Source of the DNA: Polytrichum commune
Taxonomy: Eukaryota; Streptophyta; Polytrichopsida; Polytrichales; Polytrichaceae
Direction of reading: 5' to 3'
DNA length: 64,000 nucleotides
Assembly (NCBI GenBank): GCA_950295325.1
Contig: OX485808.1
Coordinates: 8,868,501-8,932,500, forward strand
The notes below the pieces were generated by a model that searched no databases, had not been told where the DNA came from, and was given only the letters and a program-made list of their open reading frames with translations. How positions within the stretch are numbered: position 1 is the stretch's first letter; every line of letters starts with the position of its first letter. Positions 1 to 64,000 of this stretch are shown in pieces. The translations under genes and the position numbers were made by a program.

Positions 1-2918
1 AAACAATCTTCATCCGAAATACGGAAGGTACCCAAAACACATACTCCACCCAAAAAACAAACTTCATCCAAAACATGGACTCCACCCAAAACACAAATTA
101 CATTCAAAACACATATCTCATCCAAAAGATAGCTCACACCCAAAACAAGAAATCCATCCTAACTTAAGGACACATCCACAAAATAAACTCCATCCTAAAC
201 ACAACTCCCATCCAAACCCCAAACTTTGTCCCCACTCAAATCCTAACTCCCACTCAAAATACAAACTCTACCCAAAAAATAAAACGGCCTCGGCCTACCG
301 GCCTCGCCACATAACTAAGTGCAAACACCACTTCACAAACAATTGGAAACCTAACTCAATACCAAATCAAATACCTAAAAACTATGCAAAATCACACCCC
401 TTACCCATACAACAAGAAAACATAATGCCCGCCCTACCCAACATTTTCTCTACAACAAAACTTGCACTCATTAAATATCAAAAACTAAATAAGAAAAAAC
501 CAAAAATACCTCACTTATATGGATACTACTTCATTACATCAAGTACATCAAGTATGTATCAAAAATCTACACATAAACCAAATTACACTAATCACCCATA
601 CAATAACAACTACCCAAAACACACTTTCCGAACAAAATACAACACCCACCCAAATTATACCTCTCATCCAAAACACAAAATACAAAGGCCTCACCCAAAA
701 TACAGATATTACCCTCATCCTAAATCCAAACCGCAACCAAAACAAAAACCACACCCAAAACTAAATCCCCCCCTCACCCCTAAACATTCAAGTAACATTA
801 CACACACCCGGAAACACGAAAAGTACCCAAAACACTTACTGCATCCAACAGACTACATTCATCCAAGACACGGACCTCATCCAAAGCACACACTTTACTC
901 AAAACACATATCCCATCCAAAACATAATCCACACCATAAACAAAGAACCTATCCTAACCTAAAGACATACCAACAAAATAAATTACATCCTAAACACAAA
1001 CCCCATCCAAAACCCATACCTTACCCCCACTCACAACCCAACCCCCACTCAAAGTACAAACAATACTCAACAAACAAAATGACCTCGGCCTACCGACCGC
1101 GCCACAAAACTAATCGAAAATACCACCTCACTAACTGGGAACCTACCCCAATAACAAATCAAATACCTAATTTATACTATGCGAACTCACACCCCTTAAC
1201 CAAACAACAAGAAAACAGAATACCCGCCCTACACCACATTTCTTCTACAACAAAACTAGCACTCATTAAATATCAAAAACCCAAAATAATTAACCTATAT
1301 AGATACTATCCCTCTACCTCAAGTACATCAAATATAAATAAACCAAATTACACTAACCACCCACATAACAACAACCACCCAAAACATACTCCCCGAACAA
1401 AATACACCACACATCCAAACTATACCTCTCACCCAAAACACAAAATACATTGGCTTCACTCACAATATAGGTACTTCCCAAGAAACGAACTTCATCCTTT
1501 ATCCAAACCGCATAGTCTACACCCAAAACAAAAACCACACCCAAAACTAAATCCCCCCCTCACAACTAAACAATCAAGTAACATTACACACAACCCGAAA
1601 TACGGAAAGTACCCAAAACATATACCAAATCCAACGAACTACTTCCATCCAAGACACGAATTTCATCCAAAGTACATAAGTTACTCAAAACGCATATCTC
1701 ATTCAAAGCATAACCCACACCATGAACAAGGAACCTATCCTAATCTAAAGATATACCCACAAAATAAATTACATCCTAAACACAAACCCCACCCAAAACC
1801 CATACTTTACCCCCACTCACAACCCAACCCCCACTTAAAATACAAACAATACCCAACAAACAAAATGGCCTCGGCCTACCGGCCTCGCCACAAAACTAAC
1901 CGCAAATACCACCTCACTAATTGGAAACCTACCTTAATGACAAATCAAATACCTATATACTACGCGAACTCACACTCCCCACCCAAACAACAAGAAAACA
2001 TAATACCCGCCCTACACCACATTTCTTCTACAACAAAACTAACACTCACTATCAACTACGTACCCAAAATATAATCCCCGAACAAAATACACTACACATC
2101 CAAATTTTACCTCTCATCCAAAACTCAAAATACACCGGCTTCTCTCACAATATAGGTACTCACCAAGAAATGGACTTCATCCTAAATCTAAACCACACCC
2201 AAAACATAGTCCACATCCAAAACAAAAAACACAACCAAAACTTAACCCTCCCCTCACACCTAAACAACCAAACAACATTCCACACACCCTACCCAACCCG
2301 ATTACCACAACTAAAACCGTATGCATGAAAAACCTAAATACAAACAAAACACGCCCTTTACCCAACCAATTAGGAAATATAACACCCGCCCTACAACACG
2401 ATACCCACCCAAAACAAAAAATACCCCGGCCCCACCCACACAAGTCCCATCCAAGATATAGTCCTCATCCAAAGCACAATCTCCATCCACGGGAAAAGCT
2501 CCATCCAAATTATAGAATCCATCTAAAACACAAACTTCATCCAAAAACCAAAATATATTCAAAACACAAATACCAACCAATGTATAGTTCTCATCCAAAA
2601 CAAGAAACCCAATCTAACTCAAAATCTCACAAGCTTCATCTTACAAACAACTTGCATCCAAACCCCACACCATACCCCCACTCAAAACACCACATACACC
2701 CTAAATACAAACCCCACCAAAAACACAACTACCCTTACTTAAAATATAATCCCTACCCAATAAACAAAACGGCCTCGGCCTATCGGCCTCGCCACACAAA
2801 CAACGACACATACCACCTCATAAACAAATGGAAACCTAACTCAATAACAAACTCAATACCTACAAATAACACAACGTCACACTTCTCACCCACACTAGTA
2901 GAAAAAATCATACCCGCT
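1..2918 (+). repeat. 5' tandem monomers of the LINE (about 0.8-0.9 kb each)
   Basis: A GC-rich box of the form GGCCTCGGCCTACCGGCC recurs at about 285-309, 1080-1104, 1867-1891 and 2770-2794, giving spacings near 795, 787 and 903 bases. Between boxes lie the same landmarks in the same order: a start-like stretch encoding MP..F.TTK..L..Y, then a YGYYF or YRYYP stretch, then an A/C-rich minisatellite of roughly 18-base units built on CATCCAAAACACAAACTC. The last monomer runs directly into the 2A-containing reading frame. By analogy with monomeric 5' UTRs of mouse L1 these may be promoter units. The GC box is the only G-rich patch in each monomer and is a candidate protein-binding site. That function is inference. 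Confidence 0.75.
425..2074 (+). pseudogene. His/Pro/Lys-rich open frame spanning two LINE monomers
   Basis: A 549-codon open frame built of HPK-type repeats (His-Pro-Lys-His-x-x) interrupted by the monomer landmarks. The ASAYRPRH segment encoded by the GC box is read in the same frame in both monomers it covers, and also in the flanking monomers when their frames are used, which hints at past coding. Against this, the DNA is so poor in T and G that stop codons are rare by composition alone, and the repeats around it lie in different frames. I recognise no domain, no signal peptide and no membrane segment. It may be an ORF1 relic or only an open 5' repeat. Confidence 0.35.
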
Positions 2919-3773
2919 ATGCCCAACCTCTTCACTACAACCAAATTCACACTTATGAGATATCTAAAAATACATATGAGGAAACCAAAAACACTTCAAT
3001 TCTACGGATACTACTTCATTAACAAATTAGATCTACTACAATGCGGGGACATCGAACTCAACCCTGGACCAATGCCAGATATCTTACGTACACACTCTGC
3101 TACACAAAAAAAAAGAGCCAACACATATTTTATTCCTAATACTATAAAACTACAACCTGAATACCAATACATAGCAAATACATTCGCCTCCATACTAAAA
3201 CACACACACCCACTACACCCCCAAGCAATCACTACATATCCACATCTACACCAATATATCCAAACACAAAGCCAATCACCACCAACCCATATGCTATACG
3301 CTCTAATCATTACCATCCACCCCTCAATAGACACATGCAATAACATACTAGCCCAGCCTCAAACCTACCACTTTAATAACATATGGACCAATACATTAAT
3401 CATTAGATTAGCTAACCTCACCAACCCCCCCGAGCGACACATACTGACACCACATCCCTATACAATATTTATACAAAACAATCAAAATATAATACATCCT
3501 CATAACTCAATACCCACAAAAATATACGAATTCATCCACAAACAAGTAACCACACCCACATCAATCACCCTTAAGAAAGAATTTCCTTTCCTCCCAAACC
3601 AATTGATAACCGAAGCACTCAGATGTTTAGAAAATATTACCGAATATTCACATCCACCCCCACTCCCAGTCGCTCCCACACCAATCACAAGAATCAATAC
3701 CAACACCGAACATGAAACAAACATAATAACATGGAATGCATCATCACTCAACACATCATTATCAAACTTATAA
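2325..3773 (+). pseudogene. LINE frame segment: last monomer, 2A and start of APE
   Basis: An open segment of 482 codons. Its first third translates the last monomer (HPK repeats and the ASAYRPRH box). The leader follows from Met 2919, then the 2A motif LLQCGDIELNPGP. About 215 residues with no recognised domain come next, rich in His, Pro, Thr and Asn. The segment ends in the first APE strand, NIITWNASSLN, just before TAA at 3771. In the same frame after the stop the next APE motif (IQETKL) follows, so the stop is a nonsense change and not the natural end. Confidence 0.75.
3027..3071 (+). other. 2A (StopGo) peptide
   Basis: Codons read LDLLQC then GDIELNPGP, an exact match to the 2A core D-(V/I)-E-x-N-P-G-P, at which the ribosome skips the Gly-Pro bond. 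It lies about 37-50 residues after the likely start Met 2919. It would release a short basic leader and let translation of the endonuclease/RT product resume at Pro. Virus-like 2A motifs are established in trypanosome L1Tc and in several animal LINE clades, where N-terminal positions are common. I know of no description in a land-plant LINE. The upstream monomers carry diverged versions of the leader without the NPGP core. Confidence 0.9.
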
Positions 3774-4500
3774 AGCCTAATAAATAACTCTCTAAACAAC
3801 ACAGCAATCATACATATCCAAGAAACCAAACTTACTGCAAAAATAATCTATAAAATATATACAAAACCTATTCCCAGAATTCAAACTCATCTTTAACAAC
3901 ACACATGCACTCACAAGGTGCATTCAACAAAGAATACCCTATACCCCTGGAAGAGGCGGTCTACTTACACTTATTCACAATAAATATGCATTCCCTGGAA
4001 ATATCACCAAAATTCCAACGCCAGCAAACATCTCACCGTACCTACAAATAATAAAAATAAATAACCATCCACAAATACCTTGGCTAATCATACACATGTA
4101 TATGCCTACACACTTAGACGACACATGTCTCATCTCACACATTAAGAACGAAATCACCAACGAAATCACTATACATCCTAATCATACATACACATTATGC
4201 GGTGACTTTAACCGAGACATTGCACTTAGGGGTAGACAAAATAACAACACTAACACCCCCCCACAAGAAGAAGACTTCTAATGGAAAAACTTCACCACAT
4301 CTCTCAACCTTGAATATATTCCAACCAACACTAGTCTCTCCAGACAATGAGACTATAACTACACATCAACAAGCCTAATAGATGGTTTTTACATTCACTC
4401 CCCAGACAACAACAAATTCATCTCCACTACAAACACAAACATGAATATAAATTCAGACCATTATCCAGTCATACTACACATCCCGCACAACACACTTATA
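3717..4500 (+). other. APE-type endonuclease domain of the LINE
   Basis: Motifs in order: NIITWNASSLN (3720-3752), IQETKL after the first stop, GRGGLLTLIHNKYAFPG (near 3950-4000), CGDFNRDI (from 4198) and NSDHYPV (from 4450). These are the standard landmarks of the exonuclease/endonuclease/phosphatase fold of LINEs: the QETK glutamate, the GDFN pair and the SDH pair, all retained. The domain nicks target DNA for target-primed reverse transcription. It is broken by TAA 3771, a frame change near 3855, TAA 4279 and TGA 4348. Confidence 0.85.
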
Positions 4501-5181
4501 ACCAGATCTCTACCTCCTACAAACACCTCACCAACTAGAATCCTAAACCCGATACCACCAGAAAACCTAGAAAACTTCAACATAACATTATTTGAAGAAA
4601 ACATTACACAACTAAAAGCACTTATCACACTACTAGAAAACCACCAACATTTAACATTTGATCAATGGCAAGAAGCCTGTACATCACTGGATTACATTAT
4701 AAACAAAATCTCAGAAACAATTGAAAAAACCTACAAAGCAGACCCATTACCCAGCCTTACAAACAGAACATCACAACAAGGTGGTTTTTTACCACGCAAA
4801 CTAGCTAGAGAATGGAAAAGACACCTCAACACATATCACCTCATCAGGAAAGCCATATACATAGCACAACATGACCCACACTGGCAAGCGCACCCCATCC
4901 TAAACGATATCCGAAATCACCAAAATGTCAACATCCCGCACCTACCCTCTACAACAACATCTCCTACTGAATGGATTAACACCATAGCAGCCATCGCAAA
5001 AACTGCAAATAAAGAAGCCAGGAAAATCACCACAAAATACACCAAAGACTGCATTCTAAAAGCCGTATCAAAATACCGCCAAATGTATGAAAAAAACCCC
5101 CCAAAAAAAACTGTAAAGTCTTCAAAGACACTGAAACCTCACCTCTTGAATCCATCATTAATAGACAAAATAATATACTAA
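4441..5181 (+). pseudogene. LINE frame segment: end of APE and linker to RT
   Basis: An open segment of 246 codons starting at the SDH motif of the endonuclease. It is followed by a long, partly helical linker with charged Lys/Glu/Arg stretches (for example LAREWKRHL). Near 5098-5110 a run of six C and eight A marks the point where RT homology passes to another frame. The remaining codons to 5181 are out-of-frame tail. No separate domain is recognised. Confidence 0.7.
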
Positions 5182-5399
5182 CTAACCCTGAAGACATTGC
5201 ATCAGAAATTTACGCGCAACAATCTATTAGTAACCGCCCAACAGTCCCCACATGCCACCATCAAAATACACACCCACTACACTGTACATGTGGAGTCAGA
5301 CAATACCCATGGCATAACTTAGAAGGATATACAATTGACAAACGAGGAGAACCCCAAATCCCCTTACACACATACTTTGACCAAGAAACCTACGACTTC

Positions 5400-6300
5400 T
5401 GTCTTAAAAACCTAAGTAATAATAAAGTCCCAGGTCCAGACAAAATTCCCAACTCAATCCTAAAAAATATGCCTCAACGTTTCCACAAACTACTCTTTCT
5501 ATTTTTTAAATACTGCTACAAACAAAAACAAATCCCCGCATCATGGAAAACTAGTCTAACAGTTTTACTATACAAAAAAGGGAACCCATCAGAACTAACA
5601 AACCACAGGCCTATCGCACTAGCTAACACCATATATAAACTTTATACAAGTACATTAACCTCCATCCTATCCGCGTATGGCAAAAGATACTAAATACTAC
5701 ACGATAGCCAACAAGGGTTCAGAGCAGAAAGAAGTACTTCCAGACAAATCCAAATACTAATCGCAGCGCTTGAAGACGCAAGACTCACAAATCAAGATAT
5801 ATACATTCTCTACATTGACTTCAAAAACGCCTTTGGCTCCATTGACCACGCCCGACTCCTAGCTATAATGAAGGACCTGGGATACCCTAATGACTCCATA
5901 AACCTCATGGGGAACATATACTCACAATCCTCAACCATATTTACTGGAGAACATTTCGGAAAAACCTCACCAATTCCCATTCAAAGAGGTACAATACAAG
6001 GCGATACCCTTAGCCCATATCTATTTATCATATTTTTAGAACCCCTCCTCAGATGGCTACAACAAGGGAATAATGGATATACCTTTGATACATCCAAAGT
6101 TAAAATCTCATCAGCAGCATATGCAGATGACCTAGCAGCAATCGCCAACAAACTAGAGACACTACAAACACAACTAAATAAACTAGACAAATTCTGCGAA
6201 TGGGCAGGAATGGACATTGGAATACCCAAATGCGCAGTGACTGGATGCCCAAACAAATCCAAACTCAACCCCACAACCTTTAAGGCCCTAATACAGGCCA
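5400..6300 (+). other. Reverse transcriptase domain of the LINE
   Basis: RT landmarks in order: NNKVPGPDKIPNSIL (motif 0), LYKKGNPSELTNHRPIAL, QQGFRAERST, YIDFKNAFGSIDH (motif A, catalytic Asp present), GTIQGDTLSPYLF (motif B) and AYADDLA (motif C, YADD at 6120-6131). All three catalytic Asp residues are intact. Frame 3 is open from about 5110 apart from TAA at 5691. This is a LINE-type RT, not an LTR type. Clade assignment needs a tree. Confidence 0.92.
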
Positions 6301-7151
6301 CCAACATAAATTATAGAAACCAACCTATACTAGCCCTAAACCAACACGAACCATACACATATCTAGGAATAAACCTCGCACCATCACTAAAATGGAAAAC
6401 ACAAATAAATACCACTACAGCTAAAGTAATCAAACAATGCCAAACCCTCGTAACATGCCCAGCTACTATGAAACAAAAAATCAACATGGCAGATACAGTT
6501 ATACGTGCTATGATAGCATATAGCTTTTATGCAGTACCATACTCCATACCAGCCATCAAGAAACTTGATAAAAAAATCATAGCACTCCACAAAACAATAT
6601 GCGGAATACCCAAATACACATCTAACATCGCTACACAACTTCCACACAACCTATTCGGAATCGAAGCATTTTCACTACAAAATGCCTACTTAAGATGTAT
6701 TGGTGAACAACTACAAAACGCCCTTAATGATAAAGGTCGAATCGGAAAAATCTATACTGGCCTAATGCAATTTATTCTTGCCAAATATGGGGACTCTAAA
6801 GAAATTTCTCGTATTAAATACCACCACTGCGTTAGATCACCTATCACTAGAACATTATTCTTGCTCAAGCATGAAGCCGGAGTTCATCTAAAAAACACAA
6901 TTAACAACTTCCTACTACACCCATCCCCACTCGAAAATGCATGGATGCAAGAAGCACAGATGCTACAAGGTCTAAATCCCAACACCTCACTTAAATTATT
7001 ACACAAATTATTCATACATAATATAACAACACTAGATCAATTAACCATGCCTAATGGTACCACACTAATGAACCAAGAAGAATTCAAAATCTACCACTCC
7101 ACCCCTTCCAAACTCATCCAAAGTGCACTAAATATCGCTAACCAACTATTC

Positions 7152-7202
7152 TGCCACCTTCCTTGTAATCACGAATGCCCCCTATCATGCCCACGACACC
7201 AT
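7152..7202 (+). other. Cys/His cluster in the LINE linker
   Basis: The residues CHLPCNHECPLSCPRHH give four Cys spaced by three or four residues, with several His. This could be a zinc-binding knuckle between the RT thumb and RNase H. It is separate from the C-terminal CCHH finger at 9423. It does not match the classic CCHC retroviral knuckle spacing, and a metal-binding role is inference only. Confidence 0.45.
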
Positions 7203-7994
7203 CCACCCAGGTCCCTCAAAAACAAATATATAATAAGACACCACAACATCCTACCGCACATACCGACTCCACCCATACACCCCCCAAACCCTCCCATCCC
7301 CCCTCTACCCCCTCCCCCCAACAATATAGTTAAAGACCCCCGACAATATTCCATACACAAAATACTCGATTACAAACAAAAACAGTCTAACGACCATAAC
7401 GGAATAAAAAGAACTGTCACGTCATACCTATGCCAATGGACTACAACAAATAACCACACATACAACAAATGGCGAACTCCAAGAGAATTATACCCCTACT
7501 GCGATGCCAACACATATAATCACAACACCGACCTACTTACCCACTACTACACGGAAAGACAACACAAACATCTCTCAAACATTATTAATGCCTACTTCTC
7601 CACAAAACAACAAAGAGACACGAGATACGTCACACCTACCACAATAATCCCGCTAGCCCATATCTCTATTAACGAATGTAACCCAGAAAATGACATCGAA
7701 ACAAACTCTGACACTATCCAAATACAATTTGATGTCGTCCACATATACGAAGACAATGGTCGGCACCTCATCACCATCCCGAAAACCAGACTAATGTGGT
7801 TATGGAAACAATACCAATTGGCAAAAAACACCACACATGGTCTAGAACCACCCACCCAATCCTTCGAAACTGAAATTGTTTGGTTATATCAAAGATACAA
7901 ACACCGTATCCCGAAAAATGACCCACTCAAACGTGCCCAATACACAATACCAACCCCAATATTAGATCTCCTAATAACAACATTCAATATCAAC

Positions 7995-8340
7995 CATTCA
8001 TATTTTTCATCCCCAGTGACATGTCCCACACAATTTACCCAATTCTACTCACCATTTTTGCGTGACATAATATTTGGATCCCTAGGGAAAGCGTTTGACC
8101 ACAAATGGCAAGGAATCAGATACGCTCACCCCCACAACGCAACAGACTTACAACAAGCCATTCACTGGGCTCGCATGGCGGCCCAAAATGACCCATACAC
8201 AATCACTATACTTATATCCCCGGATACCGAATGGTACAAAAACTCTAACCCGCACACAGGTCCTTTCCTGGATACACATGTCATTGCCCACTTTGCCGCT
8301 GATACGATCACATATGAAGAACCCACAATACCCCCCGAAC
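7995..8340 (+). other. Possible degenerate methyltransferase-like segment
   Basis: The stretch runs FSSP..., FYSPFLRD, FGSLGKAFDHKWQG, IRYAHPH, an Ala-rich helix (AIHWARMAAQ), then TITILISPDTEW. The order (aromatic-Ser start, W-G turn, a P-containing turn where adenine methyltransferases have N/D-P-P-Y/W, a helix, then a hydrophobic strand ending in P and W) recalls Dam-like methyltransferase segments known from DIRS-type elements. The P-P pair is not present (YAHPH), so any such domain would be inactive or diverged. This is a weak fold-level impression only. Confidence 0.2.
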
Positions 8341-8510
8341 TTAATATTACAAGAAAATAACCATCTACCCTACAAATATTTTGTATCCACCACCAAAACA
8401 GTAACATAGGCACCTATGAACAAATAAAATTACTAAAGGACATAGCCGATAATCTCCAAATACTACAAAGCCACACCCAAATTGCACCACCCACCCCTTC
8501 AAACATCACC

Positions 8511-9359
8511 GTGAACTCTAGTAAAAAATGGTCTAAATCAAATTACCCAAATATACTCCCATACAATACAATCCCCACCCCACAACTCCCAAACTACCAG
8601 ACAAATCTACCTCTCAAATTCCACCCCCAATTCAGCTACTACACTGACGGCTCCTTTATAAAACCCAAAGAAATAGCCCCTGGAGAATGGAGAAGAGAAA
8701 GAACTGGATATGGTATCTGCAACCCCAAAGGGCTAAACATCGCCAATAGATTACATGGACACCAAAACATATTATGAGCAGAAATGATTGCTATACACGA
8801 AACACTAAGAATTATCAACACACAATATCCCAACGAGCCCGCATTCATATTCACATACAGTCTAAACGTATTATACCTATTTAACACACAAATTAAACAT
8901 CCCACACTTCATAATAGTCACCCAGACCAAACCACACTAGCCTCCATGGTAAAAATTCTTCAAAAAAGGACACAACCAATCACACTATACAAAGTTAGAG
9001 CACACGTCAACATTGACGGCAATGAAAAAGCAGATAAACTAGCAAAAGAAGGATTAGAATTAGAACACAGAATTGCCACTCACTCATACGAACACGCCCA
9101 CGCCACACCTTACTACTACCAAAAAGACGCATGGGCCTCGATGGAAGACGTTCCGGACAAAGGCCCAGTCAGATTCCTAGAAAAACAAATTAAAAAATAT
9201 GATAGGGAAACGAACCTAGCAATCATGGCCACACAAACCCCCAACACTTGTAAATGGACAGAAAATGTTGATATAGACAAAGAGATGTCGAACGAATTTT
9301 GGGCAAATCCCGTTATCACCGACAAACAAAAATCATGCCTCATCAAATTCCGCACATGA
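8511..9359 (+). pseudogene. LINE frame segment: RNase H, interrupted
   Basis: Two open pieces in one frame, 8511-8777 and 8784-9359, separated by TGA 8775. RNase H landmarks: YYTDGSF (Asp codon at 8646), AEMIAIHE just after the stop (Glu), IFTYSLNVL (the third acidic position; codon 8856 is TAC, Tyr, where Asp is expected) and KVRAHVNIDGNEKADKLA (His and Asp of the last motif). RNase H removes the RNA strand of the hybrid; here the Asp-to-Tyr change alone would inactivate it. TGA 9357 follows and the same frame continues into the C-terminal domain. Confidence 0.85.
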
Positions 9360-9365
9360 ACCTAC

Positions 9366-10136
9366 ATGGATAATGCGAGGAAACAAATGTTCTTTGGTCA
9401 CCAAAGATATCCCACTATTACGTGCCCCATATGCAACTCAAATGAACCAGATACATGGCTGCATGTACTACTTACATGTAAACACCAACATATACACTCA
9501 TTTAGAGTTAAAAGACATAACAGAGCAGTTGAGGAAATTAGGAAGCTCCTAATCTCATCAGTAAAATCCCGATGTTTTATTCTCATGAATGCTGGCACCT
9601 TCAATAACAACCCCCAAGAAAACACAGTCCCCAACTGGCTACTCCCCTGCACATGTAGTACACAAAGATGTCACTGCAACGCAAGATTTAGACCGGACAT
9701 CCTTTGTGTTAAGGGATTACCATATCAAAATGTCCCCCCCAGCGACATTGACCCTAACCTCACCATACAATTTATTGAATTCACATACTTCAATGATAGA
9801 TTCTCCCCAAAAGCAATTGTAGCAAAAAATAACAAATACAGCCCACTAATTGCTAGCATTGTTTCCAGAGGATGGAAAATCGAACCTCTTATTGTCATCA
9901 CTGCTGGTGCCAGAGCTACTGTCCACATCCCATCTATGAAATCACTAGAGACCAATTTCAAAATACCCATGGCCACCATCAAAAATACTTTCAAAAATAT
10001 TAACACCATTGCAATACAATATGCCATGTCTATCCTCCTCCATAAAAGGAGAATTGAAAACCACCAACCACTCCCCCAAATCCAGACCCCCCATAACTCA
10101 GAACTTAAAAAGTTAAGGGTAAGGGGCACGGGGTAG
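9366..10136 (+). pseudogene. LINE C-terminal zinc finger and restriction-like endonuclease region
   Basis: 256 codons after TGA 9357. Landmarks by residue from Met 9366: CPIC (20-23), WLHVLLTC (31-38), RVKRHN (47-52), CTCSTQRCHC (95-104), RPD (109-111, Asp codon 9696), IEFTYF (137-142, Glu codon 9777), K-x-x-K-Y (154-158), and a GW...PLIVITAGARA strand. A CCHC/CCHH finger, then RHN, then PD...(D/E)xT...KxxKY is the layout of the restriction-like endonuclease at the C-terminus of R2, CRE and Dualen-type LINEs. The key acidic and Lys positions are present. Plant L1 elements do not have this. Natural stop at 10134-10136. Confidence 0.7.
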
Positions 10137-10317
10137 TATATTAGGCGTAGTTTACATTATTGGTTTCTTGTGTCTAAAGTGTCTACTCTCGAAAGGGGGG
10201 AGTAGATCTTCTCCTTCATACCTCTGTCCTGTGGGCTTGGGATTGAAGGTAGATCGAACAGACACTTAATTCACGTCGGTCTCCTTCGGAGACCGAAGTT
10301 GTTATTATTATTATTAG
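10137..10317 (+). other. LINE 3' UTR with terminal hairpin and TTA tail
   Basis: After the stop the composition becomes balanced and G returns. A perfect 9-bp hairpin with a TTC loop occupies 10276-10296 (CGGTCTCC / GGAGACCG plus a T-A pair). It is followed by GAAG-like bases and a TTA repeat at about 10302-10315. In LINEs such as eel UnaL2, a 3' stem-loop followed by short tandem repeats is what the reverse transcriptase recognises and adds to. A related hairpin with a TTC tail sits at 61373-61410. Confidence 0.75.
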
Positions 10318-13229
10318 TTGTCTTTTGTCTCAACTCATATACACACTTGGTTAAACAAAGGCACCTTGTTGTGTAATAATGGCATTGCCAAGTGGATTTG
10401 CAATGCCACTAACTTTATATAACGAAGGCCACACACAAATTAGTCTAATTTCCCCTCATAAGCTAAATGCAAAGTTCATGGCACATGCCCCACTATGAGA
10501 TATCATGGTCTTTGTACTAATGAGGTTTAAAGTTGGGAGTCATCCTAACTCACAGTTTTAAGGACATGCGTCAAATTCCCATGGTCCTATGGACATGCCT
10601 CAATGGAGGGTGATTAAACCAACTATTTGGGCAATTTAGCCTAGTTTTGGAGTCCAGTGCATTAATGGTATCCCAAAATTGACTTAGACATGATAGAAAA
10701 ATAAGACCACATTACTTGAAAATACTACAAATTGTTGACCCACTTTTTCTCCTGCCTATCAATTTTTTTTCCTAGCTGCACATTTTTCCACTACCAACAA
10801 CTCCCCAAAACAAATTGGCACTTGCCCAAATTTGCCCACGTTTTCCTACCGAAAGCAACCCCTATCTTCTCCCAAACCAGCCATGCACTAAAACCAACAA
10901 TCCCACCTAATGAGAGTTTGAGCCTTTGTAACTTTGAGCAGGCATATCGGTAAGCCACCCCTAACTACGTCCTTACACTCGGCCAAAACAATTGGGTTTC
11001 TGTTAGAATTGCCCCCACTTATTGCCCAAATCCACTAGGCTTTGTGCCGTATACATTCGGATGGTCTTAAGTATGCTCCGCTTACATGTCTAGGAGGTGT
11101 GCATATGGATGGTTATGATTTGAGGATGGAATTAACACCCTCTACCTTACCAAAGTAGGAAATATATCAACCCCCACAAATTTGTTTTGTTTGTATCAAC
11201 AACTAAGGTCGACTGATTATTTTGTGTTAAGCCCTTCAGAGTTCAAGCCTTTCTTAATACATAACAACACCCAGTGAAATCCCATTGTTCACATTCAAGG
11301 CTTCTTTTTGCACCCATCACAAACCAAACGAAAGGCATATAAAGTCTAAAATTAAATCTTGCATGCCAAAGGGGAAAAAAATGAGAAATAAGCCCCGTCG
11401 CATGAATAGGCAAAACAAAAATCAGCTCGTCAAAAGAAAGGTCCCCTCAACCAATACTCTTCAACCATAGATCGATAACTTGTGAAGTCATTTATCGTTT
11501 GGTATAAGGTTGAGTATTTGGAAGCAACCGGTGGGGGGATGCCTACAAAGGTTGGTTGAAAATGTCAATGACTTTTGCAGATGCACCCTTCGATCAAATC
11601 AGAGGCAGAGTACCATTAACTGCCACCAATGAACGACATAATGATGAGAGTTAACATGTATGTAGAAGTATATTTACAGGAACCTTTAAGGAACAATTGT
11701 GAATCACATCCAAGTCATAGTCAAATTTGGTGTGGGTTGGGTATTTAGAAACAACTAGCAGGGGCAAAACCTAGTTGGCTAAAAGGTCATTAATTGTTGC
11801 ATCATGCACCCTACAAATACATTTTAAGTGGACTACCATTAGGTGACTTAACTGTTTTTAGTCAGCTAAAATGTCATCTTCTTTATAATTATGCTTCAAA
11901 CATGACATGGAATAAATTGTTGTCAAAGAATGAACCGTGAACATTGAGAGGTGCATAGAGGTCGTGATTCATGTGGTGTCTTTAATAAAATTAAAGATTA
12001 TTCAATTGTGGTAGCAAAATGTGATGATGTGTGCAAGAGAACCATGATGTGATGTAATGTGATGAGGATGTGATTTTGTATAATTTTGTGACTTGTTGAT
12101 TTGTTAATCCTCATTAATGAAAGTAAGGAGGGTGGATTGAGACCATAGAGCTTTATGATCCTCTCAAATGTTCACTCTTGAGAGAGAACAAGTGCACAAT
12201 TTTGTTCAACCTTGATTATTTGTTTTTATCAAACTAGACTATCAAATCAACCTTGAGATAGCATCATTAAGCAATTCAAGGTTGAGCAAATCAGGGAGGG
12301 ATGCTTACCAACTCTCCATAACATCTTTATTTGGTTGTCAAGGTTCACAAAGACATGAACTTCCCAAGAGGTACATATCTCCTTTAAGTTATACAAGTTT
12401 TGAATATATTGACTTATGTATATTTTTATATATGGATGATTGAATTGTGAATAATATGCAAAGAATAATTGAACTATGTATTATCTTATTCAACAATTTA
12501 AATATATAAATAAATGAATTTGTTTATTTATTTAAGTGTTCTTTCACTTTGTATTATTTTATATAAGTTTTTGGTTCTAATTTTCTTATACTTTAATCAA
12601 TCAAGGGTTGGTTTGTACATATTGCATTGCAAACTCAAGTGACAAATCACTTTCAAATAGTGAACCTTTGCTTTTCAATGACGATTTATTGGACTCCCAA
12701 GATGTTCAATATCTGCACCCACAAGAGATCGTGCATGGACATATGAAAGAAAGTTCATAACATCTTGAAAATTGGTAGGAAATGGCTTATGCATATGAGA
12801 CAATGTGCTAGGCCTACACATGATTATATGAAATGCTATGCATGTGAGGAATTTCATGTTAATTCGCTATGGGGTTTGGAGTAGATTGCAAAAATATGAA
12901 GAAATCATCCATATGTGATCACTAGAAAAACAATGATTACAAGTTTTGCAGTGGCTAGATGGGAGGCCCTTCATTTTGCTCCGATTGGTTTAGTTTTTAT
13001 TACTCATTGTGCTCAAAATGCTTTAGAAAAAAGAACATGCAAGATTTATCACAAGCATAAAGCTCTTATATTTTATATTTTATAATAAAATTTGATCTAT
13101 TATTAGTTTTGAAAGAGAATGTTGACTTTACGGCTTTGAACACTTATGATGTGTTTGTGAACGATGAGTATGGATCCTACACCACAAATACAATTGCATT
13201 AAAATCTTTATGGGTTGTATTAGAGGATT
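10318..13229. other. Intergenic, no gene recognised
   Basis: AT-rich sequence with only short chance frames (for example 10732-10953 and 11285-11470) that match nothing I recognise. A TGATG-rich patch lies near 12010-12080. No terminal repeats or RNA genes were seen. The right part may include diverged N-terminal remains of the hAT-like element that follows. Confidence 0.6.
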
Positions 13230-14680
13230 TGAAATAAATCCTACAGTCTGATGCATTGAAATATTTTTTGGTCTCTCTCATGATTGATGAGTCGACCCAC
13301 CAACTTATGAAACTATATTTGATAGTTTATTGCTATTATTAGAGTTTGAAATGGAAGGGAATTGCAACTGTATCATTTGTGGAACTATTAGCAATTGAGG
13401 ATTCTACAGGGGACAATACATACTTCAACACAAATAACTTATTAGAAAGTTAACAATGAAATACCAATCAACTTATGGCTTTAGCAACAAATAAAGTAGG
13501 TTCAATGATAGGTTGCCATTGTGGATGGAGGACATGTGTGAGATCTACTTTGGTCTACACCCATTGCATTGCACATCGAGAAACTCTGATTGCATGCGAT
13601 GGATTCAAAACAATACTAGAGTTGTTGATTTTGGATGAATTTGGATGAAAGTTTATGAGTGGGTAGGGGAGAAGTAGCAATCGACATAAGTAACTTAAAA
13701 GTTTGTTGATCGAATTTGATTTACAGCCATTGGCAATCTTGCAATTTTGTTCAATTTGTTAGCTTTCTTGAGGTCAAGTGTTGGAGCACACTTTATATTA
13801 AATGCTAGTAATATTAGATGTTTTCTAAGTGAAAGATGCCTATTGGTGCCATCAAGCTATAACCGTCTAGTTTCAATTTATGTTTCAATTTGTGTTGGAT
13901 GTGTTGGCTGAGCAAAATAAATTGAAATGAAAATTTCAATATGACTTGGTTGCTATTTCAGTAATCGAATCCACATTGGATTCATCTATTTTTACTTTGA
14001 AGTTTTTTATTTATTTGTTAATATTAATATAGTTTTATTATAATTATATTAATAATAATGTGGCTAAGGACCTAATTGTGGATGATCGATCAAGAACTTG
14101 GGTCCATTTTGTCTCGAGCTTGGGTGGATGATGTATTATGATGGAGGGCAAATGATGATGTTGAAGGCACATATCATCTTATGCATCTTGGACTAATTTT
14201 TGATTGAAAGGTTTTTCATTATTTGTTTTCAACACATCAAAACTTTTCAATCCAAAGTTTTATGTAAACGATGAAGAAGTTTGTATAACTATGTCAGAGA
14301 AATGGTTGAAGAAATTGATCATAAATTTTGGATTGATGGCAATTGAAAGCGATACAAATAGAGATGAGTTGTTTGAGTTTGTAGAAATTTTGAGACATGA
14401 ATGTGAAAACAAATCATTGTATAGGGCATGGCAATTTTGTGAGGGCATCAACGAGTGGTATACCAAAGTGGCCACACCTCATGAAACTTTGCCAAAAAAT
14501 ACTTGTCAATTCCTTAAGCATTGTAGTTTGTGAAAGGGGATTCACAAAACGAAATGCTATCAAGAGCCACTTGCAAGCTTCGTTGAAGTTGGACACTTTG
14601 GATGTTTTGCTGCGAGTATCATTATGCATGATAGAGTTGAAGAATATATATTGGAGGGCAATATTTGATTTATGATGCAA
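13230..14680 (+). pseudogene. hAT-type transposase remnant
   Basis: Conceptual translation, interrupted by many stops and frame changes, gives SDALKYFLVSLMIDESTH (Asp codon 13286), the first DDE-type acidic motif of hAT/ZNF862-like transposases. It then gives KWKGIATVSFVELLAIEDSTG, a CHCGWRT..THCIAHRE stretch, and at the end (14500-14675) VVCERGFTKRNAIKSHL..LDTLDVLLRVSL, the C-terminal hAT dimerisation region. Between 13660 and 14200 homology is lost. A 109-codon open piece (14204-14533) precedes the last part in another frame. No terminal inverted repeats or 8-bp target duplication were found. It is clearly inactive. Confidence 0.75.
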
Positions 14681-15270
14681 CATGAGGAATTGGAGAGTTC
14701 TTAGTTTGGACTAGAATAATATAAGAAAGTTCAAACTTCTCTACATTTATTTATGAAAGACTATGATTTGATCTTCAATTTTGTATGAAAAATAAGATGT
14801 CCTCAACCCATCGTTTGAAAGGTAGTTTTTGATGTTCATAACATTACTCAACCGATAAGTTGTGTTCATGGGCCCAATAATAACTTTGAGAATAAAGACT
14901 TCAGATGTTGCAATCCCAATGTTTCAAACTGAATTTGAAATCAAGGCAACTGAATATAACTCACCAACTGAGTAATGTTATGTTGTCCGTCACATTGAAA
15001 GGCAAAGGAAAAAGGTAACCCATCACATGGAATTGAATGAGGACCCATCCAAAAGGAGCGCTGCTTCCAATGAACAAAATATTGTAAATTTGGACTAAAA
15101 GTTTCCTAGAAATATGGTAAGATACTTTTACAAAACAATAGGAAGTAAAAAGCAAGGGAAAAAGGCAATGAAGAATCAATGGGATATGCTAAACCTCTCC
15201 TTTCCAGGCTCCCTTCACCAAGCATTCCCCTGTCACCGCTCAGCGCTTTCCTTTCCTTTTGGCGAGTGAA

Positions 15271-15285
15271 TTAGGGTTAGGGTTT
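15271..15285 (-). promoter_or_regulatory. Telo-box upstream of the helicase gene
   Basis: TTAGGGTTAGGGTTT on the + strand is two and a half plant telomere units, reading AAACCCTAA on the minus strand. It lies about 210 bases before the start codon, in or just before the 5' UTR, within a CT-rich region (15195-15260). Telo-boxes are known in plants in promoters of ribosomal-protein and ribosome-biogenesis genes, usually with site II TGGGCY motifs; one TGGGCC is at about 14869. This suits a nucleolar helicase. The regulatory role is inferred. Confidence 0.6.
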
Positions 15286-15490
15286 GAGGGCCGCCCACCC
15301 CTCCAAAACCCTCGACGGACACTGCTATCGGTCCTTTTCCACCTCCGTTGTCTCGGCACAGCTCAGGTCCCTGAGCTCTCCGAGGGAGGTTTGCTACTCC
15401 GCATCCTTGGAAATTAAGTTACTGAACTGAAATTCCATAGTATCCCTGGATCAGTTGTTTGTTTTGCAGCATATTTTCTTGTACAAGAAA

Positions 15491-20019
<4,529 letters not shown>

Positions 20020-20770
20020 TGATTCCCTGAATTATTTGCCTTGGTTCCAAGGCCCTGTAAGCTATAGCCCATGATATGGTAACGTTAACACCTGAAGGAT
20101 GTTGGAGAGATAGATTTCGAGGTATTCTTATTGTTGGATCAATTTCACAACTGACAATTGACTGACCCATGGCATTGTTAACGACAATGAGGTGGAGCTC
20201 AAATCTGCTAGAATGAAATAGATAGAAATTTAGAGGCATCCACATCCATCATTCACCAAAACCAGGTAGATTCAGGGTCCATTTCGGGCATCAATTTGTA
20301 GCAGTAGCTTTGTCGGCTGCCTTCTCTGGCACATTCGAAAGAGATTACTACACCATTGAAAAGACATCAATCACTACACCATTGAAATAAAAATCAAGGC
20401 CGCAACCAAGGGGCCAAAATGGTTGTGTGGTTCTTTTAATTGTCCATATTGGGATATTTGGAGTCTTTAATTTGTGTTTTGTAAAAGATTTTCAAAATCT
20501 ACCTGTCTCCAGGTGCGTATGTGCCTTGGCACCATGTGGGGGGCCCTTGATATTCATGTTAAGACTATATGGAGGGACATTGGAGCATCAAAAAATTCCA
20601 TTTAATTCAATTGGAACTCAAAATTTTGTAGCAAACTGTATTTCAACATTGTAGTATTCTGTTGAACGTGCACAAATTGCACACGCATATATTATAATTA
20701 CAATTACTCGCTTGGTTGGCCACTTGAACTAATTCAAGAGCAACTCAAGATTGAGAGATGGCATCCAAAA
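20020..20770. other. 3' flank of the helicase gene, no gene recognised
   Basis: Contains the 3' UTR of the helicase (a clear polyadenylation site cannot be fixed by eye) and then AT-rich sequence up to the tRNA gene. Short frames here have no recognisable motifs. Confidence 0.6.
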
Positions 20771-20855
20771 GCGCAGCTGGTGTAGTGGTATCATAGTACC
20801 CTCCCAAAAAAATCGGAGATCGGTACTGACCGGGGTTCGATTCCCCGGCTGCGCA
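20771..20855 (+). tRNA. tRNA-Gly(CCC) with a 14-nt intron
   Basis: The acceptor stem GCGCAGC (20771-20777) pairs with GCTGCGC (20848-20854), with discriminator A at 20855. The A box GTGTAGTGGTA and B box GGTTCGATTCC are intact, and the T arm CCGGG/CCCGG is perfect. The anticodon stem GTACC (20796-20800) pairs with GGTAC (20822-20826). Between them the loop reads C T CCC A and then C. This is normal for plant tRNA-Gly(CCC) except for extra bases at 20807-20820 (AAAAAATCGGAGAT) at the canonical 37/38 intron site. Intron bases GGAG (20815-20818) can pair with CUCC of the loop (20801-20804), as expected for a nuclear pre-tRNA intron. No 3' CCA is encoded. A T run follows. Confidence 0.9.
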
Positions 20856-20861
20856 TTTTTT
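20856..20861 (+). terminator. Pol III T-run terminator of tRNA-Gly
   Basis: Six T residues immediately after the discriminator base, the usual RNA polymerase III stop signal. This supports an active tRNA gene. Confidence 0.85.
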
Positions 20862-21866
20862 GCTGCTGTCGAGAATTGGTGTGCGCAATGCACAAAAGCA
20901 ACACGCGGGTTTCCTGAAAAAAATAAAATCTTATTGGGATGTCTGAGGTTGGTAGGAATTAGCAAGAACGTTAAAATCCGGAATTTGAGTGGTCATTGCG
21001 GTGATAGTCTTAGTTGGTAATAGTGCTCTGGAGAACGTTTTAACACTGGTATGGGGATTTGAGAAATTTGAGGTGTTTTCAAGAACTTTTCACACTGAAA
21101 TGGGAGTTTGAGAATTTTGAGATTTTTTGATGCAAATCTCGGATTTGGTGGTTTGCAAAATTTCAGGTGCCATGACATGAATCCAATGCCCAGAAGTGTG
21201 ATTATCCTCAATAGTTGAAACTTCTATGGAACATGTACCTTTCTTATTCTTCTAGGAAGGTGTGTAAGGGGTTATTTAAAAATGTTTCTCTCTCAGTTAT
21301 CAATAATTGGTGCACAACCACAATTCTTAGTATTGATGGACTTGGTGAGTGGGATGACCCCATAACACTGGTCCAAAACAATTTGAAATGTGAATAGTTG
21401 TTGGACATGCTCTGAGGTGTTCACAATGCAATTGTGGCAAAACATTAAAACTAAAGAGACTTTCATAACATCATTCACCTGCAAGGTTGTGTTCCATTCT
21501 ATATTTAGCATTTGACATGGGTCTTCATGGAAAGAAACTTGGAAAATAAGAACAAATTTGATCCAAATGATGAGTAATGCTAGTATGAATAACAAGAATA
21601 TTGTAAATAATGTTGGTGTTTTCAATGATGTGAATAGCATTTTCAGGGAATAACATTGGGATGAGTAGTGTTTCTTGTGAATATTACCGGGATGAATAGT
21701 TATTCTTGCCCACAATATAGGTAATATAACTCCACCCAAGATTTCAAGTTCTGTTTAGTTGTATGAATAATGAAAGAATATTCCTACTTTGTTTATGGGA
21801 CCCATGGAATATAATTGACATATTCTAAGGTCATGGAACTGACGCACATGGCTGAATAATATTATG

Positions 21867-22060
21867 TTGCGAGGACCTAGATATGAATTGTTTTCTTAAG
21901 TTGTGGCAGAGTATTTTTACTAAAGCAATATTGCGAGGGACATAGATAAGGATTGTCTTCAAAATTTGTGCGAAAGCATTAGGACTAAAGCGTTTTTGCG
22001 AAGGACTTTATAACATTGTTCTCATAAGTTGCGGCAAAGCATTAAGACTGAATTCACTAA
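21867..22060 (+). repeat. Three-copy tandem repeat of about 65 bp
   Basis: The phrase TTGCGAGGGAC...TTGT..CAAAGCATTA.GACTAAAGC recurs with starts near 21867, 21931 and 21996. Copies are diverged. A related phrase (GTGGCAAAACATTAAAACTAAAG) at about 21434 suggests an older, wider array. Confidence 0.55.
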
Positions 22061-23739
22061 GAACCCTTGGAGAGGAAATGATATTTAGGTCCCTCACATA
22101 AAACACTGATTAACACATGAACATCCTCTAAGTGTCTTCAAGAGAATTGCTTAGTTCATTACATATACTTTCACAAAGTGTACAATATGACAGACTCATT
22201 TTTGGTGATTGTTGGACATGTGCTGGAGGCTATAGGTGCCCAGAAATCTTTCAAAGCTCAATTTGTGAGAATTCAGTCATTGTTGAACATGCGTAAATCG
22301 AGGCAATCTTATGAAGGCACTCCAATCTAGGTTACATCCATGAAGCCCATCTACAAGTGCCTTCCCAAAAATGTTTGGTTGACAAGTTCATGCATTAAAA
22401 ATCGCAAATTTGCAGCTGTTGAATCGAACCTTAGTTGGTATCGATCTCCGACAATCTTGGGAAGGTATTATGAAGACATTACCGAAGTTCTAGAAAGGTA
22501 ACAGAGTATAATAGCCCAAGAGGGTAGGCAGATTTCTTTTTCCCTGGGAAGTGGAACTAGTTGTACGCATCTAGCTAGCTAAATCTCTTGCTGTCAAAAC
22601 CGATATCAAGGCTATACCAAGAGGAATTGAGGTCCGTTGCCCAACAATTTACCCCAATTAGCGAATCCGAAGTGGGTCTTCCGATCGAGCAGAAGAGGCG
22701 CAACCAATCGTCTTTGGTGAGTTCCGTGGTGGGAGTGGAAACGGAGGCTTTGTGAGGCGAGGGGCAGGGTTGCTGGCCACATTTGGTAGAGTAGATGTGA
22801 CGTTAGAAATCATTGATTAATTTCTTGCATGATGATGTGGTCTTTGAAGGCACACTCCAAGAGGCCAGAGCCACAAAGGGCCGAACCTGAGCGGATTTAA
22901 GGTAGTTTCCACAAGCGACAGTAGTGTGTGGCAGTGATCAAAGAGCGTCCTGTGCTGGGGCTTGGGCACCGGAAGGGAAATGGGATCTGAAGCAGGGTAG
23001 TTGCGAACCATAGCATGAGGAAGAGCACGATTGTAGTGTGATTGCGTGCTCTCCGTAAGTCGCAACCTCCCTTTCTGTGCATACGAACCAAACAAACACT
23101 TCAACTCAGGCCGACTCGCAGGTGGAGCGACTGGCAAGAGGTGAAGTTTTGGAGCCCAAGTTTGTCTATAAATGAATTTTTGAAGGTGTCATGGCTAATG
23201 TTTTTGTGAGCGCGAGGTGAGTTGAGGTAACTGAGTAGGTGTTGTCCCTGCCACTCCGATTGAACTCATCGGTTGGTACCGCCTGTCTCGCTGTAGGAAA
23301 TACGACAGTGGGTGCTTTCCTAAAGAGTGGTTTTTTGGTTGTTTAATATGTGTGACGGACGTCGGCGATGCTGAGAGCATCATTTGCTCGAGCTTGCTAG
23401 CAGGAGGCATGTCTCTCGCTTTAGGGGCAGGTGGCGTCACTTCGTAAATCTGTGATAAAAGAGTGGGGAGGTCGGCTCTCATCGTTGGCTGTAGGCCGCC
23501 CTTTGTGTTCGTCTCGAGGTATGGTGGTGTTTGCTGGAGCATCTAGCACCTGTGATCGTTGTGTTAGACATGAGTATTGGTCGGCAATGTTGATCAGTAA
23601 TCCCCACAACGAGGGAATGTGTTGCAGCCATGTGGCAAAGATCGCAAAGTGGGTTGTTGTACCGTGAATTGGGTAGGACAAATTTCTTATGGCGAGGAAA
23701 TGGGAGGCTTGTCCATGTGGGTTGGTACTCCGGATGAGA
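22061..23739. other. Intergenic, no gene recognised
   Basis: More GC-rich than its surroundings from about 22600 to 23740, with several overlapping open frames on the minus strand (for example 22817-23137 and 23195-23542). These show no recognisable domain and no conserved gene structure. Possibly a decayed transposon or gene fragment. Confidence 0.5.
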
Positions 23740-24227
23740 GTTCACTTCACAAGTGACAAGACTTGCAACATTAGAAATCTAGGATGCCGAAACAATGCCA
23801 GTTCACTTCACAAGTGACAAGACTTGCAACATTAGAAATCTAGGCTGCCCAAACAATGCGAGTTCACTTCACGAGTGACAAGACTTGCAACATTAGAAAT
23901 CTAGGATGCCCAAACAATGCCAGTTCACTTCACAAGTGCCAAGACTTGCAACATTAGAAATCTAAGATGCCCAAGCAATGCGAGTTCACTTCACAAGTGA
24001 CAAGACTTGCAACATTAGAAATCTAGGCTGCCCAAACAATGCGAGTTCACTTCACGAGTGACAAGACTTGCAACATTATAAATCTGCGATGCTGAAACAA
24101 TGCCAGTTCACTTCACGAGTGACAAGACTTGCAACATTAGAAATATGTGATGCCGAAACAATGCCAATTCACTTCACAAGTGACAAGACTTGCAACATTA
24201 GAAATCTAGGATGCCCAAACAATGCCA
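23740..24227 (+). repeat. Minisatellite, eight 61-bp units
   Basis: Exactly 488 bases, 8 x 61. Each unit starts (G/A)TTCACTTCAC(A/G)AGTG and ends ACAATGC(C/G)A. Units differ by a few substitutions only and no indels, so the array is young or homogenised. Each unit contains the imperfect palindrome CACTTCACAAGTG. Units ending CGA (2, 4 and 5) and CCA (the rest) suggest higher-order duplication. Confidence 0.95.
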
Positions 24228-24427
24228 ATTGTGGACGACAACGTTGGGAAGGTCATCCCAGAGTGTGTAGCTTCATGAGGAGGGGCGTCGATTTTGGGTT
24301 CGGTGCGAGCCTCTGGTGTCGCCGTGGGCAATGGTGGTTGCCAATCACCTGCAACATTAATTGTTGAGGAGCTCATCCATGAGGTTGGCAAGGTTGCCAA
24401 GGGTCACAAATCCTGCTTTTGAACTTA

Positions 24428-24806
24428 GGGCCACTTCACACACGAGCCAAGAGCTGTGACCATGAAATTGTGAGAGCCCAAAAGAAAGTGTCCAAAGGCC
24501 GTCCCAACACACCTCCAACATCATGTAATGTGGTCACGGATCCTCAAGTGTAGTGTGAAGTCATATGTGACCGGGCCCTCAACCAAATGCTATTTCAATG
24601 AATTTCTCATCATGCGGGCCCTCACAGATGATAAACTAGATTAAACCAACGGTTGTGAGCGTTTGGAGTGCCGTGGTCTCTCGGTTTTGTGTTAGACCTA
24701 CCTCCAAGAGGTGGTTTTTGAAAATAGTCCAAGTGACCATGAAACACAATCCATTGGATGCCATGTAGGGCTCCATGTACACTTTACATCCATCCTGCAT
24801 TCACAT
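24428..24806 (-). mobile_element. Tourist-like MITE family I, copy A, truncated
   Basis: The left end GGGCCACTTCACACACGAG follows TTA. The body is the reverse complement of the family I copy at 40412-40909 (shared phrases such as AAGAAAGTGTCCAAAGGCCG and CCACCTCTTGGAGGT). Homology stops around 24806, so about 120 bases of the other end are missing. Confidence 0.7.
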
Positions 24807-26315
24807 CCAAGAGACTAAGTGTTTGTGGGATTCCATTTTCTGCCTCATAAGCCATGATTACCAACAAATTTCAGAAGAGAATAATTCTAAGCTAAGGGTA
24901 TGAGAAGAAATTAAATCACTATCTTGAGAAGCAAGAGTCCAAGAGCATTTGCCCGGTCATGAGATTGGATTACATGTCCACCCTTGAATTTGTTATCCAC
25001 AATTGCAAGGTAAGGAATCTTGAAGAAAGAAGATGATGAAAATTTGGGTTCAAAAGGTAAGAGTAGCACAATTGAAATGTCCACACCCATCTTGAAGATT
25101 GCTTGTATTGATGCATCGTCTAGAAACAATCTTATAAATTCATGTTCAATTAATTGTTGCATGTCGAACTTCTGGTTTTGGTGGTATTTATTGTGGCTGG
25201 GGGTTACAAAATATACACAAGGTATGGGTTTGTTTACTCTAGCTATGTTAATATGCTAGGAATATATTCATATAATCCTAGATGTATTTCTACATTTAGG
25301 CTCATAGTTAATTATAATGAAGTGAATAATCTAGAAGAATTCCAAATGAATATTTCATACTTATGCGAACCACATTTATCCATGAAATTTAAGTTTTAGG
25401 ACAAGAGGGGGAAGACCACTCTCTGGAAACCCTAAAGGTTTCTCATGGGGGGAGTGTACAAGTGGAGTGGAGTGTATCTATAAATCCACTCTGGTCAGTT
25501 TATTGAATGGCAACCCATTTTTATCTAAGGAAAGACTTACTCATGTTAGGTATGCAAATTATTTTAACAACTTCGTCGCATGCTTGGCTATTTCAAGGCC
25601 TTCTCTACACGCTTGATGGGCTTGGGGTTTGATTGTGGAGTAAACTTTGTACACATGATCAAAGACCCTCCACCATACATGCATCTACTACAAAAATTGG
25701 CAAAAACGAGGAGCCGAAACTCTAATGCGCGATCTATGTACCTAGTAATATTGGAACATGTGCATCCCACCTCTGACTGACTACCGCTTCTCATTGCATT
25801 CTTTTCAGGCCACCACTTTTACAATTGCCATTTTGGGACCACACAATAGTCATTTTACCCTTAGTCTAGTGCACCAATAGTGGTTATCCATCTATGAAGC
25901 CCTTCTACAAGGGTCTTCCAAAGGGCGGACATTAAAGCCCTCCCTACGAACTTGTAGGGGGAGCCAAATTCGGGTGGGGGCAGCCCCTCAAAGTTTCTTT
26001 TGTCCAGATTTTTTGAACCCAACCGAAAACTGCTCCCGCCCCGCCCAACTTTGAAAAAAAAATTGCCCTTGCATTCTTGAAGGCCGCATGTCCACAAATC
26101 CCATATTGAGTGCACTTCACCTTCAAGATCTAAATCCAATATATAAGGTAGAAATACCATCACCCGTGAAAATAAGGTGATCCGCATTGAAGATCTGGTC
26201 TGAGAATCATGAGATAATTTTCCAAGATAGACGAGAAGGATTCATGAAGAATGCAAGTTGTTTCATATTTTTTGCCTTGCACAAAAAATACAGGGAGGTC
26301 TCTCACTTTTATTTA
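24807..26315. other. Intergenic, no gene recognised
   Basis: AT-rich, with short unsupported frames on both strands (24911-25162 minus, 25154-25399 plus, 25861-26187 minus). No domain, RNA gene or terminal repeat was found. Confidence 0.5.
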
Positions 26316-26354
26316 TTTTGGGAGGGTACTATGATACCACTACACCAGCTGCGC
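26316..26354 (-). pseudogene. tRNA-Gly(CCC) 5'-half relic
   Basis: The reverse complement matches the tRNA-Gly gene at 20771 from its first base through the CCC anticodon and into the A-rich start of the intron (39 bases without mismatch). It then diverges completely. The A box is present, the B box absent. It is either a duplicated gene fragment or a retroposed tRNA half. Matching the first intron bases favours a genomic or precursor origin, although the A run could match by chance. Confidence 0.8.
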
Positions 26355-26552
26355 TCCGATGGTACAAAATCCGGATATCATTGTATAGAAATATATTTGT
26401 GTGTCTGATTTACGTTCTGATCTGACTGTCTCACACTAAGATCATGATTTTATGATTCCTTCAAGGAAGGAAACACGATGATTTCTGAAACTCATACTTC
26501 CGCTCAATTGTTTCCAGACATCGTGAGGCATGATTCACCTCCTCAGTACCAG

Positions 26553-27800
26553 GTATTGTGATTTCCTCTGCCCGAAGCAAGAAGATAAAGTGACACAAGA
26601 TGAAGTTGTTGAAAACAATTGAAGGAAGATAATGAGCCTCTGGGTCTGGGTGCACTTGTCGTCCATATGGGCTTCTCTGTGACACAGTCGAGACGGAGGA
26701 GGTGTCGTACCCCCCGGATTGTAAAGGGTTCAGGGGTTGGACACACAATTCCTATAACTCTCTTCAATTCCTGCATCACAGTCAGAGATTATGGAGGTAT
26801 GTAGGTTATGGGTAGTCTGATGGCTCAGGAGTCATCTGAAAGCTTCAGACGGAAGCCTTCCACATGCCTGTTGCACTGGGTAGTTCATCAGATAATTAAG
26901 ATGGGTAGACACTACCGGTGTGGAATTAGTAGCTGTCTGATGTGCACAAGATATTGATGATGAGCTTGAGGTGTTGTGATTTCTTTCCGGCGAAAGCAGG
27001 TGATTGACACCAGATGAAGATGTTGAGTAGAAAGTGGAAACCTACCTATGGGTTTCTTGGGTTGAGTGTACTGAGCTCCTCTGTACTAACACGTTCGGGA
27101 AGAATGACCCTCTAATAACCGTCGGATTGTCCAGTTTAGTGACTATCAGCCGTCCAATTCCTAAAATTTTCAAGAATTCCTGCATATCAGTCACAGAAGA
27201 TGAAGGTACGTAGGTTATGGGTAGTTTGTAGTTTGATAATCGGGAGTCGTCTGAAAGCTTCAGATGGAAACCTTCTACATGCCTGTTGCAGTGGGTAGTT
27301 CTTCAGATAATTAAGATGGGTAGACACTACCGGTGTGGAATTAGTAGCTGTCTGATGTGCAGAAGATGTTGACGATGAGCTTCAGGTGTTGTGATTTCTC
27401 TCCGGCCAAAGCAGGTGATTGATACCAGATGAAGATGTTGGGTGAAAACTAGGAACCTACATATCAGATTCTTGGGTTGAGTGCACTCGGCTCCTCTGTA
27501 CTAACACGTTCGGGACGAATGACCTTTCATAACCGTCGGATTGTCCAGTCTAGTGAATATCAGCCGTTCGATGTGCTGGCGCTAAGTTGGCAAGATCATC
27601 AAGACAGACCTATTTCTTTGATTCCTGCAGAGTGACGGTGTCAGTCCTAGGTACTCATGTAGGTCACGGAGAATATGGTGGTCATTTGAAGCTCATAGGC
27701 ACAAATCTTTCACACTGTTGCAGTGGGTAATTCATCAGATAAGGTAGGGATCAGACACTAGCGGTGTGGAGTTAATTAATTGCCTAGGAGCTGTCTGCAG
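26553..27800 (+). repeat. Tandem repeat of about 415 bp, roughly three units, upstream of the invertase
   Basis: The phrase CTGAAAGCTTCAGA occurs at 26836 and 27251, and GTGTTGTGATTTC at 26971 and 27386, both 415 bases apart. A diverged unit precedes (GTATTGTGATTTCC at 26553) and a partial one follows (CGGTGTGGAGTTA at 27762 against 27331). It ends about 770 bases before the invertase start codon. Units two and three are well conserved, including short conserved blocks, so they may carry regulatory sites. That role is inference. Confidence 0.8.
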
Positions 27801-28569
27801 GTAGTGTGCTTGATATTAAGATGTGGATGATGAAGAAGATGGTGATACCGTATAATTGTGTGTGGGTCACAGAAGGAGCTGGATTGTATCCAAGGTAGTA
27901 TAATAATTTTACTGGTGAGGAATTTGCTCCCATTCCACCAGGAGGGGAAGAAGGAGGTGACTCATGCGCTTCTGGGAAGGCTGAGCGGCAAGAACTCAAT
28001 AGGACGTGTGGCGCCAAACTACCGATGCGTTGTGGAAAATGTGTGACATAGCCTGCAGTTTTTCATGCAAGATATGTGGCGATCTTGTTGGGAATTCCCG
28101 TCACTCTGGAGTGATTCAAGGTGGCCGTATCGATCATCATCACCAATTAAATTTATTGGTAGATTCATCTGTTCCCATGGCTGCGGCAGCTCCAGCAGGA
28201 CAATTTTTATCCTTAACTTATGATGCCACGTACAGATGAGGGCACTCATCATCACAAAGTCTTCTTCTTGGTTTTCATTAAAGGGAACTCAACTGGTTTT
28301 TTTGTTGTATAGGAAACACAGGACCTTACATGATCAGGTTGCAGCAACTGTAGCCTGAGACACATTGTGAGCTTCTTCTCCTTTTTGTGTGTAAGATTGT
28401 CCATCGTAAGGGAATGGTAAGATGAACAGAATGCTGCCATGGTTTATGTAAGTTTGCATGCAGGAGGCCATTATAATCATGAAGACTGGACCATCTTGGT
28501 GTAAGTGGCTGTGATTGGGGAGGAGTTCTCTCGGTTTGAACATTTCCAAGAGTACAGAGAGTATAAGTG
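27801..28569 (+). promoter_or_regulatory. Invertase 5' region (promoter and 5' UTR), boundaries unknown
   Basis: Lies between the 415-bp tandem repeat and ATG 28570. I see no unambiguous TATA box and cannot fix the transcription start. An in-frame TAA at 28564-28566 limits the coding start to 28570 or 28576. The telomere-like TTAGGGTTACAG near 28597 is already inside the coding exon. Confidence 0.4.
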
Positions 28570-31500
28570 ATGGTTATGGAGGAGGCCAGCCTAGGGTTAG
28601 GGTTACAGACCCCTTCGAGTCGACACTGGGATGGTTCTGGAAGGCGAAAGATTATGGTTGTTGTGACTTCTATTTTTCTGTTGATGGTAAAGTTGCCTGT
28701 CTCGGAAGGATTGAAAAGGAAGGTGGAGGAGAAAGGCCCAGGGTTTGGTGCCAAGGATAGCGATGTTACCATTTTTGAGCAACCGCACCGCACAGGGTTC
28801 CACTTCCAGCCTCAGAAGAATTGGATGAATGGTATGGAATCAAATACTGGGTATAACAAGATGGTGAAATGTATGTACTTGTGTGTGTGTGTGTGTGTTC
28901 GTTCGTTTTGGTGCAGATGTAACTGTGTATGACATGATGTGTAGGGAGATTTTGTAGCTTCAGAAGTTTGATGTGGGGTTAGTGTGAATGGAGTCTGCTT
29001 TGTACATGTGACTTGCACTCTTCAAGAACCGTGTGTAGGGAATTACCTTACTCTGTAAGAACAATACTAAGCGGGTGCATGTGGATCACCATTTTGCTTG
29101 ACTCAATTTTCAGGAGATGATTGCATGAGCTCAAATTTACCACGATCAAATGTTTTCCTCCAGTATCCATTTTGTTTCTTGTTTTAACACAGGGCTTGGT
29201 GGGTGTTATGATTTTGTACCATGGTCATCATCATGGCGGCACTTCCCAAATCTAATGCTCAGATCCAAATGGTGAGTGTATAACTCTTCTGCCCGATGAT
29301 CACCAGAGTTTTAGCTATCCATGCTACAAGAGTTGATGATTTCTGCAGCAAATCGATGCAAAAAATTTTGATACGTCGTTTAAGGTGTCCTGCAAGTTTG
29401 CAATGTTTCGAGAATCGATGCATAACTCAGACAAATGAATGCTGCCAGCACGTGTTTTGGATACAGTAGTAACTATATTCTTATATTGTATACCTGACTC
29501 ATATCATATATGATTTATACATTGAAGAAATGCTCTCGAAGTTGCGTAAAGAAATTCCACTGTTTGAAGTTCAAACAAGTTGGTTTCTGCATTCAAAGAC
29601 ACCAGAATGACTTATGGGCAAGATTTCTGAGAGAAGAAAACACAATATCCGAATAACCTACATTTACATGTGGGAATTGTTTTGAACTTGGGTTCATCTC
29701 CATGGCATACAGTCCTTTGGGCTGGTTGTGTTTCTCCAAGGGAGATTAAACAAGGATCAAGGGTCCTTTCGTGAGTGTTGGCAAAGAACCACTGGCAAAA
29801 TACCCGTGATCTTTCTAGTGAGACGGCTCTAATGTAATGTCATGCCCCTTTATTTGGGTGTTTTGTTGAAAGAAGAAACTGAATATAAATGTTGAATCTG
29901 AGGTCTCCAAGCATGTCTTCCGTTCCCTCCTAAGGCAGATCTTGATTTATTCTGGCGGCCCAACTTAGGGTTGTAGATAATTGAAAAATTCTCTGCATTA
30001 CGTGTACATTTCTAAATCGTTTTGAGTTTGGGTTTTTCTCCAGGATTGATGTATTACAAGGGTTATTACCACCTATTCTACCAATACAACCCGCAGGCGC
30101 CCATCTGGGGCAACATTGTGTGGGGGCATGCGGTGTCGACTGACTTGTTGCGGTGGCGATACTTGGAGCCGGCTATGAGAGGAGACCACTGGTATGATGA
30201 GAGGGGTGTGTGGTCGGGTTCGGCCACTTTGCTGGAAGACGGATCCCCAGTGTTATTGTACACTGGGGAGTCCCGAAACATGACCCAAGTGCAAAACATG
30301 GCCATTCCAGCAGACAAGTCCGATCCTCTGCTCCTCCACTGGGTCAAGGTAAGTCGAACTATGAATATCTTTGATACTTCATGTAGGGCTGTCTTTGAAA
30401 CGGGGATCTGTAGGGATTTGAGCCTTGGTCCTTGTACTTTTTTTGAGGGGTAGAAATGTAAGCTCTCGGCTCGAATACATGATGGGGGATTTGGAATGCT
30501 TAAATTCGCCGTTCTGAATCGGAGTTGGAAAACAAGATTCTAACCCGTAGAAACAGGACCAACCTTACTTTGAAAAGGGACCAAGCTCCCTGAGGATAGG
30601 CTCATGAGAAGGTCAAGATTCTACTTACTTTGAAGCCATGTGAAGAGATGATTTTGGGTCACTTCCAATGAGTCTTTTATTCACCGTTACATATTTCATC
30701 TTTACTTCCATTAGTGGACCCCTTTGACAACATCTCGCATTAATGTTTAAAGGAAGAAAGTTTGCAGAGGTGCGACATCACTGGAAAGATGACCACCAAT
30801 ACCTAGTCTACAAAATCAAGTAAATTCTACCTGCCAACCTTTCCTTCCTTCCTTCATCTTTTCCTCTCTCCTCCTCCTTGTAATTCTCTCTCTCTCCCCT
30901 CTCTCTCTTGCTGTCATTTACGTTGTTTTCAAGTAAATTCTAGTAATTTCCAGAATTTTTATTGTTTTTGCATTCTTGAAGCAATGGAAAACAAGAATAA
31001 TAATAGACATGGAACTACCCTTTCCTACAAGAAACACTACATTGATTACTTGAATCGTTAAACACACCCTTCTTGGTTTCAGTGGTCATGATTGAAGGAA
31101 TGCACACATGGCTTAACAACTCCTTATCCTTAGCTTCTATACCCCTCACTTCCCCTTGCCCTCATCTCATTGCTTGCTGCTACTTAAATTCTATTATTTT
31201 TTTGGAACTCCTCATACTAATGACCCCAGATGAGTTTTCTAATGGTATAATTGTTTCTCTCGTCATGAATAGGTGGAGCATAATCCGGTGCTTGTAGCGC
31301 CTCCGGGATACAATGAAAGTGAATTTAGGGACCCAACAACCGCATGGCAAGGGCCGGATGGCTTTTGGCGATTAATCGTGGGAGCCAACGCAGGAATTCA
31401 GGGGATTATCGGCACGGCACTTTTATTCAAAAGCAAGGATTTTAACAACTGGGAGTTTGCCGGCCGGCCTTTGCACTCGGTCATGGGCACGGGCATGTGG

Positions 31501-34500
31501 GAGTGCCCAGATTTCTACCCAGTTCTCATGGAAGGCATGCAAGGCCTCGAGTCCTCTGGAAAGCAACAACCTCGAGGTAGTTACAGAACCTTACAAGACA
31601 TAGAATGTCAATGACCTCATTTTAAATGTGTCATGGAGCTACAAATTTGAAGATCAAGTGATAGAAAAAGACTTTCATATATATTATGGAAATTCTAAAA
31701 ATATGTACTTAACAGCAACTTCATACAAGATGCCATGTGCCATGAGTCACTATCCAGCATGTGAGCTCTAGACAATCTACACGGGTCGGTGAGTGAAGTA
31801 TGCAAATCTATCAATCTGGTAGACTTATATGTTTTCCCAATGACGTAGGACAATTTTCCAGTGACGTTGCACAATTGCCCAGGATTCATGTGCTTGTAAT
31901 GAGTTTAAAATATGCAAGTTCATAATGCATGGAGGAGACTCATGGGCAACCTAACCATCTTCTACAACTTATTTCTCAACGATAATACTTCATCATACAT
32001 TACCATATATTAGAGTATGGTATGATAGGCATATGCTATCATACGTTATCATATGCTTATCAATATCTTTCAATACTTTATCATAAGTTCAACAGCTAGT
32101 TAATCTTCACTTATTGTACCCCGGTCCATTGTGCAGATAGTATGGGAGATTCGACCCTGGGACAACAACAGACAGTGAAGTATGTGTTGAAAATTAGCTC
32201 AGACGATAAAAAGCATGACTACTACTCAGTGGGATTTTATGACATGGATACGGATACCTACGAACCAGCGAGCCCAAGGTTGGACACGGGAATTGGGCTT
32301 CGATATGACTATGGGAAGTTTTATGCTTCGAAGTCATTTTTTGATCCAAGTACAAGCCGGCGCATTCTTCTCGGGTGGTCGAATGAGTCGGATAGCATTC
32401 AAGCAGACATCAGTAAGGGTTGGTCCTCTATCCAGGTAAAAAAAGGTCATGATGTTTCTTGTTCACCTGCTTCACTTAATGCTACACTAAAACATATGAT
32501 TTAGTGTGGCCCTCACAATCCATTATCGACCAACATTGATTGGCCTGCAATCACTGGGTGGCAACTAGAGAGGGTATCCCTCAAAAGAAGGAAGAAAACT
32601 TGTAAGATCACATTGCATAGTGAAATTCTTAGGAAATATACAGTGAAGTAAAGGCAACACCAATGCCAACGATAATCATTCTCCATCAGACAGTTTGGAT
32701 GGAAGATAAGAATTCATGTCAAAAGGGTGGTCATTTACCAGCAAACTCACGTAATTACAGCATAATTCCCAATTTGCAGAGCATGACCTCCAACTGGCAG
32801 GACTTTAATGCTCATTAGGAATTTGTTTTTGACACAAAGTGCAGGCGATTCCCAGGAAGGTGTGGTTGGATGCAGTCACTATGACAGATCTACTTCAATG
32901 GCCAATTGAGGAGGTTGAGAGCCTCCGCATGGAAAGACTCTTCAAGGAAAATATTGAACTCAAGGCTGGATCCACCATTCACCTCACAGAGATCACAAGT
33001 GCACAGGTTACTATACTTGCCCCTACTTCTAACTTCCAGCCTCAACCCAGCACGAGTTATTTACCATACCGCATGTGCCTACAAGGTGAGGCAACTCTTG
33101 CCCAAAAAAAAGAGTAAGTTATCACCTAATGTACATAAATCTTCATATTTTCTTTTCAATGTGGCCATGACACGTGACACAAAGGTTGAATTAAACAATT
33201 TTGTTGAACTTCGTAGGCACATACGGTAATTTTCTTTAATAAATTCATCAAGAGATCACAAGTGCACAAGTTGCTATACTCCTTTCGACTACCTCCGACC
33301 TTAACCCTGGGGCATGCATGAATATTTATCACATCGGAGGTGCCTCTGAGGTAACATAACATTATTAAGCAGTGTGTGTTCGTTCATGTGGGCCCTTAGA
33401 ATATAACCATCGGATGTCCCAACCTAGTGCAAATTAAGACTTGATCCAAGTCTCCTTGCACTAGGTTGGGATACCCTATGGTTATATTCTCAAGGCCCAC
33501 GTGAACGAACACACATGGCTTAATAATGTCATCAAAGAAACTAGACCAGTCAAATTAAGTTAAGCTTTTACATGACGCACATGAATCCTCAAAGCTTATA
33601 CTCAATGTGGCCATTACACAAAGTGGACACGTGACCATGAAACATGACACAAAGCTTGAATTGAAGTTCAACATTCAATCAATGATGAACTTCATATGCA
33701 AATAGGGTAATGATCTTCCAATATTATGTCAAGAGATCACAAGTGCACATGTTGCTATACCCCTACCACTACTTTCAACCTCAACCTTGCGCACACAAGT
33801 TATTCACTGTACCATATGTGTGTATGAATGAGCAACTCTCCCCATAATGAATCAATTTCTTTATCCAACATGCATGAATTGTCATGGGTTTGCTCAATAT
33901 GAGCATGACACATGACAGAAGGCTTGAATAAAACCACTGATAAGCGCCGAACTTCATAGGCACGTACAGTAGTGTCTTTCTTAACGTCGATCAACAATGT
34001 TCTACAATTGAATGGCCAAACTTTCATTCGGTTGTCACAATTGTTCAAAAAGAGGCATCTATAAGATACAGTGTCATTGGAGACAAGAAGGTGAGTTGTA
34101 AACGGACTAGACACCCACTAGGATGGAGAGAGACTTCAGGACACATCAAAAGCTTCCAAGAAATGCAAGGAAATGCAAAATCTGAAAATTCTTGAACCCA
34201 AAATCAATCTAGTGAAAAAACATGATACTCCAAAAAATAAAACAAGGACCCCATGCCTCTCTGCCTGCAGTTTCCTTTGGTTGTTGCCTCCTGCAACCTT
34301 TTTATCACCTCCATACTGCCCACCTTCTACCTGCTCATTTTATAATTGTAGAAACTCAAATGTGTACCCAATGTGTAGGATAAACCATTACTATGATTTT
34401 TGCAAGAACTTTAAAACATGGTGGGATGCATGACCCAAACAATAGCATGGTGCTCAAGAAGCTAAGGATAGAGAATCACGAGGTCTCCTTTGTTAGTCCA

Positions 34501-37500
34501 TCACCCAACTCAAACTCCTCCCAAGCACTAGTGATGCAACATTGTCCCTCGATATAACTATATCAATTACATTGATCGTATCGATGATTCTACTCCACTA
34601 GGTGGTTATAGAATCTACGAGTGATGAATCAAAATCTCCCATTCTAGTACATCATAAAACCCATCTAGTAGAAGGAAACTAGTGGCAACACGACGTGATC
34701 GCCGTAGTGCTCACCTCTCTCCCCAAACCATTGACCATGCACCCACTTTCATTATTTCAAATCGAGAAGAGAGAGCGCACTGAGTCTAAGCACAATAAAA
34801 AAAAAGTGTCAAGTTTCATGCACGGAAGTCTCATAAGGCATCCAAATCACAACTTCTCAACCAATGTCGGCATGTCAAATTATACTCATCTCAATATGAC
34901 ATGAAGATCTCATATGGTATTGACCCAAATATAACTCAGATAAGGAGAAGATTCGCTTATCTTGCAATACCCACCAACTACCAACATTTGAGTAAGATTA
35001 CAAATTTGGTCCCAGTCGGGTAAATTATATTTGATACCATTATTGGTATCATGTATTGATACTATACATTCACTCTAACCACCACTCCAACCAACGTCCA
35101 GTGAAGATCCTAGGGTTTCCACGTCCAACCGGTTCCATGTTGACATCTTTCGATCTTTCTTCATCAATTCGAGGCACATCTTCGAAACTCCTCTAAAATC
35201 ATTCATAATTTTTTCTGAAGGTCGCGAACCTCAATCGGTCATTCCTCAAACTCAACCGGTTCATCTGTAACTAGTTGTCGGTTCTTAATTTCTTCCCTTC
35301 ATCGAATCCATCAATGCTTGAAACCATGAAATGTTATATGTATATCCCTTGATGTTCTAATACGATATTTCGAGATGTTGATAATTGAGACCATGTGCAG
35401 CTCGATGTTGAGCTATTTTTCCGAAAGCCAAGTGTGAGTGAAGGGCCTCTACCACCCGAGCTTCTTGCGGAGAATGGTCAAATTGCATGTAGCAAGTCCG
35501 GGGCGGGCACGAGAGGCGTTTTTGGGCCATTTGGAGTCTTGGTGTTGGCGACCGAGGACCTCGAGGAACAAACGGCGATTTTCTTCCACTTTGTTCATTC
35601 CCGAAGAACAGGGTGGAGGACAATTGTGTGTAGTGACCAAAGCAGGTATGGTCGGGAGACAACCCTTAAATGGTTACTTTTTCTCTCAACTAGCCCACTT
35701 GCCCCTTGGATATGAAGCACTTGAGTGTACAAGATGGTTAGCAAATCCAAATTATGGTCATTCACGTGCTCATTGAATTGTTATATAGGTTTGCCTGATT
35801 ATTTGAACTTAGAATGGTTATCATATTTTGAGCATGCAGTTCAATCTCTTTTAAAACACATTTTTTTGGTAAATGTGGTTTTGGAATCACACTTTACCAC
35901 ATACCACTTAGGTGTCTTAATAAGAGAAGTAATTGAGTTGGGGTTGTCTACCTTAAAAGTCTTTCATTAAACACCACTCATTAAGCATGCATAACAAAGC
36001 AGGTACGGTAGACAACCCTTAAATGGGTTTCTTTTTTCAACTAGCCCACTTCCCCTAGGATATGAAGCACTTGAGGAGTACAAGATGGTTAGCAATTCCA
36101 AATCAAGGCCATAACCACTTTCCTCGTAATTGTTGGGGCTCGTATGCATGGCTTACTCGTTATAAAAGTGAAGATTCACGTGCTCATTGAGTTGTCATAT
36201 AGGATTGTCGGATTATTTGAATCTAGAATGGTTATCGTATTTTGAGCATGCAATTCAATCTCTTTTAAACACATGTTTTTTTAGTAAACGTGGTTTCGGA
36301 ATCATACTTTTATGACACACCACTTAGGTGTCCTAATAAGAGAAGTAATTGAGCTAGGGTTGCTACCTTAAAGTCTTCCATTGAACAACACTCCAAGCAT
36401 GTATATAAGTCGTGGGCAATTGTCATGCGTCATTAAAAATCTATAAATCTATTAGAATGGTAGATTTGCAAATTTCTTTCTTGGACACATGACTATTGTC
36501 TTATGCTAGTAGTGCAATCTTCAATAAGGAGTGACACGAGAGAGAGATATAAGAGATGCTTCAACCTTGATCAAAGCCACAAATTCAAATGTAAACCTAC
36601 AACGGGTTTACGGAGCATGGCCAAGGAATAATGGTTGTTGCATCATGTCATAGGTCGTCCCTTTTTGTTATTGAAGATGCAAAAGCTCAAGAATCTTTTG
36701 GTAAACAATGGTTAAATATGTTATTTGGTGTATTATGCGGATGTGTATATCCAAGACTTGGGTGCTTCATGTAGAGTGGTGGTGCGAAATAAATATGTAT
36801 ATTGGTGGGGAAATGTCACCTTGAGGCTTAGTGGGTTGGTTGGTGGTGCCTTGGTTTGTTGAACATATTCTAGGGTATCCAAGTTCGAACCCTGAGAAGC
36901 CCCTAGAGCAATCAGTAGTGCAAGAAATTCACTATCCCTTGATTGAGTTTATTGCCTGTACTTACAAATTACCTAAGTCACATGTGGTAACAAGCTTGCA
37001 ATTTCTTGTGTGTAGGTCGTCAAAGGGCCAAGATATAGACACCACAAGCTATGGAAGCTACTTGCGTGTTTACGACAATGAAGAAAGCCTTGCATTGCGT
37101 ATTTTGGTAATACTCTTGACCATGGCTCCGGCATTCTCTCACATTCTCATGTGTGAGAATTCTCTTTCTTGAGATGTGTTGATTAAGTTACCCATGTATA
37201 GATGGGTGATCAAATTAAACATTTTGTCAACGAGTACTCATTTCAAATGTTGGTTGTTGACCACAACCTAATGTTTGGTGGACATTGATAAAAGGAAAAA
37301 ATTTGTAGTTTGAGGTGATTGAATCAATGTGAAATCAATGTTCATATACGAGGTTTGTGATCATGGGGTGTTGATTTTGAGCTCTCATGTGATTAAGTTG
37401 AGTCAATGTAATACATACTTATACCATGTAGGGTTTTATATCTTGCTTGTGCTAATGATACAAATTTAACTAATGATATACAATAACATTGAACTACTGA

Positions 37501-37935
37501 TATGTGATTCATTCAACCGTATCGATTTAACTCGCAGTTCAACTTCTCATGTTTTCCAAAAAGGTTCTACAAAAGTAGAAACAAAAGAATCAAACCACAA
37601 CCTTATGTCATTGTTCGGTTGCCATCGAATCAATCATGTTGTAATCTGATATGAAATCGGTGTTGAGATCATAATGACTTTTGAAGTTTTGCGATAAATG
37701 GGTGTTGAATGTTTGAGCTCTCATGTGAGTACAGGTGGATCACTCAGTAGTGGAAAGCTTCGCGCAAGGTGGGAGGACAACAATCACATCAAGGGTCTAC
37801 CCTCAACGAGCCATCGGTAACTTTGCAAGTGTGCACCTCTTCAATAATAGCACAAAGGGAGTTATGCTTCTTAATGTGAGTGTCTGGAACATGGACTCTG
37901 TGAAATTAACAGAATTTCACATTACAGACTCGTGA
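28570..37935 (+). CDS. Acid invertase (beta-fructofuranosidase, GH32), cell-wall type
   Basis: Predicted 625 residues from nine exons: 28570-28831, 29263-29271, 30044-30348, 31273-31576, 32137-32435, 32845-33006, 35401-35645, 37016-37106, 37735-37935. All junctions are GT-AG and in phase. It hydrolyses sucrose to glucose and fructose. The catalytic triad is complete: Asp of NDPNG (in the mini-exon), Asp of FRDP and Glu of WECPDF (both exon 4). Other family marks are [44 protein letters not shown]. Proline in WECPDF is typical of cell-wall invertases (vacuolar forms have Val). The N-terminus has a basic pair then a hydrophobic segment ([18 protein letters not shown], about residues 28-45), fitting a signal or anchor. 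N-glycosylation sequons include NMTQ, NNST and NVSV. Introns 6 and 7 are expanded by duplications that copy their 5' splice sites. Confidence 0.93.
28881..28900 (+). repeat. (TG)n microsatellite in invertase intron 1
   Basis: About ten TG units, 50 bases after the exon 1 splice donor. Confidence 0.9.
29263..29271 (+). other. 9-nt invertase mini-exon
   Basis: ATCCAAATG is flanked by CAG and GTGAGT. Joined to exon 1 (ending AATG) and exon 3 (starting GATTG), it completes N-D-P-N-G with correct phase. Plant invertases are known for this mini-exon carrying the core of the catalytic motif, which confirms both the gene model and the plant origin. Confidence 0.95.
32989..33990 (+). repeat. Duplicated exon 6/intron 6 junction, three copies
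   Basis: GAGATCACAAGTGCACA followed by (G/A/T)GTT.CTATAC starts at 32989 (the real exon end and donor), 33252 and 33733. Each copy is followed by a similar stretch (CTAC..C.AAC..CAACC and a GTTATT.AC...CAT.TG phrase). Copies two and three keep the GT of the donor (CAA/GT and CAT/GT against CAG/GT). A foldback element lies inside copy two. Confidence 0.75.
33360..33528. mobile_element. Foldback element in invertase intron 6
   Basis: Two arms of about 70 bases, CATTATTAAGC...CCAACCTAGTGCA and its near-perfect reverse complement, are separated by about 25 bases. This forms a long hairpin of the type seen in MITEs or young MIRNA-like loci. No certain target duplication was seen. Confidence 0.8.
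35098..35290 (+). repeat. Dispersed repeat (CCGGTT family), copy in invertase intron 6
   Basis: It contains GGGTTTCCACGTCCAACCGG, an ATT..GAGG.A.AT..TC phrase and CAACCGGTTCAT.TGTAACTAG. Related sequence occurs at about 55855-56020 on the same strand and at 62930-63120 and 54780-54860 on the other strand. Confidence 0.5.
35638..36405 (+). repeat. Tandem duplication in invertase intron 7 including the exon 7 donor
   Basis: Copy one 35638-35994 and copy two 35995-36405 both begin CAAAGCAGGTA(T/C)GG, which is the last seven bases of exon 7 plus its GT donor. They continue through the same phrases (AGACAACCCTTAAATGG, GGATATGAAGCACTTGAG, TTTTGAGCATGCA.TTCAATC, CCACTTAGGTGTC). Copy two therefore carries an intact second donor about 357 bases downstream. 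Confidence 0.9.
36815..36905 (+). mobile_element. tRNA-like SINE head in invertase intron 7
   Basis: The A-box-like GAGGCTTAGTGGGTTGG (36823-36839) and B-box-like AAGTTCGAACCCT (36881-36893) have tRNA-like spacing. No cloverleaf folds convincingly, so a tRNA-derived SINE is more likely than a tRNA gene. The 3' boundary is not determined. Confidence 0.5.
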
Positions 37936-37944
37936 TAGATATCT

Positions 37945-38005
<61 letters not shown>

Positions 38006-38832
38006 GCGCAATCTTCTGTATGTTTATAGGCAAGGTGAGGAGATTAGCAATTGTGTCTGAACCAGAATAATGAGGACCTTGTGCTCTTCAATCTCGTCCT
38101 ACTTGATGCATATCAATGTAGATACTGTAAAGATTATTGCTGTGGGTAGGCGAACAAACAGCAATTCTTGAGCTCAAGACAGCAGGAAGGGCGGCGCCTC
38201 AGGCTCCATTTGTTTGTATTTAATCAGGTTGTACTTTCGGTGCGAAACGATTACGTTTCAAGCCCGAGATTTGGGAGAGAAAATATATCACACCGTATGT
38301 TTGCATATGTTAAGCTTGAATCAGTGAGGCTGACAGCCTACACAGCTGTGGGCTTGCCGAATTCAGGGATGTAGAGTTAAGTTGAATTTTCTACTACTTA
38401 CGTGCATGAAAGAATGAGCCGAAGTGGATTACATGTGCCTTGAAAAGAGGAGTGGATATAGTGTGTGTGTATATATATATACAAGGAAGATGATAAACTA
38501 CTAAACACTTTATGGTAAAAGTATGTTCGATGACACTGGATTTGATGATACCCTTTTTACGAGTGACCTGTTTCTGCCTTGATTTGGGTCGCTTTTTGAA
38601 CTACAGTTTTCACTTACATGATCAGAACGCGGCTCAAATCTACAAGTCGTTACCCATTTCAAGCGATGGCAAAGCAATCGTGACCACCAAAGCATGTCTT
38701 GCTTTTATGAAGTACCTAGTTGTATATGTATATCCAAACAGGAACGGGCTCCCATTCACGTATGGGTAAAAGAAACCCGGACGTTGCTTTTATTTATTTA
38801 TTATATGTATATCCAGAATTTTCTATGATTAA
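37936..38832. other. Invertase 3' flank with (GA)n
   Basis: It starts with the 3' UTR. A (GA)n microsatellite of about 24 units occupies 37954-38002, only 20 bases after the stop codon, so it would be transcribed. A short TG/TA repeat lies at 38460-38481. A small frame at 38512-38769 has no recognisable domain. Confidence 0.7.
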
Positions 38833-39369
38833 GGGCCGCTTTACACCTAGAGGCCGGGCCAACTCCCCTTGAGGCCGATTGCATGAAATTTCAGCCCCTT
38901 TTGGGTTGGAGGCCGGTCTCAACTACACATTATAATAAGATTATAATGGGGGCCAATTTTCCCATATGTAAAGGCCTTAGGGCCAAGAAGCTAGGCCAAT
39001 TCAATAAATCTAGCATAATCCAACAGATCTAGCAAAATCTAGCATAGAGCTGTTCATATTTCCACATAATCCAATGGATATGGTTTGCTAAAAAAATCAT
39101 GTTTTATTAAAGAAAGGTTTTTTTAATTGAAATTTGGCATTGGCCCCGAGGCCAAGAATTGACCTTCCATTTTGGGTGCACCCAATTCAATGAGCTCAGG
39201 CCGTGTCATACTGTGCATTTTTTTTATTAAAAATTTCATGCCACCAAATCGGCCCGGCCTCTAGGTTTAAAGGGGTTGGGGTCGATTTCAGCCTTTTGGC
39301 CAATCACAAGTGAGGATTTCAAGCCTCTTACACAACGAATTGGCCCGGCCTCTAGGTGTAAAGCGGCCC
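38833..39369. mobile_element. Tourist-like MITE family III
   Basis: 537 bases with 30-base perfect terminal inverted repeats beginning GGGCCGCTTTACACCTAG, flanked by TAA on both sides (38830-38832 and 39370-39372). An internal second copy of the terminus (CCCGGCCTCTAGGTTTAAAG, about 39254) suggests nesting or partial duplication. A 3-bp TWA target site and GGG-starting ends are typical of PIF/Harbinger-derived MITEs. Confidence 0.9.
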
Positions 39370-39372
39370 TAA

Positions 39373-40408
39373 GCATAGTACGTTATGATGAGCATATTCT
39401 TCCATCACAAGCACCTCATATGTCAACTTGAGGTTGGAACAATGAGGTGCTTTAGGAGTAAGGGTGACGTTTCGTAGCACCTACCAAGGGGGGATGGTGA
39501 AAATGTTGATTGCTATGTAGAGTCCAGAGATCACAACTTCTAAGTCAAACTAGCAATTTAGTTGGGAACAAAGACTTCGAATTAGTCTAGAGAAATGATT
39601 AGAATGACATAGCAACAAACCCATAGGGTTGTAGGTTTCTACCTTGGCACCCCCATGGTAAGTGTTGGGAAACGAAACCCTAGAAATAAAAAGCTAGAAT
39701 GGTGATTTACCTGAACCTTCTTGGATAAAGTTTGAATGAATTGTCTACAAGAATATGAAACATGAAATGAAACTCTACTTGTATGATGTACTGTACATGT
39801 TCATGGCCAAGAATTCATGGTGTCTACGTAAACTCATTAGGGAGGGTGAAGTGATACAAATGATTCTCTAACTTGGAAATAGTTACTTTAAGACTATTAA
39901 ACTCCAAAATGGTATCCAAGACCTCAAATTAGTCTAGTGTGCTCTAGTTGAAATGAATCGGCATGATCCTTACAAAGGGTTTATTTTTACTATATAACCT
40001 TTATTTGCAATGAATGGGTTTATATACACGCCACGAAGCCCAAGCATGTGTTTATGGCATGTGTGTATTGCATGTCCTTATGTAGTAAGATTCCATTGTT
40101 TTATAGGGGTAACTAAGGTACTATTATGTCCTATAGTTTCTTAGAATGGAAGGCTATACGCTACACCACACATATGATTTGGTGTGACCCACACTACCTA
40201 TTCATCATCGACCCACGCAAATTACATTGCAAATCATGGGGTGTCAACTAGAGACGGTGACTAGGACATTTACTACCATTGACAAGTCGTGGACGCCACT
40301 CTAATTATAATGGCACATCGATTAAATGTCGCCTTAAATCAAGTATATAGTGTAGTTTCCATGTGTGCTCAATGATTATTAGCTTTAGAAAACTTGGGTT
40401 TTGGTCAC
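39373..40408. other. Intergenic, no gene recognised
   Basis: AT-rich. A diverged dispersed repeat (ATATGATTTGGTGTG.CCC..AC..CC) at about 40160-40330 also occurs at 32483-32590 and 41430-41600. No genes seen. Confidence 0.5.
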
Positions 40409-40411
40409 TAA

Positions 40412-40909
40412 GGGTCACTTCTCACACGAGACTAAGAGCCCGTGACCATCACACTTCAAGCACTCTCATTGGTGGAAAAGACGGGGCCGGTCCAAGCTCA
40501 CTTCACACTAAGCTTGAGGGACTGACGGAGTATGTGAATGCAAGATGGATGTAAAGTCTACATGGATTCCTACATGGCATCAAATGAATCATGTTTCATG
40601 GTCATTTGCACTATTTCCAAAAACCACCTCTTGGAGGTAAGCCTAACACAAAACCAAGATACCATGGCACTCCAAACGCTCATAACTGTTGTTTTGTTCT
40701 ATTTTAACATGTGCGAGGACCCACATGAATAGAGACTCATTGAAATAACATTTGGTTGAAGACCCGGTCACATATGACTTCACACTACACTTGAGGATCC
40801 GTGACCACACTTCATGAGTTTGGAGGTGTGTTGGGACGGCCTTTGGACACTTTCTTTTGGGCTCTCACAATTTCATGGTCACGGCTCTTGGCTCGTGTGT
40901 GAAGTGGCC
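40412..40909. mobile_element. Tourist-like MITE family I, copy B
   Basis: The left end GGGTCACTTCTCACACGAG comes after TAA, and the right end reads CTCGTGTGTGAAGTGGCC before TTA. The terminal inverted repeats run about 40 bases into GAG(A/C)C.AGAGCC.GTGACCA. This is the most complete copy of the family, 498 bases, with no coding capacity. Confidence 0.85.
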
Positions 40910-40912
40910 TTA

Positions 40913-41772
40913 AGTAAGTTAGGGTAAGCCCATCCCCTGTGGTCACTACAAAATGATTATGTCAATAACTGGCTTCCCATGTTTTGGGTTGGCAAGATGG
41001 TCATGAATATGTTTTTCAAATCATTGTATATACATGAACTTATTTCAATATTTCAATGGAGACTTAGGATATACATGAACTTTAAGATGAGATAAGCATG
41101 CAACATTGGCCCAAAAACTTTGCAAGTTGATTATTGCAAGAACAATGACTATGGGAGTTGCTCTAAAACATTTCCCCACGTCCTCGATGCAACAACTTGA
41201 GTTATAGAGCCTCCCCAAAGAGCTTGAGCTTGATGGAGTTACTCTCACAATGGACCTACACTAGAAACGTGGCAGCTATTTGAAGTGGTGGATGACAAGA
41301 TGAGGTGCACTATGTACACATTTTATGATCTTTAATGTCACGTATTGTTTGGAGTGATGTAGTGCAGTAACTTCTTACTCAAATCTTCACCAAGCAAAGT
41401 TCATTGTGTTGTACAAGTTCATATTAGTACACTAACCTCTTATTTGGTGTGGGGGGGGGGGGCATTACTCAATGTCAACCCACATCAAATGTTGCGATCA
41501 TTAGGTGGCAACTGAAGAGGATGTCATGTGACATTTGGTGCTATATAATACGTCATGAAGACCACTCTTATCAACATGGCACATGAATAATGTTCCATTA
41601 CATTTGTTGTTTATTGAGTTGATCTTCACACCCATTGTCATGGTACCAACATAAACACACAACACACTAATACACAACCCTCAGCCAACAGATGGCTCTC
41701 TCAAGGCCCCTCCTAACATGGATATCATGCTTCATAAACATGTTTTGGGTCCACGTATGAGCTTGCAAGTAC

Positions 41773-41840
<68 letters not shown>

Positions 41841-42944
41841 AACTTTAAGTTGGTAACAAACAATCGATGTTTCCTCAATTTGTATGCCACATGTCATCCC
41901 TTCATTTGGGTTAGACAAGGAAATCACTATCAGCATATGAGTCCTACGTACCCGACCTATGTCACTAAATGAAATATGTGAATCTACCACTATGGTATAT
42001 CTACAACTTTTCCAGTGACACAAGTCAATTGCCCAAGGTGCATATGCCTATAGTGAATACATCGCCTTTTACAAATATATTATCAATTTTCTTGCCAACA
42101 ATGTATTCAAATTAATTGTTCTAGCTTAAATAGAGGGTCTTTGTTTTGCCAAATAAACAATAATTGTGAAAAAAAGAGTAAGTATAAGTACCTTTATAGT
42201 AACAAGGAGCCTTGCAAACCAATGCCATAATGACACGTGTTACGATGAGATACACCTATGTGCTCTAATTATATCAATCACTCTAAGTTTAACAATCAAC
42301 ACAATCAGGAGGTCACGTGTGATTCTTTGAATAGGAAAAATACATTTTACTTTGAACTCTTCCAACTTTCATATCTACATTCAAAGTATGAAACTTGAAG
42401 TGATAATCTTCATGATTTGCAATTGCTAACATGATGAGATGAGTTGGAACTTGACTAAAATTGTATGTGGACTGGGAAGTGCCCACGATAGGGTCACACA
42501 CCTCGAGTCATAGGTAGTTGTGGTGGACTCTTGAAGGTGACTTCCATTGCCAAGGTAAGATATGTCATCGTGCAAATATGCACTAACTTTTGTCATGAAC
42601 TTCATCAACGATTTCGTTCTTCGCAATGTATCTACAGCGGAGCATGTTAAAACCAGCATCCCCTCCAAAACGAACATCCCAAAATCTTGCACTATAAATA
42701 CATTCTATTTTCGAGAATGTTCACCATCTTAACATCATATTTCCATGCTTCTATCATATCTTCTACGACTAAAATTTTAAACCCTTCTAACTTTGCACAC
42801 GGAGTTCAAATGAGACGTACATTGATGTGTTGGAATACCATTTCAATTGCCGACACAAAGAAAAACACATGTATATTCATATGTGAAGTATTAATAGACA
42901 CACTTAGTGCCGAAAGTTCCGGTTTGAGCACCATCTACCTCAAC
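40913..42944. other. Intergenic with (TC)n and a G run
   Basis: A (TC)n microsatellite of about 31 units lies at 41775-41836 and a run of 12 G at 41451-41462. Open frames here are short or are read through the TC repeat. No gene recognised. Confidence 0.6.
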
Positions 42945-42947
42945 TTA

Positions 42948-43432
42948 GGGCCACTTCACACACGAGACTGATAACCTGTCATTGGTGAAACATTAAAAGC
43001 ACTCTCATTGGTGGAATATGCGGAGCCGGTCCAAGTTCACTTCACACTAAGCTTGAGGGACCGACGGAATATGTGAATGTAAGATGGATGTAAAGTTTAC
43101 ATGGATTCCATGCATGGCATCGAATGGATCATGTTTCATGGTCAATTGGACCGTTTTCAGAAACCACCTCTTGGAGGTAGGCCTAACACAAAACCGGGAG
43201 ACCATGGCATTCGATCATTGATTCATTCTATTTTATCATGTGTGAGAACCCACATGAATAGAAATTCATAAAAATGGCATTTGGTCAAACGTCCGGTCAC
43301 ATATAGCTTCACACTACACTTGAGGGTCCCTGACCACAGTACATGATGTTGGAGGTGGTTGGGACGGCCTTCGGACACTTTCTTTTGGGCTCTCACCAGT
43401 TTCATGGTCACGGCTCTTGGCTCGTGTGTACC
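42948..43432. mobile_element. Tourist-like MITE family I, copy C
   Basis: It starts GGGCCACTTCACACACGAG after TTA, matches copy B through its body, and ends CTCGTGTGTACC directly against copy D. The final bases of its right terminus are replaced by the left terminus of D, with TAA at 43433-43435 between them. Confidence 0.8.
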
Positions 43433-43435
43433 TAA

Positions 43436-43742
43436 GGGCCACTTCACACACAAGACTGAGAGCCCGTGACCATTACACTTCAAGCACTCTCATTGGTGGA
43501 AAAGGCGGAGCCGGTCCCAGTTCGCTTCACACTACGCTTGAGGGACCAACAGAGTATGTGAATGCAAGATGGATGTGAAGTCTACATGGATTCCAGTCAC
43601 ATATGACTTCACACTACACGTAGGGTCCGTGACCACACTACATGATTTTGGAGGTTTCTTGGGACGGCCTTTGGACACTTTCTTTTGGGCTCTCACCAGT
43701 TTCATGGTCACGGCTCTTGGCTCGTGTGTGCCTTAGTGGCCC
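43436..43742. mobile_element. Tourist-like MITE family I, copy D, internally deleted
   Basis: The left end GGGCCACTTCACACACAAG and right end CTCGTGTGTGCCTTAGTGGCCC are followed by TTA. About 190 internal bases present in B and C are missing (the join is near 43595, TGGATTCC/AGTCACATATG). Confidence 0.8.
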
Positions 43743-44077
43743 TTACATTCATAACACCAGTACTTTACATTACAGCTCATCAAATGTGAATAAGCATTTT
43801 TTCAGAGAGACAGCTAGCTAGAGGGTGAGTTATGGAGCATAATAAGTTAATAGGTTACAAGTACTTGGTAAAGCTTGAATCGGTTGAGAATGTAAGTTAA
43901 AGGCTCGACAGTCACCACACATGGCCCATTTCAGCTTTCCCCATGAATGCTCATGCTTCATGTCAGCTCCTCCGGTGCATCCCCATGACTCATCAAAAAT
44001 CTCTTCAATGTATTATTAAGATCGATTTGGTGGTGGGTTGGGTTGGGTTTGGTGTGGTGTGCTTGGTTGTTGTGTAT

Positions 44078-44845
44078 GTCGAGTTCCTTTGGCTCGTACA
44101 CTGAAAACCATTGACCTCGATGAATTGCAAGCATAATTTAGAAAGAGTGTCATGAATGTTTCTATCGTGTAACTGTAGATATATCTCATGAATGTTTGTG
44201 TATGGTACAAGTAGAACATCCACCTCGTCGAGTTCCTTTGGCTCGTACATTGAAAACCATTGACCTCGGTGAATTGCAAGCATGATTTAGAAAGAGCGTC
44301 ACGAATGTTTCTATCGTGTAACTGTAGATATATATCACGAATGCTTGTATATGGTACAAGTAGAACATCCACCTTGTCGAGTTCCTTTGGCTCGTACACT
44401 GAAAACCATTGACCTCGGTGAATTGCAAGCATAATTAAGAAAGAGTGTCATGAATGTTTCTATCGTGTAAATGTAGATATATATCACGAATGTTTGTATA
44501 TGGTACAAGTAGAACATCCACCTTGTCGAGTTCCTTTGGCTCGTACACTGAAAACCATTGACCTCGGTGAATTGCAAGCATAATTAAGAAGAGCCTCGTG
44601 AATGTTTCTATCATGTAAATGTAGATATATATCACGAATGTTTGTATATGGTACAAGTAGAACATCCACCTTATCGAGTTCCTTTGGCTCGTACACTGAA
44701 AACCATTGACCTCAATGAATTGGAAGCATAACTTAGAAGAGCCTCATGAATGTTTCTATCATGTGTGTGTGTGTGTGTGTGTGTGTGTATACATATTTCA
44801 TGAAATGTTTATATATGTTGCAAGTAGAATATTCTTCTTGTCGAG
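44078..44845 (-). repeat. Tandem array, five units of 149 bp
   Basis: GAGTTCCTTTGGCTCGTACA starts near 44081, 44230, 44379, 44528 and 44676, spacings 149, 149, 149, 148. The last unit is longer because of a (TG)n run at 44763-44788. Open frames on the minus strand repeat with the units (CNSPRSMVFSVRAKGTR) in shifting frames because 149 is not divisible by three, so they are not genes. Confidence 0.95.
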
Positions 44846-47800
44846 CGCGAGGTCATGTGTGGCGTGTTTAAGTGAATTTGGACATATTTTCAAGTTACGC
44901 ATTGTTTGGTTTGCTGCAATTCTATTAATAGACCCATCGATACAATTTTTATATAAAAAAAACTTTATGTGAAACCTTGGTTGTTACTTGAGTGTTACGC
45001 TAATAGATTACGATGGAAAATATTTGATACCTTATTTTTTGATGTTAAGTAAATATTGAGTAATGAAAGTACAATCAAAACAATTGATACTAAATTCAAG
45101 GTTAACTTTTGGCATTTGAAAGGGCATTCCAACCCTCCCAAAGTATACCTTCTTTGAATTCCATACGCAAAAGTTGTAAGGGCTCAAAGATTCATCTGTA
45201 AAATTGTTTAGCTCAAGTAGTGAACATTTTATCGAAATTGGTGTATATTTATTGTGCAAGGTTTTAGGGTGTTGGTTTTGGGTGAGTTGTTGGTTTTAGC
45301 ACCCTCCACCTTAACCCTTAAGTGCGCAATTGACCTACATACATAGTTGTTCATGTCAAATATAACCCTACTAAAAATTGACTTATTCTTCAAATGTGCT
45401 TCTCAAGTCAATTAGATATCTTAATGTTAATTGAAGCTTTTGATTCAACCTTCAACTAGAGGGAAGGGCGAGGAGGGCCACTTATGATAACTCTAACTTG
45501 GGGAAAGAAGGGTTGGAATCAACAACCCTATTTTTTACACCAAAAAAAAAAACAAATCAACTACTATGTCATTTTCCATAGATGAAACCGCCAAAAACAT
45601 CTCACATACTCATAAAAATTAGACGACAATGCCTACATTGGATGCATACGACGAGTTTCATGTGCAACACCTTCCAACAATTGTCATCATTTGAGCTTCC
45701 TCAAACACCCTACAACCTTGCACAATAAATATACATCAAATTTGAAAATGTTCACCACCTGAGCACCAAGCTCTCCTATTGGTTCTAGACAATTCTGCTA
45801 ATGAACATTCAAACCCTTATAACTTTCGCATACGGAATTCAAAAAAGACACACTTTGACATATTGAAATACCCTTTCAAATGCTAACAAGCAATCTTGAA
45901 AATAAAGTGAGGGTGTATACGCAACACACTCCAACGATTGTCGCCATTTCGGCTTCCTCACAAATTTGCAAAAAGAAAGGAAGAAAGAAAGAAAGGCTAC
46001 TCGCGCTCACCTTGGGTCGCTAGTTAAAGTTTGTTGGGGCCGTTCGGGCCATTGATGATTATAACCATCGATCGAACGTTATAAATGAATCAAGAGCTTT
46101 TTGACCGTCACCGTCACCGTCAATGTGTTGAATGACCATTTACTCATTGAAATTCGAGACGACATCATCATCATCATCATCATCATCAACTCCTTGGTGC
46201 AGCCGAGTGATGAGTTCATCACTGCTAGAGGCCGTTCTATGTTTAAGGTTGTACTTAAACTTAACTCTTTCCTTTACTTTACCTTATAGTGCATAATAAA
46301 TAACTGTAGTAGTAATAGTAGTAGTAGTAGTAGTAGCAGTAGCAGTGTTGCCCTCCCTCGACCGTCTACTAACTTAACTTATTGTTTGTCCTCTTCTATA
46401 TGATTACAACTATTGAACTTGCCAAGAGATTTGAACGCCCTCCCGTCTAACTTACGAGAGCACAAAACGGTGCGAAGCCGTTTCAATTCAATGAGAAGAA
46501 ACGGTCCAAGTGGGTATTGATTTCACGGCATTTATTTAGCCCTAAACGCTTTTAGCATGTTCATATGAAGTGTGTATTCTTCTCTAGGGACCACTTTCGA
46601 CAGACAGACGGGAGGAAGTACACTAAATATGATGTTTGGTGTCACTTACAGTTTGGAATTACGCAATGTTATGTCTAATTATTGTAGATCTCATGTTTAA
46701 CCAAAAATTATTATTAAATTGGTAGTGTGGACATGGTAACACATTTACAACTTTTACTTACTGGTAAAGAAATGACATCAATAGTAAAAAGATATGGCAT
46801 TGTGGAATTCCAAATAGTAAGTGATGCTAAATAGTATGTTTAGTAGAGCGTTGGTCCCATAGCCCTGCTTTGTAAACCCATCCCAAGTTTACATATGAGC
46901 TCGTGGCTATGATCAAGGTGAAGTGACCCTCATTCACGCCCACCTAGTGGTTGGCGTTGTCTCGCCTTGTATTCTCTCCTTATATGCGGTAATGTGAAAC
47001 TTTTATCAAACATTTTCAAGTTATTTTCATAGAATTACTTAGCACTAGGGTGCTACACCCCTAAGGTTGGGTTTTTGAGAAGAATCAATCCCCACTTATG
47101 TTGCGAAAAATGAATAGTACTCAACTAGAGTATTGTTTACTCTAAGGGTGACTAGGCACATGCGCTGGATATAGGGATTTGCTACCAAGAGCAATTTGAA
47201 ACATAGCATTAGAAATATGTGCCAACCAGGTTGTTGATTGGCTTGCTTGTCATGTGGGGCCTGACACCAACGATGTTGGTCACTGCAAGACAATGGCATG
47301 GTTGGGCCGAGAATTCTCATGCCTTTATTCGAGGCCAACTATTAAGCCCTCAACCATCTTCCCCTTTTAGAAAACGGAGTGGAACATCTAGGTTGTGCAA
47401 TGTTATGTGGCATGGGTGTCAAGAAGCGTAACCTTCCAAGTGAACAAGCTATCACTGTCTACCAAAAAAAAAGTAACATCACAATGTATAATCACATTAT
47501 ACAATATCATAATAGAATATGTATAAGAGGTCTAAATCGTGTTTCAAAGGAATTATAGGTTAATTACTCTATCTTAAACAAAATGACAACATGATCGCAC
47601 TAGGTTTACCTAAAACCAACATTAAGGTATGTATGTGTTATATAGTTAAGTTTTTTGTTGTCCATCTTTTGTTGATCTTATTTACGTTTTGAAACTTGTG
47701 TTTGCTATAGCTAATCTATCATGGAACAATATCAAAAGTCAAAGTCAAAATTGTATCTCCCTTTATTTAGTCACGATTCTCATAAGTGCATTTGCGCTGA

Positions 47801-48336
47801 TACCTTCAATGAATACCTAGGTCCCCCTAATTGTGTTGGCTATCGAGTGTATACAGTAGTTAGTACAATTTGAAGACATGATCCAGTTTCTACTACATAT
47901 GTGTAGGCATGATTTTAGTTATTACATCCATACCTAGCCACATATCACTCAAATATAGGTGTTTGATTAAGGGAAATAACCAAATAACACCCGCATTCTT
48001 TCGTGTCCCACTGGCACACATTTGAAACCCCTAAATGTATGGTTGTGGTGCATAGTGTTGGTTTTAGATTTGGTGTTGGTTTTGGGTATGGTATCCATGC
48101 CTTACTTGCATGTATACATAAATTGGAATTTATTGAAGGTCCAACTAGCTTTCATACATCTATTGTGCCAAGGTCTGTGATCATGGAATAATGTAAGTAC
48201 CACAATAATGGCGGGTGGGGAACTTTTGCATACGAACACAACTTTCATCCATCCGTGTTTGAAACTTGCTCCTTCTAGGTTTGTGGTCAATCCACCTCAA
48301 CTATGCTTCATTGCGAAATTTCATAATCTTGAAAGC
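44846..48336. other. Intergenic, no gene recognised
   Basis: AT-rich, with microsatellites (CAT)n at 46163-46188 and (TAG)n at 46306-46346, and a purine tract near 45970-45995. No domain or RNA gene was found. Confidence 0.6.
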
Positions 48337-48339
48337 TAA

Positions 48340-48917
48340 GGGCCGCTTCACACTATGGCCGTCCAAGTCGAGAGGCCGTGGGATTGAATGGCCAAACTTT
48401 GTCGAGAGTCCAAAGAAGTGGGCTGAAAATAGCCAATAAAATATAGGAATTGGAGGCTTGGGTCAATCACAGTGTGAAGCTTCCAAAGGCCAAGCCCATA
48501 GTCCAAACCTTTGGCCACAAACTGCCACGGACTCTCGACTTGGACAGCCATAGTGTGAAGCCTCCAAAGGCTAAGCTCAAAGTCCAATGAAAGAAGGAGC
48601 ATCCCACTTTATTCCCTGCCCAAAACAACCCCTCCAATCTAACGGCCAAGATATTGTTAGTTTTAAAAATTTTAATGAAAAAAAATCGATAGCCTCTCAA
48701 CCATAGTTTGGGTTTCCATTCATGTCCAACCCCAACTTCCTTTGAGAGTCCTTCGCCTTCGTCAAAAAGTACTGCCATATAGGCATTCTAAAAAGCAACA
48801 ACCTTCGGACTTTGGCCTCTAGTGTGAAGGGTCGAGGGGCCGCATTCTTGGCTTCTAGAAATCTGATTGATGGAAATCGACAACCTCTCGACCTTCAGCC
48901 ATAGTGCAAAACGGCCC
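48340..48917. mobile_element. Tourist-like MITE family II, copy E
   Basis: The left end GGGCCGCTTCACACTATGG is flanked by TAA (48337-48339), and the right end CCATAGTGCAAAACGGCCC is followed by TAA (48918-48920). 578 bases. The first copy of the terminus is followed by GTCCAAGTCGAGAGG, which recurs internally in inverse orientation. No coding capacity. Confidence 0.88.
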
Positions 48918-48920
48918 TAA

Positions 48921-50301
48921 TTCCAATGTTGAGTCAACTAAAGAGGTAACTCCAAACTACACATTATTCCAAGATCTTGTCAAGATAAATGAAAGCAATG
49001 CATATATTAAAATGGAAGAATTCAAAGAAAAATGGAAACATTTCCATTGAAAACCTCACTTCACATAGGCTTTTGCATGAACATTAAAATTTCAAAAAAT
49101 AAAAATAAACCATAATTTTTGTCAAAAATTAAAACGTAACACAATATTACCCTAGAGGATACGATTCAATGTATTTTGATACTTATTAAGTGAAAGAGAC
49201 TCTAAAATGAATAAATAGCCGGGAAGAACATTAAAAAGAAGAAGTTGTGAACGGAAGTGTTCTTACTTAAACTTTGTGCCAGGGGCAGTAAAAGCGAATG
49301 ATCGTCACAAATCAACACCAAAGATATGCAAGGCGAAGTGGTAATGAGCAATGACTCCGCAAATGGTTGACAAAAGCATTTCTTTCAAGTGGGAGTGAAG
49401 ATGGCATTGAAGGGGGAGTCTAAGACATTAAGGGAAGTTGTTGTTCTTCTTCTTCTTCTTGTAGATGCAATTGTTGTTGGTGCATCTTTTATGATTTCGT
49501 GGGAAATGTAGATGATTTCATAGTTGTTTTGTCTTGCATGTGGTATGGATCGGGAGATCTCCAGGTTTCGCTCCAATGATAGTATTTGTGGATTTTTTTT
49601 TAGTATTATGCACCACATATTGCAATATATTTCAACATGTGTATGTTCATGTTTGTAACATTAAGAAAATACACCAGTCATAATAATTAATTTGTATGGT
49701 AAGATTTTGATTTTCATGTGTACGAATGTTGTTTGATGCATTGGGCACCAAGAGGTCTTCCCATGATATGTAACTCACACTTCCAATTAATAGATGTGTG
49801 ACTGCATACAAAATATTTTGTAATACATATAAGTAAATGTATTGTAGGTCATCGCTGAGAGATCTTTCCATGTCATACACGCTTTGTAGTCTTTTTTTTT
49901 AAATCACTTAACAAATAATTGAGATTACTTATTTATTAAGTCAAGCCCTAATTTTTAGTAGATTGATGCTAATCTAGTCCAATTTTAGTTTAAGAATCTA
50001 GTTTTAATTAAATGCTTGCTCACAATTGTGGTGACAAAGTGATCACTCGTGACCCAAAAAAAATTATTGATTTCAACACAATTAGGTCAACAATATGAGA
50101 CGTACTTAACACTAACCATTTTGGTGGCATCAATATAGCCATGGATTTGTTCTAAAAGGAATCCTCACTTTAGAATTCCATAAAATTTTCACAAGGCTTC
50201 AGAAATTATGATTGCAATTCGCACTTGCACGAGATTACTTGAAATTGCTTTGCATGAATTTTCATAAGAGTTCACCTATTTAGAATGTGCAATTATGATC
50301 A

Positions 50302-50337
<36 letters not shown>

Positions 50338-51661
50338 GTGTTATCATATGAATTGTCTCTTAAATAAGTCTATAGCCTCAAAAAACTTCATCTTCATGTG
50401 GATGGATTGTATCCACAATCAAAATTTATCTTGGGGTTTCCAATGCCCAAGTCACGAGAGCATACAAATACCCTTGGAAAAGGAGCCCAACGCCCACCTT
50501 ACATAAATTGGTCCACTAATCACCACATCCAAACTTCCAAACACAATACCAAAGGACTTACTTAGGGTGAAGTTCGAACACGAAAGTTACATTTACTTGG
50601 GAGGGGTAATGTGTGTATGAATTGCTCATGGCAAACGCTAAAGCTACATTTACCTCGGGGAGATAACTTTTTGTGTGAATAATTTTATTTCAATTCAACA
50701 CCAATGTTCCAATCACTTGGATGAGGGGTATGTTTGTGTGTGAATGCCATACGTTAACGTCGAGGCGACATGAATGGGCATGTGCTCACATGTATGTTTA
50801 TAGGTGGGCGCATTAAAGACAATGATGATAAAATGTGTTTGTGGGTTGCAACCATAGGAACGAAGATACAATAGCTCAATGGATTCCTTGCAAGTTATCG
50901 TGCTCTCACGACACATAAATTTGATGCCGGTTTGAGTACCTAACTTATGCCCCCTTCCCACCTAATTTTAGCTAAGACTAAAAGTTGGTTCTAACAACCC
51001 GGCCTTCACACCATCGACATTATCTAGTGCCCAACCTAGTTGGCAAATGATGTGGCATGGCTTAAGAGTAGAGGTTTTAAGCCTCAAGCACTGACCCCCC
51101 CATCGGTACCTAACATATGAGGCAAGAATATAGGACTTTTAAAAGTGTTGCCTCCCGCCCTTGTGATTGGTTGTTTTTTAGTCTAAGCTATGAGGGTACG
51201 AGGAGCTTCATTAACAAAAACCGGTGGTAAGATAGATAAGTAACAAGGCATTTGGGGATGGGACAAAAACTACCCAACATGTCAGTACTTGGTAGATAAA
51301 ACCATGAACATGTGTGAAAGCTACTTAACTAAAACCTCCTTGAAAATCTCCAGTGCAAGTTCTTGTAGGTGCACTGGGATAGCCGGATGCCTCCGCTATA
51401 ACCAAGGGAGCTCTACCTGGTTTTTAAGAGATACTTTGGATCTTAGCTAAAGTCAGGTGGAAAGGGGGCATTACAATGTTGCATGCATCTTAACATTCTT
51501 TATGCCCTAAGCGATACTCCATTTCCATACCGTTGAGATTTGAGCTACAACTCTACCTTGGGTGGCAACAATTGGTGCCAAGCTAGCCCATGCCCAATCT
51601 TGACCAAAGTGTTACACTAGCACATCGACGTTCTCGGTAGTGAAAGACTACAATAGCCTAC
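48921..51661. other. Intergenic with (CT)n
   Basis: AT-rich. A (CT)n microsatellite lies at 50305-50335 and a TTC-rich patch near 49440-49465. No gene recognised. Confidence 0.6.
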
Positions 51662-51964
51662 TACAGTCTAACCTTGATAATGTCACCCTTGTTAATAGAA
51701 CACCTTGATATTGTCACCTAAAAGTTTGAAACCGATTTTCATAGTGTAAAACTCCCTCGTTATTATCCCTATCACCCTTGATAATGTCACTATTTTTTTT
51801 CTTCAAAATCCGTAGTGTAAATGTGATAATATCAAGTATGGATGGATTGTATGGGTGGGCATGGGTTCGATATTATTGTTCATGGGTGAGCATGGGCTAA
51901 AGCAAAGCATATTGGGGGTCATTGAATGAGCTCTCATTCAATGCTTTTGGCATAGTGGGATGCC

Positions 51965-52552
51965 TTGTGTAATTTCAAATTAGATGATCAAACCATTAGA
52001 AATTGTTGGAGAAAGTCCGCCATATTGCCTGCAGAGTGGAATGCATATATAAACAATCTTGATGAACGTATGAAGTCCAAAATGGAGGAAGCAACTTTGG
52101 AATTGGGTAGACTCATCGCCGCATTAAATTTGGGTTTGGATGTTGAAGGCAAGCCTGTAGAAAAGCTTTGTCCTTTGGAGTACATAAACATGGAAGGTGA
52201 AGATGATTTTGAGGTGGAATTTTCTACTGAGGAGCTTGTGTAATTAGTGCAAGATGGCAAACATGTTCTTGATTCCATGGAAGTGGACCCATTGATTGTT
52301 GATAGCAGTGATGATGAGTCTAAAGTAGTGAAGCTAAGCGATGCACAAAAATATGCTAAAGATGTTTTGAATTTTATGGCTAGCCAAGGTTCTCAGATTT
52401 TCAGCATTCATGAGTTGTTAGAAATGGAAAAAATCCATGACAAACTCATTAGAATTGGTGTTGCACATTTAACATCAACAAAACAATGTGACATTAGAAG
52501 CTTCTTTGTCTCTAGTGAGAGGTCTTTACCTGATCTCAATGACACATTATGA
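51965..52552 (+). pseudogene. C-terminal fragment of a pogo/Tigger-type transposase
   Basis: Two pieces in one frame, 51965-52243 and 52247-52552, are separated by TAA 52241. DDQTIRNCWRKSAILPAEW matches the conserved helix after the DDE domain of Tigger/pogo transposases (x-x-T-I-x-N-C-W-x-x-x-G/A-I/L). It is followed by the usual acidic tail (EGEDDFEVEF, DSSDDESKV). The CENP-B-like DNA-binding domain and the DDE catalytic core are absent, so the element cannot mobilise itself. Confidence 0.75.
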
Positions 52553-52638
52553 TGTGCTCTTGTTGTTATTCACAATTTTGAATTAGATTTTACATTCAAA
52601 AACATTGAAGTCTCGTATTTGTTATTTTTAAAAAAAAT

Positions 52639-52981
52639 CTCGGGGGGGGGGGGGTAGTCATTGGTTGGAGTAGCAATATACGTGCGAACAAATGATAGGG
52701 TATTTTAAAAACATGGGGGCAAAAAATTATAAATGGACTTAAGAGTAATATAGGGCATCAAAATGGACACTGGACATCTTTAAAGTATTATAGGGTATGG
52801 AATAATAGGTAATTTGGAATTATAAGTAATGCAAGCCATTTTTCTATTAACCCAAAGTAGAAATTTACATAATGATAGCATGTGAAAAAAAGAAGAGAAT
52901 TGAAAGTAATACCCCCCTATAAAATAGTGGTTGTTTGCACCTATATCCTTAACTTTTTAACACACTGCCCCCCCCCCCGAG
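52639..52981. mobile_element. Poly-G-ended MITE nested in the pogo-like element
   Basis: The segment starts CTC then 13 G (52642-52654) and ends 11 C (52968-52978) then GAG. This gives inverted termini CTCGGGGG...CCCCCGAG, with TAGT and ACTG next to the runs. The flanks TTAAAAAA and TTAAAAATT may be a degenerate target duplication. The same left end and following 65 bases recur at 63920 in unrelated flanking DNA, which supports a discrete mobile unit. Confidence 0.65.
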
Positions 52982-53400
52982 TTAAAAATTGTAATTATAT
53001 TTTGATTTTCTACATATTTTTTGATAATATCACATTATGCACAAAATGTGACATTATCAAGTATGTCACACCTTGTTTATATCACACTTTTTGGTGAAAC
53101 GGAGGGTGTGACATTATCAAGGTTAGGGTGTAGCCCTTCTTGGGGTGGGTGCCATTGGGGACTCTTACATGTCCATGAGAGGTCCGGTCACGAGTGGGAA
53201 ACGTCTAGATGTGTGCCATATTAAAAATAGGTAAGGTAGATGTGTCTAATTTGGTGCCTCATCTTAAACAAACACCTAAATTTGACTGGTGAATGGTTTG
53301 ACACTTAAACTTACCTTATGTTGAGCATGGATAAAAGGAGCATAATTCACGCATAGTTAGAGTTATTTGTAAAGTCTTGGCATAAAGCTTAAGTTATCAT

Positions 53401-53720
53401 ACTCAAAAATAGTCTTGGGCTGTTAAATTTTGGCTTTCTAACTTGTCCTATTATGATGGGTGGACCAAGCTAGCCTTTCATTATTGATTTGAAATTTAGG
53501 GTGACATGTCCCATGGGCATACCCAATTTTAGATCTTAAACTTATGTCAATGTTTTTGAAATGACAAAAGGAAGTCCAAGGAGTTTCCCTCAACTTTCAA
53601 AACATGCTCCAACACACGACAAACTAACGAGCTCTTAAAAGAGGCCTCTCTTCGAGGAGGATCAAAACCCATGATGTCGTCCTTCTTTGAGGAACTTTGC
53701 GGATGCTTCTATTAGAGTTT
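53401..53720. repeat. Dispersed duplicate, copy 1 (uninterrupted)
   Basis: It runs from TTTCTAACTTGTCCTA through TTTTAGATCTTAAACTT, CTCCAACACACGACAA, AGCTCTTAA and ATCGTCCTTCTTTGAGGAAC-like phrases. It matches the sequence at 53821-54400 minus the inserted MITE there, at visibly lower than 90% identity. It serves as the empty-site reference. Confidence 0.75.
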
Positions 53721-53862
53721 TATGTAAAGTAAAGCAAATGAAACCATGGGTTTAGTCCCAAGTTTATGAGAGTTAACAAAAAGTTGTTCGAGTTTTCTTG
53801 ATGCTTAAATTACCCTACAAAAAGAGTGGTTATGGGTTATTAAAACCAACTTTCTAGCTTGT

Positions 53863-54116
53863 ATCACTATATTCGGTAATTGGAGACTTTTTCACGATTT
53901 TGAGATTATTTAAGGACATGATTTTCAAATAAAGAACAAGAAAAACAAAAAGAATATACTCAATGTGACTTCATAAAGCGCTTCGCGTGGGCAACACTAA
54001 CCAATTTGGCACAAATACATGTCATCACAATAAGAAATCGGACCAAATAAGCCATTTGCATTTATTTTGAGACTTTCCAAAGTCTCTAATTAACGAATAT
54101 AGTGATTTGTCCTACT
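53863..54116. mobile_element. MITE with ATCACTATATTCG termini, copy 1
   Basis: 254 bases. The left end ATCACTATATTCGGTAATTGG and right end CTAATTAACGAATATAGTGAT are inverted repeats of about 25 bases, flanked by TTGT on both sides (53859-53862 and 54117-54120). The uninterrupted duplicate at 53440 has a single TTGT at the same point (CTAACTTGTCCTA), proving insertion with target duplication. A second copy is at 63244. Confidence 0.88.
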
Positions 54117-54120
54117 AGGA

Positions 54121-54400
54121 TAGTTGAGCCAACCCAGCCTTGCATAGGCCAATCTAGGATTTAGGACAACGGGCACCATGCACAAACTCTAAGTTTTAGA
54201 TCCTAAACTTCTCTTGAATTGTTTGAGGTGGAAAAAGGAGATCCCAAAAGTTCCACCCAACTTTTAAAACAGGCTCCAATACGCAACGACCTAACAAGCT
54301 CTTAATAAATACCTCTCTTAAACAAGGATCAAACCCACGGTATCGTCCTTCTTCAAGGAACCTTATAGGTGACTCTATTCTCCATAGATACTTGGGCCCA
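54121..54400. repeat. Dispersed duplicate, copy 2 (interrupted by the MITE)
   Basis: It continues the match to 53441-53720 after the MITE insertion (TCCTACTAGGATAG against TCCTATTATGATGG, then TTTTAGATCCTAAACTT, CTCCAATACGCAACGAC, ATCGTCCTTCTTCAAGGAAC). Confidence 0.75.
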
Positions 54401-56594
54401 TCATGGAGGATAGCCACAATGTTGAATCAAATATCGTGATGATTCGACATGTTCATGGAGAATTGCTCTTGCATGAGCTAACAACCCACCCACATTCACG
54501 GGGTGTGGGCCAGCAGTGAACGGCTCCTATTGGCACTGGTTAATTACATTCAGTGGCTATCACTGGCCAATTTGGAGCTAAAAGTGACCCCTAATGGTAG
54601 AAGCCATCCACTAGTCACCCACACCAATAAGTGCATGCATGCTATAAGCTACGAGGAGGGCCAATTTAACATCGATTGGAGTGCAAAGAATATGAGTAAA
54701 TAAAGTAAATATATACACCAATATTGGGACAGGCTCAAATATCAACTAGCCAACTGTGCGACCTCATCATGTCACTCTCCAATTCATAAAGAGAACAACC
54801 AAAAGATGTCAATATCTTACCGGTTGGACTTGGAAACACGACAATCTCGACCAACTAAGGTAGACGGGTCTTTAAGTGGCTCCTTTCCTTAACCAAACCC
54901 CATAGATATCTCATTGCTATATATGCAATTTGGTGAGGATCAAAGAGCAAACATCATAACGATACATGTTCAGAAGAGACTAGACTACAACATCTCCAAC
55001 CAATAGTAACTACTCTACGCTCAAACAATGAACACAATTGAGAGGACCTATGTATCCAATCCAAAAATCAACTAACATGCAACCCTGATAACCGTAACTA
55101 CATTAGGGGAGTTCCGACCCGATTCCTGCATATGTTTCATTGTAGATTAGCTGATGCAATAACGTAGAAATGCCATTACCCGTTAACCACCCTCTAGCTG
55201 TGCACTAGACTAGTGCCATTTCTAAAACCGATCATGGCTCGGCGGCAACTTCAATGTGTGCACACTTATTAGTGTAGCCAATGGGAATCAAGTGTTAATG
55301 TACTCATGAAGTAACCGATTTAGGCGATGTTCTGTGTGGAAATGCGGATCACCGTGCTCAGTGTAGGGAGGATCTAGTGAACGAGTAGGGGGCTGGACAA
55401 CTCTCCACTTTGAGAAATTGTAGCATTTTTTGTACAAGGCAGAAAAACATGAAACAACTTGCATTCTTCACGAATCCTTGTTGTCTATCTTGGGAAATCA
55501 TCTCATGATTGTCACACCAGATGTTCAATGCGATAAAATCACCTTATTTTTCACGGGTTATGGTATTTCTACCTTAGTAGGAGTTTTGTTGTGTGAATCT
55601 AATCAGTCAGAGTTGGAGAACATAGAGAACGAACCAAATAAAATAACAGCCCCCCCCCCCCCCCCCCCCCCCCCACACACACACACCTTGTGCCCAAAAA
55701 TCCTCCCGGACACTGTGCCTGCAGAGCCTTCAGAAATCCGCTATCTTATTTAAGGCCCTATTTCATGGTACGGAGGTCAGGTGGAGCTTGTACCTTGTAC
55801 TAACTTACTGCCTCCTTTTTAGGGCACAGTGTCCGGGGAGATTTTTGGGCATAATCGATCGATCGAGCAAGATCGATCCCAGTGTTTCCATGTCCAACTG
55901 GTAAATGTTGTTGCATTGTTCAGTTTTTTTCTTTTATTAATTTGAGGTATATTCTCTACATTCCTCTAAAATGATCAGTGATTCTCCTGAAGTTCTTGAC
56001 CTTCAACTGGTTCATAGATAGGTAGATAGATAGATAGATAAATGAATAACCAACGTTGGGCAATCCAGCGTGAGTTTGAGTTTGTTGGCCCTACTCTTCT
56101 TCATAATCTTTTTGGTGTAGGTTGGGTTTTACTATTTGCCTTGCGGTGGGTGGGCTCTTGGCTTCCTACCTACCTAACTGCACAAAATATGAGATTTAGT
56201 GTTTGATTATACTTAATGTTGTTACCACCCTACCTTGCTCAACACTAATTTTCAATTCCTTGACAACTAGTGTTAGGCATAAATGTGCTGCTACCTTCCC
56301 TATTGCCACCTCCCTTCTAGTGAAACATGGATTTCATTGGACTTGTGATATTAGGGATGGCATCCCACCTTCTTGCTTGCCGATTTTTCATTTGTCGAAG
56401 TTGATGGCATTCTTTTCATATCCTTACTAACATTCAAATCAAACATGTAACTTCCACATATTACCATAGTTGATATTTAGTGTTTGAGTTTACATTTAAT
56501 GTTACTTACTTACGTAGGGTTATTGATATTTAGTGTATGCGTTTGTGTTTGGTGTATCAAACACTAAATACCATATTTAGTGTAGTTTTGTTTT
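54401..56594. other. Intergenic with a C25 run and an inverted repeat
   Basis: A run of 25 C followed by (AC)n lies at 55650-55685. Inverted arms of 29 bases at 55691-55719 and 55823-55851 (TGCCCAAAAATC... and ...GATTTTTGGGCA) flank about 100 bases and may be a small MITE. A GATA repeat is at 56020-56040. A CCGGTT-family dispersed repeat is at about 55855-56020. No gene recognised. Confidence 0.6.
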
Positions 56595-56705
56595 TTCCAT
56601 CAAGTAAAGAGAAGATTTCGAAGCGGGAATCAAACCACCAACCACTCGATACGGAAATGGGTACCTCTCCACTACACCTGGTAGTTTAGGGTCGTCTTGG
56701 ACCAA
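56595..56705 (-). mobile_element. tRNA-derived SINE head, copy 1
   Basis: On the minus strand an A-box-like GTAGTGGAGAGGTAC (56661-56675) is followed by GGTTTGATTCCC (B box, 56625-56636). It shares GACCCTAAACTACCAGGTG-like 5' sequence with the copy at 60230-60365. Promoter boxes and shared flanks indicate a SINE rather than a tRNA gene. Confidence 0.65.
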
Positions 56706-58449
56706 ACTGGTTCATATGTAACTAGGGGCTAGTTCTCCCCGTTTATTGTTTAGGGTTGGGTTGCACTAAGGTAGAATGTCCTTGGATACCACTTTATGGT
56801 TGCCAAATCATTCCTCTCCCCCCCCCCCTTAGCACCAGTTGGAGGTTCTTTTTGATAAGAATACATTTATTTATTCATTCATTTATTTAAGGGGGGATGT
56901 GCAAGGTTTGTTTCATAATGATGTTTTGAATAGTAGATTCGGGTTTCTCATATCATTTATGGTTCTCCATCAGGCTCATAGCCAACCTCCCAATTGGTGA
57001 ACAAGGTGAACAATTGACATATCGCTATAACGGTGAACCCTTAACCCTACATTTCACTACCAACGTATGAGTCCTATGCAATCGCCTTGCTTTGGTGAAA
57101 GAACAACGCAAATCTACCACTATGGCATTTTTTGGATTCATGTTAATGACGTGTTCTTTGTAAGTTTGTGATTTGCGTTGAATTTTAACTATGCTTTGCT
57201 AGACTAATCGATGTCAAATCAACTTCAAATAGCAACCTCAACTACATTGTTTCAAGCCTTTTTTCTAAAATTCAAGAGGTACGCTCATATGCAACAATTC
57301 TCTCTCAACTCTCATGAGGGGCTAAATAATGTTATGGCAACACATATGATGAGCCTTTAATTGCCACAATGACCCTATTAAGTTCCAATGCATTATTCTT
57401 CATTCCCTCACAGTCACTTGTTGATCTTTATTCTTACCTTGAATTTATCACATTGAGGGTGCGTTTACATTTAGATATGGGTCCAAGAAACTTGGACCCA
57501 ATTGGTGTTCAATTGGGACCAACAAGATAAGGCAGGGAAAGTGATGCCACATTGGTGTCACTTCATTTTCTCATACTTTTGGACTCGGACCCTAATGTAA
57601 ACTCATTGGGTCCAAGATTTTATTCTCAACATGTGAGGATTGTTTCACACACATGACCAATGGCAGTTGGAAATAACATATTAGAATTTATTGTGGTCAT
57701 AATTGGTGGTTTGAAGCATTGACCATGAGAAACCCTATATCATTTTAAAGAGCCTTAGTCAGTGTAAAGTGGACTTAACATGGATATATTGTTTTTAATG
57801 AAATCCTACAAAATATATATTTTTATATCTAAACAAAAATAAAATGCTAAAACTACAAGATACCAAATAGATATTGCTAAAACAACTATGAATATGTCAT
57901 CTTCATTTTATGTTGAGACAAGTTATTTGGGTTCCCCTCATTGCAAAATCCAAATGACCACCAAAAATAATCCATGTTTTGAGCATGTAGGATTCCATGT
58001 CACTGTCTCATTCATTTTTTGACATGATCACTCTTCTTTTTGGTCAACTTGTATAAAGCAAAGTGGGACCACCACTCATTACTCAACCAATAAGAGAATA
58101 TAGCTCAAGGAGTGGATTCTTCATTGAGATTCCTAAATGACGTGCGTGGGTCACTGTGAAATATAATCCCATGTATACAAGAGGTTTATAGAGAAAAACA
58201 AATGTATACATACTAATTGCATGCTAGAAAACGGACTCATGTGATTATACTAAGCTTTTTAGTTTAATTTGATAAATGCCTCCACTACGTATAGAAGATA
58301 TGATTCATGAATTAAATACGCCTTGAATACATATGAAGTCCACTTTCACTTTCCAATGAGAAAATTGTTGAACATGTTTTCATTCATAGGATGTAACTCC
58401 ACAATGGCATCAAGCAAACAAAAGCAAAAGCGTAACCCTGACAAGAATG
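56706..58449. other. Intergenic with a small TIR element
   Basis: A run of 11 C is at 56818-56828. Inverted ends GTTTACATT.AGATATGGGTCC and GGACTCGGACCCTAATGTAAAC delimit about 57467-57605, a likely short MITE. Phrases from its right side recur near 59148-59215. No gene recognised. Confidence 0.5.
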
Positions 58450-59328
58450 GATAAGGTAGTCATTGAGGACTATTACCATATGACAATAGTGGATGAAAAC
58501 ATGATTTGGATAGAACTAGCACATATATTGTCCAATTTTTTTTCCCTTGAACCTCAGGGCCCCCTTTATACATCTACCTTTACTTCACATTCTTAATAAC
58601 ATTTTTAAATGCATACACTAGAGAAAAACAACATCTTTCCCTTGCATATATTATGTACGCTAATGCCTCGATTCCAACTTATCTTTGTCTCGCTCTTTTG
58701 CTTTCCACGTACACATGTAAGTATACAAGACGTGAGTTGCAATCATGCAACTCAAGTACATAAATGAGTACAATGGATAAGGTAGTCATTGAGGACTATT
58801 ACCATATGACAACAGCGGATGAAAACACAATTTGGATAGAACTAGCACATATATTGTCAAAAAATTCCTAAACCTTAGGGCCTCCTTTGTACAACTATCT
58901 ATACTTCACATTCTTAATAGCCTTTTGAAATGTACACACTGGAGAAAAGTAATATCTCTCCCTTATGTATATTATGTACGCTAATGCATCAAATAATACC
59001 CCTTCTTACACTCACATTAGTTCATACATGGTATGAACAATCCCACCCCTCCATGGACTACATAAATCAAGGGTCATGCTTTGTGACCCATTTGTGGTCA
59101 ATAGTTAAAATTTGCCCTCAAATAGCTCAAGTTTGGAGTTTCTTTGGTCTCGGACTCTAATCTAAATCCACCCAAAGAAATTGTGGGTTGAAAGCTACAC
59201 ACAACACACACACAAGTCATGTCAATTCCAATTCCAACTTTTCCTTTGTCTCGCTCTTTTGGTTTTCACGTACACATGTAAGTATAGAAGACGTGAGTTG
59301 CAATCACGTAACTTAAAGTACATTGTGT
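58450..59328 (+). repeat. Two-copy tandem duplication of about 325 bp, second copy interrupted
   Basis: GGATAAGGTAGTCATTGAGG starts both copies (about 58450 and 58775). Copy one runs continuously to CACGTACACATGTAAGTATA...ATGCAACTCAAGTACAT. In copy two the same sequence is split: the first part ends near 58987 (ATTATGTACGCTAATGCA) and the second resumes near 59221, leaving about 233 inserted bases that resemble the repeat at 57560-57660. Confidence 0.8.
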
Positions 59329-59670
59329 GACGTTCCAAGTGCAAAGTACCCATCCACATTGATGTAACATTGACATGGGATCATATTGAGGATGCCAATT
59401 TTGTGAGGTGAGCGATGACCGAAAAACTTAATCCACATAGTTGAAGGTATTTGAAAAATGTCCACAACAATTGGAGTCACTTTAATTTGGGGTCCAAATG
59501 TTTGGAAATTTGAGTTTCTCAAAGGGCATGAGGCAAACAAAATGAAATGAAAAGGTGCCCTCTCATACGAGTCAAAACCGTGTTGTGAAAGAATCGAACA
59601 CCTATTAGTACCAAATCGAACACCTATTAGTACCAAATCTTTCGGTACTTGGCTGGGTATTTTGATGCCA

Positions 59671-60155
59671 TTACACTTCACACTATGGTTGTCCAAGTCG
59701 AGAGCCATGGGGTTGAGTGGCCAAACTTTGTTGAGAGTCCAAAGAAATGGGCTGAAAGTAGCCAATAAAATATAGTAATTGGAGCCTTCGGCCATGCATA
59801 ATGTGAAGCTTCCAAAGGGCAGGTCTAAAGTCCAAAGGAAGAAGGAGCATCCCACTTTATTCCCTGTCCAAAACAACCCCTACAATCTAACAACCAAGAT
59901 CTTGTCAATGATTGATTTTTTTATGCAAAAAAATCCATAGCCTCTCAATCATAGTTTGGGTTTCCATTCCCATCCGACCCAAACTTCCTTCGAGAGTCTG
60001 TTACCTTCTTCAAAAAGTAATCATTTTAAATTGCGACGGCCTTTGGACTTTGGCAACTAGTGTGAAGGGTCGAGAGGCCGAACTCTTGGTTTCTTGCAAA
60101 CTCATTGGTGGAAATCGACGGCCTCTCGACCTTCGCCCATAGTGTGAAGCACCCC
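59671..60155. mobile_element. Tourist-like MITE family II, copy F
   Basis: It matches copy E from CACTTCACACTATGGTTGTCC to CATAGTGTGAAGCACCCC. The terminal GGGCC motifs and TWA flanks are worn, so this copy is older or mutated at its ends. Confidence 0.75.
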
Positions 60156-60229
60156 TACGATTGTTTGAATTAAGTGGAAATAGGTTTTCAACTGTTCATT
60201 TCTTTTTCTTTTTCTTTTTGGAACACATG

Positions 60230-60365
60230 AAGTGTTTTTTGACCACCTGGCTAGTTTTAGAGAGATGATTTCACGGCCGGGAATCGAACCGCCAACCACT
60301 CTGCTCGGTTTGGGTACCTCTCCACTATCATCTAGTAGTTTAGGGTCATCTCGGATGGTCTCTAC
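60230..60365 (-). mobile_element. tRNA-derived SINE head, copy 2
   Basis: On the minus strand ATAGTGGAGAGGTACCC (A box, about 60312-60327) is followed by GGTTCGATTCCC (B box, 60279-60290, a perfect match to the Pol III consensus). The 5' part (GACCCTAAACTACTAGATGA) is shared with the copy at 56595-56705. Confidence 0.7.
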
Positions 60366-61331
60366 TACTAATAACATTATTAAGCAGCTCATGATGGTCT
60401 CTATTCAAAGAAAGAGGGTGTGATTCTTAGAGTTTATGATAATTTATAATTGCTTGTCAAAAGGTTCATAGTGCACAACCGGAGTGCTCCCCATAAACAT
60501 GGAGTTCTGGAATTGAAGGAGAATTATGCTCATGTGATCTTATAGAGTGATAATATATTCTTGGTTGGTTATTCCATAACGTTGCTAAGCAACTACATGA
60601 TGATCTCTTTCCAAAGAAAAAAGGATGTCATTTAAAAAACTATGACAATTTATAGTCGACGGTCGAAAACTTCATAGTTTGGAAAGAGAACCACGTCCCA
60701 ATATTAAAGGAAAATCATGTTCATGTGATACATGGTCCCATGGAGTGTAGTCAAGGAGTTGTGTAATGTTATGTGTTGACCCATGGTTTAGAAAGTAGTA
60801 CTAGGTAGACTCAAGTCTTTATTCCAATTAGACCATCAAGTTGATATGAGCCTACATCTTTACACATGCTACTGCACCTTACTACTCTAGGTAATTGACT
60901 CTTATGACACCATCTTCATGAACTTCTAGTTACATTCATGAACTTCTACTTTTTGGCATCCTGGACTTTAAAACCAATTCTATTTCATTTCATTTCATGC
61001 ATGCGTGAGGACTTTCCTTGACCTATTTGGAATGTGCATATCAAACTAGAAAGAACTATGGGCGGACAAATACTTTATTTGCGTGGAGTTGCTTGTATGG
61101 CACACTTAATGAAATGAAACTAATTTTAAAGTCCATGTAGCCAATTGGCTTATGGGGCTTAAAGTACATCAAGATGGTGTCAACAAGGCTAATTCTCTCG
61201 ATCAACACAATGCATTGGGCTTTGTGAGATAGAAGCTAATATCAACTTGATGGTCTAATTAAAGAAAAAGACTCAAGATTGCTTAGTACTACATTATGAA
61301 ATAGGAAACTAACTTATCTCTAACATAGTTG
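60366..61331. other. Intergenic, no gene recognised
   Basis: AT-rich. A CATTATTAAGCAGCTCATGATG phrase near 60373 resembles the terminus of the foldback element at 33360. No coding signal seen. Confidence 0.5.
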
Positions 61332-61342
61332 TAGAGGAGTCA

Positions 61343-61411
61343 AAGGGTGTTCTACGAACATACACTTTATTCACTCCGGCCTCCTCTGGAGACCGGAGTT
61401 CTTCTTCTTCT
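61343..61411 (+). mobile_element. 69-bp LINE 3'-end insertion with 11-bp target duplication
   Basis: TAGAGGAGTCA occurs at 61332-61342 and again at 61412-61422. Between them lies a fragment resembling the last about 65 bases of the 1-10317 LINE (CGAACA.ACACTT.ATTCAC, hairpin, tail). Hairpin 61373-61399 has a 12-bp stem with one mismatch and a TCT loop, then a TTC repeat to 61410. This is a severely 5'-truncated target-primed insertion or a tiny SINE using the same 3' end. Confidence 0.85.
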
Positions 61412-61422
61412 TAGAGGAGTCA

Positions 61423-63243
61423 CTCCAACACAAAGTGTGCCTCATTTTCAACAACATTGCAAGAACAAAAGTGGCTTGCACTTGCCAAAGTTCACAACAA
61501 TCGGATTGTATTTGGCTTTAGAGCATAATTAATCATCTTTGGCGTAACATTATTTAGTTGCTATTAGCCATTTCATTCTAATAGTATTCAATGGTAGTGC
61601 TTCACCCACGTTTATCATGTTGAATCTACTAGTAAGAGAATAATTATGATATAGTTCCCGAACACTGTCTTATTTATTCCCGGCCCCACCCACCCTCCAT
61701 TCTCAGTTGGATAATCTTATGGGAATGAGCTCTAAAACCCAAAGATATGCATGTCATGTAGTCAATTTTATGATGCCCTTGTAGACGACTGGAACTAAGG
61801 TCTATCTTATAGAGTTGGTAAACCCTAAAACATCAATCACTCATAAATTTGCCACATTCACTTTGCATCCATACTACACTGATTATCCCAATAAGTGCAT
61901 GTTATTATTCAGAGTTACGGAGTGTAATAGCGTCTTACTCATAAGTTCATTCTCATTAAATAGTTATAGCAGTGGGTAACTCCGAATAGTAACACGCACT
62001 AATTGGGATAATTAGTGTATTTACACCAATGCTGTCATTTATACTACGATTGAAAAGTTATAATTTGTGTCCTTGAATGTGCACATTAAAAACTATACAA
62101 GTTGGAAACTTCAAATGTGTAGAGATTTTCTTGCATGGAACATGGCTTGCACGTGCCAATGACAAAAATGGTGGCATAAATTGACCTTATGAGATGGATG
62201 TGCCTAGTTGAGTTACTTATCTTAATTGAACACTTATATCTAAGGGATATGTGGTTAAGTGTGATTCCAAGAACGAGAACGAGAAAGGCAAGTGTTCAAG
62301 AAAAATTGGACTTACGTGTTGATTGAATGTGTTAACCATTCTAAGTTCATTATTAGTCAACATAATTGGGAAGGGGGGGGGGGGGTAAATCTAAATAACC
62401 AATTTATGAGCACGAAAAAATTCATCGTATTAATGAATAAAGTATCCATACGAGCTCCAAAAACTATGAGGAAAGTGGCTACACTATCGATTCTAATTTG
62501 CTAATCGTCTTTTACTATTGGCGTGTTTTGTATCCTATGAGAAGTGGGCTAGTTGGAAAACGTAACCATTAGGAGTAATAATGGTCTCCATAATGACCTT
62601 TAGAACTCCAATGTCTATCATGACTTGTGGTCAATTTACAATGCAATTATCAGTAAATGGAACTGAGCTCTCTTGTGAATTGTATCCACCGCGCATTGCT
62701 CATTTTAGTATCATCAAAAGTTCCAATTCGTGTCTTTGAATGTGCCCCACTAACCCTTAAAGGCAATGAAATTGATTTTGAAGTCCAACAAGCCAAAGGC
62801 TTATGAGATTAGAAGTGCATCCAAACGGTGTCCAAAAAGCTTAAATTCTCTAGAGTAACATAGTGCAATGATCTTTGTAAGATAGAGGTTAATATCAACT
62901 TGTTGGTCCATGATTTAGAAGCAATGAACGGGGAGAACCGGTTGCTAGTTGCAGATGAATCGGTTGAGGTCGAGAAATTATTGGTTGAAGTTCAAGACTA
63001 TGTGAAAATCACCCATCATGTTATAGGAAATGATGGTATATACACCCCAATTCAATGAAGAAAAACCAACAGATGTCAACATGCAACCGGTTGGACTCGG
63101 AAACACTAAGATCTCGACCAATTTTTTCCCCAAACTTTAATTGGAAGAAAGACTTGACACTACCTAGTATTACATTCTAAATGCATGCCATAAAGACACG
63201 AGGTATAAAAAATTCTCAAATATGTGTCATAAAAATAACATAT
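61423..63243. other. Intergenic with a G13 run
   Basis: A run of 13 G lies at 62373-62385. A diverged CCGGTT-family dispersed repeat is on the minus strand at about 62930-63120. No gene or RNA gene recognised. Confidence 0.5.
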
Positions 63244-63489
63244 ATCACTATATTTGGTAATTGCATACCTTGTCATGATTTTGAGACTATTTAAGGACAT
63301 GGTTTTCAAGTACAGAACAAGAACAACACAAAAATATACTCGATGTGACTTCATAAAACGATTTGCGTGGGCAACACTAACCAATTTGGCACAAATACAT
63401 GTCATCATAATACGAAATTGGACAAAATATTAAACCATTTGCATTTATTTTGAGACTTTCCAAAGTCTCTAATTATCGAATATAGTTAT
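63244..63489. mobile_element. MITE with ATCACTATATT termini, copy 2
   Basis: 246 bases matching 53863-54116 throughout, including GCGTGGGCAACACTAACCAA and GAGACTTTCCAAAGTCTC. The termini ATCACTATATTTGG and CGAATATAGTTAT are slightly worn. No clear target duplication. Confidence 0.85.
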
Positions 63490-63919
63490 TTCCAAAGGCT
63501 TCATGATAATCATCAACAAAGAGAAGTTGTGAGGTCAATGTCAAAGGATCACATCCATACAACCCCAAATATATTTAGAAAAAGAACTTACTTTTAGTCT
63601 TCCTATAACGAAATGAAAGTAAAAACTTGAAAAACATTCATCATGATCACAAATCTCATTGTTTTAACGTGAACTCAATAGTAACCGATTGAAAATTTAA
63701 TATGCTAAGATTGGCGGAAATCAATTGTAAACATAATATGATATCGATGAAGTAGTAAAGTTGTCAAATTGTCTAGTAGTGAGACGTGACGAGCGTTTTC
63801 ATGAGGTAATGAGAATAACCGTGCATGCAAAATTTCACCATCAAGCGTTTTGGAGGTGATAGATGATTCAATAGCTTGAATTGGGTGAAGTCTTAGATGA
63901 TTCAATAGCTTGAATTGGG

Positions 63920-64000
63920 CTCGGGGGGGGGGGGGGTAGTCATTGGTTGGAGTAGCAATATACGTGCGAACAAATGATAGGGTATTTTTAAAACATGGGG
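63920..64000 (+). mobile_element. Poly-G-ended MITE, second copy, cut by the window end
   Basis: CTC, 14 G (63923-63936), then TAGTCATTGGTTGGAGTAGC and on to the window end. It matches 52639-52722 almost base for base while the sequence to the left is unrelated, so 63920 is the element boundary. Confidence 0.75.

Follow-up and report, generated by a model that had tools for sequence, protein, structure and literature searches.

Probable decayed copy of a Dualen/RandI-type non-LTR retrotransposon with a PCIF1-like segment in the land plant Polytrichum commune

LINEs that carry both an apurinic-type endonuclease (APE) and a restriction-like endonuclease (RLE), together with RNase H, constitute the Dualen/RandI group in the available passages of PMC4640811. 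According to the same passages, APE-type LINEs are thought to derive from RLE-type ones by replacement, the evidence being Dualen, which keeps both. The group is listed for green algae only in the accessible part of a 2015 survey (PMC4438587). The initial annotation of the locus described here had assumed that dual-nuclease LINEs are known mainly from algal Dualen/RandI, which agrees with both sources; annotated cryptophyte elements are to be added from the available text of a 2025 paper (PMC12747079). The 3' repeats tabulated for eight green-algal RandI families are of the (ATT)n or (CTATTT)n type (PMC3747384, in excerpt).

The window, a 64,000-nt stretch of Polytrichum commune DNA, contains a decayed non-LTR retrotransposon at <1-10316 of the forward strand, on which all the features below lie, and the element runs past the window start. 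It is probably a copy of a Dualen/RandI-type element in a land-plant genome. The modules are ordered 5' to 3' as HPK-rich tandem-repeat protein, 2A, APE, reverse transcriptase (RT), PCIF1-like segment, RNase H, RLE motifs, 3' UTR and (TTA)5. The initial annotation recognized the APE, RT, RNase H and RLE motifs, all of which are retained here, and left out the 2A motif, the PCIF1-like segment and the (TTA)n tail. The element start that it placed at 2919 was not substantiated; the open frame extends upstream, via a probably coding tandem array, beyond the window start. The copy is dead, given seven in-frame stops (3771, 4279, 4348, 5691, 8358, 8775 and 9357), two frameshifts (near 3850 and near 5100) and a net 98-nt deletion. 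A single frame at 5091-10136 covers the RT to the RLE and is broken by four stops only. The element is known from this one copy; none other was found elsewhere in the window with blastn of 1-10400 (E 1e-3) or tblastn of the protein (E 0.01). Scans of viral contigs found no relatives, tblastn of the protein P0001 against phages gave no match, and the window showed neither an Rfam hit at the gathering threshold nor a tRNA in the scans for them. The best matches of the host invertase exons are plant enzymes.

The APE (3720-4482) is recognized by the ordered motifs NIITWN (3720), QETK (3819), GDFN (4201) and SDH (4453-4461), the last three placed before the RT as first annotated, and is broken by the stops at 3771, 4279 and 4348 and by the frameshift near 3850. 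Its match to PF14529, with the query joined across the frameshift with X, reaches 4.1e-05 and 23.9 bits, under the curated 27.4, and the unjoined piece gives 0.028. The RT (5400-6500, with YADD at 6120 and a stop at 5691) matches PF00078 at 2.4e-30 over 5580-6377. The best PDB matches of the RT are five R2 chains at 68.1-106.1 bits, the lowest of which (68 bits) is near the score of the L1 chain 8c8j (65 bits). The RT tree is unrooted and has eight rows, without a Dualen row; its single L1 is PDB 8sxt, a human L1 and not a plant one. In this tree the window RT is placed on the R2 side, apart from that L1 and three other LINE RTs (95/95).

RNase H was also annotated initially, and matches PF00075 (1.3e-10) at 8634-9056, with a stop at 8775. 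Its catalytic residues, assigned by eye, are D (YTDG), E and H (VRAH at 8994), all retained, and the third Asp position is Tyr (FTYS) in this copy. The L1s that carry RNase H have an archaeal-type enzyme with Arg in place of His according to the available passages of PMC4640811, which itself failed to recover the clustering of the archaeal type. The window RNase H has His at this position, and not the residue expected of a plant L1.

The putative R2-like RLE region (9423-9960) follows RNase H and contains, in the order first described, a CPIC...H...C finger (CPIC at 9423), RVKRHN (RHN at 9513), RPD (9690), IEFT (9774) and KNNKY (9825), as well as GWKIEP. An extra Cys cluster, CTCSTQRCHC (9648-9677), was read from the sequence between the RHN helix and RPD. 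Among the window's 723 six-frame pieces, one contains the ordered R2-derived motif string, which none of 100,000 shuffles of the C-terminal piece reproduces; a looser form occurs in one of the 723 and in 21 of the 100,000. These figures are post hoc, since both forms were written after seeing the window. The initial annotation had proposed a profile check of the C-terminus, which came out divided. The C-terminal piece is the best of the 723 pieces against a three-sequence R2 profile (E 0.036, the next 0.13) and lies above all 1000 shuffles, in an alignment that spans the finger-RHN part only, but with a profile of the R2 catalytic half it is unlisted up to E 10. The comparison of the R2 RLE alignment with the window by hhalign gives a probability of 5.6 and E 0.0069, likewise over finger-RHN only. 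Structure prediction without an alignment gave an uninformative model of this region (pLDDT 32.7) that showed no PD-(D/E)xK fold, and the PDB search with the C-terminal piece returned nothing but a cadinene synthase (E 0.46). An R2-like RLE is suggested at motif level. The dual-endonuclease reading is favoured by the APE-RT-RNase H-RLE motif order, by an RT outside the tree's one L1 and by the RandI-type tail. The opposite outcome named initially, an RT inside plant L1 combined with a C-terminus that offers just the zinc finger, is not what was found, as far as a tree with one non-plant L1 can tell.

The window element has in common with R2 the finger-RHN-PD-[DE]x[TQ]-KxxY order and the RT, for which R2 is the best PDB match, but its second acidic motif has Glu where R2 has Asp, and the CTCSTQRCHC cluster is additional. 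R2 retrotransposons are not known to contain APE or RNase H. APE, RT, RNase H and a plant host are shared with plant L1 LINEs; on the other hand, the window RT is apart from the tree's non-plant L1, the RNase H has His and RLE motifs are present. A further comparison is provided by the L002 frame, which encodes 4299 aa without interruption and lies on contig NHEN01000039.1, deposited as part of a Verrucomicrobiaceae MAG. Like the window element, L002 combines APE, RT and RNase H with an RLE-like end, whereas it has a MYND finger, no PF12237 match and no RHN by eye. Its RT groups with those of the window and R2 in the eight-row tree, but on a long branch with odd composition. The two C-termini match by BLASTP at E 3e-04 in one comparison and at 0.05 between the long proteins, phmmer scores the window C-terminus at -0.6 bits against the whole of L002, and the PDB search with the L002 C-terminus gave no match. 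No counterpart of the PCIF1-like region was found in L002 (-3.8 bits).

The PCIF1/CAPAM-like segment is located at 7836-8420, between RT and RNase H; its profile match covers 7836-8123, a stop is found at 8358 and the extension to 8420 is presumptive. The Cys/His cluster CHLPCNHECPLSCPRHH (7152-7202) was read from the sequence between the RT and this segment. The match to PF12237 has a value of 7.9e-10 (1.7e-09 in another run) and 39 bits versus the curated 31.1, over profile positions 11-106 of 176. Among PCIF1 chains, 6irx and 6irv match the segment alone with E 0.016 and 0.045, and 6irx matches a long query with 0.67. Structure prediction of the region without an alignment gave an uninformative model (pLDDT 38.1). 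What the element shares with the PCIF1/CAPAM cap m6Am methyltransferase is this PF12237 stretch of ~95 aa, which immediately precedes the catalytic motif. The catalytic motif of PCIF1 is NPPF, whereas by alignment to PCIF1 this position reads HPHN (8127-8138) in the window copy, which is placed within a LINE.

The 3' UTR (10137-10301) is strongly structured and ends in a terminal hairpin; the sequence 10137-10316 folds at -58.9 kcal/mol (z -3.78), with 0 of 200 shuffles as stable. It is followed by the (TTA)5 tail (10302-10316), interpreted as the element's 3' end, which fits the RandI repeat type as tabulated in the excerpt of PMC3747384.

At the other end, a tandem array (1-2960) of units of ~790 bp (~265 aa), open at the window start, contains 18-nt sub-repeats encoding HPKxxx. 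The units start at 14, 809 and 1595 and are followed by a last partial copy. The copy spacing drops from 783 to 685, a net loss of 98 nt against the unit before, after which the repeat protein continues in another frame (2043-3071, in the open frame 2043-3770). The 2A-like ribosome-skipping peptide FYGYYFINKLDLLQCGDIELNPG/P is found at 3000-3071 (core 3048-3071), and its codon pattern, D[VIM]ExNPGP, has one match in the window and 0 in 100 dinucleotide shuffles. Reportedly, 2A sequences are also carried by animal and trypanosome LINEs (Odon et al. 2013), which are APE-type by the title of that work; a 2A-like motif within the reading frame is common to these and the window element, whereas the latter differs in its RLE motifs and in its apparent host, a plant. 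The 2A motif is defined as D[V/I]ExNPGP in the available part of PMC4981915. Its presence in a plant element is of note because a 2026 survey, in its accessible passages, reports no evidence of 2A use by plant viruses (PMC12846837).

The array is probably coding and corresponds to an ORF1-like part of the polyprotein. The promoter of mouse L1 is built of monomers, and the array could likewise be a non-coding monomer promoter, with the 2A at the N-terminus of an enzyme starting from the in-frame ATG at 2919. Such an arrangement, which would recall the N-terminal 2A-like sequences of sea-urchin NLRs (PMC4981915, in excerpt), is unlikely. The frame 2-2071, which runs off the window start, has 690 codons and 0 stops, while 1000 dinucleotide shuffles yield open frames of 219 aa at most. 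Neutral copies simulated with the same substitutions have on average 4.7, 2.1 and 4.3 stops and are stop-free in only 4, 103 and 14 of 1000. Moreover, 15 of the 17 gap runs in five pairwise array-unit alignments are divisible by 3, and the remaining pair (50 and 48 nt) falls within the alignment that spans the frame change. The dN/dS between repeat units (0.49-0.53) speaks for the promoter, as it is not significantly lower than under a matched neutral simulation, in which 85, 440 and 99 of 1000 runs gave the same value or less.

For the element as a whole, a Dualen/RandI-type retrotransposon is preferred because of the domain order, the RT nearer to R2 than to L1, the His of RNase H, the RLE motif series, the weak L002 match, the (TTA)5 tail, the 2A pattern, the coding repeat array, the PF12237 match above cut-off and the plant-like host invertase exons. 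Counting against it are the E value of the R2 RLE profile and its reach over finger-RHN only, the absent match to the catalytic-half profile, the low hhalign probability, the fading of the L002 match in the long-protein comparisons, the APE below the Pfam cut-off, the L1 score near the lowest R2, the uninformative structure models and the single copy. Dualen/RandI elements, compared by description only, resemble the window element in pairing an APE with an RLE (putative in the latter), in having RNase H and in an (ATT)n-type 3' repeat (available passages of PMC4640811 and PMC3747384); the window element differs in its apparent land-plant host, 2A, coding tandem-repeat protein and PCIF1-like segment. 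The last three modules may, rather doubtfully, define a separate dual-endonuclease clade, sister to Dualen/RandI. L002 lacks a PCIF1 match, and therefore LINEs of the dual-endonuclease kind seem to come in more than a single form, as a sister clade would have it, whereas the RandI-type tail and RNase H agree with plain membership. An APE-only plant L1 or I-group LINE, with a C-terminal zinc finger that resembles an RLE by chance, is quite unlikely: the RT splits from one L1 and three other LINE RTs, the RHN, RPD, [DE]xT, KxxY series in R2 order is absent from all shuffles, and RNase H has H, not R, even though RNase H is likewise found in plant L1 and in I-group LINEs (PMC4640811, in the passages available) and the profile support for the RLE is weak. 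Finally, the frameshifts near 3850 and 5100 break the frame, as two unrelated elements, nested or abutting, with APE and RLE not of one polyprotein, might do. The continuity of the frame from RT to RLE and the same APE-RT-RNase H-RLE-like order in the uninterrupted frame of L002 make this highly improbable.

In an intact copy of the Dualen/RandI-type element, a single mRNA would be translated from one long reading frame. The basic tandem-repeat protein would be freed at the 2A by ribosome skipping, an activity suggested by the motif. By homology with other LINEs, the downstream enzyme would bind its own RNA at the structured 3' UTR and at the (UUA)n tail, nick the target DNA and copy the RNA by target-primed reverse transcription, and RNase H would clear the template RNA. 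The first-strand nick would fall to one nuclease, and the second-strand nick or a specificity step to the other, with either role open to APE or RLE. Speculatively, the PCIF1-like segment, which lacks NPPF here, most likely binds RNA or the cap and does not methylate.

A more tentative proposal is that the element represents a land-plant lineage of 2A-split dual-endonuclease LINEs (tandem-repeat RNA-binding protein / APE-RT-PCIF1-like-RNase H-RLE) and that a relative of the cap methyltransferase, captured and no longer catalytic, tethers the enzyme to its own mRNA cap. In the portions available of the open-licence literature, neither a land-plant Dualen/RandI, nor a LINE with a PCIF1 domain, nor a plant LINE with a 2A was found to be reported; these absences are weak, since the coverage is open-licence only. 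If true, a dual-endonuclease LINE in land plants would mean that this form persisted outside algae and would provide more material for assigning the cut in each strand to its nuclease. In turn, a PCIF1-related segment in a LINE would tie retrotransposition to cap recognition.

A single non-LTR retrotransposon copy, delimited from stop-to-stop frames and from translations with stops written as X, occupies <1-10316 on the + strand. From 5' to 3' it carries a tandem-repeat protein, a 2A motif, an apurinic-type endonuclease (APE), a reverse transcriptase (RT), a Cys/His cluster, a PCIF1-like segment, an RNase H and a motif series of R2-like restriction-like endonuclease (RLE) type, followed by a stop codon (10134-10136), a structured 3' UTR and (TTA)5. 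The initial annotation had described a LINE with APE, R2-like RLE and RNase H at 2919-10136, and all the motifs it listed were found in the translations, in the order it gave. It named neither the 2A motif and the coding array nor the PCIF1-like segment and the 3' UTR. The copy is dead, since it contains in-frame stops (at 3771, 4279, 4348, 5691, 8358, 8775 and 9357), frameshifts near 3850 and near 5100 seen in the stop-to-stop frames, a net loss of 98 nt from the array, where the spacing between copies drops from 783 to 685, and a tyrosine at the third RNase H aspartate position, which was assigned by eye.

The repeat array (1-2960) lies upstream of the initially annotated interval, extends past the window start and is coding. 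Its units of ~265 aa contain 18-nt HPKxxx sub-repeats. The array frame has 0 stops in 690 codons, whereas no open run longer than 219 arose among 1000 dinucleotide shuffles. A single unit stays open for 265 codons, and the longest run among 1000 shuffles of it was 241. In five pairwise unit alignments, which overlap and hence are non-independent, 15 of the 17 gap runs are divisible by 3; the remaining two (50 and 48 nt) fall in the alignment that crosses the frame change. Matched neutral simulations gave means of 4.7, 2.1 and 4.3 stops and were stop-free in 4, 103 and 14 per 1000. The dN/dS values of 0.49, 0.53 and 0.49 are not decisive, with simulated values at or below them in 85, 440 and 99 per 1000. 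No Pfam family matched the array. The 2A motif, GDIELNPG/P, is located at 3045-3071 (one pattern match in the window, 0 in 100 shuffles). As the array is coding and the 2A lies downstream of it, the likeliest role of the 2A is to split an ORF1-like protein off the enzymatic portion.

Other features are found in the same window. More tandem repeats occur at 23734-24230 and 44077-44845, with periods of ~61 bp and ~149 bp and copies 77-93% identical. Two GH32 exons of an invertase-type gene lie at 30016-30450 and 32100-32501; the first has plant invertase-type structures as its best matches (the best 9 of 21 rows, top 3ugf at 1.4e-37). The pieces at 15431-16015 and 18898-19311 appear to resemble a nucleolar DEAD-box helicase gene, the second with a GUCT match slightly under the cut-off and the first without a Pfam match. 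With these two genes, the host is likely a land plant.

The APE matches PF14529 at 4.1e-05 when the query is joined across the frameshift (23.9 bits, under the curated 27.4) and at 0.028 on the unjoined piece. The RNase H matches PF00075 at 1.3e-10 and retains the histidine (VRAH, 8994) at whose position the archaeal-type enzyme has arginine, according to a section of PMC4640811. The same section cites a report of archaeal-type RNase H in plant L1, a clustering that the analysis described there did not recover. The PCIF1-like segment matches PF12237 at 7.9e-10 (1.7e-09 in another search; 39 bits, curated 31.1) over profile positions 11-106 of 176. PCIF1 chains match the segment at E 0.016 (6irx) and 0.045 (6irv); with the long query, 6irx reaches just 0.67. 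The NPPF position reads HPHN in this copy (8127-8138), directly past the end of the PF12237 match. At least four base changes lie between the two, so the loss of NPPF may characterise the family instead of reflecting simple decay.

The RT matches PF00078 at 2.4e-30. Among PDB chains, five of R2 score 106.1, 98.1, 97.6, 72.2 and 68.1 bits, and 8c8j, taken as L1 ORF2p from its near-identity to 8sxt, scores 65. An unrooted tree of eight RTs, whose rows exclude Dualen, plant L1, R1, Tad and Utopia, falls into two halves with a support of 95/95: one holds the window element, L002 (contig NHEN01000039.1, filed under a Verrucomicrobiaceae MAG) and two R2, the other an L1, L003 and two elements from L001. 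Neither half is resolved internally, L002 and one L001 row are long-branched and the composition of L002 is odd. L001 and L003, contigs with LINE frames that are filed under bacteria as MAGs of a snail endosymbiont and of an Erysipelotrichaceae member, are apparently eukaryotic contamination.

The annotated R2-like RLE is a candidate, favoured by its motif order and by a profile built from three R2 sequences taken from PDB alignments, in which 9360-10133 ranks top among 723 six-frame pieces (E 0.036; next unrelated piece 0.13). Its 9.2 bits exceed all 1000 shuffles (maximum 7.8), the alignment covering the finger and the RHN part. An ordered R2-derived motif string, written after the window was seen, matches a single piece among the 723 and no shuffle out of 100,000; a looser string, likewise post hoc, also matches one piece of the 723, and 21 shuffles out of 100,000. 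Against it, the window piece is absent from the matches of a profile of the R2 catalytic half; hhalign of the R2 RLE against the window gives a probability of 5.6, and a single-sequence structure model of the region a pLDDT of 32.7. By eye, which is not a test, RPDIL, IEFT (VDVT in R2), KNNKY (KxxxY) and GAR align with R2. An additional Cys cluster, CTCSTQRCHC (9648-9677), follows the RHN helix and precedes RPD; it has, by eye, no counterpart in the three aligned R2 sequences.

L002 (1-12900) is apparently a second dual-endonuclease LINE. One 4299-aa frame contains a MYND finger, an APE (PF03372 at 0.0048, under the cut-off), an RT, an RNase H and an RLE-like C-terminus, with no PF12237 match. 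BLASTP against the long protein of the window gives 5.5e-30 for the RT, 0.002 for the RNase H and 0.05 for the RLE stretch. For the C-termini on their own, a single comparison gives E 3e-04; by phmmer they score 3.2 bits (maximum 0.0 in 300 shuffles), and -0.6 bits against the whole L002 protein. Although filed under a marine bacterium, L002 apparently derives from a misbinned marine eukaryote, a host assigned because of its content.

The element is probably, judging from sequence, a Dualen/RandI-type copy in a land-plant genome. An APE-only plant L1 or I-group LINE, whose zinc finger resembles an RLE by chance, is unlikely: it would suit the silent catalytic-half profile, and the R2 side of the RT tree and the shuffle comparisons speak against it. 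Two observations, an R2 score as low as 68 bits and the value of 0.05 for the RLE stretch in the long L002 comparison, make the Dualen/RandI reading slightly less likely and the chance RLE slightly more so.

The group that combines APE with RLE is Dualen/RandI, for which a passage of PMC4640811 also reports RNase H. The relevant section of a 2015 survey (PMC4438587) lists the group under protists (green algae) alone, and a portion of a 2025 study (PMC12747079) annotates LINE/Dualen in cryptophytes. RandI 3' repeats are given as (ATT)n or (CTATTT)n in a passage of PMC3747384. The 3' UTR of the window element has a predicted fold of -58.9 kcal/mol (z -3.78; 0 of 200 shuffles equally stable). In the proposed mechanism, ribosome skipping would take place at the 2A, the PCIF1-like segment may bind RNA or cap, and the element enzyme would recognise its 3' UTR; APE and RLE would split the cutting work between them, and integration would proceed by target-primed reverse transcription. 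Compared by description and not by sequence, the element agrees with the described features of Dualen/RandI save for its apparent host.
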